64,000 nucleotides of DNA from Muribaculaceae bacterium (GTDB lineage Bacteria; Bacteroidota; Bacteroidia; Bacteroidales; Muribaculaceae): NCBI GenBank assembly GCA_017405965.1, contig JAFQZK010000005.1, positions 1-64,000 on the forward strand, read 5' to 3'. Position numbers and translations under genes: made by a program. The notes under the pieces were generated by a model, which saw only the letters and a list, made by a program, of their open reading frames with translations, did no database searches and was not told the origin of the DNA. Positions 1-64,000 of this stretch are shown here, piece after piece; position 1 is the stretch's first letter; every line of letters starts with the position of its first letter.

Positions 1-3000
1 CACCGAAGCGGTCGTTGGCGGCCTTGATGCGGAAGCCCACGAAGGCGATGGTGTCGGGCACCTGCCAGTCGATGGTGACTGCCTGGCTGCCCATCGGGTC
101 GAGCGTCAGGTTGAACTTGCGGGTGTCATAGACGTCATTGGAGCGCGGGTCGAAGAGTTCGATCACAGCGTCACAGGCTGCCTGCTCGTCGGTGGCGTTC
201 TGCACGGTGGCTGCCAGCGTGGCCTTGTCGCCCTGGCGCAGGAAACGCGGCATATTGGCCTTCACCATCAGCGGCTTCTGCGTCAATACCTCGGCCATCC
301 AGCTTGAGCCGGTCATCTTCTTGTCCCATGCCACGGCTTGGGTAATCCAAGTGGTGTTGAAGTTGGGCACCTCAAACTCAACGCTGATGTTGCCCTTGTC
401 GTCGCTGGTGAGCATCGGCTGCCACAGGGCGGTCTTCACGTCGCTCTCACGCAAGGTAACCTTGTCCAGATTCTTCTCGTTGACCTTAATCTCTTCTTTT
501 TCACAATGTGCATTCGCTGCATCATAGTATCCCTCAGGCATTTCATCCATGTCCTCTGCGTCGAGTGACATATCTATCATAACTTCTTCCTTCGCTATTT
601 GGGCTTCAGCTACCTGAACACCAGCAACACGCCCTTCAAGGCCATTAGCGGCGTCAAGAGCGCGTGACTTTCTCAACAGCATACGTCCTCGGCCAAACCC
701 GTAGTCGAAGAAGTTTTGGTTATAAGTGTAGAGCATCGGCAGCAGGGGATATGCATCATCAGGGATATTCAACATCTTGCCCGTCCAGTCTCCTCTGGTT
801 CTATTGACTAGGTCCAGACGCTGTGCATAAGCAAAAAATGAATTGATGACTGGGCTCCAGTCGCCGAAGTCCCAATCGTTGACCTCGATACTGTTAATCG
901 CCTTGTCGAACATGTCGAGCAGCATAGCGCCCTGATGGGGCTTGCCGTTCTGGTCGGTGAGACTGAATGTCCAATGCTCCATGTTGCCGGGCACGAGTTT
1001 GTTACGGAACGACGTGGCGGTAATCTTGATGGCTTCGGCCTTATAGGGATTCTGCAATATCACGGTCTTCTCCCACTGCTTGGTGCCGTAATAGGTGATG
1101 AACTTCACGGTAACATCTTTGCCTGCTTCTTTGGGCAGTTTTACAGTGAAATCGTGCATTCCCTTGTCATAGGTGAGCCAGCCCTGGCCGATGATATCAT
1201 TGACAGCCGATGCCACATAGTAGATGTAGGCCTTAGGCGTTGAAACACCGATGGTGATGTGTCCCACATTACTCTTGTCCACGGTCTGCTCCAACGGGGT
1301 GAGCCATAGCGGGCAGTCCTTGACGGGTGGCCTCTTGTCGCCCTTGCGATAGAGGGTGATCACGCGCTCAATGTCCACGTCCTGCTCGCCTTCCTCGGCA
1401 TCAAGGATGTGAATTTTCAGCCTATACTGTCCCGAGGGCAGGCTGGTCAGGTCGATGGTCGGGTCGGCGGTGTTGAGATTTCCTGTCAATACGGGCGTTT
1501 TGCCGTCTATCGGTGTAATTTCCCAAGTACACCAAGTGTCGGGGTGCTCCTCATCGGTGGTGTTGTACTTCAGCGGCAACTTGATGGGTTTGTCGTTGAT
1601 GAAAATGTTGTCGTTCACAACACCCAATTCAATGCCGCGTCGGGTGCCCACAATGAACGAGGTGCTCTCCTCGTGGGTCTCGCCGGCATCGGTAGTGACG
1701 GTGGCCATGACCTCGTAGTTATAGCGAGCCCAACAACGCTTGCCGGACTTGTAGCCCTTGTTTTCCTCGAACAATTCGGCGGGATACTCAATCATGAAGT
1801 TGCCCTGCTCGTCGGTCATGACGATAGTGTCTTGCAGGTGTTCACCCACGTCATGGTTCATGTTCCACCACCACCATGACCATTGCTTCTGGATGAGCGA
1901 CAGGCGCACCTCGGTGTTCTGCACGGGCAAGCCGCTGTAGGTCATTGCCTTACCCGTTACCTTAACGGGCTGGCCTGCGACGTAACTGCGACGCGGGTCA
2001 GGGAAGGTAACTTCAAATGTGGGCGTCTTGTACTCGCTCACGGTGACGGGATGGTAGGCAAGGGCTATGTTCTTTGGGCCTTTCTCCTCGAATTGGATAC
2101 CGAATCTGCCGTTCATGCGGTCCTTGGGAACCAAGAAGGTCCCTTCGATGCGGCCATATTCATCGGTGGTCATTGTCACCGTGTCGATGGGCTCTTGGTT
2201 GCTGTCTTTGAAGATGGCTACAATCGGCTTGCCGGGTAGCACCTTGCGTTCCTTTTCGGTCCAGTTATAGACGATGGCGGCCCACTGGATGGTCTCACCG
2301 GGGCGATACACACCCAGGTCGGTATAAACCTCGGCATCATTGTTGTTGATGCTGCGATCTTCAACTCTATCATAATAACCGGAGGGTCCAAAACGGTCAT
2401 TACCCTTGATGGCAAAGACGAATCCAAGACCTAGGTCATCGCTATCATCGGAGAGTTGCTGAATAGCCAGTGTGCCGTCGGCACCTGTGGAGCCCAGCGA
2501 CTTGCCGTTGCCGTCCTTGATGGTCACGCCTTGCAAGGGCTTGCCGGTGTTGATGTCAACGGCGCCCACGAGGTCCTTGTGGTCATTACGGCTGATGGTG
2601 AACAGGGCAATGTCGGTAACGTGCAGGATATCGTCTCGATAAACACCGCCACCAGGCATACCGAAAAAGTCCTCGTCGAAGTCGGGGTAAATAATGTAGG
2701 CCCCATAGGGCAGAGGCGGTAAGGAGACAGAGGCTTCGGCCGTAAAGGGTACTGTGCCCTGCGCGTTGACGGTGTGTGTCGAAACAAGCTGCAACTTACT
2801 CCTGTCAACACCGTAAGTGTCCCTTTTGTACTCCTGTTCGGGGATTTGATAGACCTTGATCATGAACGTGTTGGCGTTCGTGACATCGGCTTTGACCCAG
2901 ATGCTGTCGCTGGAAGAACGCACACTAGGGTAATTGAGGTAAACGGTCTTGCTCTCCAGGTGGGTGATGCTGTTCTTCACTTCGGCCATGTAGATGGAGT

Positions 3001-3832
3001 TGGGGAAGCGTGCCACATACTCCTGCAGCGCCTTGTAGTGTTCCTTATCGTTTTCCCATCCGATTTGGTTCAGCAGGAAGGCGCAGTGCTCATTGTCCTG
3101 ATACTGCCGGTAGGTCTCGATAGGAATCCACGTCTGGATTTGCGTCAGGGCGTAGATGTGGGCGGGTATATCGCCCTCGGTGGCAGCGAGCCAATCGGCC
3201 TTGATGCGCTCGGCAAGGGTGAGGGTGTCGTCACCAAGCTCTATCTCTTGAGTCATACCCAGACCTTCCATCAGCAAGAACTCACGCAGGGTGGGGACGT
3301 AGGTCGCACCAAGTTCGTTGCAACGGATGATGCCTGGCAACGAGGCCACCGGGATGGCCTTAAGCGCCGTTGGATCGGCCAGCGATTTCTCGATGAGTTC
3401 GACAATCTTCTTGTCGAATTGCTTGCGGTCCCACTCGCTGATGTCGGCGGGCGTTTCTTCTACGGGATTCTCACGGTTGCTCCAGCGAGCGTAACGGTCG
3501 CGGTAGCCTTGATATATCTTCGCCTCCAAGTGGTAGAGCAACGCGCGGATGTGCGGTTGCTTCTCCTTGGCGGCAGTGGCCTCGACACGCGAGATGATGT
3601 CGGCCATGTTGTCTTGCGAGATGCCGCTTTGGGCCAGACCGTAGCGCACCAGCGCATCGACGGTCAGTTCGCCGTCGCCCGTCTTGAGCGCTTTATCCAG
3701 GTCGGTCAACGCCTCCTTGGAAACGTCTTGCGGGAAATTGAAGTCAACGACCTTGTCCTTTCCCGATGATTCAAATGGGAATGCCATGATGAGTAATACT
3801 ATGGTTAAGATTTGAATGATTGTCTGTTTCAT
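1..3832 (-). CDS. Alpha-2-macroglobulin family protein (3' end outside window)
   Basis: The reading frame starts at ATG 3832 and runs off the left edge, giving about 1,277 residues without the C-terminus. The N-terminus is a hydrophobic signal peptide (MKQTIIQILTIVLLIMAFP). A helical N-terminal region is followed near residue 500 by a macroglobulin MG2 signature (TDLGVYRPGETIQW) and near residue 1190 by the family motif PRFLRQGD, which leads into the A2M domain. The thioester region, if present, lies outside the window. Bacterial A2M proteins are periplasmic or surface proteins thought to trap proteases or act in envelope defence. Oddly, near residue 1064 it contains GLEGRVAGVQV, which resembles the plug of SusC-type receptors. 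I checked the frame at both ends and through most of the length and saw no stop. Confidence 0.88.
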   Translation of the reverse strand, partial: MKQTIIQILTIVLLIMAFPFESSGKDKVVDFNFPQDVSKEALTDLDKALKTGDGELTVDALVRYGLAQSGISQDNMADIISRVEATAAKEKQPHIRALLYHLEAKIYQGYRDRYARWSNRENPVEETPADISEWDRKQFDKKIVELIEKSLADPTALKAIPVASLPGIIRCNELGATYVPTLREFLLMEGLGMTQEIELGDDTLTLAERIKADWLAATEGDIPAHIYALTQIQTWIPIETYRQYQDNEHCAFLLNQIGWENDKEHYKALQEYVARFPNSIYMAEVKNSITHLESKTVYLNYPSVRSSSDSIWVKADVTNANTFMIKVYQIPEQEYKRDTYGVDRSKLQLVSTHTVNAQGTVPFTAEASVSLPPLPYGAYIIYPDFDEDFFGMPGGGVYRDDILHVTDIALFTISRNDHKDLVGAVDINTGKPLQGVTIKDGNGKSLGSTGADGTLAIQQLSDDSDDLGLGFVFAIKGNDRFGPSGYYDRVEDRSINNNDAEVYTDLGVYRPGETIQWAAIVYNWTEKERKVLPGKPIVAIFKDSNQEPIDTVTMTTDEYGRIEGTFLVPKDRMNGRFGIQFEEKGPKNIALAYHPVTVSEYKTPTFEVTFPDPRRSYVAGQPVKVTGKAMTYSGLPVQNTEVRLSLIQKQWSWWWWNMNHDVGEHLQDTIVMTDEQGNFMIEYPAELFEENKGYKSGKRCWARYNYEVMATVTTDAGETHEESTSFIVGTRRGIELGVVNDNIFINDKPIKLPLKYNTTDEEHPDTWCTWEITPIDGKTPVLTGNLNTADPTIDLTSLPSGQYRLKIHILDAEEGEQDVDIERVITLYRKGDKRPPVKDCPLWLTPLEQTVDKSNVGHITIGVSTPKAYIYYVASAVNDIIGQGWLTYDKGMHDFTVKLPKEAGKDVTVKFITYYGTKQWEKTVILQNPYKAEAIKITATSFRNKLVPGNMEHWTFSLTDQNGKPHQGAMLLDMFDKAINSIEVNDWDFGDWSPVINSFFAYAQRLDLVNRTRGDWTGKMLNIPDDAYPLLPMLYTYNQNFFDYGFGRGRMLLRKSRALDAANGLEGRVAGVQVAEAQIAKEEVMIDMSLDAEDMDEMPEGYYDAANAHCEKEEIKVNEKNLDKVTLRESDVKTALWQPMLTSDDKGNISVEFEVPNFNTTWITQAVAWDKKMTGSSWMAEVLTQKPLMVKANMPRFLRQGDKATLAATVQNATDEQAACDAVIELFDPRSNDVYDTRKFNLTLDPMGSQAVTIDWQVPDTIAFVGFRIKAANDRFG

Positions 3833-3865
3833 AGTCTTTGGGTGTTTTGTTTTTTATTATAACTC

Positions 3866-3873
3866 CAAAATTA
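3866..3873 (-). promoter_or_regulatory. Possible -7 box for the macroglobulin gene
   Basis: Read on the minus strand this is TAATTTTG, matching the Bacteroidetes -7 consensus TAnnTTTG, about 34 bases before the start codon at 3832. No convincing -33 TTTG is found at the usual spacing, so the call is tentative. Confidence 0.4.
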
Positions 3874-3950
3874 CATAAATAATGTGCAATATCCTCGCCA
3901 AGCCTAAACATTTTGCAATAATTAACGTCAATGCACCCCCGGGGCTGACT

Positions 3951-3987
3951 ATTCAGCCGTTTGCCCCACGCAAAGGCGCAAAGACGC
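3951..3987. repeat. Interspersed short repeat, copy 1
   Basis: This 37-base intergenic stretch (ATTCAGC, TTTG, CCCCACGCAAAGGCGC, AAAGACGC) recurs almost identically at 5699-5736. It lies between the macroglobulin gene and the Spy-like gene and encodes nothing obvious. Confidence 0.7.
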
Positions 3988-4099
3988 GAACCTTCAGAAA
4001 GGTTCTTCTGGCATGTCTCACGATGGCTTGAAAAAATGGTTCCGCTCTATCGGTGTGATAAAGCGGAACCCTATATTATATCTCCCTGGAGGAGTGATG

Positions 4100-4549
4100 T
4101 CACTTCTTGTTCTTGTTTTTGTTTTTTGCCTTGGAAATCATCTCGCGGGTGAACTTGGCCTCGGCTTGTTTGAGCTGGTAGAGTTGCTTCTTGCTCAGTA
4201 TCTTGGAGAATTTCTCGAAGTACTTGGCCTCGATCTCACCTTCCTGGACGCGAGTGTTGGACATCGCCGATGCGGCTACTTCATAATCGCGGTCGCTGGG
4301 GTTCTTCTTCTTCTCGACCTCGGCAGCCAGGGCGCGAGCGTTGCGGTTCACCTGATAGATTTCACGCTCCATCTGTTCGTACAGCGGCATGAACTGCTTT
4401 TGCTGCGTTGGGGTCAGTCCCAGCTCCTGGATGATCATCTCATGCTTGGCCTGGTACATGTCGTTGGCAAACTTGGTGCGCCCGTTCTGGGCCATCGTTG
4501 CCGACGCGAGTGTCAGCACAAGTGTCAATATCGCAACTATCCGTTTCAT
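4100..4549 (-). CDS. Spy/CpxP-like periplasmic protein
   Basis: A 149-residue protein with a cleavable signal peptide (MKRIVAILTLVLTLASATMAQ) and a mature part that is almost entirely charged amphipathic helix. It contains LGLTPTQQKQFMPLYEQMER, close to the LTxxQ motif of the Spy/CpxP family of periplasmic chaperone and stress-sensor proteins. The C-terminus is very lysine- and asparagine-rich. It is the third gene of a tight minus-strand set (ECF sigma factor, membrane protein, this gene), 28 bases after the second. That setting suggests it is an output or feedback part of an envelope-stress regulon. The fold is reasonably supported; the function is inferred from family and context. Confidence 0.72.
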   Translation of the reverse strand: MKRIVAILTLVLTLASATMAQNGRTKFANDMYQAKHEMIIQELGLTPTQQKQFMPLYEQMEREIYQVNRNARALAAEVEKKKNPSDRDYEVAASAMSNTRVQEGEIEAKYFEKFSKILSKKQLYQLKQAEAKFTREMISKAKNKNKNKK

Positions 4550-4577
4550 AGGTCAAATCCTCCTTTTTCTTCTTTGC

Positions 4578-4982
4578 TTAATAGTTGTCACCGGCGAAGT
4601 CTTCCTCGTTGCTCATCATCACCGAGTCCTCGTAGTTGATGATGTCGTAGTCGCTTACCGCGCCGCTCATGATGAAATCCTCGACGTTGCTCTTGTCGTT
4701 GCCCATCTTCTCGGCTACGGCACTCACGGTGTTGATGCCGTTGGTGTCGGTGAAGTGGGCGAACACTTGCATCATGCACCACACGCCTGCAAACATGGCG
4801 GCCATATAAACCAGCGGCTTGAGGCGCTGCCACATCGTGGGCTTGACGTCAACGGGAGTGATTTCAACATCGGGCAGCATCTCGGTCATGCGCTTGTTGA
4901 AATCTTCAAAGAAATTCTCGGGCACCTTGAAGCCCGGATCCTTTCCGTATTTTTCTAATATCGTGGAGTCTTCTCGTTTCAT
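4578..4982 (-). CDS. Single-pass membrane protein, putative anti-sigma factor
   Basis: A 134-residue protein starting at ATG 4982, with an AGGCG ribosome-binding-like stretch just upstream; an in-frame TTG at 5009 is a weaker start. The N-terminal half is soluble (MKREDSTILEKYGKDPGFKV, VPENFFEDFNKRM), one hydrophobic segment lies around residues 55-75 (LVYMAAMFAGVWCMMQVF), and the C-terminus is acidic. Gene order directly after an ECF sigma gene and the topology of cytosolic N-terminus plus one membrane span fit an anti-sigma factor or sensor. No recognisable zinc anti-sigma motif (HxxxCxxC) is present, so function rests on context. Confidence 0.65.
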   Translation of the reverse strand: MKREDSTILEKYGKDPGFKVPENFFEDFNKRMTEMLPDVEITPVDVKPTMWQRLKPLVYMAAMFAGVWCMMQVFAHFTDTNGINTVSAVAEKMGNDKSNVEDFIMSGAVSDYDIINYEDSVMMSNEEDFAGDNY

Positions 4983-5034
4983 AACGCCTATTTGACTTGA
5001 AGATGTCAAAAAAGTTTAATGGGGAATGAAAAAA

Positions 5035-5595
5035 TTATTCCGATTCTCCCAATAATTGTTCAATTTTCTTCACCGCATGATGATAAGAGGCCTTCAGGGC
5101 GCCCTCGCTGGTGCCCAGAATCTTGCTCATCTCATCATACTTCATCTCGTCATAGTAGCGCAGGTTGAACACCAGGCGCTGCTTCTCGGGCAGGGAGGCG
5201 ATGGCCTTCTGGAGGTTGATTTGGGCCTGGTCGCCGTCAAACCACTCGTCACTCTCGAGCTGGTTGACCAGGAAACTCTCGTCGTCATCGATCGAGAGCT
5301 GATTCATCACCTTCTTCTTGTTGACAAACGTGATGCTCTCGTTGATGGCGATCTTGTAGAGCCAGGTCGAGAGCTTGGCATCGCCACGGAAGTTGTCGAT
5401 GCTCGTCCACGCTTTCATGAAGGTGTTCTGCAACACGTCGTTGGCGTCGTCATGGTCGATCACCATGCGACGTATCTGCCAGTAAAGCTGCGAGCTGTAG
5501 TGCTCGATCACCTTACCGAATGCCACCTTGCAAAGCTTGGGATCGTGCAGTTGCTCGACCACCACGGCCTCGTCATATTTCTCACGTGCTGCCAT
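5035..5595 (-). CDS. ECF-type RNA polymerase sigma factor
   Basis: A 186-residue sigma-70 family protein of the extracytoplasmic-function type. Region 2 covers about residues 24-92 (DANDVLQNTFMKAWTSIDNF, then STWLYKIAINESITF) and region 4 about residues 128-180 (SLPEKQRLVFNLRYYDEM, ILGTSEGALKASYHHAVKKI). Length and domain order are normal for the family. It is the first gene of the sigma / membrane protein / Spy-like set and probably controls envelope-stress genes including its own operon. The linker between the regions is acidic (SIDDDESFLV), as in many Bacteroidales RpoE-like factors. Confidence 0.92.
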   Translation of the reverse strand: MAAREKYDEAVVVEQLHDPKLCKVAFGKVIEHYSSQLYWQIRRMVIDHDDANDVLQNTFMKAWTSIDNFRGDAKLSTWLYKIAINESITFVNKKKVMNQLSIDDDESFLVNQLESDEWFDGDQAQINLQKAIASLPEKQRLVFNLRYYDEMKYDEMSKILGTSEGALKASYHHAVKKIEQLLGESE

Positions 5596-5627
5596 TCAAA
5601 AACATTTTGAGCCGTAAAGTTAGCAAA

Positions 5628-5662
5628 AAAAATGCCAATTCTTGCAGGAACTGGCATTTTTT
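5628..5662 (-). terminator. Hairpin terminator upstream of the ECF sigma gene
   Basis: ATGCCAATTC and GGAACTGGCAT form a near-perfect stem with a short loop. Read on the minus strand the hairpin is followed by an uninterrupted T run. It would end minus-strand transcription coming from the lipoprotein genes, although it lies about 280 bases after the stop at 5943. Confidence 0.65.
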
Positions 5663-5698
5663 ATAATAATTTTTAACTTTTAGCACCCCTTGGTAACC

Positions 5699-5736
5699 AT
5701 TCAGCTGTTTGGCCCCACGCAAAGGCGCAAAGACGC
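5699..5736. repeat. Interspersed short repeat, copy 2
   Basis: Second copy of the stretch at 3951-3987; the cores match over CCCCACGCAAAGGCGC followed by AAAGACGC, and the flanking ATTCAGC-TTTG part is shared as well. Confidence 0.7.
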
Positions 5737-5942
5737 TAAGTTTTTATCTTATAGCTTGTTTGCGGTAATACAAAATGTGGGTATTGTTACTGCAAATGAT
5801 TAATGACAGTATGATGACATGTCTCATTTGTCAGAATCCATTTGATTGAATTTTAATATCATAGCGCTTTGTCAGTTTAGCGTGAGTCGTTTCGCTGAAT
5901 AGTAACCCTCAATATGAGGTGTCGATTTTGCCGCTTATTGAT

Positions 5943-6734
5943 TTAATGATAAGAGGCCGTGAAACTGATCTGGTAGCCGTTGCACTTGAACGAGCCTACG
6001 ATTACCATGCACTGGGACTTGATGGCGATGTCGACGTCGGTGATGGTGCAATGGCTGCCGTAGGTCGATTCGGCTTGGTCGGTCTGGATGATGTAGCCGT
6101 CGGTAGTCGGAGTCATGGGTAATCCCAGGAATTGAATGACATCGGCTTCCACGACACCGCTCGTGTTGGCGACAAAATTGTTGATCTGCAAGATGCATTT
6201 TGTGCCATTATCAACGGGAGCGAACAGGTAGTCCGACATGTTGTGCGAATAGAAGTTGCTGTCACCGATTCTTTGGACCTTGCTCTCGGCGGAGGGGAAA
6301 CTCAGATAGGTGGTGATGACGACTTTTCCGATCTCGTTGTTGAACGTGAACGATACCACGCCGGTTGCCGTGTTGATGTATCCGCTTGAGGTGCTGCCGT
6401 CATAGCTGGCGGTCATTGTCGGGTCGTTGAATGTGAAGTTAGTGCCGTTGATATGCGATACCTGCATCACGTTTGTCGTGAACGAGTGGGTGTGACCCTC
6501 AAAATCATTGTATTTACATGTCAGCTGGATAGTGCCTTTGGTGTTATTGATCACCACTGAGCCTTTGCTGTTAAGAAAGACCACGTCATTGCCATGGATC
6601 GTTCGGCTGAAAAAGTCGATATCGTCAGTGGAGATGATCTCGTCGGGCTTCTCTTTGGGTTCATCATCGTTGCCGCAGGCAGCGAATGTAAGGCCCATCA
6701 TGATGGCCAGAAAATAGAAAAATACCTTTTTCAT
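5943..6734 (-). CDS. Secreted lipoprotein of unknown function, paralogue 1
   Basis: A 263-residue protein with a lipoprotein signal peptide ending in TFAAC (lipid-anchored Cys20), followed by the acidic GNDDEP linker typical of Bacteroidetes surface lipoproteins. The rest looks all-beta. Its C-terminal third matches the next gene clearly: TPTTDGYIIQTDQAEST here against TPTTTGYVITADEAESS there, both ending in a SQC/NQC...FKCN motif. It is the last of four consecutive lipoprotein genes on this strand. I do not recognise a domain with known function. Confidence 0.8.
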   Translation of the reverse strand: MKKVFFYFLAIMMGLTFAACGNDDEPKEKPDEIISTDDIDFFSRTIHGNDVVFLNSKGSVVINNTKGTIQLTCKYNDFEGHTHSFTTNVMQVSHINGTNFTFNDPTMTASYDGSTSSGYINTATGVVSFTFNNEIGKVVITTYLSFPSAESKVQRIGDSNFYSHNMSDYLFAPVDNGTKCILQINNFVANTSGVVEADVIQFLGLPMTPTTDGYIIQTDQAESTYGSHCTITDVDIAIKSQCMVIVGSFKCNGYQISFTASYH

Positions 6735-6835
6735 CGTTATGTCTTGATGTTGATTGGGTTGAATTGTTTGTCAAATTGCTTGATACTCCGTCTTCCTGCC
6801 CGTCGGTTACTGTGGGGGCGGGAGACTTTGTCAAG

Positions 6836-7618
6836 TCATCGTGCTTGGAAGGTGCGGCCGAGGATGGTGAACACCAGGTCATTGCACTTGAATGTGCCCG
6901 TCAGGGAGCGGCACTGATTATCGAGTGTGATGTGCAGGTCGGTGATGGTGTAGAATCCCTTGTAGGAGGACTCGGCTTCGTCGGCTGTGATGACGTATCC
7001 TGTGGTGGTGGGCGTGAGCTTCAGGTTCTTGTACTGAACCTCGGCAGCTTCGACCGTTCCGCTGATGTTGGGCGTGAAATTGAAGATTCTCATCTCGCAA
7101 GTCTCGCCGGTGGCATCGGGAATGAATAAGTAGGCCGATTTCTCATGCTCTCCCTGATTATTGTTCTCGGGGTTGAGAATATTGGTCAACACATAGGGAT
7201 AAGCCAGATTGGTAGTGCTGTAAACCAGGTTGCCGTCAACCAGGTATTTGAAGGAGATCATGTAGGTATCGAAGTCGAAGTAGCCTTCCAACTGCTCAAA
7301 ACCGATTGAGGTCGCTGACGCGTCGTTGAAGCTGTAAACATTGCCGCTGCTCGGTTGCAGTTTCATGTTGTAGGCGCTCATGACGCGGCTCTGCTGGTGA
7401 TTGTCCTTGTATTCCCAGGTAATCGAGACCAACCGGTTGTTTAAGTCCAGTTCCACCTTGACAGCGCTCTGGAAGAACCCGACGTCATTGCCGTCAATGA
7501 TGCGGCTGTAGAGGATATCGCCAAAGGTCTGCTTGTTGACGTTGTCGTCGTCCTTGTTGCAGCTGGTGAACAGAGTCATGGCCAGCAGCGCAATCAGTAA
7601 GAATGATAGTTTCTTCAT
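6836..7618 (-). CDS. Secreted lipoprotein of unknown function, paralogue 2
   Basis: A 260-residue protein with a lipobox ending in LFTSC (Cys20) and a NKDDD linker. It shares the IDGNDVGFF / IHGNDVVFL segment and the whole C-terminal region with the neighbour at 5943-6734, so the two are duplicates that have diverged strongly. The start at 7618 lies 53 bases after the preceding gene, which suggests co-transcription. Likely an outer-membrane-anchored beta protein; function unknown. Confidence 0.8.
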   Translation of the reverse strand: MKKLSFLLIALLAMTLFTSCNKDDDNVNKQTFGDILYSRIIDGNDVGFFQSAVKVELDLNNRLVSITWEYKDNHQQSRVMSAYNMKLQPSSGNVYSFNDASATSIGFEQLEGYFDFDTYMISFKYLVDGNLVYSTTNLAYPYVLTNILNPENNNQGEHEKSAYLFIPDATGETCEMRIFNFTPNISGTVEAAEVQYKNLKLTPTTTGYVITADEAESSYKGFYTITDLHITLDNQCRSLTGTFKCNDLVFTILGRTFQAR

Positions 7619-7671
7619 CTCTTTATTGTATTAATACTGTTTTTCTTTAACCTGTAACCTTTAACCTGATA

Positions 7672-8517
7672 TTAATGACGTTCCAGATAAGTCTTGCCGG
7701 TCGCGGTGACGGTGGCACTGGAGCCAATCATGTAGTTGGCGTCGAGATGGTCGTTCACCAGGTCGATGGTGGCGTTGAACGTCTTGAACGGGTATTTGTT
7801 GGTGGTGCTTTTCCCGCTGCCGGTACTGTCAACATAGTTGAGGTAGGTGGCAGTGGTGGGCAGGTTGGTGGCATTGATGCTGTAACCAATGGGAGTGACG
7901 GTCACCGGCACCGAGGTGGCCGTGATGTTGGTGAAGTTCTTGTTGTCCTTGACATGGACGACGTCGTTGACCTTGACGGTGGCCGTTTTGGCGGCCGGGT
8001 CGATGGTGAACTCGTACATGACGTTCTCAAGCGTCGTGGCCTCTGTCTCGTCGTCATAGGTCACCACGTTATGGGTGTTGAGGAAAAATACCTCGGGCAT
8101 GGTGGAGATGATGCGGATACCGCCGGTAGTGGTGTAACGGAAGCGATAGGCACCGTGCTCGCTGAAGTCGGCATAGCCGCTGAACGATTTATAACTTGCC
8201 GAGCTCAGCACATAGAAACCCGAGCCCTCGGGCGTTTCGGTTGCGGTGATGTCCTCGAGAACGAGTTGCTTGTCGCCCTGACCGTCATTGTAGTTGAGCT
8301 CGACAGTCGCCTTGTGGTTGTTCATGTCGAGATTCAGCTTGTTGTGCGTCATCGAGATGCCGATAACGGCCTCGCCGCCCGCATTGACCATGTGGTTGAT
8401 CATGGCGGGGTTGACGTTGATCTTTCCGTCCCTGTGGATGGGTTCATCATCGTTACCGCACGAGACGATTGCCGTCAGCGTGCCCATTAAAGCTATGATT
8501 AAAAGCAGTTTCTTCAT
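7672..8517 (-). CDS. Secreted lipoprotein of unknown function, paralogue 3
   Basis: I place the start at ATG 8517 (MKKLLLIIALMGTLTAIVSC), which gives a perfect lipoprotein signal with lipidated Cys20; the in-frame codons upstream would destroy it. The 281-residue protein has the same GNDDEP linker and a beta-rich body with a C-terminal element VTVTPIGYSINATNLPTTAT that parallels the 'TPTT-GY-I' element of its two downstream neighbours, though more distantly. It probably belongs to the same family. Function unknown. Confidence 0.78.
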   Translation of the reverse strand: MKKLLLIIALMGTLTAIVSCGNDDEPIHRDGKINVNPAMINHMVNAGGEAVIGISMTHNKLNLDMNNHKATVELNYNDGQGDKQLVLEDITATETPEGSGFYVLSSASYKSFSGYADFSEHGAYRFRYTTTGGIRIISTMPEVFFLNTHNVVTYDDETEATTLENVMYEFTIDPAAKTATVKVNDVVHVKDNKNFTNITATSVPVTVTPIGYSINATNLPTTATYLNYVDSTGSGKSTTNKYPFKTFNATIDLVNDHLDANYMIGSSATVTATGKTYLERH

Positions 8518-8550
8518 TTTGTTCTTGTCGTTATAATCAATTAAACGCGG

Positions 8551-8558
8551 CAAAGTTA
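8551..8558 (-). promoter_or_regulatory. Possible -7 box for lipoprotein 3
   Basis: On the minus strand this reads TAACTTTG, matching TAnnTTTG, about 34 bases before the start at 8517. A -33 element is not evident, and the terminator of the preceding gene sits directly upstream. Confidence 0.4.
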
Positions 8559-8562
8559 CACC

Positions 8563-8600
8563 TAAAAAACAAATGGCGCATTGAATCTTGCGCCATTTGT
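8563..8600 (-). terminator. Rho-independent terminator after lipoprotein 4
   Basis: ACAAATGGCGCA (8569-8580) and TGCGCCATTTGT (8589-8600) form a perfect 12-bp stem with an 8-base loop. On the minus strand the stem is followed by GTTTTTTAGG. It lies 38 bases after the stop at 8639, separating the fourth lipoprotein gene from the other three. Confidence 0.88.
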
Positions 8601-8638
8601 AATGATTTTTATATTAAATCTCGTTAAAAAACGTGATG

Positions 8639-9328
8639 TCATCTGAGTTTGCCGCTCTCCTCGAAGTGGCCGCCGTGGCAGTCAAAGGTGATAGAGTAGG
8701 TCTTGGCTTCGGGATTGACGTTGCAGGTCAGGTTGTGCACCAGGTAGGCATCACCGGGCATGGGTACCCAGGATGTACCGCGCATCATGAAGGCCACAAT
8801 TCCGGTACCGGAATAGGTGTACACCTTGCCGGTCTTGTCAACGGTCACGGGGGCATCCACGCGCAGGGTCATCGCCGGTGATGTGGCTTCGCCGATGCGG
8901 AACACGATATTATACATATAGATAGTGCTAGAATCCTTGTCCAAGTCGATGTCGAACTGGAAATGGGTATCAGTATCACTCTCATGTTCACTCGAGGCTG
9001 TGAAACGAACAAGCTTCTCACTCTTTGGAATAGTAAGTTTTAGAGTCGTAACCTCGCTAATCCTCTGTTTGGCTTCTTGAGCGGTAGCTGTAAAGACGGC
9101 TTCATAATCTTGATAGCTTCGTTGCAGGATTGTGGGGTTAGAAGTGCTTGCTCCATCAAGGTAGAGTAAAACTTCGCCTTGACCCTTAGCAGTGACAACC
9201 GCTTGATCTTCCTGGATTTCAAAGGTGATTTCAGGAGCGGCAGTTTGTACGGGCTCATCATCGCCACAGGCAGTAAACACGATGCCCAACATGGTGGCAA
9301 TGAATAACATACTGAAAAACTTCTTCAT
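8639..9328 (-). CDS. Secreted lipoprotein of unknown function, paralogue 4
   Basis: The start at ATG 9328 gives a lipoprotein signal (MKKFFSMLFIATMLGIVFTAC, Cys21) and the familiar GDDEP linker; an upstream in-frame extension to 9424 crosses the promoter and is rejected. The 229-residue protein is beta-rich and ends in HNLTCNVNPEAKTYSITFDC, a layout like its neighbours, but sequence similarity to them is weak. It has its own promoter and terminator, so it is transcribed separately from the three lipoprotein genes that follow. Function unknown. Confidence 0.78.
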   Translation of the reverse strand: MKKFFSMLFIATMLGIVFTACGDDEPVQTAAPEITFEIQEDQAVVTAKGQGEVLLYLDGASTSNPTILQRSYQDYEAVFTATAQEAKQRISEVTTLKLTIPKSEKLVRFTASSEHESDTDTHFQFDIDLDKDSSTIYMYNIVFRIGEATSPAMTLRVDAPVTVDKTGKVYTYSGTGIVAFMMRGTSWVPMPGDAYLVHNLTCNVNPEAKTYSITFDCHGGHFEESGKLR

Positions 9329-9402
9329 TTTGATGTCTTTAAATTTATTATATTTATGTAATATTCTAATTAATAGATGGTTTGACTCTGTTTTTTGGCG
9401 TG

Positions 9403-9433
9403 CAAAAGTAAGCGATTTATTCAATCCCTCAAA
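9403..9433 (-). promoter_or_regulatory. Bacteroidetes promoter of lipoprotein 4
   Basis: On the minus strand TTTG, 19 bases, then TACTTTTG (plus-strand CAAAAGTA at 9403-9410). It matches the -33/-7 consensus and predicts a leader of about 70 bases before the start codon at 9328. Confidence 0.7.
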
Positions 9434-9483
9434 ATTTTTTAGATACTTTCCCTGATTTCATAGATGAATTGGGGAATTATCAT

Positions 9484-11718
9484 TTAGAAATTGAAACGCA
9501 AGGTTGCACCCAGTGAGCGGCCGTGACCGCGCTGCAGGAAGTGGTGCTGGATAGAAACGAAATAGAAGGTCTTGTACTGGGTGTCGGTCAAGTTGTTACC
9601 CCACAGCTGCAGGCTGTAGTGTTTTTGTTTCCAGGTGATTGAAGCACCAAGCAGCGCATAGAACGGCTGGTGCAGCGTGTTGGCCTCGTCCCAGTAGATG
9701 TCGCCCGTGGCGCGCACGTTGGCGGCCAGGGTGAGCAGCTTGTCGGGATCGCCGCCGATTTTGAGGCCCTGGCTGGCCTCGGCAAACAGGGTGTGCATCG
9801 GGGCATACGGTACGCGCTTGCCGCTGTGGTCCACCTTTCCGTCGTTGTAATCCTTGAAGGTGGCATGAGTGAAACCGTAACTGATGTTGAAATGGGTCAA
9901 CTCGGCAGGATTCACAGCCATGGCAAACTCGGCGCCCCAGCTATGTGTCTTGCCGGCGTTGGTCATCATGCGGCCGGTGGTGGTGCCAGGAGGAAAGATA
10001 GTCAACTGACGGTCGCGGCAATCCATGAAGAAGACGCCCAGGTCGCTCTGCACCCGCTCGCCCCAACACTCGAAATGGCCACCCAGCTCATAGTTCCATG
10101 CTTTCTCGGGCTTGTAGCCCACCATCTTGTCCACGTCATACTGCATGCCGATGCCCATCATCTTCATCAGCCGTTGCTGCAGCACGTCGCTGAACATCTG
10201 GGTATTGAAGCCACCTGCCTTACTGCCGCGCGAGAAGGCGAAGAAGACCGTGTGATTCTTGCCTGCCCACGGATGCCAAGTGAGGCTCACGTTGGGCAAG
10301 ATGTCAAAGAAATCTTTGTTAAGGGTGCCGCTGTCATCGATGTCGATGGCCTCGTGAGCAAACACTTCGCCTGTGTTGCCCTTGAGGATGCTGTAGCCCG
10401 TGTGGGTCACGCTGCGGTAGTTGAGACGCGCGTGCTCATAGTCCAGGCGCACGCCTGCATGCAGGGTCCATTGCCCCCAGCTGTAAGTGCTCTCGTGGTA
10501 GAATGCCGCTCCCCAGTTGGGGCTGGTGAAATGGCTGCCCAGCAGGAATGTGCGGGTGTCCCAAGCGACGGGATATTCGGGCAGGGCATCGTTGGCATGC
10601 TTCTCGATCAACTGCGCGATGCCGTAGTCATAGAAGTCCACCGGCGCGTCCATGCGGTAGCGGCGATAGAAGCCGCTGACGCCCGTCAGCCAGTTGTAAC
10701 CCTCGGCCTTATTGTGGCTGCGGGCGATGAAATCTTGAGTGACCGCGTGTTCGCGGCGGGCCTGGGTCAGTGTAAAGTAGTCGTGGACCGTGAAATCCTG
10801 GTCCAGCGTCATGTTGTCGTCAATGTACTGGTAACTGGTGATGCTTGACAGGACCAGTGCGTCAAAGCTCTTGCGCACTGTCAAGCCATCGGTAAACGAC
10901 GTGCGACGGTAGAAACACGTGTCGTTGTAGGCGATCTCGCCTGTCTCGACCCACTCATAGGGGTAACCGCCTTGACGGCCTACCGACAGCGATGCCACAT
11001 TAGCGACGTACCAATCGCTATGGTTGTGCCACTCGATTTTCATGCGGGTGCCGAACTGCCGTTCCCAATCGCAACGCTTGCCGTTATGCCGGTTGGTGAA
11101 CTCGCCCTTTGTCGAGCCGTATTGGGCCGATAATGAGAGTCCCAGATTGTCGTTCAGCAACGCATAATGGCTCGCACCCACGCGCCATGTGCCATGGTTG
11201 GCTCCCTCGAGCAGGGCGCGAGTGCCCTGGTAGTTGAGCGGCGACAGGGTATAGATGTTCATCACACCGCCCATGGTGTTGCGACCGTACAACGTGTTCT
11301 GCGGGCCACGCATCATCTCAAAACGTGCAACATCCATCAAGTCAAGGTCGTAGTTCTCCTTGGTCATCACAGGCACGTTGTCGATGGTCAGGCCCACGGC
11401 AGGCTGGTCGATGCGCGTGCCTATGCCGCGAACATACACCGTCGAGGTCATCCTGCTGCCGTAGTCGGGGATGAAAAGATTGGGTACGAGATCGGAAGCT
11501 GTCTTGACCGAGACGGCCCGGTTGCGTTCCGCCTCCTGGTTATTGATGACGGTCAGCGCTGTCGCCTGGGTGCGCAGGTCGGCACTCTGTTTGATGGCAG
11601 TCACCGTCACCTCGCTCAGCGACAATGTGTCACCCAATGCGTGTGTGTCAATGCCTGGCATCGCTGTCACAGCCAGCGCCACCAGGCACGATGAGATGAT
11701 GGTCATCCTTCTTTTCAT
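9484..11718 (-). CDS. TonB-dependent outer-membrane receptor
   Basis: A 744-residue receptor with a signal peptide (MKRRMTIISSCLVALAVTAM), a plug domain over about residues 45-150 (PNLFIPDYGSRMTSTVYVRG, then EMMRGPQNTLYGRNTMGG) and a long 22-strand-type barrel ending in the terminal-phenylalanine signature LGATLRFNF. It lacks the N-terminal carboxypeptidase-like domain of SusC proteins and has no SusD partner, so it resembles siderophore, cobalamin or metal receptors more than glycan importers; the substrate cannot be read from the sequence. The start at 11718 gives the clean signal peptide. The predicted promoter is so close that the mRNA may be leaderless, or translation may begin at the fifth codon (also Met). 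Confidence 0.9.
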   Translation of the reverse strand: MKRRMTIISSCLVALAVTAMPGIDTHALGDTLSLSEVTVTAIKQSADLRTQATALTVINNQEAERNRAVSVKTASDLVPNLFIPDYGSRMTSTVYVRGIGTRIDQPAVGLTIDNVPVMTKENYDLDLMDVARFEMMRGPQNTLYGRNTMGGVMNIYTLSPLNYQGTRALLEGANHGTWRVGASHYALLNDNLGLSLSAQYGSTKGEFTNRHNGKRCDWERQFGTRMKIEWHNHSDWYVANVASLSVGRQGGYPYEWVETGEIAYNDTCFYRRTSFTDGLTVRKSFDALVLSSITSYQYIDDNMTLDQDFTVHDYFTLTQARREHAVTQDFIARSHNKAEGYNWLTGVSGFYRRYRMDAPVDFYDYGIAQLIEKHANDALPEYPVAWDTRTFLLGSHFTSPNWGAAFYHESTYSWGQWTLHAGVRLDYEHARLNYRSVTHTGYSILKGNTGEVFAHEAIDIDDSGTLNKDFFDILPNVSLTWHPWAGKNHTVFFAFSRGSKAGGFNTQMFSDVLQQRLMKMMGIGMQYDVDKMVGYKPEKAWNYELGGHFECWGERVQSDLGVFFMDCRDRQLTIFPPGTTTGRMMTNAGKTHSWGAEFAMAVNPAELTHFNISYGFTHATFKDYNDGKVDHSGKRVPYAPMHTLFAEASQGLKIGGDPDKLLTLAANVRATGDIYWDEANTLHQPFYALLGASITWKQKHYSLQLWGNNLTDTQYKTFYFVSIQHHFLQRGHGRSLGATLRFNF

Positions 11719-11723
11719 GCCTG

Positions 11724-11754
11724 CAAAGGTAGTGCAAGCCGAATACAATGGCAA
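11724..11754 (-). promoter_or_regulatory. Promoter of the TonB receptor gene
   Basis: On the minus strand TTG, 20 bases, TACCTTTG (plus-strand CAAAGGTA at 11724-11731). The -7 box ends only 5 bases before the ATG at 11718, so the expected transcription start coincides with the start codon. Confidence 0.6.
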
Positions 11755-11887
11755 GAAAAACCTTTTTTTTCTTGCATTGTTGAGGCGCCGCCTACCTTTG
11801 CTGCAAAGCAACGGGTGCAAGCCGAGCGGAGAACAAAAGAATTTATTCTTTTTTATCCCGAGGCGCCATTACAAACCCTGCTGGGCT

Positions 11888-11957
11888 AATGCGAATTTCG
11901 CGAATTAAACGAATCTGTGGGCTGAAGTCAATTCGTTAAATTAGCGTAATTCGCATT
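11888..11957. repeat. 27-bp imperfect inverted repeat
   Basis: Arms 11888-11914 and 11931-11957 match at 24 of 27 positions around a 16-base loop; arms begin AATGCGAATT and end in its complement AATTCGCATT. There is no T run beside it, so it is not a typical terminator. Confidence 0.8.
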
Positions 11958-12046
11958 TGCGATTCAAGTATGGGGCCATCAGTAGATTTTCTGGTGTATT
12001 CTGGTGGTTTTTGTTGGTTTTTAGAGGCTTTTCTCTGAAAAATAAT

Positions 12047-12054
12047 TATTTTTG
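12047..12054 (+). promoter_or_regulatory. Possible -7 box for the dockerin-FGE gene
   Basis: TATTTTTG matches TAnnTTTG 63 bases before the start codon at 12118. No TTTG is found at the expected -33 distance. Confidence 0.4.
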
Positions 12055-12117
12055 CGCGATTTTTTAATATTCAGCCACTGAGGCTGATGAATTTGAGTAT
12101 ATATTTGAAAAAAGACG

Positions 12118-13119
12118 ATGAGAAAGAAAAATTGCTTAATGAAGACTGTGTTAAGTCTTTGTCTGTTTGCCGTTTGCAGCCTGCCTGTGTTAGCCCAGAA
12201 CCCGTCGACGCGTGGTGATGTCAACTCCGACACCAACGTGAACATCAGTGATGTGGTTGCACTGATTAATGGCTTGATGACCAATGACATGGGTGCCATT
12301 GATGATGGTGCAGCCGATGTTAACCACGACAGCCAGGTGAACATCACCGATGTCGTTGCTCTGATCAACTATGTGATGACCGAAGAATGGCCTGACGAGG
12401 TTAAAATTGAGACGTTTACGGTGAATGGCGTGACTTTCAACATGGTATACGTCAAGGGCGGAACTTTCATGATGGGTGCCACCGACGAGGATTCTTATGC
12501 CCGGCCTTGGGAGAAACCGGCCCATGAGGTGACGCTCTCAGATTACTACATTGGTGAAGTTGAGGTGACTCAGGCCTTGTGGAGGGCAGTAATGAACAGC
12601 AATCCAAGTTGGTTTACCAGTTCAAACGGCTACGGCACCGACCTGAACCGACCAGTTGAGCGCGTAACCTTTAGCAATTGCAAGACGTTCTTTAACAAAC
12701 TGAACCAATTGACAGGCAAGACCTTCCGCTTGCCCACCGAGGCCGAATGGGAGTATGCAGCCCGTGGTGGAAGCAAAAGCAAAGGCTACCTCTATTCTGG
12801 CAGCAATGAGGTCAGCGAGGTGGCATGGTACAAGGGCGTTGCCGACGATATGACTCATCCAGTGGCTTCCAAAGCCCCCAACGAGTTGGGCCTCTATGAC
12901 ATGAGCGGCAACGTGGAAGAATGGGTCAGCGATTGGTACGATCTTTACACCGATGAGCCCCAAACCGATCCCCAAGGTCCTTCGACAGGATCTTACCGCA
13001 TTACCCGTGGCGGCAGTTGGGACCAGGCCTTCAGGAGTTGCCGTGTGACCTATCGCTACGACGCTCTCGTGACAGCCAATTCCAGTCACATCGGCTTGCG
13101 CATCGCGCTGACGATGTAA
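12118..13119 (+). CDS. Secreted dockerin plus FGE-sulfatase-fold protein
   Basis: A 333-residue secreted protein. After a signal peptide (ending PVLAQ) it has a type I dockerin-like module with two calcium-loop repeats at about residues 33-54 and 65-86 (GDVNSDTNVNISDVVALING and ADVNHDSQVNITDVVALINY). From about residue 108 to the end it is a formylglycine-generating-enzyme (FGE/SUMF1) fold: GGTFMMGATDED, FRLPTEAEWEYAARGG, ELGLYDMSGNVEEW, ITRGGSW. The paired active-site cysteines of true FGE are not seen at the expected place; only one Cys (SCRVTYR) is present, so it is probably a binding or lectin-like use of the fold. An in-frame ATG at 12139 would also keep a signal peptide. The FGE part closely resembles the one inside the protein at 37523-42211. 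Confidence 0.85.
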   Translation: MRKKNCLMKTVLSLCLFAVCSLPVLAQNPSTRGDVNSDTNVNISDVVALINGLMTNDMGAIDDGAADVNHDSQVNITDVVALINYVMTEEWPDEVKIETFTVNGVTFNMVYVKGGTFMMGATDEDSYARPWEKPAHEVTLSDYYIGEVEVTQALWRAVMNSNPSWFTSSNGYGTDLNRPVERVTFSNCKTFFNKLNQLTGKTFRLPTEAEWEYAARGGSKSKGYLYSGSNEVSEVAWYKGVADDMTHPVASKAPNELGLYDMSGNVEEWVSDWYDLYTDEPQTDPQGPSTGSYRITRGGSWDQAFRSCRVTYRYDALVTANSSHIGLRIALTM

Positions 13120-13149
13120 CCCGCCTGACACATAACACAAATACAATGA

Positions 13150-13182
13150 GCCCCGGAAGCTTTTTATCAGACTTCCGGGGTT
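13150..13182. terminator. Possible terminator between convergent genes
   Basis: CCCCGGAAG and CTTCCGGGG form a 9-bp stem with a 12-base loop between two convergent genes. No long T run follows on either strand, so efficiency is uncertain. Confidence 0.5.
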
Positions 13183-13251
13183 CACTGCAAAACTATACAA
13201 GAAACAGTTTTAATCAGTTTAACTGCAAATTTCCCGAAGTTTATCTATTCA

Positions 13252-14376
13252 TCAGTTGTTGAGAAGCCAAAGTTGGAAAAGCTGGTCTTCAACGTAATAC
13301 TGATTCTGTTCTACTGTCACGATGCCGAACTCCAAAAGTTTGCGCATGGCTGCCTGCACGCTGCTCGCTGACTGCAAGCGATGGCGTTTGATGAACTGTG
13401 CCGAGGTAACATGTTGGGCTCGTCTGTCTTGAGCGATAGCATATAGTAGTTCCTTCTGAGGCAGGGTAAGGCGTGCAAGCGTCTCGCTATACTTGTGTCC
13501 GCTATCTTGCATAAGATCGTTGATAATACCCTCGACAAGGGCTTTGTCACAGGGCTTTCCCTCAACGGATGACGAAAAAGCCTCTCTGAAAGTCTTTTGC
13601 ATATAGTAAGTATTGCCTTGGAATATACTGTAAGCAGTGGCAATGGCTTCGGGGGTGACTTCAAGGCCACAGGCATTGAAGTTGCTGGTGACGAATGCCG
13701 CGTAATTCTCCTCAATGATGGGCTTCAACGCCATGATGGTGGCACTTTGATAGAATGGACGGGCATGGTCTAGAAACATCTCGTCCATGATGTGGCGCTG
13801 ACTGCCAGCAAAGATGAAATTGGCATTGCCCGATTGCTGAATGTGTGAGCGGAGCAGGGCTTCCACTTTTTTGTCGGGATAATTGACAATCTGTTGGAAT
13901 TCGTCGATGGCAACAACGCAATGCTGGTCAGCCTTTTCCAGACAATCAAATATTTCTTCAAGTGTGTAGGCAGGATTTGTGATGTCACCTAATTTGATGT
14001 CAAACGTCGGTGTGTTTTGAATGGGGTCGTAACCGAAACTGCCCCGCAATGAGAGCAATGTGTCAACGATGTTTTTCATCATCTTTTGACTTCGACTGCC
14101 TAATGTCTTGAATACGGCACGCCCCAACAGATAGGTAAATTCTTGGAGCGTCGAAGTGCGCAGGATGTCAACCATAATGGTTGTGACATTCTCTTTTACC
14201 TCAGACTTTTCGAAACAGAAATTGATGAGCCCTGTTTTACCCAAACGGCGCGGGGAGATGATGACAACATTTTCACCACCCGACAGGATGCTGCGCACTA
14301 ACCGCATGGATTCTTCCACGCGGTCGCAGAAGTATTCAGGCTTGATTTTCCCAGTGACAATGAAAGGATTCTCCAT
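13252..14376 (-). CDS. AAA-type ATPase with C-terminal winged helix
   Basis: A 374-residue cytosolic P-loop ATPase of the ATPase_2 (archaeal-type/STAND-like) group. Walker A is SPRRLGKTG near residue 42, Walker B is CVVAIDEFQQI near residue 158, and a sensor-type segment FIFAGSQRHIM follows near residue 190. The C-terminal part (LTLPQKELLYAIAQDRRA, SAQFIKRHRLQSASSVQAAM) looks like a winged-helix DNA-binding domain. Such ATPases are common as orphan genes in Bacteroidales and their role is mostly unknown. It stands alone between convergent and divergent neighbours with its own promoter. Confidence 0.85.
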   Translation of the reverse strand: MENPFIVTGKIKPEYFCDRVEESMRLVRSILSGGENVVIISPRRLGKTGLINFCFEKSEVKENVTTIMVDILRTSTLQEFTYLLGRAVFKTLGSRSQKMMKNIVDTLLSLRGSFGYDPIQNTPTFDIKLGDITNPAYTLEEIFDCLEKADQHCVVAIDEFQQIVNYPDKKVEALLRSHIQQSGNANFIFAGSQRHIMDEMFLDHARPFYQSATIMALKPIIEENYAAFVTSNFNACGLEVTPEAIATAYSIFQGNTYYMQKTFREAFSSSVEGKPCDKALVEGIINDLMQDSGHKYSETLARLTLPQKELLYAIAQDRRAQHVTSAQFIKRHRLQSASSVQAAMRKLLEFGIVTVEQNQYYVEDQLFQLWLLNN

Positions 14377-14401
14377 GATGATTCAATCTTTTATGATGCT
14401 G

Positions 14402-14433
14402 CAAAGGTAAATATTTCAGTTGAATTATACAAA
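14402..14433 (-). promoter_or_regulatory. Promoter of the ATPase gene
   Basis: On the minus strand TTTG (plus 14430-14433), 20 bases, TACCTTTG (plus 14402-14409). This is an exact -33/-7 match and predicts a leader of about 20 bases before the ATG at 14376. Confidence 0.75.
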
Positions 14434-14547
14434 TTAAATTATTCGATTTGAATAATTTTTTTCGTCTTCTTGCCGTGAAGTACGATGATTTCTTCTAGAA
14501 GTTGGTCTTGCATTTTGCCGCGGTTGCAATGATGATTAAATGATTGA

Positions 14548-14579
14548 TTTGTATAATCCACCATTTTATAGTAGATTTG
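14548..14579 (+). promoter_or_regulatory. Promoter of the first TPR gene
   Basis: TTTG (14548-14551), 20 bases, TAGATTTG (14572-14579). It lies upstream of the ATG at 14607 and rules out in-frame starts further upstream. Confidence 0.72.
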
Positions 14580-14606
14580 CAGGTGAAAACTGAATTATTA
14601 CCAGTG

Positions 14607-17033
14607 ATGAAGCGATTATTACTCATAATGATGGTTTGCCTGACAGCAACATTTTCTGTCATGGCCCAAACCCAACACGGTGTCGTTAGGACGTTGGAAA
14701 GGCCCAAGCAACCGAGTCAGGGTATTAAAGGCGCCATCTTGAACATCCTGGAGTACAAGAATGACCTTGTTACCGATAAGGACGGCAAGTTTTCTTTCTC
14801 AATCCCTGGCAAGAAGCCAGGAGAACCCTTTAAGGTGACGCATGTGCAGAAGAAAGACTACACGCTGGTCGATAAGCAGTTGCTGGGCCGCAAATTCTCA
14901 TATTCCTCCACTGTGCCGATTGAAATCGTGATGGTGAGCGACAAGCAGTTGGCAAACGACAAGAAACGGATTGAAGATAAAGCCTATGCTAGGGCCCAAA
15001 AAAAGTATGAGGCTCGCATAGCCAAATTGGAACGACAGATGGCCGAGAAGACGATTACCGAGCAAGCCTACTATGCTGAACGTGAACTTGCCATCAATGA
15101 TTACGACAAATATATCCAGTTGATTGAAGAGTTGGCTGAGCGCTATGCGACGACTGACTACAAGGGCCTGAGTGACATCAACCGCCAAATTCAGGAATGC
15201 ATCGAGAACGCCGAGCTGGAGCGTGCCGACTCGCTGATCAACAGCAAGGGCGATTTCGACCAACGCGAACAGGATTTATTTAAGAAAAAGGAAACGACTC
15301 AACGAATTGGGGAATTGTATATCCAGTCACAAGAAGATTATCAATATTCCCTCAACGACCTGGCCCAAGATTGTTACAACAAACACACTATTCTCGCCGC
15401 CAGCTACCTCAACGACTCCGCGGCTTATTGGCTCGAACGCCGTGCTGCCCTCGACACCACCAACATCGAGTGGCAGAATGATGCTGGCCGATATCTGGAA
15501 GACTATTTGGCGAACTATAACTCAGCCATGAAGTATTACCAGCGTGGATTGAGTGAGGCCATTGTCCAATATGGTGAACAGAGCGAATGGGCAGCCACTT
15601 TCTACAACAACATCGGTGGGGTTAACACTGCGCAGGGCGAGTATTACCCGGCTTTGGAGTACTACACCAAGGCGCTGGAAATTGTGAAGAAAGTATTGGG
15701 TGAAGACCACCCATACACCGCCTCGTGCTACAACAACATCGGCGTGGTTTACGATGAGCAGGGCAACTATGACCAGGCATTGGAGTATTACCAGAAGGCG
15801 CTTGACATCCGTAAGAAGGTATTGGGTGAAGACCACCCTGAGACCGCCACGTCTTACAATAACATCGGTTTGGTTTACTATGGCCAGGGCAATAATGCTC
15901 AGGCATTGAAGTACTACACCAAGGCGTTGGAAATTCAAAAGAAGGTATTGGGCGAAGGCCACCCCGATACTGCTACGGCCTACAATAACATCGGCGGGGT
16001 TTACGATGAACTGAGTAATTATGCCCAGGCGTTGAAGTACTACACCAAGGCGCTGGAAATTCGCGAGAAGGTGTTGGGTGAAGACCACCCCAACTCCGCC
16101 CAATCCTACAATAACATCGGTGGGGTTTACCAAAAGTTGGGCGAGTATGACCAGGCTTTGGAGTACCACATTAAGGCACTTGAAATTGACGAGAGGGTAT
16201 TGGGGAAAGACCATCCTGCTACAGCAACCGACTACAACAACATCGGTATGGCATACTATGAGCAGGACAATAATGCCCAGGCATTGAAGTATATCACCAA
16301 AGCGCTTGACATACGTGAGAAGGTGTTGGGCGAAGACCACCCAAATACCGCCCAATCCTACAACAACCTCGGTGGGGTTTACTCTAAGCAGGGCAATAAT
16401 GCTCAGGCATTGAAGTACTACACCAAGGCGCTTGACATTCGAAAGAAGGTGTTGGGTGAAGACCACCCCGACATCGCCCAATCCTATGATAACATCGGAG
16501 CGGCATACTATGAGCAGGACAAGAATACCCAGGCTTTGGAGAACTACACTAAGGCGCTTGAGATCCAAAAGAGAGTATTGGGTGAAGACCACCCTTACAC
16601 AGCAATATCCTACTACAACATCGGATTGGTTTACCAAAAACTGGGCGAGTGTGGCCAGGCTTTGGAATACCACACCAAGGCGCTTGACATCCGTAGGAAG
16701 GTGTTGGGTGAAGACCACCCAAATACCGCCTTTTCCTACCACAACATCGGTGTGGTTTACGATGAATTGGGCATCTATGATCAGGCTTTGGAGTACTACC
16801 AGAAGGCGCTTGAGATCTACAAGAAGGTATTGGGCCAAGACCACCTTACTACCGCTACTACTTACAACGATATCGCCACTGTTTATTATTTACAGGACAA
16901 GTATGGTCAGGCTTTGGAGTGTCTTGAAAAGGCTTATGCCATTTTTAAGGAAACCCTGGGTGAAGACCATCTAGATACCCAAAATGTAATGATGGGTATT
17001 CTCGTTGTGAAAGAGAAGTTGGGCGGCCAGTGA
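14607..17033 (+). CDS. Secreted TPR-repeat protein, copy 1
   Basis: An 808-residue protein whose start at 14607 is fixed by the promoter just upstream and gives a good signal peptide (MKRLLLIMMVCLTATFSVMAQ). Residues about 22-120 resemble a carboxypeptidase-regulatory-like beta domain (DLVTDKDGKFSFSIPGKKPG), followed by a charged coiled-coil region (KKYEARIAKLERQM) to about residue 215. From 15591 it has eleven tandem 42-residue TPR_12 units of the type YNNIG-VY-QG-Y-QALEYY-KAL-I-KKVLGEDHP. Such proteins usually act as periplasmic or surface scaffolds. The N-terminal 215 residues are nearly identical to those of the next gene, so the pair is a tandem duplication. Confidence 0.85.
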   Translation: MKRLLLIMMVCLTATFSVMAQTQHGVVRTLERPKQPSQGIKGAILNILEYKNDLVTDKDGKFSFSIPGKKPGEPFKVTHVQKKDYTLVDKQLLGRKFSYSSTVPIEIVMVSDKQLANDKKRIEDKAYARAQKKYEARIAKLERQMAEKTITEQAYYAERELAINDYDKYIQLIEELAERYATTDYKGLSDINRQIQECIENAELERADSLINSKGDFDQREQDLFKKKETTQRIGELYIQSQEDYQYSLNDLAQDCYNKHTILAASYLNDSAAYWLERRAALDTTNIEWQNDAGRYLEDYLANYNSAMKYYQRGLSEAIVQYGEQSEWAATFYNNIGGVNTAQGEYYPALEYYTKALEIVKKVLGEDHPYTASCYNNIGVVYDEQGNYDQALEYYQKALDIRKKVLGEDHPETATSYNNIGLVYYGQGNNAQALKYYTKALEIQKKVLGEGHPDTATAYNNIGGVYDELSNYAQALKYYTKALEIREKVLGEDHPNSAQSYNNIGGVYQKLGEYDQALEYHIKALEIDERVLGKDHPATATDYNNIGMAYYEQDNNAQALKYITKALDIREKVLGEDHPNTAQSYNNLGGVYSKQGNNAQALKYYTKALDIRKKVLGEDHPDIAQSYDNIGAAYYEQDKNTQALENYTKALEIQKRVLGEDHPYTAISYYNIGLVYQKLGECGQALEYHTKALDIRRKVLGEDHPNTAFSYHNIGVVYDELGIYDQALEYYQKALEIYKKVLGQDHLTTATTYNDIATVYYLQDKYGQALECLEKAYAIFKETLGEDHLDTQNVMMGILVVKEKLGGQ
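15591..16977 (+). repeat. Eleven in-frame 126-bp TPR repeats, gene 1
   Basis: Eleven consecutive units of 126 bases encode TPR motifs. Many units share long exact blocks such as GTGTTGGGTGAAGACCACCC, so the array is prone to recombination and unit-number change. Confidence 0.85.
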
Positions 17034-17112
17034 CGGTTGTCCCTGTTGTCGATGGTTGTTGTCGGGGTTATCTGAAGAATGACCGTTGGCGGTGGAGGAT
17101 GGAGATGTTTGG

Positions 17113-17144
17113 TTTGGTTGTGTGGGGAATGTTGTGTAAATTTG
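17113..17144 (+). promoter_or_regulatory. Promoter of the second TPR gene
   Basis: TTTG (17113-17116), 20 bases, TAAATTTG (17137-17144), an exact -33/-7 match 31 bases before the start codon. The second copy is thus transcribed on its own. Confidence 0.75.
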
Positions 17145-17175
17145 AGGGCTTGATCAGTTTTTGGAAGTGATGGAT

Positions 17176-19722
17176 ATGAAGAAGATATTGTTTTTTGTGG
17201 TGGCGTGTCTTGACATGGCGTTTACGGCTGGGGCGCAGCAGCAGGGTGTGGTCAGGTCGCTGGAGAGGCCCAAGCAGTCGAGTCAGGGTATTCAAGGCGC
17301 CATCGTGAATATTTTGGAGTACAAGAATGACCTTGTTACCGATAAGGACGGCAAGTTTTCTTTCTCAATCCCAGGCAAGAAGCCAGGAGAACCTTTTAAG
17401 GTGTCGCGGGTGCAGAAGAAGGACTACACACTGGTTGATAAGCAGTTGCTGGGCCGCAAATTCTCGTATTCCTCCACTGTGCCAATTGAAATCGTGATGG
17501 TGAGCGACGAGCAGTTGGCAAACGACAAGAAACGGATTGAAGATAAAGCCTATGCTAGGGCCCAAAAAAAGTATGAGGCTCGCATATCCAAATTGGAACG
17601 GCAGCTGGCCGAGAAGACAATTACCGAGCAGGCCTACTATGCTGAACGTGAACTTGCCATCAATGATTACGACAAATATATCCAGTTGATTGAAGAGTTG
17701 GCCGAGCGCTATGCGACGACTGACTACAAGGGTCTGAGTGACATCAACCGCCAAATCCAGGAATGCATCGAGAACGCCGAGCTTGAGCGTGCCGACTCGC
17801 TGATCAACTGTAAGGGCGACTTCGACCAACGCGAACAAGAACTTCGCTCGCAGATGGAAATGAATCAGGCCACAGCCGAGTTCCTTGCCCAGTCCCAACA
17901 AGTCGCCGAATTCAAACTCAACGACCTGGCCCAAGACTGTTACAACAAACACACTATCTTCGTCGCCAACTATCGCAACGACTCTGCGGCCTACTGGCTT
18001 GAACGTCGTGCCGCCCTCGACACCACCAACATAATGTGGCAGAATGAAGCTGGTGTTTTTATAAAAGACTATCTAGCAAACTATCCTTTGGCTATGGAAT
18101 ACTTCCAACGAGGATTGCATGAGGCCATTGCCCAATACGACGAACAGAGCGGATGGGCTGCAGTTTCCTGCAATAATATTGGCGCAGTTTACGATGATAG
18201 GGGTGACTTTGACCACGCATTGGAGTATTACAACAAGGCGCTTGAAATCTATAAGACGATATTTGGTGAAGACAATCCTTATACCGCCTGGTCTTACAAC
18301 AACATCGGCATGGTTTTCAAGGAGCAGGGTAGCTATGGCCAAGCCTTAGAGTACCTCAAGAAGGCGCTTGACATCCAAAATAAGGTATTGGACAAAGATC
18401 ACCCAAACAACGCCACATCCTACAACATTATTGGCATGATTTACAGTAATCAAGGTAAATATGAACAGGCATTGGATTACTACAAAAAGGCCCTTGACAT
18501 CCAAAAGAAGGTGTTTGGCAAAGACCATCCTGAGACTGCCGCGTCTTACAGCAACATCGGCACTGTTTTCAAGGAACAGGGTAACTATGACCATGCCTTA
18601 GAGTACTGCAACAAGGCCCTTGATATCCAAAAGAAGGTATTTGGCGAGAACCACCTCTTCACTGCCTCGTTCTACTACAACGTCGGCGCTGTTTATAATG
18701 GTAAAGGCGATTATGGTCAGGCATTGAAGTACTACAAGAAGGCGCTTGACATTTTTGAGAAGGAATTGGGCGTGGAGCACCCAAACAACGCCACGTTTTG
18801 CAACAACATCGGCTTGGTTTACAATGACAAGGGCGATTATGACCAGGCATTGAAGTACTACAACAAGGCGCTTGATATTCAAAAGAAGGTATTGGGCGAA
18901 GACCACCCTGAGATAGCCACGTCTTATAACAACATCGGCTTGGTTTACAGTAATCAGGGCGATTATGTCCAAGCATTGGCGTACTATAACAAGTCGCTTG
19001 ACATCCAAAAGAAGGTATTTGGCGATGTCCACCCAAATACCGCTACCTCCTACAACAACATTGGCAGGGTTTACGATGAACAGGGCAAGTATGATCTGGC
19101 ATTGGATTACTTGAAGAAGGCGTTGGACATCCTTCAGAACGTTTTTGGCGAAGACCACCCTTACACCGCCACGATCTATAACAGCTTCGGTAGGGTTTAC
19201 TATAATCAGGGTTTGTACACCCAGGCATTGGATTACTTCAAGAAGGCACTTGTCATTCGTGAGAATGTGTTGGACGAAGTACACCCCGACATAGCCGTGT
19301 CATATGACTACATTGGAACGGTTTATTATGTAATGGGCGAGTATGCCCAAGCATTAGAGTACTTCAAGAAAGTGCTTGAAATCCGTGAGAGAGTATTGGG
19401 TGAAGACCACCCTGAGACCGCCACGTCCTACAACAACATCGGTTGGGTTTACTATGTACAGGACAAGTATGACCAGGCATTGGTGTATTTGAATAAATCG
19501 CTTGAAATCCGTGAGAAGGTTTTGGGTGAAGAACACCCCGCTACTGGGCATTCCTACTATAACATGGGGCTTGTGTATTATGATTTGGAGGAGTATGGGA
19601 AATCGTTAGAGTTTTTTTCCAAAGCTTATGATATTTATCGGAAACATTATGGGGCTGACTATCCGAGCACTCAAGAGGTTAAGGAGTCTATTAATGTGCT
19701 GAATGACTTGTTGGGGCAGTAA
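17176..19722 (+). CDS. Secreted TPR-repeat protein, copy 2
   Basis: An 848-residue paralogue of the preceding gene. I chose ATG 17176 because GGAAG lies 8 bases upstream; ATG 17170 is also possible. The signal peptide ends near AGAQ. The N-terminal beta domain and coiled coil match copy 1 almost residue for residue (GRKFSYSSTVPIEIVMVSD, NDYDKYIQLIEELAERYATT), then the two diverge. Copy 2 has twelve TPR units, more varied than those of copy 1 and richer in KKALDIQKKVFG-type helices. Strong conservation of the N-terminus against divergence of the repeats suggests a common anchoring or assembly part and variable ligand surfaces. Confidence 0.85.
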   Translation: MKKILFFVVACLDMAFTAGAQQQGVVRSLERPKQSSQGIQGAIVNILEYKNDLVTDKDGKFSFSIPGKKPGEPFKVSRVQKKDYTLVDKQLLGRKFSYSSTVPIEIVMVSDEQLANDKKRIEDKAYARAQKKYEARISKLERQLAEKTITEQAYYAERELAINDYDKYIQLIEELAERYATTDYKGLSDINRQIQECIENAELERADSLINCKGDFDQREQELRSQMEMNQATAEFLAQSQQVAEFKLNDLAQDCYNKHTIFVANYRNDSAAYWLERRAALDTTNIMWQNEAGVFIKDYLANYPLAMEYFQRGLHEAIAQYDEQSGWAAVSCNNIGAVYDDRGDFDHALEYYNKALEIYKTIFGEDNPYTAWSYNNIGMVFKEQGSYGQALEYLKKALDIQNKVLDKDHPNNATSYNIIGMIYSNQGKYEQALDYYKKALDIQKKVFGKDHPETAASYSNIGTVFKEQGNYDHALEYCNKALDIQKKVFGENHLFTASFYYNVGAVYNGKGDYGQALKYYKKALDIFEKELGVEHPNNATFCNNIGLVYNDKGDYDQALKYYNKALDIQKKVLGEDHPEIATSYNNIGLVYSNQGDYVQALAYYNKSLDIQKKVFGDVHPNTATSYNNIGRVYDEQGKYDLALDYLKKALDILQNVFGEDHPYTATIYNSFGRVYYNQGLYTQALDYFKKALVIRENVLDEVHPDIAVSYDYIGTVYYVMGEYAQALEYFKKVLEIRERVLGEDHPETATSYNNIGWVYYVQDKYDQALVYLNKSLEIREKVLGEEHPATGHSYYNMGLVYYDLEEYGKSLEFFSKAYDIYRKHYGADYPSTQEVKESINVLNDLLGQ
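18158..19669 (+). repeat. Twelve in-frame 126-bp TPR repeats, gene 2
   Basis: Twelve consecutive 126-base coding units, more divergent from each other than those of the preceding gene. Confidence 0.83.
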
Positions 19723-19884
19723 CCGTATCATGAGAATTCTAACGCGGGGGTGACCTATGAGGGTTATCCCTGTCGTTTTGTTGTAGTGGTTGAGCGAAAA
19801 CAGTTTAGTTGGGGTGGATTGGTGGGGGATGGTGGACGGGTGGGGGATAGTTGTTAACAAGTGCCAAAAATGGTGCTGTTTTGG

Positions 19885-19916
19885 TTTGGTGGGTTAAGAT
19901 AATTTATGTATATTTG
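19885..19916 (+). promoter_or_regulatory. Promoter of the nuo-atp cluster
   Basis: TTTG (19885-19888), 20 bases, TATATTTG (19909-19916): an exact Bacteroidetes -33/-7 pair. Transcription should start near 19922, giving a leader of about 120 bases before nuoA. No comparable promoter was noticed in the short gaps inside the cluster. Confidence 0.78.
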
Positions 19917-19936
19917 CACCGAGTTTAGAGGCTTTT

Positions 19937-19980
19937 TTGCACGTCTTTACGCGCGTGTGCGTGCGTAAAATGTTGTGCAA
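19937..19980 (+). promoter_or_regulatory. Structured 5' leader of nuoA
   Basis: TTTACGCGCG (19946-19955) pairs with CGTGCGTAAA (19960-19969) around a 4-base loop, and TTGCAC (19937-19942) pairs with GTGCAA (19975-19980) outside it. The hairpin lies in the untranslated leader; it is not followed by a T run. Confidence 0.55.
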
Positions 19981-20042
19981 TAGGGTCTTTAGATGTATTG
20001 GCCTGCCAAAAATTATAACAACAATACAAAAGAACTTCTTTT

Positions 20043-20417
20043 ATGGATTTATCAATTTTCGGAGTACAGAGCACGACAATGGCGATAACGGCGGCGTTGA
20101 CCGGTGTGTTGCTGGTAGTCGGTGCCCTGGTCATCGCGTGGTTAATAGGCCCGCGCAGTTACACCCAGAAGAAAGGTGAGCCCTTCGAGTGCGGTATTCC
20201 CACCCGAGGCGATTCGATGGCCCAGTATCATGTGGGCTATTACCTGTTTGCCATCCTGTTCCTGATGTTTGACGTCGAGACGGTCTTCCTGTTCCCGTGG
20301 GCCACCATCTGCAAGAACATCGGCAGCCAGGCGCTATTCGCTGTGGGTACATTCCTTGTTATTCTCGTTTTAGGTCTGGCTTATGCCTGGAAGAAAGGAG
20401 CGTTGAGATGGAAGTGA
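20043..20417 (+). CDS. nuoA: NADH-quinone oxidoreductase subunit A
   Basis: A 124-residue membrane subunit of complex I with three predicted helices. Family signatures are the loop motif KKGEPFECGIPTRGDSMAQY, with the conserved Cys that lines the quinone cavity, and the acidic FDVETVFLFPW in helix 2. Length is normal. It is the first gene of the 17-kb energy cluster and overlaps nuoB by ten bases. Confidence 0.96.
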   Translation: MDLSIFGVQSTTMAITAALTGVLLVVGALVIAWLIGPRSYTQKKGEPFECGIPTRGDSMAQYHVGYYLFAILFLMFDVETVFLFPWATICKNIGSQALFAVGTFLVILVLGLAYAWKKGALRWK

Positions 20418-21007
20418 AAATCAAGTCGATGAAGCATGAGGACTTCAAGGACAACGAGTATATCGATAACCTGGTCGAGCAACTGCGTGCTGGCGGCACC
20501 AACATCATCGTCGGTAAGCTGGATCAGCTGATGAACTGGGGTGTGAGCAATTCGCTGTGGCCGCTGTGCTTCGGCACCAGCTGCTGCGCTATCGAGTTCA
20601 TGTGCCTGGGCGCTGCCCGCTACGACATGGCCCGTTACGGCTTTGAGGTGGCCCGCAACAGCCCCCGTCAGGCCGACTATATCATGTGCCAAGGCACCAT
20701 CAACTACCGCATGGCTCCGGCACTGAAGCGTCTGTATGAGCAGATGGCCGAGCCCAAGTACGTCATCGCGTGCGGCTCGTGCACCGTGAGCGGCGGTCCT
20801 TTCAAGAACAGCTACTGCGTGGTCAAGGGCGTTGACGAGATCATCCCCGTCGATGTCTATCTGCCCGGCTGTCCGCCTCGTCCCGAGGCCTTCTTCTATG
20901 CTCTGATGCAGTTGCAGCGCAAGATCAAGGTGCAGAAGTACTTTGGCGGCGTGAACCGCAAGGAGAAACTCGACAGCCTCAAGTATGCACCCGAGGAGAG
21001 TAAATAA
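20408..21007 (+). CDS. nuoB: NADH-quinone oxidoreductase subunit B
   Basis: A 199-residue peripheral subunit carrying the terminal 4Fe-4S cluster N2, which passes electrons to quinone. The ligand cysteines are visible in CFGTSCCAIEFMC, ACGSCTVSGGPF and LPGCPPRPE. The ATG at 20408 overlaps the end of nuoA by ten bases, implying translational coupling; ATG 20429 is an alternative. The C-terminal tail (FGGVNRKEKLDSLKYAPEES) is slightly longer than in minimal NuoB. Confidence 0.95.
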   Translation: MEVKIKSMKHEDFKDNEYIDNLVEQLRAGGTNIIVGKLDQLMNWGVSNSLWPLCFGTSCCAIEFMCLGAARYDMARYGFEVARNSPRQADYIMCQGTINYRMAPALKRLYEQMAEPKYVIACGSCTVSGGPFKNSYCVVKGVDEIIPVDVYLPGCPPRPEAFFYALMQLQRKIKVQKYFGGVNRKEKLDSLKYAPEESK

Positions 21008-21060
21008 CTAGTTAGGAGTCGGAAGTTAGAAGTTAGGAGTTAAAACTAACAACTTAAAAC
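21008..21060. repeat. Iterated-word spacer (GTTAGGAGT type)
   Basis: The gap between nuoB and nuoCD is built of repeated words (GTTAGGAGT, GAAGTTAGAAGTTAGGAGTT) followed by their loose complement (AACTAACAACTTAAAACT). It has no coding potential. Confidence 0.6.
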
Positions 21061-21076
21061 TGAAAATAATTACAAT

Positions 21077-22711
21077 ATGGCAGATATAGATAACAAAATC
21101 ACTCAGTTGTGCCCCCAGGCCCAGGTGGACACCACCGGCGAGTTCCCGCTGGTGACGGTGGCCGATGCCCAGTGGCATGACCTGGCAAGCGCACTGAAGA
21201 CCCAGTTGCACTATGACGTGCTGAGCGCCGTCGTGGGCATGGAATGGCCCGATGCATTCGGCTGCGTTTATTACCTGACCAACCCCACGACCCACGAGCT
21301 GCTTCACGTCAAGGTGACCGCCCCCGACCGCGAGAATCCGCGTCTGCACTCGGTAGTGGACCTGTGGCCCGTTGCCAATTTCCAGGAGCGCGAGGTGTAT
21401 GACTTCTTCGGCATCGTGTTCATCGGTCATCCCGACATGCGCCGCATGTTCCTGCGCAACGACTGGGTGGGTTACCCCCTGCGCAAGGACTACGACCCCG
21501 ACAGCAACCCCCTGCGTCTCGAGGACGAGACCAACGAGGATTACACCTGCCGCTGGGTCGAAGACGAGAACGGCAAGGTGCAGAAGATCGACGGCAAGGT
21601 GTTCGAGGACGACGAGTATGTCGTCAACGTGGGCCCGCAGCACCCGTCAACCCACGGTGTGATGCGCTACCGCGCCAGTCTCGACGGCGAGACCGTCAAG
21701 AAGATCGACGTTGTGAGCGGTTACATCCACCGCGGCATCGAGAAGATGTGCGAGAGCCTGACCTATCCCCAGATGCTGCTCTACACCGAGCGCATGGACT
21801 ACATGGCCGCCCACATCAACCGCCACTGCATGTGCATGTGTGTGGAGAAGGCCCTCGGCCTTGAGGTGCCCCGCCGCGCCGAGCTTATCCGCCTGATGAT
21901 GGACGAGCTGATGCGCTTGTCGTCCCACTTGTTGAGCTACGGTTGCTTGACGATGGACCAGGGAGCCACGACCGCCTTCTTCTACGGTTTCCGCGAGAGG
22001 GAGCTGATTTACGATATCTTTGACCGCACCTGCGGTGCCCGCATGTCGATGAGTTACAGCACCATCGGCGGCGTGGTGGCCGATGTGCACGAGGACTTCG
22101 TCAAGGATGTGCGCCACGCTTGTGACGTCATCGAGAAGAACCTCAAGGAGTACCACAAACTCTTCACCGGCAACGTCATCGCCGTGAACCGTATGACGGG
22201 CGTGGGCATCCTGAGCAAGGAAGACGCCATCGCATACGACATCACCGGACCTTCGGGCCGCGCCAGCGGTTGGCACTGCGACGTGCGCAAGACCAATCCT
22301 TATTCGCTCTACAACGAGTTCGAATTCGACGAGGTCGTTTACCAGAACGGCGACTCGATGGACCGCTACATGGTGCGTATGAAGGAGATGGAAGAGTGCA
22401 TCAAGATCCTGCGCCAGGCTTGCGATAAGCTCGAGGCCGAGGGGCTCCAGGGCGAGTATTGCGCTCCCAAGGTGCCCAAGCTGATGAAACTGCCCGCCGG
22501 TCACTGGTACCAGCAGGTGGAGGCCAGCCGTGGCGCCTTCGGCGTGTATATCGAGAGTGACGGCAACACCAAGCCCGTGCGCGTCCACTTCCAGTCGCCG
22601 TGCTTCAACCTGATTGGCGTGGTGGACCTGACGTGCCGCGACAACCTGATTGCCGACCTGATCACCATCACGGCGTCGCTCGACTTTGTCATCCCCGACA
22701 TTGACCGCTAA
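21077..22711 (+). CDS. nuoCD: NADH-quinone oxidoreductase subunit C/D fusion
   Basis: A 544-residue natural fusion. Residues about 1-155 are NuoC (30-kDa subunit; signature QEREVYDFFGIVFIGHPDMR). Residues about 175-544 are NuoD (49-kDa subunit) starting at GPQHPSTHGVMRY, which carries the quinone-binding histidine region, and ending in the family C-terminus VDLTCRDNLIADLITITASLDFVIPDIDR-like tail with the conserved terminal DIDR. C/D fusions are usual in Bacteroidetes and enteric bacteria, so this is not a frameshift artefact. The peripheral arm encoded here consists of B, CD and I only. Confidence 0.95.
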   Translation: MADIDNKITQLCPQAQVDTTGEFPLVTVADAQWHDLASALKTQLHYDVLSAVVGMEWPDAFGCVYYLTNPTTHELLHVKVTAPDRENPRLHSVVDLWPVANFQEREVYDFFGIVFIGHPDMRRMFLRNDWVGYPLRKDYDPDSNPLRLEDETNEDYTCRWVEDENGKVQKIDGKVFEDDEYVVNVGPQHPSTHGVMRYRASLDGETVKKIDVVSGYIHRGIEKMCESLTYPQMLLYTERMDYMAAHINRHCMCMCVEKALGLEVPRRAELIRLMMDELMRLSSHLLSYGCLTMDQGATTAFFYGFRERELIYDIFDRTCGARMSMSYSTIGGVVADVHEDFVKDVRHACDVIEKNLKEYHKLFTGNVIAVNRMTGVGILSKEDAIAYDITGPSGRASGWHCDVRKTNPYSLYNEFEFDEVVYQNGDSMDRYMVRMKEMEECIKILRQACDKLEAEGLQGEYCAPKVPKLMKLPAGHWYQQVEASRGAFGVYIESDGNTKPVRVHFQSPCFNLIGVVDLTCRDNLIADLITITASLDFVIPDIDR

Positions 22712-22758
22712 TCAACGAGTTAATCCATACGAACAAAACCACTAAAGAGAGATAAGAT

Positions 22759-23841
22759 ATGTTTGATTTCGGAATAGTCACGAAATGGTTAGATGACTGG
22801 ATGAACGGCTTCATGCCAGGCTGGCTGACCACGACAATCGAGTGTGTGCTGGTGGCCGTGGGCCTGCTGGTCGCTTATTCACTCATCGCCATGTTCTACA
22901 TCTTCTACGAGCGCAAGGTCTGCGGTTGGATTCAGTGCCGCCTGGGCCCGATGCGCGTGGGTAAGTGGGGCTTGCTCCAGGTGTTTGCCGATGTGATCAA
23001 GATTCTCCAGAAGGAGTTGATCACCTTGTGGAACACCGACAAGTTCCTCTTCAAGTTGGCGCCCTATCTGGTGCTGATCGCCTCGATGCTCACCTTCGCC
23101 TGCCTGCCCTGGGGTAAGGGCCTGCAGGTCATCGACATGAACATCGGCGTGTTCTTCATCGTCGCTGTGTCGTCGATCGGTGTGCTGGGTATCCTGCTCG
23201 CCGGTTGGGCAAGTAACAGCAAGTACACCCTCATCGGTGCTATGCGTAGCGGCGCCCAGATGATCAGCTACGAGTTGTCGTGCGGCATCTCCATCCTGAC
23301 CATCGTCTGCCTGGCCGGTACCATGTCGGTGACAGGTATCGTCGAGGCGCAGAAGGACGGCTGGTTCCTGTTCAAGGGCCACCTGCCCGCCATCCTCGCG
23401 TTCATCATCTACATGATTGCTGCCAACGCCGAGAACAACCGCGGCCCGTTCGACCTCCCCGAGGCCGAGCACGAGCTGACCGCCGGTTACCACACCGAGT
23501 ACTCGGGTATCCACTTCGGCTTCTTCTATCTGGCCGAGTACCTGAACCTGTTCATCGTGTCGGGTATCGCCACGCTGCTCTTCCTGGGCGGCTGGATGCC
23601 CCTGCACATCCCCGGTTGGGAAGGCTTCAACAACATCATGGACTACATCCCCAGCGTGGTATGGTTCCTGGGTAAGGCCTTCTTCATCACCTTCATCTTC
23701 TTCTGGATCCGCTGGTCGTTCCCGCGCGTGCGCATCGACCAGATGCTGGCTCTGGAATGGCGTTACCTGATGCCCATCGGTCTGGTCAACCTTGTGATCA
23801 TGGCCATCATCGTGACCCAGGGATGGTACTTCGGTGCATGA
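22759..23841 (+). CDS. nuoH: NADH-quinone oxidoreductase subunit H
   Basis: A 360-residue membrane subunit that joins the peripheral arm to the membrane arm and forms the entry to the quinone chamber. Signatures are [16 protein letters not shown] near residue 50 and [20 protein letters not shown] near residue 235, plus about eight or nine hydrophobic helices. Length is normal. In the usual Bacteroidetes order nuoI would follow; here atpD begins 49 bases downstream instead. Confidence 0.95.
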
Positions 23842-23854
23842 TATCAACAGCTAA

Positions 23855-25390
<1,536 letters not shown>

Positions 25391-25434
25391 GCCTTACCTT
25401 ACACTGGTTATAATACATTATTAATATATAATAC

Positions 25435-25668
25435 ATGACACTCAAAATCATATCGGCCGAAAGAATCGAGTTTGAAGGCACTGTCGAGCTGGTGACGCTT
25501 CCCGGCGTCATGGGACAGTTCCAGGTGCTCAAGAACCATGCCGCCCTCATCGCCGCCCTCAAGGACGGCAAGATGAGCTATGTGGCCGAGGGCAAGACCG
25601 TGGAGCGTGACATCCATGGTGGCATCGCCGATGTAAAAGATAATGTGGTGTCGGTGTGCTTGTATTGA
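25435..25668 (+). CDS. atpC: ATP synthase F1 subunit epsilon (short form)
   Basis: A 77-residue protein matching only the N-terminal beta-sandwich of epsilon (MTLKIISAERIEFEGTVELV, TLPGVMGQFQVLKNHAALIA). The C-terminal two-helix domain that inhibits ATP hydrolysis in E. coli and Bacillus is absent, as in other Bacteroidetes. It connects gamma to the c-ring in the central stalk. It lies directly after atpD. Confidence 0.93.
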   Translation: MTLKIISAERIEFEGTVELVTLPGVMGQFQVLKNHAALIAALKDGKMSYVAEGKTVERDIHGGIADVKDNVVSVCLY

Positions 25669-25675
25669 CAGAGGA

Positions 25676-26755
25676 ATGAAAAGCAAAATCATAACTGCGA
25701 TTGTCGCCCTCGTGATTGTGGCGCTGATGGGGTGGGGCTACTACAGCAACGCTCAGCATCGCGCTCACGGTCATACCAGCGAGCTGAACCCCAAGGAGAC
25801 CATCTTTGAGCACTTGGGTGACGCCTACGGCTGGGAGGTGCCTTTCAATCACAGCCTGCGCATCCCGCTTCCCATCATCGTGTGGGGGCAGGACGGCCTG
25901 CACTGTTTCATGAGCAACCGCATCACTGGCGGCGAGACCTATGACGGCTTCAAGATCTCGACCAGCGAGGAGCATCACGGTAAGGTCGTTCAAGTCATGG
26001 ACGACGGCACCGAGGTGCGTCCCTGGGACTTCTCCATCACCAAGAACGTGGCCGGCATCGCCATTGCTGCCCTGCTCGTGATTTGGATGGTGATGAAGCT
26101 CAAGCGCTGGTATGTGCGCAACGGCATGAAAGCGCCGCGTGGCGGCACGGGCTTCCTTGAGCTGATTGTGGACTTTGTGTATACCGACACGATCCGTCCC
26201 ATCCTGGGCAAGCATGCGCCCAAGTATGCGCCCTATCTGCTCACGGCCTTTTTCTTCATCCTGACGATGAACCTGCTGGGTCTGATCGTCATCTTCCCCG
26301 GTGGCGCCAATCTGACCGGCAACATCGCCGTGACACTGGTGCTCGCCCTGTTGACGTTCCTGATCACCACCTTCAGCGGCACTAAGGAGTACTGGAAGGA
26401 AATCTTCTGGCCCGAGGTGCCCATGATGCTCAAGTGTCCCGTGCCCATGATGCAGCTCATCGAGGTGCTGGGCATGTTCACCAAGCCGTTGGCCCTGATG
26501 GTCCGACTGTTTGCCAACATGATGAGCGGTCACATGGTCGTTCTCGTGCTGGTGTTGCTCATCTTCATCTTCACCAACCTGTTCGGTGTGGGCGTGGGTA
26601 TCGGCACGAGCATCTTCTCGGTGGCCTTCACCCTGTTCATGCTCTTGCTGGACGTGCTGGTGAGCTTCATCCAGGCCTACGTGTTCACTATCCTGAGCAC
26701 CATCTTCATCTCGATGGCCCTTGTGGAACCGCATGAGCACGAAGCGGCTAAATAA
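25676..26755 (+). CDS. atpB: ATP synthase Fo subunit a
   Basis: A 359-residue membrane subunit; the start at 25676 is preceded by a GAGGA ribosome-binding site 7 bases after atpC, whereas an ATG at 25643 would overlap atpC. After a signal-like first helix comes a long periplasmic N-terminal extension (to about residue 115) typical of Bacteroidetes, then the conserved proton half-channel helices with MVRLFANMMSGHMV, which carries the essential arginine, and FIQAYVFTILSTIFI. It works with the c-ring to conduct ions. Confidence 0.94.
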   Translation: MKSKIITAIVALVIVALMGWGYYSNAQHRAHGHTSELNPKETIFEHLGDAYGWEVPFNHSLRIPLPIIVWGQDGLHCFMSNRITGGETYDGFKISTSEEHHGKVVQVMDDGTEVRPWDFSITKNVAGIAIAALLVIWMVMKLKRWYVRNGMKAPRGGTGFLELIVDFVYTDTIRPILGKHAPKYAPYLLTAFFFILTMNLLGLIVIFPGGANLTGNIAVTLVLALLTFLITTFSGTKEYWKEIFWPEVPMMLKCPVPMMQLIEVLGMFTKPLALMVRLFANMMSGHMVVLVLVLLIFIFTNLFGVGVGIGTSIFSVAFTLFMLLLDVLVSFIQAYVFTILSTIFISMALVEPHEHEAAK

Positions 26756-26811
26756 TTAATTATCAAGAAAATAAAAAACAATAAATATTAACAATTAAAA
26801 ATTTTTGGACT

Positions 26812-27054
26812 ATGTTAGACATGATTTTATTAGATGCTATGGCCAACCTTGGCGCAGCTATTGGAGCAGGTATCGCAGCTGTTGCAGCAGGTATCGGTAT
26901 TGGTAAGATTGGTGGCAGTGCCATGGAGGCTATTGCACGCCAGCCCGAGTCGACCGGCGACATCCGCAGCAACATGATCGTTATTGCCGCTCTGATCGAG
27001 GGTGTTGCATTCCTTGCCCTCATCGTTTGTGTACTGGCAATTATTATGAAGTAA
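26812..27054 (+). CDS. atpE: ATP synthase Fo subunit c
   Basis: An 80-residue hairpin of two helices: glycine/alanine-rich helix 1 (AAIGAGIAAVAAGIGIGKIG), the polar loop ARQPE, and helix 2 with the ion-binding glutamate in AALIEGVAFLALIV. The residue after the Glu is Gly rather than the Ser/Thr of sodium-binding rings, which favours proton coupling (inference). It is preceded by an AT-rich 56-base gap. Confidence 0.95.
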   Translation: MLDMILLDAMANLGAAIGAGIAAVAAGIGIGKIGGSAMEAIARQPESTGDIRSNMIVIAALIEGVAFLALIVCVLAIIMK

Positions 27055-27069
27055 TTTTTCTGGGTTCAG

Positions 27070-27567
27070 ATGGAACTTTTCACGCCTGAATTTGGCCTGG
27101 TTTTCTGGATGTTCGTGGCATTCCTGTGCCTCTACTTCATCCTTGCCAAGTGGGCATGGCCCTTCATCATCAAGAGTATGGAGGAACGTGCCGACAAGAT
27201 TGACAAGGGTGTTGCCGTGCATCAAGAGGCCGAAGCACGCCTGAAAAACGCCAGAGCCGAGGCAGACAAGTTGCTTGCCGACGCCCGCAGCGAGCAGGCC
27301 GATATCCTGCGCGAGGCAGCCAAGATGCGCAACGAACTCATCGAGAAAGCCCGCAACGACGCTGCCGACGAGGCCAAGAAGGTGAGCCAGGCTGCTCAAG
27401 TATCGCTTGAGCAGGCACGCAAGGAGGCTGAAAAGCAACTGCGCACCGAGGTGGGCGACCTGGCCTTGCAGATTGCCGAGAAGGTGATCCGCAAGAACAT
27501 CGCCAACGACGATGCCCAGCGTGCCCTGGTTGACCAATATCTGAGTGAGGTTGAGACTAAAAACTAA
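27070..27567 (+). CDS. atpF: ATP synthase Fo subunit b
   Basis: A 165-residue peripheral stalk subunit: one N-terminal membrane helix (FGLVFWMFVAFLCLYFILAK) followed by a long charged coiled coil rich in Ala, Glu and Lys (KNARAEADKLLADARSEQAD). It holds F1 against subunit a. Fifteen bases separate it from atpE and six from atpH. Confidence 0.94.
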   Translation: MELFTPEFGLVFWMFVAFLCLYFILAKWAWPFIIKSMEERADKIDKGVAVHQEAEARLKNARAEADKLLADARSEQADILREAAKMRNELIEKARNDAADEAKKVSQAAQVSLEQARKEAEKQLRTEVGDLALQIAEKVIRKNIANDDAQRALVDQYLSEVETKN

Positions 27568-27573
27568 CGCGAT

Positions 27574-28116
27574 ATGAGTGACGGACTGATTCCACGCCGA
27601 TACGCCAAAGCGCTGTACAAGCTCGCCGTCGAGAACGGTGACTCGGAGGAAATCTATGAGCTCTTGAAGAAGCTCAGTTTCCGCCACACCGCTATCGACG
27701 AACTCAAGCGCGCGGTGCTCAACCCCGGAATCTCTGACGAGGACAAGGGCGCTTACATGCTGCAACTCGCGGGTGGCAAGCCCGGCAGCTCGCTGGACAA
27801 GTTCCTGCTGCTGTGCGTGCGCAACAACCGCTCCGAGTACCTGCAGAAGATCTCCCTCGCCTACGTCGATCTCTATCGTGAGGCTCATGAGATTGCCCAT
27901 GTCGTGGTTACCACGGCAGTTCCCATGCCCGAGGCACAGATGAACGCTATCATCGATATCGTGAAAAAACGTCTTGGGGCTAAATCACTAGAGATCGAAG
28001 AGAAAATCGATCCCGAAATCATCGGCGGCTTCATCGTGACCATCAATGGCCTCGTGCTTGACGCGTCGGTAAGGAGAGAATTGAACGAATTGCAATTACA
28101 ACTGCTCAAGAAATAA
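27574..28116 (+). CDS. atpH: ATP synthase F1 subunit delta
   Basis: A 180-residue soluble subunit at the top of the peripheral stalk, linking b to alpha. The N-terminal helical domain starts with the usual IPRRYAKALYKLAVENGD, and the C-terminal part has the family motif KIDPEIIGGFIVTINGLVLDASV followed by RRELNELQLQL. Length is normal. Confidence 0.93.
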   Translation: MSDGLIPRRYAKALYKLAVENGDSEEIYELLKKLSFRHTAIDELKRAVLNPGISDEDKGAYMLQLAGGKPGSSLDKFLLLCVRNNRSEYLQKISLAYVDLYREAHEIAHVVVTTAVPMPEAQMNAIIDIVKKRLGAKSLEIEEKIDPEIIGGFIVTINGLVLDASVRRELNELQLQLLKK

Positions 28117-28125
28117 TTACAAGAG

Positions 28126-29721
28126 ATGATTAATCCCAGTGAAATATCTGATATATTGAAGCAACAGCTTGTTGATGATATCCTCAAGCGTCAGGTTGCC
28201 TTCGAGGAAGAAGGCACTGTCTTGGAGGTGGGCGACGGCGTGGCTCATGCCTATGGCCTGCACAATGTCGAGGCCAACGAGCTCGTGAGGTTCGAGAACG
28301 GCGTGACCGGTGTCGCTATGAACCTGGAGGAGAGCGATGTGGGTATCATCCTGCTCGACGAGGTGGACTCAGTGACCGAGAACATGAAGGTGCGCCGCAC
28401 CGGCGAGATCGCGTCCATCGAGGTGGGCGAGGGACTGCTGGGCCGCGTGATCAACGTGTTGGCCAAGCCTATCGACGGCGCTGGCCCCATCGAGGGTGAC
28501 AAACTGCGTCTGCCGCTGGAGCGTAAGGCACCCGGTGTCATCTTCCGCCAGCCGGTGAACCAGCCGTTGCAAACGGGCCTCAAGGCCATCGACTCGATGA
28601 TTCCCATCGGCCGCGGCCAGCGTGAGCTCATCATCGGTGACCGCCAGATCGGCAAGACCGCCATCGCGGTTGACACCATCATCAACCAGCGTGCAGGCTA
28701 TGAGGCTGGCAAGCCGGTATATTGCATCTATGTCGCCATCGGTCAGAAGGCATCGACCGTTGCCGCCCTTGTCAACAAACTCAAGGACTCGGGCGCCATG
28801 CCTTATACCATCGTCGTGGCAGCCACCGCTGCCGACTCGGCGTCGATGCGCTACTACGCACCCTTTGCCGGTGCCGCCATCGGTGAGTACTTCCGTGACA
28901 CCGGTCGCGACGCCCTCGTGATCTACGACGACTTGTCGAAGCATGCTGTGGCCTATCGTGAGATCTCGCTGATCCTCAAGCGCCCCTCGGGCCGCGAGGC
29001 TTATCCCGGCGATATCTTCTACTTGCACAGCCGTCTGCTGGAACGTGCCGCCAAGATCAACGAGAATCAGGACGTGGCCAGCGTGATGAACGACCTTCCC
29101 GCACCGCTCAAGCCCATTGTCAAGGGTGGCGGCTCGTTGACGGCATTGCCCATTATCGAGACCCAGGCCGGCGACGTGAGCGCCTATATCCCCACTAACG
29201 TGATTTCGATTACCGATGGTCAGATCTACCTCGAGTCGGCATTGTTCAACTCGGGTATCCGTCCCGCTGTGAATGTGGGCATCTCGGTATCGCGTGTGGG
29301 TGGTAACGCTCAGATCAAGTGTATGAAGAAGGTGGCAGGAACCCTCAAGATCGCCCAGGCTCAGTACCGTGAGCTTGAGGCCTTCACCAAGTTCGGCGGT
29401 GACATCGACCCCGTTACCGCACGCACCATCGACACGGGCCGCAAGAACGAGCGCCTGCTCGTCCAGCCGCAGTACACCCCGATGAAAGTCGAGGAGCAGG
29501 TGGCTATCATCTATTGCGGTGTGAACGGCCTGTTGCGTGACGTGCCTCTGGACAAGGTGGCCGAGTTCGAGAAATTGTTTATCGACTACCTGCGTGGCAA
29601 GCATCAGGGCGATGTGCTCGATGTGCTGCGCACCGGCAAGATTGACGACGACGTCATGTCCAAGCTCAAGCAAGCCGCTGCCCAGGTAGCCTCCAAGTAT
29701 GTTGAAGCCCCTGCCAGTTAA
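28126..29721 (+). CDS. atpA: ATP synthase F1 subunit alpha
   Basis: A 531-residue non-catalytic nucleotide-binding subunit. Walker A is [14 protein letters not shown] near residue 170, the alpha/beta signature is PALN-like at the C-terminal side of the nucleotide domain ([18 protein letters not shown]), and the C-terminal helical domain is complete. It lies nine bases after atpH. Confidence 0.97.
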
Positions 29722-29743
29722 GGTATATCATTAAGTTAGCAAG

Positions 29744-30628
29744 ATGTCAACGTTAAGAGAACTCAAGACGCGAATAGGTTCGGTAGCCTCCACCCAGAAG
29801 ACGACGAGCGCCATGAAGATGATCAGTTCGTCCAAGATGCGCAAGGCCACCGGCCAACTCCAGCGCTTGTCGCCCTACCGCCACATGGTGCAACACGTGA
29901 TCAGCCACCTGCTGGTGACCGATCAGCAATTCGACTCGCCGCTCATCGTTGAGCGTGAGGTACAGCGGGTTGCACTGGTGGTGTTCGGTAGCGATGACGG
30001 CCTGTGTGGCGGTTTTAATGTCAACATTTTGAAGCAGTTGCTCGTCACCATCAAGGACGTGCGCAAGCAGTATGGCTCACAGGTGGGCATTACCGTGATC
30101 CCTGTGGGCAAGAAGATGACCAAGGCCGTTGAGAAAATCACCGGCAAGGACATCCAGATGGAGCGTGTGGCCCTCAACACCCGCAGCGGCAACGAGGACC
30201 TGTACACCTTCACCGACCTGATGAAGACGCGCTTCCTGGAGCACACGTTCGACCGCGTGGAGATGCTTTACATGCATTTCATCTCCACCGGTAAGCAGGT
30301 CTTCAGCCGTGAGCAGCTGTTGCCCGTGAGCTATCAGGGCCTGGCCGACAATGTTGACCCGCGTGCCGCCAACAGCCCCTGCCTGTTTGAGCCCGATGCC
30401 AACACCATCTTCAACACCGTGCTGCCCTTGCACGTCAAGTCGATGCTCCAGGATGTGTTCATCCAGAGCGCGGCCAGCGAGCAGAGCGCGCGTGTGATGG
30501 CGATGCAGGCAGCGAGCGACAACGCCAAGGAGTTGCTCGACGAGTTGCAACTGGAGTACAACAAACTGCGTCAGCAGGGCATCACCACCGAGCTGCTCGA
30601 TATCCTGGGCGGCCAGGTGGAACGCTAA
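29744..30628 (+). CDS. atpG: ATP synthase F1 subunit gamma
   Basis: A 294-residue central rotor subunit with the N-terminal coiled-coil helix (LRELKTRIGSVASTQKTTSA, MKMISSSKMRKA), the core SDDGLCGGFN and the C-terminal helix ASEQSARVMAMQAASDNAKE. It is the last gene of the ATP synthase block; nuoI starts 39 bases later. Confidence 0.96.
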   Translation: MSTLRELKTRIGSVASTQKTTSAMKMISSSKMRKATGQLQRLSPYRHMVQHVISHLLVTDQQFDSPLIVEREVQRVALVVFGSDDGLCGGFNVNILKQLLVTIKDVRKQYGSQVGITVIPVGKKMTKAVEKITGKDIQMERVALNTRSGNEDLYTFTDLMKTRFLEHTFDRVEMLYMHFISTGKQVFSREQLLPVSYQGLADNVDPRAANSPCLFEPDANTIFNTVLPLHVKSMLQDVFIQSAASEQSARVMAMQAASDNAKELLDELQLEYNKLRQQGITTELLDILGGQVER

Positions 30629-30667
30629 CATGAAATTCTAACGAAAACAAGAAAAGACTAAGAGAAT

Positions 30668-31240
30668 ATGAGCATCAAGGAGTATTTCGTCTCGATCTTC
30701 AAAGGCTTCTACAGCCTGATCAAGGGAATGGAGGTGACCGGCAAGGAGCTGGTGACCCCCAAGGTGACCGAGCAGTATCCCGAAAACCGTGCCGAGCTTC
30801 ACATCCCGGAGCGTTTCAGGGCCACGCTGGAGTTCATCTATGATGAAAACGGTTATCACAAGTGCATCGCTTGCGGCAGCTGTGAGCGCAACTGCCCCAA
30901 TCAGACCATCGCCATCACCAAGCGCATGGTGGAGCTGCCCGACGGCAAAAAGAAGCAGAAACTCGACAAGTACACGTATGACCTGGGCAGCTGCACTTTC
31001 TGCGGCCTGTGTGTCCAGGTGTGCCCCACTAACGCCATCCGCTTCAGCAACGACTTTGAGCAGGCGGTGTTCACGCGCGAGAAGCTCGTCAAGCAGCTCA
31101 ATTATCTGCCCGAGAAGGACGATGCTCCCGCTCCCGCACCTGCAGCCAAGCCTGCGGCTCCCAAGCCCGCTGCTCCGGCAGCCGAAAAGCCCGCAACCAG
31201 TGGCGAGACTAATCAAGAAACTAAAGAAAACAAGGAATAA
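30668..31240 (+). CDS. nuoI: NADH-quinone oxidoreductase subunit I with Ala/Pro-rich tail
   Basis: A 190-residue ferredoxin-like subunit with two 4Fe-4S sites, CIACGSCERNCP near residue 60 and CTFCGLCVQVCP near residue 110, carrying clusters N6a and N6b. Unusually, after about residue 150 it continues as a low-complexity tail rich in Ala, Pro and Lys (APAPAAKPAAPKPAAPA) ending in a charged stretch. As no NuoEFG genes lie in this cluster, this subunit may be near the point where the electron donor docks. The stop overlaps the nuoJ start by one base. Confidence 0.94.
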   Translation: MSIKEYFVSIFKGFYSLIKGMEVTGKELVTPKVTEQYPENRAELHIPERFRATLEFIYDENGYHKCIACGSCERNCPNQTIAITKRMVELPDGKKKQKLDKYTYDLGSCTFCGLCVQVCPTNAIRFSNDFEQAVFTREKLVKQLNYLPEKDDAPAPAPAAKPAAPKPAAPAAEKPATSGETNQETKENKE

Positions 31241-31755
31241 TGGAATCAGTAGGTAACATCATTTTGTATTTTATCGTTGCCATCGCCATCATCGTGTTCT
31301 CGGTGCTGACGGTCACTACGCGCAAGATTCTGCGCTCGGCAACTTATCTGCTGTTTGTGCTTTTTGCCACAGCCATCATCTACTTCCAGATGGACTATCA
31401 GTTCCTGGGAGCTGTACAGATCGCCGTTTATGCCGGCGGCATTCTGGTGCTGTTCGTGTTTGCCATCATGCTCACGCAACAGCCCGGAAAGAATGCCGAG
31501 GCCCTGGCCACGCATCGCCGCTGGCTGGGACTGACGGCAGCGCTTGCCGGAGTCGCCGTGTGTGGCTACGGCCTGTTCAGCTATGCTGGCTTCGCTGGCC
31601 GACTGCTCAGCAGCGGGGTGGACATCAATATGGAAAAGATCGGCCAGTTCTTGTTGAGCACCGACAAGTATGGCTATCTGTTGCCTTTTGAGGCCATCAG
31701 TGTGTTGTTATTGGCTTGTATCATTGGAGGTGTGGTTATTGCCCGTCGCCGCTAA
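31240..31755 (+). CDS. nuoJ: NADH-quinone oxidoreductase subunit J
   Basis: A 171-residue membrane subunit with five predicted helices. The conserved region YLLFVLFATAIIYFQMDYQF and AVQIAVYAGGILVLFVFAIM includes the pi-bulge helix typical of ND6/NuoJ. It overlaps nuoI by one base (TAATG), implying coupled translation. Confidence 0.93.
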   Translation: MESVGNIILYFIVAIAIIVFSVLTVTTRKILRSATYLLFVLFATAIIYFQMDYQFLGAVQIAVYAGGILVLFVFAIMLTQQPGKNAEALATHRRWLGLTAALAGVAVCGYGLFSYAGFAGRLLSSGVDINMEKIGQFLLSTDKYGYLLPFEAISVLLLACIIGGVVIARRR

Positions 31756-31770
31756 AAATGTGATAAGATT

Positions 31771-32082
31771 ATGGATTTGACATTGTTTATGTATCTCATC
31801 CCCAGCCTCATCATGTTTGGCTGCGGTGTTTATGGTTTCATCACCCGCAAGAACATGATTGCGATCATGATTTCGCTCGAGTTGATGCTCAACTCGGTGG
31901 ATATCAACTTTGCGGTGTTTAACCGTTACCTGTTCCCTGGTCAGATGGACGGCATGTTCTTCTCGCTGTTCGCGATTGCCATCGCGGCTGCCGAGACGGC
32001 ACTTGCCCTTGCCATCATCATCAATGTGTTCCGCATTGCCAAGAACGTGGACATCAACCAAATCACTAAACTGAAATTCTAA
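31771..32082 (+). CDS. nuoK: NADH-quinone oxidoreductase subunit K
   Basis: A 103-residue three-helix membrane subunit (ND4L type) with the conserved acidic residues in MIAIMISLELMLNSVDINF and AIAAAETALALAIIINVFR. Length is exactly usual. It lies between nuoJ and nuoL with gaps of 15 and 5 bases. Confidence 0.95.
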   Translation: MDLTLFMYLIPSLIMFGCGVYGFITRKNMIAIMISLELMLNSVDINFAVFNRYLFPGQMDGMFFSLFAIAIAAAETALALAIIINVFRIAKNVDINQITKLKF

Positions 32083-32087
32083 CGATT

Positions 32088-34079
32088 ATGCCATTAAGCT
32101 TAGCAATAGTAGTTGTAGTATTGCCCCTGGTCATGTTCCTGTTCCTGGGACTTGTCGGGGTGAAAATGGGTAAAAAGATCACCGGTGCAATCGGTGTGCT
32201 GGCCATGCTGGTCGACACCATTCTCGCCTATGGCGTGGCGCTGACCTATTTCTTCGGCAGCGGTGAGCAGTTGGTGAACGGTGTTCGTCAGGCAGTCGTT
32301 GTTGCCAATCCGGCCTGGTTGTCGTTTACCGACACGATGGTGGTGCGCATGGGTGTCCTTGTGGATCCCATCGCAGCGATGATGCTCGTGGTCATCACCA
32401 CGGTATCGCTGATGGTGCACCTCTACAGTATGGGCTACATGTGTGACCACGACGGCAATGCCGAGAAGGGTTTCCAGCGTTACTACGCCTTCCTGGCGTT
32501 GTTCACGTTCTCGATGCTGGGCCTGGTGGTTGCCACCAACATTTTCCAGATTTTCGTGTTCTTTGAGATGGTGGGTCTTTCATCCTACCTGCTCATCGGT
32601 TTCTATTACTCGACCCCTGCCGCCAATCATGCCAACAAGAAGGCCTTCATCGTCACCCGTCTGGCTGACTTATTCTTCCTGCTGGGTATCATGATTCTGA
32701 GCTATTATACCAAGACTTTCGACTTCGACGCGCTCGTCTTCGGGCCCACGATGTCGGGTAGCTTGGATACGGCCCAGAGTGCCATCAGCACTGCCGGCGG
32801 AGCCACCTTCCTGGGTTGCTCGGTCATGGGTTGGGCGTTGACCTTCATCTTCATCGGCGGTGCCGGTAAGAGTGCGATGTACCCGTTGCACATCTGGCTG
32901 CCCGATGCTATGGAGGGTCCCACTCCCGTATCGGCGTTGATCCACGCTGCGACCATGGTTGTCGCCGGTGTGTTCCTGGTGGCAAGGTTGTTCCCGCTGT
33001 ATGTCCTCGAGCAGGGTGCGATGAACATCATCCTGGTCGTTGGCGCCTTCACGGCTTTCTATGCCGCCGCCATCGCCTGCACCCAGAGTGACATCAAGCG
33101 TGCGCTGGCCTTCTCGACCATCTCGCAGATCGCCTTCATGATGACCTCGCTGGCCGTGAGCTCCAACAACAACTCGCTGCTCGAGATTCACCACGGTTAC
33201 GGCCTGGGTTACATGGCGTCGATGTTCCACCTGTTCACTCACGCTATGTTCAAGGCGTTGCTCTTCCTGTGCGCCGGTGCCATCATCCATGCCGTTCACA
33301 GCAACGAGAACGACAAGATGCACGGTCTGCACAAGTATATGCCCATCACCAGCATCTGCTTCCTCATCGGTTGCTTGGCCATTGCGGGTATTCCCCCGTT
33401 CGCCGGCTTCTTCAGTAAGGACGAAATCCTCGTCGCTGCCTACGAGCGCGGCCTGGGTTGGGGCCTGTGGATGTCGATGGTGGCTTGCATGACCGCCTTC
33501 TACATGTTCCGTATCTACTACCTCATCTTCTTCTGGAAGAAACATGAGGTTCACACTCACCATGCTCCCAAGGACCAGCCCTGGACGATGACGCTTCCGC
33601 TCATCATCCTGGCTGCCATCTCGTGTGTTGCGGGCTTCGTGCCCTTCCACGACCTGGTGACCTGGGATGGCAAGGCGCTGGAGACTGCCGTTGACATGAA
33701 GGTGGCCGGCTCGAGCGTACTCGTCGCCCTGGTGGGTATCGGTCTCGCAACCGTCATGTACCGCAAGGAGAACCCGCTGCCCGACCGTCTCGCCAACGCG
33801 ATGCACGGCCTGTGGCAAGCCAGCTACAAGCGCTTCTACATGGACGAGCTCTACCAGTTCATCACCCACAAGGTGATCTTCCAGGCCATCTGTGTGCCCA
33901 TCGCATGGTTTGACCGTCACATCATCGACGGCTTCTTCAACCTGCTGGCCGATGCCACCAACTCGCTGTCGTTCGGCATCCGCCGTCTGCAGTCGGGCAG
34001 CATCCAGGCCTATGTGTATGTTTATCTGTTGGGTGCCCTGCTGCTTGCAGCGATCACCATGGTATGTGTATTGTTCTAA
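32088..34079 (+). CDS. nuoL: NADH-quinone oxidoreductase subunit L
   Basis: A 663-residue antiporter-like proton-pumping subunit at the distal end of the membrane arm. Signatures include FEMVGLSSYLLIGFYY with the key glutamate, HIWLPDAMEGPTPVSALIHA and the lysine of broken helix 7, and FAGFFSKDEIL. The C-terminal lateral helix region is present (DELYQFITHKVIFQAICVPI). Length is normal. Confidence 0.95.
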   Translation: MPLSLAIVVVVLPLVMFLFLGLVGVKMGKKITGAIGVLAMLVDTILAYGVALTYFFGSGEQLVNGVRQAVVVANPAWLSFTDTMVVRMGVLVDPIAAMMLVVITTVSLMVHLYSMGYMCDHDGNAEKGFQRYYAFLALFTFSMLGLVVATNIFQIFVFFEMVGLSSYLLIGFYYSTPAANHANKKAFIVTRLADLFFLLGIMILSYYTKTFDFDALVFGPTMSGSLDTAQSAISTAGGATFLGCSVMGWALTFIFIGGAGKSAMYPLHIWLPDAMEGPTPVSALIHAATMVVAGVFLVARLFPLYVLEQGAMNIILVVGAFTAFYAAAIACTQSDIKRALAFSTISQIAFMMTSLAVSSNNNSLLEIHHGYGLGYMASMFHLFTHAMFKALLFLCAGAIIHAVHSNENDKMHGLHKYMPITSICFLIGCLAIAGIPPFAGFFSKDEILVAAYERGLGWGLWMSMVACMTAFYMFRIYYLIFFWKKHEVHTHHAPKDQPWTMTLPLIILAAISCVAGFVPFHDLVTWDGKALETAVDMKVAGSSVLVALVGIGLATVMYRKENPLPDRLANAMHGLWQASYKRFYMDELYQFITHKVIFQAICVPIAWFDRHIIDGFFNLLADATNSLSFGIRRLQSGSIQAYVYVYLLGALLLAAITMVCVLF

Positions 34080-34112
34080 TCAACGGTCTAACAAAAGGAA
34101 AGGATATATCAA

Positions 34113-35645
34113 ATGGAAATTTTCAATAATATACTGATTTACTTTGTGATCGTGCCTCTGTTGACACTTGGAGGCCTGGCCGTGTGCCGCAACCAGGGCA
34201 TCAAGGCCATCAGGACCGTTGCTGTTATTGGCGCCAGCGTGCTTATGGTGCTTGCCGCCATGCTGGTCAAGATTTTCCTTGACGCGCGTGCCGGTGGCGA
34301 CACCAGTGAGATGATCCTGCGCAGCGATCTGTTGTGGTATGCCCCGTTCAACGTCCACTTGGCGCTCGGCGTCGATGGCGTGAGCGTGGTGATGATTCTG
34401 CTGTCGGCGTTCATCGTGTTCGCCGGTGTGTTCGCCTCGTGGAAGATGAACCCGCTGCCGCGGCAGTTCTTCATGTGGTTCTTCCTGTTGTCCACGGGTG
34501 TGTTCGGTTTCTTTATTTCGATCGACCTGTTCACGATGTTCATGTTCTATGAGGTCGCTCTGATTCCCATGTACCTGCTGATTGGCGTGTGGGGCAGCGG
34601 CAACAAGAACTACAGTGCCATGAAGCTGACGCTGATGCTGATGGGTGGCTCGGCCTTCCTGATGCTCGGCTTGATCGGTATCTATTTCCACTCGGCTCCC
34701 GAGGGTCAGGCACTGACGATGAACATCCTGGACATTGCTCATAACGATGCCATCCCGCACAGTTGGCAATATGTGCTGTTCCCGCTGACGTTTGTCGGCT
34801 TCGGCGTGCTGGGTGCCATGTTCCCGTTCCACACATGGTCTCCCGACGGTCATGCCTCGGCGCCCACGGCGGTGTCGATGCTCCACGCCGGTGTGCTGAT
34901 GAAGCTTGGTGGTTACGGCTGCTTCCGCATCGCCATCTACCTGATGCCGTTTGCTGCCAATGAGCTGGCTTGGATCTTCCTGCTGCTCACCGGTGCCAGC
35001 ATCGTCTATGGTGCGTTGAGCGCCTGTGTGCAGACCGACCTCAAGTACATCAATGCCTATTCCAGTGTGAGCCACTGCGGTATGGTGCTGTTCGCCATCC
35101 TCATGTTCAACACCACGGCGATGACCGGTGCTGTGATGCAGATGCTCTCGCACGGTCTGATGACGGCCCTGTTCTTTGCCTTGATCGGTATGATCTATGG
35201 CCGCACCCACACGCGTGACATCCGCGACATGGGCGGTATGATGCACATCATGCCTTACCTGGGTGTGGGCTATGTGATTGCCGGTTTGGCATCGCTGGGT
35301 CTGCCGTTCCTGAGCGGTTTCGCTGCCGAGATGACCATCTTCTTCGGCTCGTTCCAGCACACCGACACCTTCCACCGCGTGCTCACCATCTTGGCGACCA
35401 CGTCGATCGTCGTGACTGCGGTTTACATCTTGCGCGTTGTCGCCAAGCTCTTGTTCGGCGAGGTACAGGATGAGCACCACCGCTCGTTGACCGACGCCAC
35501 CTGGGAGGAGCGCCTGTCCACGGCAACGCTGATTTTTGCCGTGGCAGCCATCGGTTGTTTCCCCAACTTCTTTATTGACATTATCAAGGGCAGCTTCTAC
35601 CCCGTTGTCGAGGCCTTGCAGGCTGCTCTGCCCAATGTGATGTGA
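34113..35645 (+). CDS. nuoM: NADH-quinone oxidoreductase subunit M
   Basis: A 510-residue antiporter-like proton-pumping subunit (ND4 type). Conserved parts are MFYEVALIPMYLLIGVWG, FPFHTWSPDGHASAPTAVSM and the AYSSVSHCGMV segment. It follows nuoL by 33 bases. Confidence 0.95.
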   Translation: MEIFNNILIYFVIVPLLTLGGLAVCRNQGIKAIRTVAVIGASVLMVLAAMLVKIFLDARAGGDTSEMILRSDLLWYAPFNVHLALGVDGVSVVMILLSAFIVFAGVFASWKMNPLPRQFFMWFFLLSTGVFGFFISIDLFTMFMFYEVALIPMYLLIGVWGSGNKNYSAMKLTLMLMGGSAFLMLGLIGIYFHSAPEGQALTMNILDIAHNDAIPHSWQYVLFPLTFVGFGVLGAMFPFHTWSPDGHASAPTAVSMLHAGVLMKLGGYGCFRIAIYLMPFAANELAWIFLLLTGASIVYGALSACVQTDLKYINAYSSVSHCGMVLFAILMFNTTAMTGAVMQMLSHGLMTALFFALIGMIYGRTHTRDIRDMGGMMHIMPYLGVGYVIAGLASLGLPFLSGFAAEMTIFFGSFQHTDTFHRVLTILATTSIVVTAVYILRVVAKLLFGEVQDEHHRSLTDATWEERLSTATLIFAVAAIGCFPNFFIDIIKGSFYPVVEALQAALPNVM

Positions 35646-35686
35646 TGAAAGTGTTTAACCTGATAATAAAAGCATAAGATAAAGAT

Positions 35687-37165
35687 ATGAATTTTAATCT
35701 TGATTATTCACAAATCTTGTATATGCCGCAGGAAATCGGCCTGTTGGTGGTTTTCTTGCTCGTTTTCTTATACGACACTTTCATGCCCGAGCGCACCAAG
35801 CGTTACACGGCCGTGTTCTCGGTCATCATGATGGCAATCTACACGGTATATTGCTTCTGCATGCCTGTAGTGACCGGATTTGCCTTTGGCGAGATGTACG
35901 AGACCAATGCTCCCACCTGGGTGATGAAGAACATCCTCAACGTGGGCGTTGTGCTGGTGCTCTTGCAGGCTGTCAAGTGGACCGACAGCGAATTCGTGAG
36001 CGTTCGCCGCGGCGAGTTCTACGAGTTGATCCTGTTGACGCTGCTGGGCATGTTCCTCATGATTTCGTCACGTCACTTCCTGCTGTTCGTCATCGGTCTC
36101 GAGACCGCCTCGCTGCCCATCGCAGCGCTGGCCGCGTTCGAGAAGCGTCACTACGAGTCCCACGAGGCTGCTGCCAAGTACATCTTCACTGCAGTCTTCT
36201 CGTCGGCGATTTTCCTGTTGGGTATCTCCTTCGTGTATGGCATGAGCGGCACGCTCTACTTCAGAGACATCGCCACGATGCTGCTGGGCAACCAATCGGC
36301 TCTGCTGATTGCCGCCCTGGCCTTCGTCATCGCCGGTGTGGGCTTCAAGCTCTCGCTCGTGCCCTTCCACCAGTGGACTGCCGACGTTTATCAGGGTTCG
36401 CCCACGGCCGTTACCAGCTACCTGTCGGTCATCAGCAAGGGCGCTGCAGCGTTCTCGTTCCTGATCATCCTGGTGCAGGTCTTCGGTGCTGCTTACAGCC
36501 ATGTGTGGGAATGGATGCTCTATGCAGTGATCATCCTTACCATCACGCTGGGTAACCTGTTCGCCATCCGTCAGCGCAACCTGAAGCGCTTCCTGGCCTT
36601 CTCGTCGATTTCTCAGGCCGGTTACATCATGCTCGGTGTCATCGCCGTGAACGTGATGGGCATGAGCTCGATGATCTACTATGTGCTGGTTTACATCTTC
36701 AGTAACCTCGCCGCCTTCGGCGTGATTGCCGCTATTGAGCGCCAGACCGGTCGCGTGACCATGGACGATTACAACGGCCTGTTCAAGACCAACCCCTGGC
36801 TCGCCTTCACGATGATGCTTGCCATGTTCTCGCTGGGTGGTATTCCCCCGTTTGCGGGCTTCTTCAGCAAGTTCTTCATCTTCGTTGGCGCTTGCCATCA
36901 GGGCTCGGTGGCCATCTACGCGCTGGTACTCATCGCGTTGATCAACACGATCATCTCGCTGTACTACTACCTGCTTGTGGTCAAGGCTATGTTCCTGCGT
37001 CAGGACGACTGCGTGATACCCACCATCAAGAGCCACTGGACCGAGCGTCTGGGTCTCATCCTGTGTGTGCTGGGTGTCATCTTCATCGGTTTGATCAGTT
37101 GCATCTATACCTACATCAACGGTTCGGTAGATGCCATCAGCTCGATGTTCGCAATCATCCAGTAA
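35687..37165 (+). CDS. nuoN: NADH-quinone oxidoreductase subunit N
   Basis: A 492-residue antiporter-like proton-pumping subunit (ND2 type), with VIGLETASLPIAALAAF, VPFHQWTADVYQGSPTAVTS and LAFSSISQAGYIMLG. It is the last gene of the cluster and is followed about 190 bases later by a strong terminator. Confidence 0.95.
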   Translation: MNFNLDYSQILYMPQEIGLLVVFLLVFLYDTFMPERTKRYTAVFSVIMMAIYTVYCFCMPVVTGFAFGEMYETNAPTWVMKNILNVGVVLVLLQAVKWTDSEFVSVRRGEFYELILLTLLGMFLMISSRHFLLFVIGLETASLPIAALAAFEKRHYESHEAAAKYIFTAVFSSAIFLLGISFVYGMSGTLYFRDIATMLLGNQSALLIAALAFVIAGVGFKLSLVPFHQWTADVYQGSPTAVTSYLSVISKGAAAFSFLIILVQVFGAAYSHVWEWMLYAVIILTITLGNLFAIRQRNLKRFLAFSSISQAGYIMLGVIAVNVMGMSSMIYYVLVYIFSNLAAFGVIAAIERQTGRVTMDDYNGLFKTNPWLAFTMMLAMFSLGGIPPFAGFFSKFFIFVGACHQGSVAIYALVLIALINTIISLYYYLLVVKAMFLRQDDCVIPTIKSHWTERLGLILCVLGVIFIGLISCIYTYINGSVDAISSMFAIIQ

Positions 37166-37352
37166 CCAAGTATCACTGGAGTTTGGTGTTTAGAGAATGT
37201 CGCAAGCGGCATCAGCCCTGATTCTCGCAACGATCTGAACACCCTCTAAACCCTAAACTCTAAACTTTAAGTTTGCAGGGCAAACTTAAATAGAATACTA
37301 CTTCTGATATCATTTAGCATAACCAAACAGGAGAAGATTTGTTTCATGTTAT

Positions 37353-37389
37353 GGGAGCGCTGTGGCAATCCACAGCGCTCCCGCTTTTT
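37353..37389 (+). terminator. Terminator of the nuo-atp cluster
   Basis: GGGAGCGCTGTGG and CCACAGCGCTCCC form a perfect 13-bp stem around a 4-base loop, followed by GCTTTTT. It closes the co-directional energy cluster. Confidence 0.92.
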
Positions 37390-37451
37390 ACCTAGCCTGA
37401 TATTCAGAGGAAGGTAAAGCCGAAAAAATAATACAAAAAATGCGAGTTGTC

Positions 37452-37482
37452 TTTTGATTTTGTTAAATAAATGCTATATTTG
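37452..37482 (+). promoter_or_regulatory. Promoter of the large LRR-dockerin gene
   Basis: TTTTG (37452-37456), 18 bases, TATATTTG (37475-37482), about 40 bases before the start codon at 37523. Confidence 0.65.
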
Positions 37483-37522
37483 CGACAGAATTATATATTA
37501 ACCTCATTAAAACTCAATAATC

Positions 37523-40500
37523 ATGATTAAACGACTACTTTTCAAACTGCTCACCCTTGCGGCGTTCATGGCGGCGTTGCAAGCGAGTGCCGCGATGTAC
37601 ATCGTGGGTGATGGGCCTTATTTTGGGGACTGGAACCCTAGTGCTGGCGTCCAAATGACCGACAATGGCGACGGAACCTACAGTTACACGACAACGCTCT
37701 ACAACACAGTGATTTTTGTGTTTGCCGACGGTTTGGTCTCTAATTCCAGTGATTGGGAGACCTTCAGCAACAATTATCGCTATTCCCCGACTGACGAAGG
37801 CGTTGAGAATGTCTCTTCCAACACGTGGGTAACGACTCAGAAAAATGCCACCGGAGCCTATACTTACAAGGCCAACGGGACCGAAGTGGTGATTACCTTT
37901 GACAAAACCAACAGTCGCTTTAAAATCACCAGTAACTCGCCTTATGCCTTCGAGTCCGATGGTTTCTATTTCAATATTTTTTCAGAGGATTGCGTGACCT
38001 TGACCCGCAGCGAGTATGGCAACGACTATATCGGTGACGTTGTCATTCCTGCCTATGTTGAGCATGATGGCATCAACTACAGGGTGGGACGAATCGGTGA
38101 AAATGCTTTTATCTCTTGTCACGATATGACATCGGTGAGCATTCCCCCGACGGTGACAACCATCGAAGAGTCCGCCTTCTATTACTGCACTTCGTTGACC
38201 GAGGTGATCATACCTGAGGGGGTTCAAGAAATATATGGTTGGAATTTCTATAAAAGCGATAACCTGACAAAGGTTACCCTCCCCACCACTTTAACATGGA
38301 TGGGTAGCGATTGTTTTGGCTCGTGTGTCCAGTTGAACCAGGTGACCTGCAAGGCGACTACACCACCGTCAATAGGGTCATACTGTTTCAATAATATGTT
38401 ATCTAAAACGCTCTATGTGCCCGAGGAGGCTGTGGGCGCCTATCAGGCTGATAGTAAATGGAGCGAGGATTTCAGCACCATTACGGCGATGCCCGATTAT
38501 GACTTCAAATACTGGAATCTCAAGTTTGTCATTACGGGACCCCAAACGGTCAAGTGCGTCGGACCGGCGACTACGCCTTATGGAAAATGGACTATACCCT
38601 CGGTGGCCGAGGGTTACAACGTCACCGAGATAGGCTTTGAGGCATTCTATGGGTATTCAACACTCACTGGAATAGAGATTGGCAGCAATGTCGAGACAAT
38701 CGGGCCGTATGCGTTCTATAACTCGGGATTGACGAGTGTGGATCTGGGCCAAGTCAAGACGATTGAGGATTGTGCCTTCGGTGACTGCCATAACTTGACA
38801 TCAGTCACAATCCCCAGCAGCGTGACCTACCTTGCTAATTATGGATTCGGAGGCTGTGGATTGACATCAGTCACCATCCCTGCCACGTTGCTGACTCTTG
38901 TAGATAATCCATTCTATAACTGCTTGTCGTTGACTGAGATTAATGTGCAAAGCACCCACCCGAACTACCAATCGGTTGGCGGTGTCTTGTTCAACAAGGA
39001 CTTGACCGAGCTGATTGCTTATCCTGCAGGCATGACCAATACAAATTACTACGTTCCTGAGAGTGTGACCACCATAGGAAAGGGTGCTTTCGGGGCCAGT
39101 AAGTTGCGGAGTGTGACTTTGCCTTCGCAACTGGCAGCGTTGTCCTTTTTGTCCTTCTCCTACAATGAATCGTTGACCAGCGTCAACTGTCTTGCCAAAA
39201 CGCCTCCCACTATTACGGATGAGGCATTCCCCGGTACGATCGAGAATGCGGGCATTACCCTCTACGTGCCTAAGGGTCGCAAGGGTAGCTATCAGACAGC
39301 CAACGGCTGGCGAGACTTCCCCACTATCGAGGAGAGGGCTTACGACTTTGCCTCGAGCGGCATCTATTACAACATCACGGGCGAGAATACCGTCGAAGTG
39401 ACCTGCACCAGCAGAGACGGAGGCGACTACAGCGGCTCAGTCACCATCCCCGAGACTGTGGACTATGCTGGCAAGACCTTTACTGTCACGGCCATCGGTA
39501 GGTCGGCATTCAACGAATGCTTCGACTTGACACATGTTGATTTGCCCTCGACATTGACCTACATCGGGGTTTATGCCTTCTACAACTGCTACAAGTTGGA
39601 TAATGTGACGATTCCCAAGGGTGTGACCACACTTGACATCTATGCCTTCTGCTTGTGCAACGGCAGTAATTTCAACGAGGTGGTCATTCCTGAAAATGTC
39701 ACCACTGTCAACTACGGTGCATTCTACGGTTGCAGCAGCTTGTCAAAGGTTATTATTGGCGGCAGTGTCAATAACATGGGCGAAGATGTCTTCAAGAATT
39801 GCACATCGCTTACCAAGGTCATCTGCAATGCCAACACGCCACCCACTATTCAGAGCACAACCTTCATCAGCGATCACTACAGCAATGTGCAGCTGACGGT
39901 ACCCAGGTTGAGTAAATCGAACTATCAGGCGGCTGACTATTGGAAGAACTTCACGAGCATATTCTCTGCGGCCTACGACTTTGAGAAGGACGGCATCTTC
40001 TATAACATCACCACCACCAGTCCCGCAACCGTTGCGGTGACCTATATGACCACCGATTACAACAGCTACAGCGGTGAGGTGAACATCCCCGCTACCGTGG
40101 AGTACGGCGGTGTGACTTATACCGTCACGACTATCGGCACGCGTGCGTTCCAGCAGAGCAAAGGCATGACCTCGGTAACGATGCCCAACACCATCAAGAC
40201 CATTGCTAGCTATGCCTTCTACTATTGCCAGGGCTTGACCAACGTGATTATCCCCAACTCGGTAGAGACGATTGGCAGCAACGCTTTCTGGATCTGCGAC
40301 GCACTTACTCAGGTGGTTGTCCCCAATTCAGTACAGACGATCGGCAGCATGGCCTTCCGCAATTGCTCGGCTCTGAAGCGAATAGTGATTGGCGAGAATG
40401 TGACCTCGATAGGTGCGACTTGCTTCCTCTATGACCCCGAGCTCACCGAAATCATCTGCTTGGCACCGACGCCTCCGACGGTGAGCAACACGCAGGACTT

Positions 40501-42211
40501 CTTCAGTAACTATAACGCCATTCTGCGAGTTCCCTATGGCTCTCATGATGCCTATCGCGCCGCTTCGCCCTGGAACCTGCTGGCTGGCATCGTGAGCGAG
40601 GATGTCATTGAGCCGTCGATTTCAGGAGATGTGAACAATGACGGTGCCATCAACGTGAGCGATGTGACAGCACTCATCAATATCGTGATGAGCAGTGATG
40701 GCAGCAGCAATGTTGCCGGCAGCAACGCAGCCCAGGATGTGAACGGTGACGGCGCTATCAACGTGAGCGACGTGACAGCACTCATCAACATGCTGATGAG
40801 CGGAGGTGAGGGCACAACCATTACTGTGGGAGAGAAGCGTATCAACTACCTCATCAACAGTGTGCCCTTCACGATGGTCAAGGTAGATGGCGGCACCTTC
40901 ATGATGGGGCTTGAGGGCGATAATATAGCCGAGCCAGTCCATCAGGTGACCCTCTCGGACTACTGCATCGGTGAGACCGAGGTTACGCAGGCCTTGTGGC
41001 AGAGTGTCTTGGGCTACAACCCGAGTCACAACAAGAGCAATGAAAATCTGCCCGTCGAAAACATGACTTGGGATGCTTGCCAGACGTTTACCAACAGATT
41101 GAGCCAACTCACCGGCCAGAATTTCCGTCTGCCCACCGAGGCCGAGTGGGAGTTCGCAGCCCGTGGCGGCACGAAGAGCAAGGGATACACCTACGCCGGC
41201 AGCGATAACATCGACGAGGTAGCTTGGTACAGGGACAACTCAGGCAATGTGTCGCATGTAGTCGCTACCAAGGCTCCCAACGAGTTGGGCCTGTATGACA
41301 TGAGCGGCAACGTGTTTGAGTGGTGCCAGGATTACTATGGCTCATACACCGATAGTGCCCTGGTTGATCCTCAAGGTCCTGCCTCAGGTGAGTATAGGAT
41401 ATGCCGCAGTTCAGCCTACCTCCGTTACAATAACAACAACTGGTTCAAGTGTGGCGGCCGCACTTATGATTCACCTACCTCAGCAGCCGAGGACACAGGC
41501 CTGCGCCTGGCCTGCGGTGGCGACGGCGAGGTGTCGGAGTACAACGAAGGACAGCCGGTCGATGACCACCTGTTCGTGCGCATGGGTGACATCGACAATC
41601 AGGTGACCATCAGCGGTACCGGAGCCACACGCGTGGCTTTCTGGCTCGACGATGATCAGATCTATACCAACGCTGAGGTCCAGGCACTCCCGCATGAGGC
41701 CTATAATGCTAATGGTGACCTTTATAATGAAATCACCTATAGCGGGGCTCAATTTGACCTGTATGTGCCGTCGAATCTCGAGATTGTTACTAAGAGTGAC
41801 GGTCTGCCCTCTGTCACCGCTGGAGAACGTCTGCCTAGCACTTCATACGTCTTCTGTGGATCCAACAACGAAACCAAGATCATTGACGGGGTAGAATACA
41901 ACAAATATAGAGTAATGATTTACAATATAAGCAGGTATGGTACTCATTTCTCTGGTAACAATGTAGATTATGCCCTGGCCGGTGCGTTGAAGAAAGACGA
42001 CGGACCACTCCTGAATATTGATTTCAGGCGGGTTCCCAACGTCGCCACTCCCGACGGTGACCAGCAAATCATTATCGCCAATACGATATTCGCCATCTCC
42101 GAAGTCACCAATGCCGGTTGGTCGCATAACAAGAGTAACTTTGTCTATGGCTCTGGCGGTAATGGTGAGTCTCCACGCTATCAGAAGTATGTTCGCATCA
42201 AAGTGAAGTAA
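37523..42211 (+). CDS. Giant secreted LRR-dockerin-FGE protein with cohesin-like C-terminus
   Basis: A 1,562-residue multidomain secreted protein. Signal peptide 1-23; residues about 25-150 resemble a small beta sandwich such as a carbohydrate-binding or SusE/F-like module (MYIVGDGPYFGDWNP). About four BspA-type LRR_5 blocks follow to residue 1025, each opening with a DGIFYNIT / GDVVIPAYVEHDG-type lead-in and holding repeats of AFYYCTSLTEVIIPEGV type. Residues 1034-1095 form a dockerin with two calcium loops (GDVNNDGAINVSDVTALINI, DVNGDGAINVSDVTALINML). Residues about 1113-1332 are an FGE fold (GGTFMMGLEGD, FRLPTEAEWEFAARGG). The last 215 residues (YSGAQFDLYVPSNLEIV) look like a cohesin-type beta sandwich, an inference. 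BspA LRRs typically bind host proteins or other bacteria. No T9SS tail is seen. Confidence 0.85.
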   Translation: MIKRLLFKLLTLAAFMAALQASAAMYIVGDGPYFGDWNPSAGVQMTDNGDGTYSYTTTLYNTVIFVFADGLVSNSSDWETFSNNYRYSPTDEGVENVSSNTWVTTQKNATGAYTYKANGTEVVITFDKTNSRFKITSNSPYAFESDGFYFNIFSEDCVTLTRSEYGNDYIGDVVIPAYVEHDGINYRVGRIGENAFISCHDMTSVSIPPTVTTIEESAFYYCTSLTEVIIPEGVQEIYGWNFYKSDNLTKVTLPTTLTWMGSDCFGSCVQLNQVTCKATTPPSIGSYCFNNMLSKTLYVPEEAVGAYQADSKWSEDFSTITAMPDYDFKYWNLKFVITGPQTVKCVGPATTPYGKWTIPSVAEGYNVTEIGFEAFYGYSTLTGIEIGSNVETIGPYAFYNSGLTSVDLGQVKTIEDCAFGDCHNLTSVTIPSSVTYLANYGFGGCGLTSVTIPATLLTLVDNPFYNCLSLTEINVQSTHPNYQSVGGVLFNKDLTELIAYPAGMTNTNYYVPESVTTIGKGAFGASKLRSVTLPSQLAALSFLSFSYNESLTSVNCLAKTPPTITDEAFPGTIENAGITLYVPKGRKGSYQTANGWRDFPTIEERAYDFASSGIYYNITGENTVEVTCTSRDGGDYSGSVTIPETVDYAGKTFTVTAIGRSAFNECFDLTHVDLPSTLTYIGVYAFYNCYKLDNVTIPKGVTTLDIYAFCLCNGSNFNEVVIPENVTTVNYGAFYGCSSLSKVIIGGSVNNMGEDVFKNCTSLTKVICNANTPPTIQSTTFISDHYSNVQLTVPRLSKSNYQAADYWKNFTSIFSAAYDFEKDGIFYNITTTSPATVAVTYMTTDYNSYSGEVNIPATVEYGGVTYTVTTIGTRAFQQSKGMTSVTMPNTIKTIASYAFYYCQGLTNVIIPNSVETIGSNAFWICDALTQVVVPNSVQTIGSMAFRNCSALKRIVIGENVTSIGATCFLYDPELTEIICLAPTPPTVSNTQDFFSNYNAILRVPYGSHDAYRAASPWNLLAGIVSEDVIEPSISGDVNNDGAINVSDVTALINIVMSSDGSSNVAGSNAAQDVNGDGAINVSDVTALINMLMSGGEGTTITVGEKRINYLINSVPFTMVKVDGGTFMMGLEGDNIAEPVHQVTLSDYCIGETEVTQALWQSVLGYNPSHNKSNENLPVENMTWDACQTFTNRLSQLTGQNFRLPTEAEWEFAARGGTKSKGYTYAGSDNIDEVAWYRDNSGNVSHVVATKAPNELGLYDMSGNVFEWCQDYYGSYTDSALVDPQGPASGEYRICRSSAYLRYNNNNWFKCGGRTYDSPTSAAEDTGLRLACGGDGEVSEYNEGQPVDDHLFVRMGDIDNQVTISGTGATRVAFWLDDDQIYTNAEVQALPHEAYNANGDLYNEITYSGAQFDLYVPSNLEIVTKSDGLPSVTAGERLPSTSYVFCGSNNETKIIDGVEYNKYRVMIYNISRYGTHFSGNNVDYALAGALKKDDGPLLNIDFRRVPNVATPDGDQQIIIANTIFAISEVTNAGWSHNKSNFVYGSGGNGESPRYQKYVRIKVK

Positions 42212-42228
42212 TACTCGCTTCGCTCGCT

Positions 42229-42258
42229 GATTAGAGATTAAAGATTAGAGATTAGAGA
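42229..42258. repeat. Iterated GATTAGA spacer
   Basis: GATTAGA is repeated with small changes (GATTAGAGATTAAAGATTAG and onward) directly after the large LRR gene. Confidence 0.7.
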
Positions 42259-42259
42259 G

Positions 42260-42289
42260 GCATCCGCATTCCAAAAGGAGTGCGGATGT
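42260..42289 (+). terminator. Hairpin after the LRR-dockerin-FGE gene
   Basis: GCATCCGCATTCC pairs with GGAGTGCGGATGT (two G-T pairs) around AAAA. The stem is strong but no T run follows, so termination is uncertain. Confidence 0.5.
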
Positions 42290-42397
42290 CTGTTGTCTCA
42301 CGCTGATGTCCATGGCCTGACAGCAATAGAAGAAAGTTGTACAAAGTTGTTTTTTTGTTGTTCTTGTTTGAAAAAAACAGAGTACTGCCGTGGGCGG

Positions 42398-42435
42398 CCA
42401 CGCCAAGGCGAGGCCCTACAGACGCCTTGGCGTGG
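42398..42435. repeat. GC-rich REP-like inverted repeat
   Basis: CCACGCCAAGGCG (42398-42410) and CGCCTTGGCGTGG (42423-42435) form a perfect 13-bp inverted repeat around a 12-base loop. The arm resembles the CCCCACGCAAAGGCG core of the repeats at 3951 and 5699. Confidence 0.75.
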
Positions 42436-42516
42436 GGCAAGCAGCGCGGATGCAGTCAGAATATTCGGATGAATCAGTTGTTTTCTTGACTGATTATAAC
42501 ATTTTGGATCGTTATG

Positions 42517-42547
42517 TTGCATGATTGTGATAAAATCGTTATATTTG
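42517..42547 (+). promoter_or_regulatory. Promoter of the second LRR-dockerin gene
   Basis: TTG (42517-42519), 20 bases, TATATTTG (42540-42547), about 50 bases before the start codon at 42597. Confidence 0.65.
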
Positions 42548-42596
42548 CGGTGTTATAAAAAGAATTTGATGATTAACCTGATAAAACTGATTTGTT

Positions 42597-45299
42597 ATGA
42601 AAAAGACATTACTTCTACTGATTGCGGTGATGATGGCATCGCTGGCAGCTCGCGCCGACTTGCTAATCAATACCACCACCTTCCCTGACGCGAACTTCCG
42701 CGCCTACATGATGAGCGAGTATCCCAGCGGTGTCATCCCTGCGGTAGATCTCATCAAGCGCACCGAGCTGGACCTGAGTTTTAAGCAGATTTCGGATGCT
42801 ACCGGTATCGCCTACTTCCCCAATCTGACTTATCTTGATTTATACACTAATAATCTGTCATCGATTGACGTGAGCCAGAACACCAAGTTGAAACATCTCA
42901 ATGTGGGTTACAACAATCTCACTACGATCAATGTGGACAACAATAAGGACTTGGAGGAACTGTATTGTCAGCACAATCAGTTCACCACAATCAGGGTTAC
43001 TGATATGCCCAAGCTCAGGACATTCTGGGTGTTCAAGAACTATTCGTTGACAGGTGTTTACTGTTGGCGTAATGTGTTGACCAATTTCGACGTGAACGAT
43101 TGCCCTGAGTTAAGACAAATCAAGTGTTACAACAATGCCAATTTGAACAAGATCTATGGCTTGGCCGGTTGCACCAAACTGACATGGCTGGACTGTGAGG
43201 ATTGCTCATTCAGCACCTTGCCCGAACTCAGCAGCTTGACTAATCTGGAAACGCTCCTGGTGGGCAACAACAGATTTACTTCACTGGATGTGTCGCAGCA
43301 TTATTATCTCAAGTCACTCTATTCCGCTGGTAACAGCCGCTTGACCGAACTCAACTGCGGTCAGTGCCAGCTGACCAATCTCAAGATCACGAACTGTACC
43401 GCCTTGACCACGCTGTATTGCTATGGGAATCCCTACCTTGAGACGATAACCGGTTTAGCCACTTGCACAGCGCTCGAGCATGTATCGTGTTACAGCTGTT
43501 CGCTGACCAGTCTTGATGAGCTGCAGAACATGAGCAATCTGCTGACCCTCGTCTGCTCGGCCAACAAACTCGTCACGCTCACGCTCACCGATTTGCCCAA
43601 CCTGCGTCAAATCTGGGTTGACGATAATGCGTTGCTCACCCATCTAGAATGCAATCGCAATAACTTGACCTCGCTCAACGTGACCAACTGTACCGCCTTG
43701 ACTTGGCTGGATTGTTCTTTGAACGAAAACCTGCCCGAAATCAGGGGTCTGGAAACTTGCAGCGCCATCACAGTATTGGATTGCATGGATTGCTCCTTGA
43801 CCGACTTGAGCTGCGTGGCCAATATGCCCAACTTGCAGTACCTCTACTGCACCGATAATCATTTGACCTCACTCGATGTCTCAAGCAACAATCAGCTGGC
43901 CTATCTGCATTGCTACCAGAATGATTTGACCTCGCTCAACGTGTCGGGATGCACAGCAATGGTCAACCTGCAATGCTACAATAACCAAAATCTGCCCGAA
44001 ATTACCGGTTTGGAAACTTGCACGGCGATGATCTTCCTGGACTGCGAGAATTGTGCGCTCACCAGCCTGCCCGTGTCCGGCATGAACGATCTGGCAGAGT
44101 TGCTTTGCCGTTCCAACCAGTTCGAAACTCTTCTGGTGAACGATAAACCCAATCTGACCGTTCTGGGGGTCTCGGACAACCCGTCGCTTATAAATTTAGA
44201 ATGTTATAGTTGTGCCTTGACTGAATTGGACGTGTCCAATTGCCCATCTCTCTATTACCTTGATTGTTCTGTGAACCAGTTGAGTAGCTTGGATGTCGGC
44301 GACGGACCATCTCTCTCTTACCTTGATTGTTCTGATAACCAGCTGAGTAGCTTGGATATCAGTCAGTGCCCCGAGCTTTATTACCTCTTGTGCAACAGAA
44401 ATCAGTTGAGTGAGATAGACCTCAGTGGCACTAAAGTGAGCCTGCTCTGGTGCAACAGCAACCAATTGACAAGCTTGGACTTGAGCCCTTGTCCCGACAG
44501 CTTCTATTCCCTGGATTGCCGCCAGAACCAGATATCCGGAAGCCTGGACTTCGCCAACTTCCCGGATATGTATCAGCTCTATTGCAGTTATAATGAGATT
44601 ACCGAGTTGAAAAATCTCACCAACCATGACGGCCTAATAGGTATTAATTGCCATGCCAATGAATTGACCAGTCTGGACGCCAGCGGCTGCAGCAATCTTG
44701 AGACCATCGCTTGTGCGGGTAACCACCTCAGCGAACTGCGTGCCGATAATTGCCCCTCGTTATGGTCGTTGCAGATCTATTACAACAAGATAAAAGCACC
44801 CGAAATGGGACAGTTGGTCGCTGATCTGCCCACCCGGTCCGAGGATGACATGGGCATCATATATGTACTCGGTAACTATGGCGCATCTTATGAAGAGGCT
44901 AACGTCATCACTGTTCCTCAGGTCAACGAGGCTACTGCCAAGTACTGGAATGTTGTGCACTATGATAATCAATCAGGATGGCAGCCCTATGCCGGCATTG
45001 AATACTTGCCTGGTGACGTGAACAGTGATGGCAACGTGAACATCACCGACGTGACGATGCTGGTCAACATGTTGGCTACCGGCAATCCCTTGGCCAGTGT
45101 GTATCCTGCAGCCGACCTTGACGCTAACGGTGTCATCAACATCACCGATGTGACCATGCTCATTAATCAGGTGATGCTCAGCACCAAGAAGGTGGCACGT
45201 CAGTCACCTGAGAGTAAGCCCAACCTTGTCAAGGGTAGGTTGCTCATCGACGATGAACCTGTCATCCTGGAGATCAATCCCAACCGCAACCGCAATTGA
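42597..45299 (+). CDS. Secreted leucine-rich-repeat protein with C-terminal dockerin
   Basis: A 900-residue secreted protein: signal peptide (MKKTLLLLIAVMMASLAARA), then an uninterrupted array of short LRRs from about residue 50 to 740 of the type LTSLNVTNCTALTWLDCS with many LECYSCALTELDVSNC variants, rich in Cys, Asn and Tyr. Residues about 805-862 form a dockerin (GDVNSDGNVNITDVTMLVNM, DLDANGVINITDVTMLINQV). A short charged tail follows. The LRR type differs from the LRR_5 blocks of its neighbour, but the dockerins are alike, so the two probably attach to the same partner. Likely extracellular adhesion; no catalytic domain seen. Confidence 0.85.
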   Translation: MKKTLLLLIAVMMASLAARADLLINTTTFPDANFRAYMMSEYPSGVIPAVDLIKRTELDLSFKQISDATGIAYFPNLTYLDLYTNNLSSIDVSQNTKLKHLNVGYNNLTTINVDNNKDLEELYCQHNQFTTIRVTDMPKLRTFWVFKNYSLTGVYCWRNVLTNFDVNDCPELRQIKCYNNANLNKIYGLAGCTKLTWLDCEDCSFSTLPELSSLTNLETLLVGNNRFTSLDVSQHYYLKSLYSAGNSRLTELNCGQCQLTNLKITNCTALTTLYCYGNPYLETITGLATCTALEHVSCYSCSLTSLDELQNMSNLLTLVCSANKLVTLTLTDLPNLRQIWVDDNALLTHLECNRNNLTSLNVTNCTALTWLDCSLNENLPEIRGLETCSAITVLDCMDCSLTDLSCVANMPNLQYLYCTDNHLTSLDVSSNNQLAYLHCYQNDLTSLNVSGCTAMVNLQCYNNQNLPEITGLETCTAMIFLDCENCALTSLPVSGMNDLAELLCRSNQFETLLVNDKPNLTVLGVSDNPSLINLECYSCALTELDVSNCPSLYYLDCSVNQLSSLDVGDGPSLSYLDCSDNQLSSLDISQCPELYYLLCNRNQLSEIDLSGTKVSLLWCNSNQLTSLDLSPCPDSFYSLDCRQNQISGSLDFANFPDMYQLYCSYNEITELKNLTNHDGLIGINCHANELTSLDASGCSNLETIACAGNHLSELRADNCPSLWSLQIYYNKIKAPEMGQLVADLPTRSEDDMGIIYVLGNYGASYEEANVITVPQVNEATAKYWNVVHYDNQSGWQPYAGIEYLPGDVNSDGNVNITDVTMLVNMLATGNPLASVYPAADLDANGVINITDVTMLINQVMLSTKKVARQSPESKPNLVKGRLLIDDEPVILEINPNRNRN

Positions 45300-45388
45300 C
45301 GTGAATCGTCCCCGGAACGTCGGATTCGGGATGCCGGTCTTTAGCAGGTTTAATGCAGGTTGATCTGAATCATTGACACCGGCCGAAT

Positions 45389-45433
45389 AATCAATGCACC
45401 AGAGAGATGCTTCTGCTGGTGCATTGATTTTTT
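45389..45433 (+). terminator. Terminator after the second LRR-dockerin gene
   Basis: AATCAATGCACCAG (45389-45402) and CTGGTGCATTGATT (45416-45429) form a perfect 14-bp stem followed by a T run. Confidence 0.88.
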
Positions 45434-45487
45434 TAGTGTAAAGCAATAAAAAACGTGACGAAAAGCTGATGATTATTAAGTTTTTCA

Positions 45488-45495
45488 TATCTTTG
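45488..45495 (+). promoter_or_regulatory. Possible -7 box of the amidase gene set
   Basis: TATCTTTG matches TAnnTTTG 34 bases before the start at 45529; the -33 region has no clear TTTG. Confidence 0.5.
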
Positions 45496-45528
45496 CTTGT
45501 TAAAACGTAATTTCAATGGCAAAGTGAT

Positions 45529-47469
45529 ATGAAAAGGATCTGTTTGGCTATGACAATGCTGTGTCTGTGGACCTTGTGCAGCATGGCGGCCGGTGTGCTT
45601 CCCGGTAGCGTGAAGACGCTGGTGGACAGTTGCGGCTTTTTCCCGCAACTCAGCCCCGACGGGCAATCAGTGCTCTATTCGCCCACCGAGGGCACCAGCC
45701 TGATGCTCAAGGACCTGTTGACGGGCACGGTGAAGACGGTGGCCAGCGAGGGCCACCCGGGCTTTGACGCCATCTGGGGAGGTGACGGCAAGGTGTATTA
45801 CGTCACCCAGAAACGCAAGAAAAACGGTCTGGTCTATCGCACGGGCCACTGCTACGACCCGGCTACGGGCAAGAGTTCTGTCGTGCTCAAGGCTCAGCAT
45901 GGCCGCGTGCAGCCGCTGCGTGCAGCCCATGGCGTCGTCATCAACGGCGAACATCAGGTCTATCGCAGTGCCAAGCAGGTGGGGGCCTATTGCTACACGC
46001 GCGGCGACATGCTCTATCTGGTGGACGAGGGCGGCACGACCCGCTCGCTGCAGCCTGTCAAGGACAGCAACGGTTACCTGTGGGCCTCGTTCTCGCCCGA
46101 TGGCACCAAAGTCGTGTTTGAGGCTGCCTCGCATGGCGTGGTGGTGTGTGACCTCAACGGCAGCATCCTCGCTGAACTGGGCGAGTTCCTGATGCCCTGC
46201 TGGTACAACAACGACCATATCGTGGCCATGAGTAATGCCGGCAATGTGCGCACCAGCGGGTCGCGCATCTGGCTGATATCGCTCGACGGCGATGTTTTCA
46301 AGCCCCTGACGCCACAAGACGAACGCGCCGTGCAGCCCATGGTGGCTGGCAATAAGGTCGTGTACAGTGTCATCTATGATGGTGTGGTGAAACAGTTGGG
46401 GCTTGATGTGCCTGCTGCTCCCGCACCTCTTGAAGGCTCAGGAAAAGGCAAGGCTGTCAAGGTCAAGAATCCCGTGAGCAAGAAGGATGTGCCGCGCGTG
46501 TTCATCAATCCGGGCCACGGCGGCCACGACAGTGACGACCGCCACATTCCCACATGGGTGGTGGGAGCGCGCGACACGTTGCACTACTACGAGTCCAACT
46601 CCAACTTGACCAAGGCCCTTGCGCTGGAGGAAATCCTCACCAACAAGGGCTATGAGACCGCCTTGTCACGCCGCACCAACAACACCGAGGATGACCTGGA
46701 CTTGTTCGAGATCGTCTCGCTGGCCGCCAACAGCGGTGCTGATATCTTCTTCTCGATCCACAGCAATGCAACGGGCATCGAGAAGCGCATCAACTTCCCC
46801 CTGGGGCTGTATCGCGGCTGGGACGGTAAGCCCGCTGTGGAAGGAAGCCTCAAGCTGAGTGAGGCGGTGATGCGTCATGCCGCCAGCAACCAGCTTGCCG
46901 TGTGGACCCATGACCAGCGCAGTCGCGGTGACTGGTCGTTCTACACCAATTGGGGCTACAAAGTGGGCCTGGGTGTGCTGCGTTTCAACAAGCTGCCCGG
47001 CATGTTGAGCGAGGGCTCGTTCCACGACTACCTGCCCGAGCGCGAGCGCCTGTTCAACGACAGTTACTGCTGGCTGGAGGCCTGGAACCAGTCGCTGGGC
47101 TTTGATGACTATTTTGGCCGTGAGACCAAGTTCAAGAATGGCGTCATCGCCGGCACGGTACGCTGGAGCGACCGTGAGCGCACCGACGATGACAAGCGCC
47201 TCTTCGGCGAGGACCAGCTCAAGCCCGTGAACGGCGCCTTGCTGCGCCTGTACACCGGTCGTGGCGTGATGTCGCGCATCTACACGCTCGACATCATGGA
47301 CAACGGCGTGTTTGTGTTCACCAACCTGCCCAAGGACAAATACAAGTTGGAACTGTACTACGGTAACGAAGACCTGTTCGAGACCGTTAAGGTCAAGGTG
47401 CGCCCCAACGAGACCTCCTACAAGAACCTGAAACTCAAAACCGACCAGAAACCGAAGAAAAAGAAGTGA
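45529..47469 (+). CDS. Secreted N-acetylmuramoyl-L-alanine amidase with N-terminal beta-propeller
   Basis: A 646-residue secreted protein. After a signal peptide, residues about 20-300 form a TolB/WD40-like propeller (FFPQLSPDGQSVLYSPT, LWASFSPDGTKVVF). An amidase_3 domain follows from about residue 320: INPGHGGHD gives the first zinc histidine, IFFSIHSNATG the third ligand and LSEGSFHDYLPE the catalytic glutamate. It would cut the lactyl-peptide bond of peptidoglycan. The C-terminal 110 residues are a carboxypeptidase-regulatory-like beta domain with a lysine-rich end. It starts a likely operon with the propeller gene and the second amidase. Confidence 0.85.
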   Translation: MKRICLAMTMLCLWTLCSMAAGVLPGSVKTLVDSCGFFPQLSPDGQSVLYSPTEGTSLMLKDLLTGTVKTVASEGHPGFDAIWGGDGKVYYVTQKRKKNGLVYRTGHCYDPATGKSSVVLKAQHGRVQPLRAAHGVVINGEHQVYRSAKQVGAYCYTRGDMLYLVDEGGTTRSLQPVKDSNGYLWASFSPDGTKVVFEAASHGVVVCDLNGSILAELGEFLMPCWYNNDHIVAMSNAGNVRTSGSRIWLISLDGDVFKPLTPQDERAVQPMVAGNKVVYSVIYDGVVKQLGLDVPAAPAPLEGSGKGKAVKVKNPVSKKDVPRVFINPGHGGHDSDDRHIPTWVVGARDTLHYYESNSNLTKALALEEILTNKGYETALSRRTNNTEDDLDLFEIVSLAANSGADIFFSIHSNATGIEKRINFPLGLYRGWDGKPAVEGSLKLSEAVMRHAASNQLAVWTHDQRSRGDWSFYTNWGYKVGLGVLRFNKLPGMLSEGSFHDYLPERERLFNDSYCWLEAWNQSLGFDDYFGRETKFKNGVIAGTVRWSDRERTDDDKRLFGEDQLKPVNGALLRLYTGRGVMSRIYTLDIMDNGVFVFTNLPKDKYKLELYYGNEDLFETVKVKVRPNETSYKNLKLKTDQKPKKKK

Positions 47470-47543
47470 TCAGCAATTTGCTGTCAGCCTTTAAAGTCCT
47501 TGATTAGAAAAGAAAAACTCTTGACTGATAATCTATTATAGTA

Positions 47544-48443
47544 ATGAACAAGAAATTAACTATTGTAACGGTACTGCTGGCGGTGGTGATGTCGCTGCCG
47601 GCGATGGCTCAGGAGGTGGAGGTGACCTCGCGCCAGCGGCTGCTCGAGGGCGTCGAGGGTCCGGCCTTCTATCCTGTGCTCAACACCACTGGTGACCGCC
47701 TGTTGTTCACGACTCAGGACGGCGCCTTGAAGTACTATGACTTTGCCGATGACGTGACCACTGTCGTGACCCGCGACTATGTGGCTGGCCACGATGCGTG
47801 CTGGGGCGGCGACGGCAAGGTGTATTTCGTCACCCAACAGACGGGGGAGGACCGTCTAGTGTATCGCACAGGTCACAGCTACGACCTGGCGACCCGTGAG
47901 ACGGCGACTGTCACCGAGGCGAAGCATGGCGCCGTGCGTGCCGTGCCTGCCACCCGTGGCGGTGCGATGAAGGCTCCGGGACGGGACTATGCCTCGTCGG
48001 CCGACATCGGCAATGCTGCCTGGACCGAGGGCAGCCGCGTCCATGTCACCGTGAACGGCGAGGAACGCGTCTTCAGCCCTGTTGACTCTTGGGCCGGCTA
48101 TCTGTGGGCTTCGCTCTCGCCCGACGGCAAGCGAGTGGCCTTCTTTGCTGCCGGCAAGGGCATCGTGGTCATCGACCTGCGCGGCCAGATGCTGGCCATG
48201 CTTGGCAACTACGAGATGCCGTGCTGGTATAACAACGACTATCTGGTGGCACAGAACGCCAAGGACGACGGCCACCAGTTCACCTCATCGCAACTGTTGC
48301 TGCTCAAGGCCGACGGCACCTGGCAGGCCGAACTCACCAAGCCGGCGTCTATGTCGATGCAACCCACCTGCGGTGGCGGCCGCATCGTCTATACGACCAT
48401 CGACGGCCTGCTGTATGAAATGAAAATCAACATTCACGAATAA
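47544..48443 (+). CDS. Secreted beta-propeller protein, paralogue of the amidase N-terminus
   Basis: A 299-residue protein with a signal peptide (ending LPAMAQ) and only the propeller part of the preceding gene. Shared segments are WGGDGKVYFVTQQTGEDRLV against WGGDGKVYYVTQKRKKNGLV, LWASLSPDGKRVAFF against LWASFSPDGTKVVFE, and MPCWYNNDYLVA against MPCWYNNDHIVA. It ends where the amidase domain begins in its neighbour. It lies 14 bases upstream of a second amidase that lacks a propeller, so together the two genes resemble a split version of the preceding one. Confidence 0.82.
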   Translation: MNKKLTIVTVLLAVVMSLPAMAQEVEVTSRQRLLEGVEGPAFYPVLNTTGDRLLFTTQDGALKYYDFADDVTTVVTRDYVAGHDACWGGDGKVYFVTQQTGEDRLVYRTGHSYDLATRETATVTEAKHGAVRAVPATRGGAMKAPGRDYASSADIGNAAWTEGSRVHVTVNGEERVFSPVDSWAGYLWASLSPDGKRVAFFAAGKGIVVIDLRGQMLAMLGNYEMPCWYNNDYLVAQNAKDDGHQFTSSQLLLLKADGTWQAELTKPASMSMQPTCGGGRIVYTTIDGLLYEMKINIHE

Positions 48444-48457
48444 ACCGTTACAGCGTC

Positions 48458-50857
48458 ATGAAAAAGAATATCTTCAAATCGATGATGGCGGCGCTGCTGA
48501 CGGTGATGGCCGTGAATGTCGCCACAGCCCAGCAGCCCCATGTGTACATCAACCCGGGTCACGGTGGCTATGACAGCGATGACCGCAACATGGTCATCTA
48601 TCCCTTCCACCAGGGCGACAGCGCCGGTTCGTGGGAGTCGAAGTCCAACCTGCGCAAGGGTTTGGCCCTGCAGGAGATTCTGCAAAGGAAAGGCTATCAG
48701 ACCAGCATCTCGCGCGTGACCAACACCACGGCCGATGACCTGGCGCTCTCGACCATCGTTGCCCTGTGCAACCAGAGCGGCGCTGACGTTTTCTACTCGA
48801 TTCACAGCAACGCCACGGGCAGCAGTGCGGTGAATAACTTCCCGATGGTGTTCTACCGTGGCTATACTGGTGCCCCCCAAGTGGTCAACGCCGACGTGCT
48901 GGCGGCAGACCTGGAACCCTACCTGTATGCCAGCCAGAGTACCGTGTGGACCCACAATTACCAGATTTGGGGCGACTGGTCGTTCCGTCCGGAGTGGGGT
49001 ACCCAGGGTTACGGCGTGCTGCGCGGTAACCGTGCCGTCGCCAATCTGAGCGAGGGCTCGTTCCACGACTACATCCCCGAGGCTTATCGCCTGCTGGGTC
49101 TCCAGTACTGCTGGATGGAGGGCTGGAACATTTCGCTGGGAGCCGACAAGTACTTCAATCGGTTGGGCAACTTCAGCCAGGGTGTGATATCGGGCAACGT
49201 GCGCGACGACCGCATCAAGCGCCTGCAGGAGAATCCGCAGCCGTTCATCGTCTATGGCGACGATAACCTGATGCCTATCCACAGCGCTACCGTGCGCTTG
49301 CTGGACGACAACGGCACCGAGGTGCAGCGCACCATGACCGACACGCTCAGGAACGGCATCTACACCTTCAAGTATGTCAATCCGGGCACCTACACCGTCG
49401 AGGTGACCGAGCCGTCGCACTTTACCCAGACCGCGATTGTGACCGTCAACGCCAACGCATCGACCTATCAGAACTTCTACCTCAAGCGCGTGCGCGACAC
49501 GCCTCCCGTGGTGCTGGAATACAGTCCCGTGTGGCACGAGGGTGACCCTGCCGTGAAGTGCAGTCATCCCATCACGCTGCTCTTCAACTGGGACATGGAC
49601 AGCGCGACAACGTGCAGCGCCTTCACGCTCGACCCGCCCGTCGAGGGTAACTTCAAGTGGGAGGATTCCTACTACCGTCTGGTGTTCAACCCCAAGGACG
49701 CCTTCGACGTGAACACGCTCTACACCCTCACGCTCAAGAAGACTGCTCAGCACGGCGGCGGCACACCGATGGACGAGGACTTCACGATGCAGTTCTATAC
49801 CCAGCCGCGTAACCACTTGGCCGAGTTGGCTGTCTTCCCCTACGAGGGCGCTCCCGTCCACATCAAGACGCCCACCGTGGAGTTGCGTGTCGATTCGCTG
49901 CTGGATACCTACAATCTGTTCCAGAAACTGCGTGTGCTCGACAGCGAGGGCAATGAACTGGCGTGGAACAAGCGCAGCATCAAGTACAACAAGAATGGTG
50001 ACGACTATGGCTTTGTGCGCATCCCCTTGACGCGTGATATCGAGCCGGGCAAGGACTACCATTTCATCCTTGACGTGGACATCGCCGACACGGCCGGCAT
50101 CCACCTGCCCGCTGCCCGCGACATCGTCTTCCAGGGCGTTGACGCCGGCATGGACAAGCCCGGCATGGAGGTCGTTGAGGCGTTTGAGAACGCCGACGAC
50201 TATGCGATCAACGACTATCCCGAGGCTCCTGCTTCCCTGAAACTGGCCACGTCAACCGATCGGCTGTTCGGCAGCAAGTCGCTGCAGTTGACCTATGACT
50301 ACGGCGATCGCACCTCCTTCTTGCTGACTCATCTTAACGGAACATGGAACGCGTCATTCGTCCGTGGCGACACGTTGGGCCTGCATGTGTGGGGCGATAT
50401 GGGCTATACCGAAATCCTGGCCAATTTCTCCACGAGCGGTGAGCGCGTGTCTGTGCCCCTGTGTGTTGTGGGCTTCCACGGCTGGCGCTATGTGACGGCT
50501 CCGCTCGAAGCGTTGTCTCCTGGTGAGGAATACGGTTTCTCGGGCTTCACGCTTCGCCGTACCGATGAACTGATGGGTAAGAGTGGTGTCATCCGTTTCG
50601 ACAACCTGCTCAAGAAGGCCTCCAGCGGCATCAACGAGGTGTCTATCGCTGGCCTGAAGGTGAAGTGCGAGGGCGACTACATCGTCGCCAGTGCCGACAC
50701 TTGGATCCAGGGTATGGAGCTGCTCGACATCCAGGGCCGCAGCATCAAGGCCGCAGGCGGTAACTGCCTGAACGTTGCCGATGTAGCCCCGGGCGTCTAT
50801 CTCGTGCGTGTTCACATCAACGGTCGCGCCGCCACCAGTAAAGTTGTAATTAAGTAG
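48458..50857 (+). CDS. T9SS-exported N-acetylmuramoyl-L-alanine amidase
   Basis: A 799-residue secreted enzyme. The signal peptide is followed directly by an amidase_3 domain (INPGHGGYDSDD at residue 31, FYSIHSNATGS near 114, LSEGSFHDYIPE near 197). Next come a carboxypeptidase-regulatory-like domain (about 265-345), an Ig-like Big_5-type domain (about 350-450, ending MDEDFTMQFYTQ), a further beta region and a jelly-roll-like domain (about 590-725). Residues about 728-799 are a type IX sorting domain (ELLDIQGRSIKAAGGN, VAPGVYLVRVHINGRAATSK). T9SS cargo is exported across the outer membrane and usually anchored to the surface or released, so this amidase may act on peptidoglycan outside the cell. 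Confidence 0.88.
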   Translation: MKKNIFKSMMAALLTVMAVNVATAQQPHVYINPGHGGYDSDDRNMVIYPFHQGDSAGSWESKSNLRKGLALQEILQRKGYQTSISRVTNTTADDLALSTIVALCNQSGADVFYSIHSNATGSSAVNNFPMVFYRGYTGAPQVVNADVLAADLEPYLYASQSTVWTHNYQIWGDWSFRPEWGTQGYGVLRGNRAVANLSEGSFHDYIPEAYRLLGLQYCWMEGWNISLGADKYFNRLGNFSQGVISGNVRDDRIKRLQENPQPFIVYGDDNLMPIHSATVRLLDDNGTEVQRTMTDTLRNGIYTFKYVNPGTYTVEVTEPSHFTQTAIVTVNANASTYQNFYLKRVRDTPPVVLEYSPVWHEGDPAVKCSHPITLLFNWDMDSATTCSAFTLDPPVEGNFKWEDSYYRLVFNPKDAFDVNTLYTLTLKKTAQHGGGTPMDEDFTMQFYTQPRNHLAELAVFPYEGAPVHIKTPTVELRVDSLLDTYNLFQKLRVLDSEGNELAWNKRSIKYNKNGDDYGFVRIPLTRDIEPGKDYHFILDVDIADTAGIHLPAARDIVFQGVDAGMDKPGMEVVEAFENADDYAINDYPEAPASLKLATSTDRLFGSKSLQLTYDYGDRTSFLLTHLNGTWNASFVRGDTLGLHVWGDMGYTEILANFSTSGERVSVPLCVVGFHGWRYVTAPLEALSPGEEYGFSGFTLRRTDELMGKSGVIRFDNLLKKASSGINEVSIAGLKVKCEGDYIVASADTWIQGMELLDIQGRSIKAAGGNCLNVADVAPGVYLVRVHINGRAATSKVVIK

Positions 50858-50880
50858 CTTGTTATCAATGAGATAGCCCT

Positions 50881-50916
50881 TTTCTATAGTACCTATAGTA
50901 TCTATAGAAACTATAG
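50881..50916. repeat. Iterated CTATAG spacer
   Basis: CTATAG occurs four times within 36 bases after the amidase gene; TTTCTATAG and CTATAGAAA can pair as a hairpin. Confidence 0.65.
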
Positions 50917-50918
50917 TG

Positions 50919-50966
50919 AATTAAACAAGAAACTGACAAAATGTCAGTTTCTTGTTTAATTTTTGT
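50919..50966 (+). terminator. Terminator after the T9SS amidase
   Basis: Two perfect 20-base arms (50919-50938 and 50942-50961; AATTAAACAAGAAACTGACA and its complement) around a 3-base loop, followed by TTTTTG. The stem is long and AT-rich. Confidence 0.88.
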
Positions 50967-51019
50967 GAAAAAACTGACACGGTGGCTGAGGTTTTTAACG
51001 GTGGTTAAACATTGGCCCC

Positions 51020-51036
51020 TTGGCACCGGTTTTGCT
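51020..51036 (+). promoter_or_regulatory. Sigma-54 (-24/-12) promoter of hsp20
   Basis: TTGGCAC (51020-51026), 5 bases, TTGCT (51032-51036) matches the RpoN consensus TGGCAC-N5-TTGCW exactly. Transcription should start near 51047, leaving a leader of about 87 bases. Upstream, CGGTGG occurs twice 19 bases apart (50980 and 50999), a possible activator site. Confidence 0.75.
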
Positions 51037-51120
51037 CAATAGGAAAGTGCAAGCGGGTCGCAAGTCCCGCAAGTGAGAACAAGAAATAATTAAAGACTCA
51101 TAAAACATAAATAAAAATTA

Positions 51121-51126
51121 GGAGGT
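51121..51126 (+). promoter_or_regulatory. Strong Shine-Dalgarno of hsp20
   Basis: GGAGGT lies 7 bases before the ATG at 51134, one of the few full-length Shine-Dalgarno sequences in this window and a sign of high translation. Confidence 0.7.
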
Positions 51127-51133
51127 AAAAACT

Positions 51134-51586
51134 ATGTATTTTCCTGTAATTCGCAACAACCGCAACAATTGGTTAGACACCGCATTCAATGACCTGTTTG
51201 ACATGGACTGGACTCCCCGCCATGTGACCACTGCCCCTGCCGTCAACGTCAAGGAGAGTGACAAAGCATTTACTATGGAGGTCGCCGCTCCTGGCCTGAA
51301 GAAGGAGTATTGTGCCGTGAACATCAACAACGAGGGCAACCTGGTTGTCAAGATCGAACACAAGGCCTCGCACGAGGACAAGTCTGGCGAGGAAGAGGGC
51401 GCCAAGTTCCACTACGTTCGCCGCGAGTTCTCCTACACCAACTACGAGCAGACCTACATCCTGCCCGACGAGGTGGACAAGGAAGCCATCAGTGCCAAGG
51501 TCGAGGACGGTATTCTGTCCATCGAACTGCCCAAGCTCGCTCCCGAGCCCGAGAAAAAGATGGACCGCACCATCGAGATTGGCTGA
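51134..51586 (+). CDS. Small heat-shock protein Hsp20
   Basis: A 150-residue alpha-crystallin-type chaperone. The short N-terminus (MYFPVIRNNRNNWLDTAFND) precedes the alpha-crystallin domain from about residue 35: VNVKESDKAFTMEVAAPGLK, then FSYTNYEQTYILPDEVDKEA and the strand pair KVEDGILSIELPKL. It prevents aggregation of unfolded proteins without ATP. It has its own sigma-54-type promoter, strong ribosome-binding site and terminator, so it is a single-gene unit sitting among cell-wall genes. Confidence 0.94.
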   Translation: MYFPVIRNNRNNWLDTAFNDLFDMDWTPRHVTTAPAVNVKESDKAFTMEVAAPGLKKEYCAVNINNEGNLVVKIEHKASHEDKSGEEEGAKFHYVRREFSYTNYEQTYILPDEVDKEAISAKVEDGILSIELPKLAPEPEKKMDRTIEIG

Positions 51587-51637
51587 CGTCCCACCAATCA
51601 GCACTAGTTTCTTTTCATAAGCTTGAATCATACAAGG

Positions 51638-51671
51638 AGCACCCGTTGCATCTCGCTTCGGGTGCTTTTTT
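51638..51671 (+). terminator. Terminator of hsp20
   Basis: AGCACCCG and CGGGTGCT form a perfect 8-bp stem with a 13-base loop followed by TTTTT. Confidence 0.88.
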
Positions 51672-51775
51672 AGCGTTTTGGTGATTTTATAGTTAACTAA
51701 TGTTGCTTTATGTTAATTATTATTGAATTGGTGCGATATTGTGGATGACTTTTATATTAGAAGTTGAATTTTGCA

Positions 51776-51783
51776 TAACTTTG
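51776..51783 (+). promoter_or_regulatory. Possible -7 box of the sugar kinase gene, with leader hairpin
   Basis: TAACTTTG matches the consensus 70 bases before the start at 51853. The leader then contains AAAGTCAGC / GCTGGCTTT (51792-51814), a 9-bp hairpin with a 5-base loop. Confidence 0.5.
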
Positions 51784-51852
51784 TGGTCTGAAAAGTCAGC
51801 GTGATGCTGGCTTTAACGGTTTATTAACACAAAGGTACATTCGTTAACCCAT

Positions 51853-52716
51853 ATGGCATCGATAAAAGGTCAAAATATCACCTTGATTGCTGAGAGCAGC
51901 ACGACGCGCACCGAATGGTCGCTGATAGATGGCGGCGAGGTGCTGGCGCATGCCTTTACATCGGGTCTGAACCCGTTTTTCATGACACGCCGCGAAATCA
52001 GCCACAGCATCCGCTTGGAACTGCCGCCAGAGTTCTTCAAGCGTCGCTGGAGTCATGTCTATTTCTATGGAGCCGGCTGTTCAGGTCCCGAGAAGAACAA
52101 GATCATCGAGGGCTCACTGGTCGCTCAGTTCAAGACTCCGGTGACGGTGATGAGTGACTTGCTGGGTGCCGCGCGCGGTCTGCTGGTGCGTGAGCCGGGA
52201 TTGGCGTGCATCCTGGGCACGGGTAGCAACTCGTGTTTCTACGACGGCAACGAAATTGTGAAAAATGTGCCTGCCCTGGGTTTCATCTTGGGTGACGAGG
52301 GTAGTGGTGCCGCGCTGGGTCGCGTGTTCCTGGGCGATGCCCTCAAGGGTCTGGCGCCGCATGAGCTCACCGAGGCCTTCTTCGACAAATACAAGGTGAC
52401 GCGTGCCGAGGTGCTCGACGCCGTCCTGAATAATCCCGCCGCAACGCGCAACCTGCGTGCCTACTCGTTCTTCCTGAGCGAGCATCTGGACAATCCCTAT
52501 GTCCACGAGACCATCGCCCGCGAGTTCAGGCGCTTCTTTGAGCGCAACGTGGCCCAATACGACTACAAGAGTTACCCTGTGAGCTTCGTGGGCTCGATCG
52601 CCACCACCTACAGCGAGATCCTGCTCGAGGTGGCCAATGCCTTCGGCGCCACGGTGAAGAAAATCGTCCTCAGCTCGATGCCCGGTCTCGTCGCCTATCA
52701 CAGCGACCAAGAGTGA
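51853..52716 (+). CDS. BadF/BadG-type ATPase, probable N-acetylglucosamine or muropeptide-sugar kinase
   Basis: A 287-residue cytosolic protein of the actin/hexokinase ATPase fold, BadF/BadG/BcrA group, which in Bacteroidetes is usually annotated as GlcNAc-kinase-like. The first phosphate motif reads AESSTTRTEW, where the family usually has an aspartate (DxGxTxT); here it is glutamate. The second motif is CILGTGSNS, the connecting region GFILGDEGSGAALG is intact, and the adenosine-side part is SFVGSIATTYSEIL. Its place beside amidases and the AmpG-like permease suggests phosphorylation of salvaged amino sugars. The substrate is inferred. Confidence 0.78.
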   Translation: MASIKGQNITLIAESSTTRTEWSLIDGGEVLAHAFTSGLNPFFMTRREISHSIRLELPPEFFKRRWSHVYFYGAGCSGPEKNKIIEGSLVAQFKTPVTVMSDLLGAARGLLVREPGLACILGTGSNSCFYDGNEIVKNVPALGFILGDEGSGAALGRVFLGDALKGLAPHELTEAFFDKYKVTRAEVLDAVLNNPAATRNLRAYSFFLSEHLDNPYVHETIAREFRRFFERNVAQYDYKSYPVSFVGSIATTYSEILLEVANAFGATVKKIVLSSMPGLVAYHSDQE

Positions 52717-52776
52717 ATTGGCTGTATCGCGCGCTACCATACGGGAAAGAAAGACCAATTTTTGGGCGAAATAGAC

Positions 52777-52784
52777 TAATTTTG
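52777..52784 (+). promoter_or_regulatory. Possible -7 box of the MG2/plug gene
   Basis: TAATTTTG matches the consensus 63 bases before the start at 52847. The nearest TTTG is too close to be a standard -33. Confidence 0.45.
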
Positions 52785-52846
52785 TTGTTGCCCATTAAAC
52801 CTTTTTAACACATTCTGGTCAATTATCAAGATGAAATAATACCCTA

Positions 52847-55495
52847 ATGATGAAAAAGAGGATATTGCACTTGATAATTATGGCGATGGCCATTGTGGTG
52901 AATGCTAGAGCCCAGGATGTTCAAGCCATTGCTGAGCGTCTTGACCTTCAACGCTATGAGTTTCCACAGGAAAAGATCCATGTGATGACCGATCGCGGGG
53001 CGTACCTTGCCGGAGATACCCTCAGGCTCAGGGCTTGGGTGGTGGATGCAGCGACGCATCGCCCGGTGTCGGCAAGCAAGTTTGTGTATGTAGAGTTGCT
53101 CTCACCGACCGACTCGCTGTGCGCCCGCGTGAAAATCCATCAGGACGATGAGGGCGTGTTCCAAGGCTATCTGCCGATACCCGATGATCTGCCCGAGGGC
53201 CGTTACCAGCTGACGGCCTACACCCTGTTCATGCAGAATGCCGGCATCGACTACTTCTGTCGTCAGCCGATTGAGATAACTGGACTGATGTCGTTGAAAC
53301 GGCGCATCGCTGCCCAGTGTGTGCGCTTTGACGACGAGGTGGACGTGAGGCTGCGCTACATGGACTTGTCTGGTGAGCCTTGCCCGTTCGATGGCTTCTA
53401 TTATATGAACCGATATGGATATATGAAATCTCAAGGCGGCGGCAACGGCGAGGCGCATTTCACCCTCAAGGGTCAGGAAGCCCGTGATGCCGTGGTGCTC
53501 GTTGAGATAGACGGCTATGCCAAGTATATCCCGCTGCCCCCAAGCCGCAAGGTGGAGGTGGATTTCTATCCCGAGGGCGGCTATCTGGTGCCCGGTGTGG
53601 AGAACGCGGTGGCGTTCAAGATGCATGACCCCGGCAACCTCACGGATAAAGCCTCGGGCGAACTGGTGGACGATCAAGGCCTGGTTATCGCGCCGTTACG
53701 CGTGGAGCACGATGGCATGGGTGTGGTGACGTTCACGGCGCGGGCCGATGGGCGTTACACGGCGCGATGGCGAGACAATTTTGATGTGTTCACCATCTTT
53801 GATTTACCCCAGGTACGGCCCGATGCCACGGTGGTGCAGGTGCGACGCGGTGACGACGGGTTGGTGACGCTGCAAGCTGCAGGTGCCCATGCTGCCGGTG
53901 CAGTGCTGGTGGTGCAGCAGCGAGGCTGTCTGGTCACGGCATCTCAGAATGCCATCTCCATGGATGATGACGAATTCTCACCTGGTGTGGTGCAAGCATT
54001 GCTGCTGGACGAAAACGGACGCTGCCTGAGCGAGCGTTTGTTCTTCGCCGGTCAGGAAACATTGTCGGCAGCCCGTGTCGAGACGGCACGCCTCGAATAT
54101 GGCAACCGCGAGGCTGTCGAGGTGAGTGTGGACCTGAGTGAACTGGCTGCTGCAGCCGATGGTGACAACTGTGCAGTGACGGTCGTTGATGACCATGCAG
54201 CGGTGATAGGCGAGGGTGACATCTGGTCCAGCCTGCTGTTGCAGAGCGACCTGCGCGGCAACATACACAATCCGGGATACTATTTTGAGCAGGGCGACAG
54301 CGTTGATGCCCGTGAACGAGGCCGTCACCTCGACATGCTCATGCTCACCCAGGGATGGCGCCGCTACGATATCCCGCGTGTGCTCAAGGGTCTCGTTGCC
54401 GAGCCGCAATACCCCCTCGAGGTCTCGCAGGTGGTGGCCGGGCGCGTCCTGAGCGAATTTCGCAAGAAGCCGCTTGAAAATGCCGAGGTGGGTTTGATTA
54501 TCCCCAAGATGGAATATGCCAATGTGGCTACGACCGACTCGTTGGGCCGTTTCTCTATCCCGGTGCCTCTGATGCCCGATGGCGTGGATTGCGTGGTCAT
54601 CGCCATGAATGACAAGGGCAAGAAACAGACTAATCTGGAACTGACCGAAGAACAATACCCCGGCACCTATTACCTGATTGATGCCGGCGCTTCTGGCGGG
54701 TTGACGGCCGATGTACAGGAAGAGCAGGCCTGGCGCTTGATCAACGAGGATGACTGGCGTCACATCATGCTTGACGAATTGGTGGTGTCGGCGGCTCGCC
54801 GTCTGCGCAAACCGACGGTCGAGTCAAACCGTTTCTTGACAGCCGATGACATTTCCAGATTGGGCATCACTTCGGTCGATGGCGCCTTGCGGGCGATAGG
54901 GGTGAGCAACTTTGATAGAGTCAGTATCACGATCGACGGTGAACCCCTCAGCGACCTCTATTTCACCGATACCGAAACTTTCAAACAGGCTTTGACCTTG
55001 ACGACGGCAATAACCGATTGGAAAAATGATAAGCTCAAGCGCATCTCGTATGCGCCATTTGCAACGGGCTCCGACTATGATTTGTCTGATGTCTCCATTG
55101 CCGATGGGTTTATCAGCCTGCAGAATGTCGACTATATCGATTACAGACGTACTCGTGGAGGAAAGGTATCGGTAAACTTCAGCAGGAAACCTAACTCTGG
55201 CAAAGTATGGAAGGAACCCAGCCGATATGTCAAGATTGCCCACCCGATGGGGGCGCAGCGGCCTGTGGAGTTTTACTCGCCGCGCTACGATCAGGGAGAT
55301 TGCGGCATTGAACCCGGGAACGACCAGCGTCGGGTGCTCTACTGGAACCCCAGCGTGAAAGTGAGTGAGGACGGTAAGTCCAACTTCAATTTCTACAGCA
55401 GCGATGCCCGCAACACCACTTATACCATTCTTGTTGAGGGCGTAACCGCAGGCGGAGAACTCATCCGCGGCACACAGCATGTCACCAAGCGATAA
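52847..55495 (+). CDS. Secreted MG2-domain protein with TonB-plug-like C-terminus
   Basis: An 882-residue secreted protein. After the signal peptide, residues about 35-140 form a macroglobulin MG2-like domain (EKIHVMTDRGAYLAGDTLRL). A series of beta domains follows, then a carboxypeptidase-regulatory-like segment near residue 540. From about residue 643 it has DELVVSAARRLRKP and LTADDISRLGITSVDGALRA, which resemble the plug of TonB-dependent receptors, but there is no barrel. Such proteins are frequent in Bacteroidetes and are thought to sit at the outer membrane; their role is unknown. It shares the MG2-plus-plug combination with the macroglobulin at the left end. Confidence 0.75.
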   Translation: MMKKRILHLIIMAMAIVVNARAQDVQAIAERLDLQRYEFPQEKIHVMTDRGAYLAGDTLRLRAWVVDAATHRPVSASKFVYVELLSPTDSLCARVKIHQDDEGVFQGYLPIPDDLPEGRYQLTAYTLFMQNAGIDYFCRQPIEITGLMSLKRRIAAQCVRFDDEVDVRLRYMDLSGEPCPFDGFYYMNRYGYMKSQGGGNGEAHFTLKGQEARDAVVLVEIDGYAKYIPLPPSRKVEVDFYPEGGYLVPGVENAVAFKMHDPGNLTDKASGELVDDQGLVIAPLRVEHDGMGVVTFTARADGRYTARWRDNFDVFTIFDLPQVRPDATVVQVRRGDDGLVTLQAAGAHAAGAVLVVQQRGCLVTASQNAISMDDDEFSPGVVQALLLDENGRCLSERLFFAGQETLSAARVETARLEYGNREAVEVSVDLSELAAAADGDNCAVTVVDDHAAVIGEGDIWSSLLLQSDLRGNIHNPGYYFEQGDSVDARERGRHLDMLMLTQGWRRYDIPRVLKGLVAEPQYPLEVSQVVAGRVLSEFRKKPLENAEVGLIIPKMEYANVATTDSLGRFSIPVPLMPDGVDCVVIAMNDKGKKQTNLELTEEQYPGTYYLIDAGASGGLTADVQEEQAWRLINEDDWRHIMLDELVVSAARRLRKPTVESNRFLTADDISRLGITSVDGALRAIGVSNFDRVSITIDGEPLSDLYFTDTETFKQALTLTTAITDWKNDKLKRISYAPFATGSDYDLSDVSIADGFISLQNVDYIDYRRTRGGKVSVNFSRKPNSGKVWKEPSRYVKIAHPMGAQRPVEFYSPRYDQGDCGIEPGNDQRRVLYWNPSVKVSEDGKSNFNFYSSDARNTTYTILVEGVTAGGELIRGTQHVTKR

Positions 55496-55634
55496 TTTAA
55501 ACGCTTGGTTGCAAATATGCCCGAGGGTCGGTTGATGTGCTGATATTTTCCTTAAAAAATGTAGTTAATTCATAAAAAATGTTGTAAAACGGGGCTCTAC
55601 GGGGCTTTGGTTTTGGTTTTTCGTTTGGTTTGAG

Positions 55635-55642
55635 TAATTTTG
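55635..55642 (+). promoter_or_regulatory. -7 box of the golvesin-type amidase gene
   Basis: TAATTTTG lies 38 bases before the start codon at 55681, downstream of several TTTG words. It shows that in-frame codons upstream of 55681 are not the start. Confidence 0.55.
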
Positions 55643-55680
55643 TTGCATTAGACAAAGCCAAAAAAACTAAACTAGACGAT

Positions 55681-58600
55681 ATGAAAAAATCGATTCAAGT
55701 ATTGCTGAGCCTTGCCGCATGTGCATCTTTGGCCTTGCCGATGCATGCTCAGGACCAGGTTCAGGACCAGATGTTCACTCAGGAGCAGCTGGATGCCGTA
55801 CAGCGCGTGGTGGCCAGCAAACTGCCCGAGCACATGGGCGTGGGCGACCTGAAGGTGCGATCGGTGACATTCGAGAACGACACCGTCAAGGTGGACGTGA
55901 GTGAGAACTTCGGTGACGTGCCGTTCACCCAGGCCGGGGTAGAGCAGATGCGTGGCGAGATCCGTCAAGCGCTGGGCGCCGAATACGATGACAGCCCGGT
56001 GCTCGTCACCATCGTGGGCAACGACATCAACAAGTACTTTGCCGACTATGAGCCGGCCTATAAGCGCAGTCATGCCCCCTTCGTCAGCGAACTTGATGCC
56101 AACCGCCACTACAAGCATGGCCTTGACGGCAACATCGTGGCGATGTGGCCCAGCCACGGCTGGTATTTCGAACCCAAGCTCAACCGCTGGGAGTGGCAGC
56201 GTGCCCGCCTGATGCAGACCGTCGAGGACATGTACACCCACAGCTATGTGCTGCCGTTCCTCATACCGATGCTGGAAAATGCGGGCGCCTATGTGTGGAA
56301 TGCCCGTGAGCGCGACACCCACAACATCGGTGCCGTGGTCGATAACGACGGTGGCGAGGCCCAGCAGGGCTATGCCGAGCAGAACGGCAAGCAGAAGTGG
56401 CAGAATGGCCAGGACGGCGGTTTCGCTTTCCTGCGCCCGCAATACAAGGACTTTGAGAATCCCTTCACCGAGGGCACTTACCGCATGGTTAAGGCCGAGA
56501 AGGACAAGAAGAAAGTCTCGACTGCCACGTGGGACGTCGAGATGCCCGAGGCCGGTGATTTTGCTGTTTACGTCTCCTATAAGTCGCTGCCCAACAGCGC
56601 CCGTGACGTGATCTATACGGTCAACAGCCTGAGCGGTGCCCGCCAGTTCCGCGTCGATCAGACGATGGCCGGCGGCGTGTGGGTCTTTCTGGGCACTTTC
56701 CCTCTTGCCAAGGGTTTGAACAAGGCCGTTGTCGAGGTGTCAAACCTGAGCGACGACAAGGATGCCGTCATCACTGCCGACGCAGTGAAGGTGGGCGGTG
56801 GTAAGGGCAACATCGTGCGCCGCGTGGCGCTGCCCACCGAGGAGAACCGCCGCATCGCCGCCGAACAGGAGAACGAGAAATACCTGGGCAAGGAAGGTGT
56901 GGAGTACAGCTATGTGGGCAGTGGTGAGCACCCCTGGTTCCACCTGGGCTCGCGCTATTACCTGCAATGGGCCGGTTTCCCCGACAGCGTGTATTCCACC
57001 TCACACGGCATCAACGATTATACCGACGACTACCGCAGCCGCGGCGAGTGGGTCAACTACCTGGCCGGTGGCAGCGACGTGCTGCCCGACCGTGGCGGCC
57101 TGAAGGTCCCCGTTGACATATCTTTCTGTCTGCACACCGATGCCGGCAGCACCCCCGACGACGAGATTGTGGGCACCCTGCTTATCTATTGCACCCGTTC
57201 GGCGGGCAAGCAGTTCGGCAAGTATGCCAACGGCACGCCCCGCGAACTGTCGCGCCGCTACTGCAACCTGCTCTCGACCGAGATTGTCAAGGACATCCGT
57301 GCCAAGTGGGAGCCCAACTGGACGCGTCGCGGCATGTGGGACAAGAGCTACTATGAGGCCCGCGTGCCCGAAGTGCCCGCCGTGCTCATGGAGCTGCTCT
57401 CGCATCAGAATTTCGCCGACATGAAATACGGTCTCGACCCGATGTTCCGCTTCGATGTGAGCCGCGCCATCTACAAGGGCATGCTCAAGTTCATCGCCCA
57501 GCGCGACCACCGCAGCTATGTCGTGCAGCCTCTGCCTGTCAACACCTTCGCCATCACTAAGACCGACAAACATCACTATCTGCTCACGTGGAATCCCACC
57601 CACGACGAGTTGAGCGACAATGCCGACGCCACGAGCTATATCGTGTGTGAGCGCGTGGGGCTGGACGGAGCCTTCAAGGAGGTTGCCACCGTGCGCGGCC
57701 CGCAGTACAGCGTGACCATCAAGGACAACATGATTCACTCCTATCGCATCATCGCCATGAACGACGGTGGCCGCAGCTTCCCCAGCGAGACACTGAGTCT
57801 GGGCGAGGCCGCCGGTAGCCAGGGCGACGTGCTGGTGGTGAACGGTTTCACCCGCGTGAGCGCCCCCGACTGGTTTGACGGTCCCGAGCGTGCCGGCTTC
57901 GATGACGACAAGGACCACGGCGTACCTTATATGCAGCAGATCAACTACCTGGGTTCACAATATGAGTTCCGTCGTGCTATCGAGTGGACTGATGACGATG
58001 CGCCCGGTTTCGGAAGCAGCCGCAGCGACCACGAGACGATGAACGTGGCTGGCAACAACTTCGACTATCCGGCAGTGCACGGCGAAGCGCTGATGAATGT
58101 CGGCTACTCCTTCGTGTCTTGCAGCCAACAGGCTTTGGAGAACAACTATGATACCGATGGCTATCGCTTTATGGACCTCATCCTGGGTAAGCAGAAGGAG
58201 ATCAAGACCGGCAGTGGCTTGATGCCCACACGTTTCAAGATCTACACCACGGGACTGAAGAACGCCTTGCGCCGTTTCACCCAGGGTGGCGGCAGCGTGT
58301 TGCTCTCGGGTGCCTATGTGGGCAGTGACCTGTGGGACAATGCCGCGGGTAATGATGATGAGGCGGGCAAGATGTTTGTCAAGCAAGTCCTCGGTTTTGA
58401 AGGCCTGCATGGCAGGGCTTCGCTCGACGGCACCGTCACCTCGGTCGACAGTCCCGACATCCGCCTTTCCTCTCCCGGTGCCTGGAACTTCGTGAGCAAG
58501 CTGAACGACAAGACCTACGCTGTCGAGTCGCCCGATGCCATCCGTGCCAGCGACGACCGTGGCTTCACGTGGATGCGCTACGGCGAGAACGGCCTGCCCG

Positions 58601-58725
58601 CTGCCATCGCCAGCCATCGCGAAGGCTACCGCACTGTGGTCATGGGCTTCCCGCTCGAGACAGTGACCACCGTACAGGAACGCACCAGCCTGATGTCCCG
58701 CATCATGGAGTACCTGCGCCAATAA
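55681..58725 (+). CDS. Secreted amidase_3-like protein with golvesin-type insert
   Basis: A 1,014-residue protein starting at ATG 55681 with a signal peptide (ending LPMHAQ). It is of the type often labelled golvesin C-terminal-like or xanthan-lyase-like in Bacteroidetes. The amidase fold is split: MWPSHGWYFEP near residue 157 replaces the usual PGHGG, the golvesin-like beta domain is inserted at about 215-380 (TWDVEMPEAGDFAVYVSY), and the remaining catalytic parts follow (FCLHTDAGSTPDD near 482, LMELLSHQN near 570). A fibronectin-type domain and a class-I-glutamine-amidotransferase-like region near the C-terminus follow. All presumed zinc-binding and catalytic positions appear kept. Probably a peptidoglycan amidase; substrate inferred. 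No T9SS tail. Confidence 0.75.
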   Translation: MKKSIQVLLSLAACASLALPMHAQDQVQDQMFTQEQLDAVQRVVASKLPEHMGVGDLKVRSVTFENDTVKVDVSENFGDVPFTQAGVEQMRGEIRQALGAEYDDSPVLVTIVGNDINKYFADYEPAYKRSHAPFVSELDANRHYKHGLDGNIVAMWPSHGWYFEPKLNRWEWQRARLMQTVEDMYTHSYVLPFLIPMLENAGAYVWNARERDTHNIGAVVDNDGGEAQQGYAEQNGKQKWQNGQDGGFAFLRPQYKDFENPFTEGTYRMVKAEKDKKKVSTATWDVEMPEAGDFAVYVSYKSLPNSARDVIYTVNSLSGARQFRVDQTMAGGVWVFLGTFPLAKGLNKAVVEVSNLSDDKDAVITADAVKVGGGKGNIVRRVALPTEENRRIAAEQENEKYLGKEGVEYSYVGSGEHPWFHLGSRYYLQWAGFPDSVYSTSHGINDYTDDYRSRGEWVNYLAGGSDVLPDRGGLKVPVDISFCLHTDAGSTPDDEIVGTLLIYCTRSAGKQFGKYANGTPRELSRRYCNLLSTEIVKDIRAKWEPNWTRRGMWDKSYYEARVPEVPAVLMELLSHQNFADMKYGLDPMFRFDVSRAIYKGMLKFIAQRDHRSYVVQPLPVNTFAITKTDKHHYLLTWNPTHDELSDNADATSYIVCERVGLDGAFKEVATVRGPQYSVTIKDNMIHSYRIIAMNDGGRSFPSETLSLGEAAGSQGDVLVVNGFTRVSAPDWFDGPERAGFDDDKDHGVPYMQQINYLGSQYEFRRAIEWTDDDAPGFGSSRSDHETMNVAGNNFDYPAVHGEALMNVGYSFVSCSQQALENNYDTDGYRFMDLILGKQKEIKTGSGLMPTRFKIYTTGLKNALRRFTQGGGSVLLSGAYVGSDLWDNAAGNDDEAGKMFVKQVLGFEGLHGRASLDGTVTSVDSPDIRLSSPGAWNFVSKLNDKTYAVESPDAIRASDDRGFTWMRYGENGLPAAIASHREGYRTVVMGFPLETVTTVQERTSLMSRIMEYLRQ

Positions 58726-58731
58726 CCACCC

Positions 58732-58772
58732 TTAAAGTCCCTAATGACCTTAATGACTTTAAGGTCCCTAAA
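58732..58772. repeat. Iterated TTAAAGTCCCTAA spacer
   Basis: The gap before the GT2-like gene is built of direct and inverted copies of AAAGTCCCTAA and GACCTTAA / GACTTTAAGGTC words. Confidence 0.65.
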
Positions 58773-58816
58773 CAAGAAACAACCTATAACAATCATAATA
58801 AAGAAAACAAGAAATC

Positions 58817-60301
58817 ATGGGAAGAATTAATTGCTTTATTCCGTTTGTGAGCCCCGAACAGGCCGCAAAGACCATCGAGCACCTCAAGGAGCAGGAACTG
58901 GTGAACAAGATTTATCTGCTTGCCACCGTTGACAAACCCAAACCCGTTGAGGGCTGCGAAATGGTGCCCGTCAACGTGCTTTTCTCAAGCGCCACAATGC
59001 GTGAGATCGCTCAGCGGGCCGATGCCGACTATGTGCTGCTCTACACCAAGTATGACACCCTGAAGATGGGTCCGTTCTCGATGGAGCGCTTCGCCAAGTT
59101 GGGCGACGACACCCAGTCGGGCATGCTCTATGCCGACCACTACAATGTGACCGAGAAAGGTGCCGATAAGGCTCCGGTCATCGACTACCAGATGGGTAGC
59201 CTCAGGGACGACTTCGACTTCGGCTCGGTGATGTTCTTCTGCAGCAATTGCTTCAAGAAGGCCGTTGAGGCGATGAAGGCCAACTATGAGTTTGCCGGCC
59301 TGTATGACCTGCGCCTCAAGTTGTCGCAGTTTGCCGCCATCACCCACATCAACGAATTCCTGTACAGCGACGTGGAACTGGATACCCGCAAGAGCGGCGA
59401 GAAAATCTTCGACTACGTCGACCCGCGTAACCGCGGCCGCCAGATCGAGATGGAAAAGGCTTGCACCGAGCACCTCCAGGAAATCGGGGGCTATCTGTCG
59501 CCCACGCGTGAGGAGAACGGCGAGAGTGTGCCCAACTTCCGCCACATCGAGTTCGATAAGGACGACTTCGAGGTCGAGGCCACGGTGATGATTCCCGTGC
59601 GCAACCGCATCCGCACCATCCGCGACGCCATCGACTCGGTGCTCAAGCAGGAGTGCAACTTCAAGTTTAACCTGATGGTGGTGGACAATTTCTCCACCGA
59701 CGGCACTCGCGAGGCTATCGCCGAATACAATGACCCGCGCCTGATCCACATCATTGCCGATTTCTATGACATGGGTATCGGCGGCTACTGGAACCTGGCT
59801 GCCCACCGCAAGAACGTCGGCAAGTTCATCGTGCAGCTCGACAGCGACGACATGTACAAGGACGAGCATACCCTGCAGACGATGGTGGACGCCTTCTACG
59901 AGCAGAACGTGGCTATGGTAGTGGGTACCTATCAGATGACCGACATCCATCTCAATCCCATTCCCCCCGGCATCATCGACCACAGGGAGTGGACACCCAG
60001 CAACGGCCGCAACAATGCCCTGCGCATCAACGGTCTGGGCGCACCGCGTGCTTTCTACACGCCCGTGCTTCGTGAGGTGAAGCTTCCCAACACCAGCTAT
60101 GGCGAGGACTATGCCCTGGGCCTGAACATCTCGCGCTACTACCAGATTGGTCGCGTCTATGACCCCGTGTACCTGTGCCGCCGCTGGGACGACAACAGCG
60201 ATGCATCGCTTGATGTCGAGAAGATGAACCGCAACAACCTGTACAAGGACCGCATCCGCACCTGGGAACTCCAGGCCCGCATCGCCTTGAACAAAAAGTG
60301 A
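58817..60301 (+). CDS. GT2-family glycosyltransferase with N-terminal extension
   Basis: A 494-residue cytosolic protein. Residues about 1-245 form a domain that looks like a degenerate nucleotide-sugar transferase fold (INCFIPFVSPEQAAKTIEHL). Residues about 255-480 are a family-2 glycosyltransferase: VMIPVRNRIRTIRDAIDSVL, LMVVDNFSTDGTREAI and the metal-binding DxD-type IVQLDSDDMY near residue 338. No signal peptide or membrane helix is seen. It opens a co-directional run with the HIT-like protein, the SpoIID protein and the permease. Enzymatic direction and acceptor are unknown; context suggests a cell-wall or salvage sugar. Confidence 0.8.
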   Translation: MGRINCFIPFVSPEQAAKTIEHLKEQELVNKIYLLATVDKPKPVEGCEMVPVNVLFSSATMREIAQRADADYVLLYTKYDTLKMGPFSMERFAKLGDDTQSGMLYADHYNVTEKGADKAPVIDYQMGSLRDDFDFGSVMFFCSNCFKKAVEAMKANYEFAGLYDLRLKLSQFAAITHINEFLYSDVELDTRKSGEKIFDYVDPRNRGRQIEMEKACTEHLQEIGGYLSPTREENGESVPNFRHIEFDKDDFEVEATVMIPVRNRIRTIRDAIDSVLKQECNFKFNLMVVDNFSTDGTREAIAEYNDPRLIHIIADFYDMGIGGYWNLAAHRKNVGKFIVQLDSDDMYKDEHTLQTMVDAFYEQNVAMVVGTYQMTDIHLNPIPPGIIDHREWTPSNGRNNALRINGLGAPRAFYTPVLREVKLPNTSYGEDYALGLNISRYYQIGRVYDPVYLCRRWDDNSDASLDVEKMNRNNLYKDRIRTWELQARIALNKK

Positions 60302-60306
60302 TAAGA

Positions 60307-60340
60307 TAGAGTATCTAGAGGTTCTAGATATTCTAGACTC
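60307..60340. repeat. Iterated TCTAGA spacer
   Basis: Three TCTAGA-type words in 34 bases; ATCTAGA-GGT-TCTAGAT forms a hairpin. It lies between two tightly packed genes. Confidence 0.65.
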
Positions 60341-60351
60341 AAAGAAAACTA

Positions 60352-61311
60352 ATGGATTATAGTGTACTGGTAAACAAACTCATTGCCAGGCAACTGCGTG
60401 ACTGGGACTTGGCCGGCGCCAACTATGCGGCGCTGGCTGGTACTGTCACGCGCACGCTACAACTGGGTGAAGCATCCGTCACACTGCAATTCAATCCCGA
60501 ACGACGACGTTCTTCGTCAGCAGCCCTTGACAAGCATTCACTGGCTCGTCGCCAGTGTTTCCTGTGCCGAGAGCATCAACCTGCCAAGCAAAAGTCCGTG
60601 TTGTGGGGTGACCATTACAAGATTCAAGTCAATCCTTATCCCATCTTCAAGCGCCACCTCACCATTGCCGACCTGCATCATGAGCCGCAGCGCATTGCGA
60701 GCAGGGTGGGTGATATGTTGTCGTTGGCTGAGGCTCTGCCCGGTTTTGTGGTCTTCTACAACGGACCACAATGCGGCGCTTCGGCCCCCGTCCATGCCCA
60801 CTTCCAGGCGGGCGCCAAGGGCGAGATGCCATTACCCGACGAGCTGGCCCATGCCACTACCCATCTGATGGCCGACGGTGATGAAGGCTTTATCGGTTAC
60901 GTGGATTCGTTAGGACGCAGCCTTTTCACCATCGAGACTTCGACCCAACGCACAGCCGTGCGCTATGCCCTGCGTCTGCTTGATCAACTCCCCGTGCCCG
61001 AGGGCTCCGACGAGCCTATGGTCAATGCCTTGTGCTGGTGGAACAGGACCAATCGTCTGTGGCACTTGGTCATTTTCCCGCGTCGCAAGCACCGTCCCGC
61101 CTGCTACGGCGAGGGCGAGGGCCGTCTGTTGCTCAGCCCCGGAGCCGTCGATATGGGTGGCTTGTGGGCTGTCCCCGAGCGCCGGGACTTCGATGCCCTC
61201 ACGCCCGAGATGATCCAGGCCCTCTACAACGAATTGTGCATGAGCTGTCAAGAGCTGCTCCCTGTCATCAACAACTATAACCAGCACTGGGAAGACCTCC
61301 AGCCGTTTTAG
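60352..61311 (+). CDS. HIT-superfamily nucleotidyltransferase/phosphorylase-like protein (DUF4922 type)
   Basis: A 319-residue cytosolic protein. It has CFLCREHQPA near residue 75, which looks like half a metal site, and a histidine-triad-like motif SAPVHAHFQAG near residue 145, as in GalT, Ap4A phosphorylase and GDP-sugar phosphorylases. The second half (CWWNRTNRLWHLVIFPRRKH) matches the second half of such duplicated folds. A nucleotide-sugar or dinucleotide phosphorylase role is plausible. Position between the GT2-like gene and spoIID suggests a shared pathway. Confidence 0.72.
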   Translation: MDYSVLVNKLIARQLRDWDLAGANYAALAGTVTRTLQLGEASVTLQFNPERRRSSSAALDKHSLARRQCFLCREHQPAKQKSVLWGDHYKIQVNPYPIFKRHLTIADLHHEPQRIASRVGDMLSLAEALPGFVVFYNGPQCGASAPVHAHFQAGAKGEMPLPDELAHATTHLMADGDEGFIGYVDSLGRSLFTIETSTQRTAVRYALRLLDQLPVPEGSDEPMVNALCWWNRTNRLWHLVIFPRRKHRPACYGEGEGRLLLSPGAVDMGGLWAVPERRDFDALTPEMIQALYNELCMSCQELLPVINNYNQHWEDLQPF

Positions 61312-61338
61312 TCCAATTGCGAAGAATACGCAATTGGA
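61312..61338. repeat. Perfect hairpin between the HIT-like and SpoIID genes
   Basis: TCCAATTGCG and CGCAATTGGA form a perfect 10-bp stem around a 7-base loop directly after the stop codon. It has no T run and is followed by an iterated TTTAGAG spacer up to 61367, so it may mark mRNA processing rather than termination. Confidence 0.6.
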
Positions 61339-61380
61339 AGTTTAGAGTTTATGGTTTAGAGTTAGAGAAAAAGAAATAAT

Positions 61381-62715
61381 ATGAACGAGAAACAAATACC
61401 GCAAGTTAGGGTGGGCATCATGAACGAGCCCGTTATAGACTTCGTGCTCAATGGTGACTATCGCGTGAATGGTGCTACCTGCAACGGCGGCCACCATGCC
61501 TGCTGTGTCGATGGACAGGTGGAGTGGGGCGGCAACCGTTACAATGAGCTGCTCTTTGAGCCTGTCGATGCCGAGAAAGCCTCATTCACATTGAAGGCAG
61601 TGACCATCGGTGTGAGCTTCCACTGGAAGCGTCAGGAAGATCAGACCTTTAAGGGCGCCTTGCACCTCATCGTCGAGAACGGCAAACTGACGCCCGTCAA
61701 CGTGTTGAGCGTCGAGGATTATCTGCTGAGCGTCATCTCCAGCGAGATGAGCGCCCATGCCTCGCTCGAACTCTTGAAGGCCCATGCGGTCATCTCACGC
61801 AGCTGGCTGCTGGCTCAGATTCATACCGAGGAGACCGTCACACCGGTTGAGCGCGACCCAGATGCTCCCGGCGAAATGATGGACACCCCTGAGGAACAGG
61901 TCAAGTGGTGGGACCGCGACGATCACGTGAACTTCGACGTGTGTGCCGACGACCATTGCCAGCGCTATCAGGGCATCACACGCGCCACGACCGAGAAAGT
62001 GGAGCAGGCTGTCCGCGCCACGTGGGGCCAGGTACTGATGCACGGCGGCTCGCTGTGCGATGCCCGTTTCTCCAAGTCTTGCGGCGGTGTGATGGAGGAG
62101 TTTGAGAACTGCTGGGAACCGCATCATCACGACTACCTGGAGGCGCGCCGCGACGGCAAGGATGAGGAGGATTTCCCCGATCTGACCCGTGAGGACAACG
62201 CTGCCGAGTGGATTTTGTCGGCCCCCAGTGCCTTCTGCAACACCACCGACCCCGAAATCCTCTCCCAGGTGCTTAACGACTATGACCAAGAGACCAAGGA
62301 TTTCTATCGCTGGAAGGTGGAATACACCCAAGACGAACTCGCTTCCCTGATCAAGGAGCGCACGGGCATCGACTACGGCCGCATCCGTGACTTGCAGCCC
62401 GTTGCCCGCGGAACCAGCGGCAGATTGTACCGCATGCGCATCGTCGGCGAGAAGTGCGAGCGCATCATCGGCAAGGAACTGACCATCCGCTATGCCCTTT
62501 CGCCCTCATGCCTGTACAGCTCGGCCTTTGTCGTCGAGAAGCACGACAAGGACGAGGAGGGATATCCCGCCAAGTTCGTCTTGCGTGGGGCAGGGTGGGG
62601 CCATGGTGTGGGCCTGTGTCAAATCGGTGCCGCCGTCATGGGCGCTAAAGGCTATGACTACAAGCAGATCCTGCTGCACTACTTTGTGGGCGCCTCGATT
62701 GAGAAACGCTACTAA
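61381..62715 (+). CDS. SpoIID/LytB-domain protein without signal peptide
   Basis: A 444-residue protein. From about residue 75 it is a SpoIID/LytB domain (LSVEDYLLSVISSEMSAHAS, HAVISRSWLLAQIH, CDARFSKSCGG, GWGHGVGLCQIGAAVMG near the C-terminus). SpoIID is a lytic transglycosylase that cuts peptidoglycan glycan strands lacking stem peptides, normally outside the membrane. Here the N-terminus (MNEKQIPQVRVGIMNEPVID) is soluble and no signal peptide is present, implying cytosolic action on imported fragments or unusual export. It follows the HIT-like gene and precedes the permease by 49 bases. Confidence 0.85.
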   Translation: MNEKQIPQVRVGIMNEPVIDFVLNGDYRVNGATCNGGHHACCVDGQVEWGGNRYNELLFEPVDAEKASFTLKAVTIGVSFHWKRQEDQTFKGALHLIVENGKLTPVNVLSVEDYLLSVISSEMSAHASLELLKAHAVISRSWLLAQIHTEETVTPVERDPDAPGEMMDTPEEQVKWWDRDDHVNFDVCADDHCQRYQGITRATTEKVEQAVRATWGQVLMHGGSLCDARFSKSCGGVMEEFENCWEPHHHDYLEARRDGKDEEDFPDLTREDNAAEWILSAPSAFCNTTDPEILSQVLNDYDQETKDFYRWKVEYTQDELASLIKERTGIDYGRIRDLQPVARGTSGRLYRMRIVGEKCERIIGKELTIRYALSPSCLYSSAFVVEKHDKDEEGYPAKFVLRGAGWGHGVGLCQIGAAVMGAKGYDYKQILLHYFVGASIEKRY

Positions 62716-62764
62716 CGACCCTCAAGTCTCTATAGAATAATAACAATTAACAAGATATAAAGAT

Positions 62765-64000
62765 ATGAAAGAAAGTCCGGTTCAAGAGGCGAAGAGACGC
62801 TCGCCATGGTTGTGGATTCCGACGCTCTATTTTGCGGAGGGTATCCCTTACTTCGTCGTGAACAACATCTCGGTGTTGATGCTTGCCAAGATGGGTGTTC
62901 CTAACGGACAGATGGCGCTGTTCACCAGTTTGCTCTACCTGCCGTGGACCATCAAGCCCTTCTGGAGCCCGTTTGTTGACATTATCCGCACCAAGCGGTG
63001 GTGGACCATCTCGATGCAGGTGCTCATGAGCATCGCGTTTATCCTGCTCACGCTGACGATGCCCAAACCCGACGCGGCAACCATCGCATCGGGACAGACG
63101 CCAATCAGCCTGTTCACCATTACGCTCATCTTGTTCGTGATCACAGCCTTTGCCAGCGCTACGCATGACATCGCTGCCGACGGCTTCTACATGCTGGCTT
63201 TGCGCCAGAACGAGCAGGCCGCCTTTGTGGGCATCCGTAGCACGTTCTATCGTTTGTCGTCGATCTTCGGCCAGGGTGTTCTGGTGGCTATCGCTGGCGC
63301 CATCGAGCTGAAGAATGGCAATATTCCCATGTCGTGGACAATCACGATGGCTGTGGCCGCAGTGCTGTTCACTGTCGTCACGCTGTATCACACTTTTGCC
63401 ATTCCACGGGTGAAAAGCGATGCCTCGACCCTCAAGGATGAGAAGCCCACGGTGGGAGCGATCTTCAAGGAGTTTGGTCGCACTTTTGCGACATATTTCA
63501 CCAAGCCTTATGTGTGGCTGGCCATCGTCTTCATGCTGCTCTATCGCTTGCCCGAGGCTTTCCTGATCAAGATGTGTACCCCATTCCTGGTCGCCAGCAA
63601 GGATGTCGGCGGACTGGGGCTCTCGACGGCCGAGGTGGGCATCGTCTATGGCACTATCGGTGTGTTGGCGCTGACCATCGGTGGCATCTTGGGTGGCTTG
63701 TTTGCGGCAAAGGTAGGCTTGAAGAAGTCCTTGTGGTGGATGGCGGCATGCATGACGTTGCCGTGTGCTACGTTCGTCTACCTGGCTGTTGGACAACCTA
63801 CTAACCTTGTTGCCATCTCGATTGCCATTGCCATCGAGCAATTCGGTTACGGCTTCGGCTTCACGGCCTACATGTTGTACATGATGTACTTCAGCGAGGG
63901 CGAGTTCAAGACGTCTCATTATGCCATTTGCACCGCCTTCATGGCCTTGAGCATGATGATTCCGGGCATGTTTGCAGGCTATATCCAGGAAGTCATTGGC
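62765..64000 (+). CDS. AmpG-like MFS muropeptide permease (3' end outside window)
   Basis: The first 412 codons of a major-facilitator transporter; the frame stays open to the window edge. Family features of the AmpG/MFS group include WIPTLYFAEGIPYFVVNNIS at the N-terminus, LYLPWTIKPFWSPFVDIIRT in the first loop and ASATHDIAADGFYM in helix 4-5. AmpG carries GlcNAc-anhydro-muropeptides into the cytosol. The upstream SpoIID protein, amidases and sugar kinase make that substrate likely here, though related MFS carriers import other sugars. Confidence 0.8.
   Translation, partial: MKESPVQEAKRRSPWLWIPTLYFAEGIPYFVVNNISVLMLAKMGVPNGQMALFTSLLYLPWTIKPFWSPFVDIIRTKRWWTISMQVLMSIAFILLTLTMPKPDAATIASGQTPISLFTITLILFVITAFASATHDIAADGFYMLALRQNEQAAFVGIRSTFYRLSSIFGQGVLVAIAGAIELKNGNIPMSWTITMAVAAVLFTVVTLYHTFAIPRVKSDASTLKDEKPTVGAIFKEFGRTFATYFTKPYVWLAIVFMLLYRLPEAFLIKMCTPFLVASKDVGGLGLSTAEVGIVYGTIGVLALTIGGILGGLFAAKVGLKKSLWWMAACMTLPCATFVYLAVGQPTNLVAISIAIAIEQFGYGFGFTAYMLYMMYFSEGEFKTSHYAICTAFMALSMMIPGMFAGYIQEVIG

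Follow-up and report, generated by a model that had tools for sequence, protein, structure and literature searches.

An F-type ATP synthase gene set within the complex I locus of a Muribaculaceae bacterium and its relatives in the Bacteroidales

Genes and features of the nuo-atp locus

The window, a 64,000-nucleotide stretch of contig JAFQZK010000005.1 from a Muribaculaceae bacterium, carries between positions 20043 and 37165 a cluster of 18 genes, all on the + strand, in the order nuoA-B-CD-H, atpD-C-B-E-F-H-A-G and nuoI-J-K-L-M-N (Table 1). The NCBIfam scans bear out the initial annotation, in which a co-directional nuo set is split by a complete atp set. The junctions that it had placed at 23842-23890 and 30629-30667 coincide with the measured gene ends (nuoH end 23841, atpD start 23891; atpG end 30628, nuoI start 30668). 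The best NCBIfam match had an E-value of 1.2e-14 or lower for each of the 18 genes, and with nuoA, atpC, nuoI and nuoJ no model's strict cut-off was reached. The atpC product is a short form (77 aa), without the region that corresponds to the C-terminal end of the TIGR01216 model (130 positions). The atpB open reading frame opens at 25643, and its start is likely the inner ATG at 25676. With this atpB start, the intergenic gaps range from -10 (the nuoA/nuoB overlap) to 69 bases.

Table 1. Features of the nuo-atp locus and its borders (window positions), with the profile matches or sequence characters that identify them
Feature	Position	Strand	Evidence
Bacteroidetes-type promoter-like site	19874..19919	+	TTTTGGTTTGG upstream, TATATTTGC at 19909-19917
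nuoA	20043..20417	+	NCBIfam NF005839, 8.2e-30, below cut-off
nuoB	20408..21007	+	NF011391, 3.3e-103
nuoCD fusion	21077..22711	+	NF008974, 7.2e-128; TIGR01961, 1.3e-30
nuoH	22759..23841	+	NF004743, 5.1e-101; NF004741 above cut-off
nuoH-atpD seam	23842..23890	+	49 bases, no TAnnTTTG motif, no hairpin
atpD (F1 beta)	23891..25390	+	TIGR01039, 1.2e-230
atpC (F1 epsilon)	25435..25668	+	TIGR01216, 1.5e-15, profile 2-76 of 130, below cut-off
atpB (Fo a), likely start	25676..26755	+	NF009953, 2.7e-54; TIGR01131 above cut-off
atpE (Fo c)	26812..27054	+	TIGR01260, 3.5e-13, above cut-off
atpF (Fo b)	27070..27567	+	NF011041, 2.1e-39; TIGR01144 above cut-off
atpH (F1 delta)	27574..28116	+	NF009964, 8.8e-40; TIGR01145 above cut-off
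atpA (F1 alpha)	28126..29721	+	TIGR00962, 6.8e-218
atpG (F1 gamma)	29744..30628	+	TIGR01146, 3.5e-73, above cut-off
atpG-nuoI seam	30629..30667	+	39 bases, no hairpin in the window
nuoI	30668..31240	+	TIGR01971, 8.3e-31, slightly below cut-off
nuoJ	31240..31755	+	NF005168, 2.4e-22, below cut-off
nuoK	31771..32082	+	NF004322, 6.8e-27; NF004320 above cut-off
nuoL	32088..34079	+	NF005141, 5e-171, above cut-off
nuoM	34113..35645	+	TIGR01972, 1.2e-121, above cut-off
nuoN	35687..37165	+	TIGR01770, 2.1e-111, above cut-off
Intrinsic-terminator-like hairpin	37352..37383	+	14-pair stem, then CTTTTT

The cluster encodes the 11-subunit form of complex I, with nuoC and nuoD fused. No nuoE, nuoF or nuoG was detected in the cluster by the NCBIfam scans, and when the window's own genome was searched with PF01512 (NuoF) the only match was a 635-aa protein beside an [FeFe] hydrogenase-type protein. 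By the cluster scans and the genome-wide PF01512 search, then, the NADH-oxidising module NuoEFG of the 14-subunit complex I was not found. The 635-aa NuoF-type protein is located at G000:C31:117854-118369 (L300:913-2820 and 2835-3515), and the protein that follows it matches the NADH-dependent [FeFe] hydrogenase group A6 over the portion read. The c subunit of the ATP synthase lacks the residues that we take to be the sodium-binding signature, and protons are, on the strength of this signature, the likely coupling ion.

The GC fractions of nuoA-H, the atp block and nuoI-N are 0.576, 0.568 and 0.553, respectively, so there is no composition break at either seam. No tRNA was found in the whole window, and no Rfam match reached the gathering score within positions 19000-38000. 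These results agree with the earlier statement that neither a tRNA nor a composition break marks the junctions, and a mobile insertion of the atp block was rejected on these grounds. The 10-kb flanks have GC fractions of 0.489 (upstream) and 0.514 (downstream); the cluster is thus GC-richer than its surroundings, an excess on which the initial annotation was silent. Within the cluster, atpE is conspicuous with a GC3 of 0.481. Downstream of the cluster, positions 37523-42211 encode a 1562-aa protein with partial, below-cut-off matches to leucine-rich-repeat adhesin and GldK-type models, and this gene is preceded by its own TATATTTGC motif at 37475.

An integrated nuo-atp layout has been known for the window's family since 2016. 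The available part of the report on S24-7 or 'Ca. Homeothermaceae' (Muribaculaceae) describes an F-type ATP synthase in 26 of 30 genomes, integrated in the complex I locus, with 11 of 14 complex I subunits present and NuoEFG absent; genome H5 lacked both complex I and ATP synthase (Ormerod et al., 2016; PMC4936053). The window, whose genome is best read as Muribaculaceae-type, too has the atp genes inside the complex I locus and 11 subunits, with NuoEFG absent from the locus. Beyond what that part of the report contains, the gene order, the junctions, the distribution outside the family and the origin come from the present analysis. The initial annotation had set the arrangement against Bacteroides genomes with separate nuo and atp sets; the nearest named relatives are instead Muribaculaceae-type (S24-7) MAGs, and for that family the layout was already in print (PMC4936053). 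It had also allowed that the same order might prove to be widely described. The layout is indeed in print for the family, but PMC4936053 was the only paper found, in mostly non-subscription literature. The same search, made for the arrangement itself, found nothing on its wider distribution, a single origin, hairpins at the seams or the f106 case described below.

Two other Bacteroidales systems invite comparison. According to the available part of PMC7002350, the Bacteroides fragilis nuo operon (BF638R_0841-0850) likewise encodes an 11-subunit complex I without nuoE, nuoF and nuoG; unlike the window, it runs over ten consecutive locus tags, taken here as ten nuo genes without an insertion. 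As reported there, deleting nuo in B. fragilis left the NADH:quinone oxidoreductase activity undiminished; an electron donor of unknown identity is suggested by the authors (PMC7002350). Prevotella bryantii, in the accessible portion of PMC6560451, has, like the window, both a headless complex I and an ATP synthase, the latter proton-driven, and in addition NQR.

Conservation and distribution of the arrangement

One genome per species (84,980 species) was searched with AtpG, yielding 174 relatives, the best 80 of which were analysed. Among these best 80 of 174, gene order was identical in 80/80 loci as far as the contigs reach. All 18 genes were present in 55 of the 80 loci and the nuoH-atpD seam in 64, and atpG was followed by nuoI in 78; the other two loci (L032 and L081) stop at or near a contig edge. 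Within the window's family, NuoH was found in 78 of the 79 genomes searched, AtpG in 77 and both in 76. The two genes lie on the same contig and strand, 5845-6574 bp apart, in 68 of these 76 genomes and on different contigs in eight, three of which (G006, G065 and G067) still have nuoH followed by atpD. When 30 NuoH loci of the family were read, atpD followed in 28 and a contig end cut the other two.

The window's genome is in 40 contigs, and the related loci are, by title, uncultured or MAG records, as would suit an assembly or binning error that had joined two operons. Against such an error, both seams were seen in separate records (the 78 and 64 of the best 80 counted above), and the NuoH-AtpG spacing is kept on a 3.3 Mb contig of a genome in only three contigs (G057). 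A join error at either junction is thus refuted by independent assemblies, and we put the probability of this explanation close to nil. The comparison of the junctions across relatives, proposed with the initial annotation, speaks for a genuine layout.

The arrangement extends beyond the family. A draw of 198 genomes from the order gave 125 with a NuoH-family match, and 90 NuoH loci were examined, low-scoring hydrogenase-like and some full-scoring matches having been left out. NuoH was followed by atpD in 11 of these loci and by nuoI in 77, and neither was detectable in two. The 11 carriers belong to families f22, f28, f60, f68, f88 and f109, in all six of which the full 18-gene order was read; with the window's own family (f1), carrier families number seven in the order. 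Across the phylum, 148 genomes were drawn and 131, the window's own included, had a NuoH match. Among the 50 loci examined, from 50 other genomes, none had atpD behind nuoH; nuoI followed in 36 and neither gene in 14. Independent occurrences elsewhere in the phylum were rejected on this count.

On a tree built with seven ribosomal proteins of 29 of 30 genomes (G266 had no match and was omitted), the 13 carriers fell into one clade (98/97), with one change of state. The carriers also formed one clade on a NuoCD+NuoH tree (SH-aLRT 99). One carrier clade on the ribosomal-protein tree suggests that there was probably one insertion. Where nuo and atp lie apart, atpDC and atpBEFHAG form one block in several families (e.g., G183, G185, G241, G227 and G269), and only atpBEFHAG was seen in other families (e.g., G151, G178, G171 and G106). 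The simplest reading is that a single event probably placed the whole atp operon between nuoH and nuoI.

Ancestry of the ATP synthase genes

One genome of family f106 (G183) has an uninterrupted nuo set; its atp genes share the contig but lie ∼11 kb from nuo and on the other strand (L280 and L281; G183:C8:22000-58000). Its nuo genes group with those of non-carriers, and the Nuo tree puts f106 in the group adjoining the carriers. ATP synthase trees were built from 31 (AtpA+AtpG) and 19 (seven subunits) of the loci at hand. They do not recover the carriers as a firm clade, f106 joining them. Carriers and f106 could be sister lineages that keep a half-way state; despite the placement on the Nuo tree, this was rejected, as the ribosomal tree rejects a clade made up of the carriers and f106 (p-AU 3.3e-5).

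The same rejection bears on whether the inserted ATP synthase is native to the carriers, or whether its operon was acquired from a different Bacteroidales lineage, for instance f106, or shared between the two, and took the place of the original copy. A foreign source would also suit the long stem that carriers and f106 share on the ATP synthase trees, 0.66 changes per column with AtpA+AtpG and 0.63 with the seven subunits (SH-aLRT 100), whereas the Nuo and ribosomal trees give the carriers stems of 0.076 and 0.031, respectively. However, the window's AtpD and AtpA retain 65.6-72.5% identity to their counterparts in three non-carriers (G241, G227 and G185), so that rapid change in the smaller subunits may account for most of the long stem. 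Against two carriers from other families (G165 and G242) the identities are 72.0-78.4%, and against G183 they are 72.4-75.0%. Moreover, the carrier and f106 group still falls among neighboring Bacteroidales families on the ATP synthase trees, and f106 is represented by a single genome of unusual letter make-up. We consider a non-native ATP synthase unlikely. A transfer of the atp operon between f106 and the carriers, in either direction, is itself likely from these trees, as judged from that one f106 genome.

Transcription signals and energy coupling

Upstream of nuoA, a match to TAnnTTTG, which we take to be the Bacteroidetes promoter motif, lies at 19909-19916. Further matches within the cluster fall at 22015, inside nuoCD, and at 22758, over the nuoH start, and none was found at the nuoH-atpD and atpG-nuoI seams of the window. 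A sigma-70 scan listed 20 sites (vs. 10.4 in shuffles), none of them at the motif before nuoA. The "strong promoter" initially placed in front of the cluster therefore stands as a TAnnTTTG motif and not as a sigma-70 site. The perfect terminator described behind nuoN was recovered as the hairpin of Table 1.

These signals recur in relatives, which are closely related to one another, so that the counts of motifs, terminators and hairpins given here are not independent. Of 64 sequences, the window included, 48 have TAnnTTTG in the 200 bp ahead of nuoA (vs. 9.5 in shuffles), and it was not found in the other 16; 38 of its 50 occurrences lie 130-151 bases ahead of the ATG. In the 200 bp before atpD and before nuoI the motif was rare (4/75 and 4/89 sequences, respectively). 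Outside the window's family, 5 of 10 sequences from carrier families have it before nuoA, and it was not found in the other 5. A terminator-like site within 350 bp after nuoN was seen in 31 of 72 sequences, window included (vs. 4.5 in shuffles), and not found in 41. The presence of TAnnTTTG before nuoA and its rarity at the seams fit one 18-gene transcript. The motif in front and the few at the seams would be consistent with the proposal made at the outset, that proton pump and consumer are co-expressed in a fixed manner.

The seams of relatives bear on a different account, in which the order is an accident of descent from one insertion, without significance for regulation, atp and nuo having their own mRNA ends and unequal levels. 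A single insertion maintained by descent requires no selection, and hairpins of at least 6 pairs occur in the atpG-nuoI spacer of 26/88 relatives (vs. 5.4 in shuffles), such that nuo and atp levels could be unequal; the nuoH-atpD spacer has one in 1/73 (vs. 0.5 in shuffles). Seams longer than 250 bases were dropped from this count, leaving 73 of 75 nuoH-atpD and 88 of 89 atpG-nuoI spacers. Only 2 of the 26 atpG-nuoI hairpins, however, have at least 4 T in the next 8 bases, and the seams are short, with medians of 51 and 56 bases. Nor was any break-up of the arrangement seen in the window's family, where the spacing is kept in all genomes but the eight with the two genes on different contigs, and even among those eight nuoH runs into atpD in three. 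We hold this account to be rather unlikely.

The hairpin at the atpG-nuoI seam may be what is left of a former atp terminator, or may adjust expression levels. Spacers with such hairpins were examined in L036-L077 and L288-L299. Unusually long seams were also seen, of 725 (L024) and 824 (L033) bases at nuoH-atpD and 513 bases (L080) at atpG-nuoI. The hairpins and the occasional long seams leave room, in some genomes, for mRNAs that end or begin separately.

A bolder proposal is that the insertion was a clade-founding change in energy metabolism, in which the ATP synthase of the seven families diverged strongly, or gave way to a foreign operon, on coming under the control of the promoter that drives a headless complex I. 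Both complexes would then be made together, tuned by the atpG-nuoI hairpin and perhaps assembled as partners, f106 holding a copy outside nuo. We regard this as improbable.

Our preferred reading, to which we assign a probability of about 0.85, is that the locus is the known Muribaculaceae-type energy superoperon: the atp operon probably entered between nuoH and nuoI a single time, in an ancestor shared by seven Bacteroidales families, and has persisted there, with a single mRNA and the coupling of a headless complex I to the ATP synthase as its predicted parts. Gene content, gene order, wide conservation and the restriction of the trait to one clade are observed. We propose that (i) the last common ancestor of the seven families acquired atpDCBEFHAG at the nuoH/nuoI junction, and the operon was retained; (ii) a single long mRNA would start at the promoter ahead of nuoA, cover the 18 genes and end at the terminator that follows nuoN; (iii) the 11-subunit complex I, presumably fed by a donor other than NADH, would pump protons; (iv) the ATP synthase would use the protons pumped by complex I; and (v) the atpG-nuoI hairpin, where relatives have it, may tune the two halves of the operon.

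As a genomic marker of one Bacteroidales clade, the layout is stable. The superoperon reading predicts that the ATP synthase and the headless complex I would be switched jointly in a major gut family, and complex I genes embedded with ATP synthase genes would offer a natural test of the role that the NADH-independent complex I plays.
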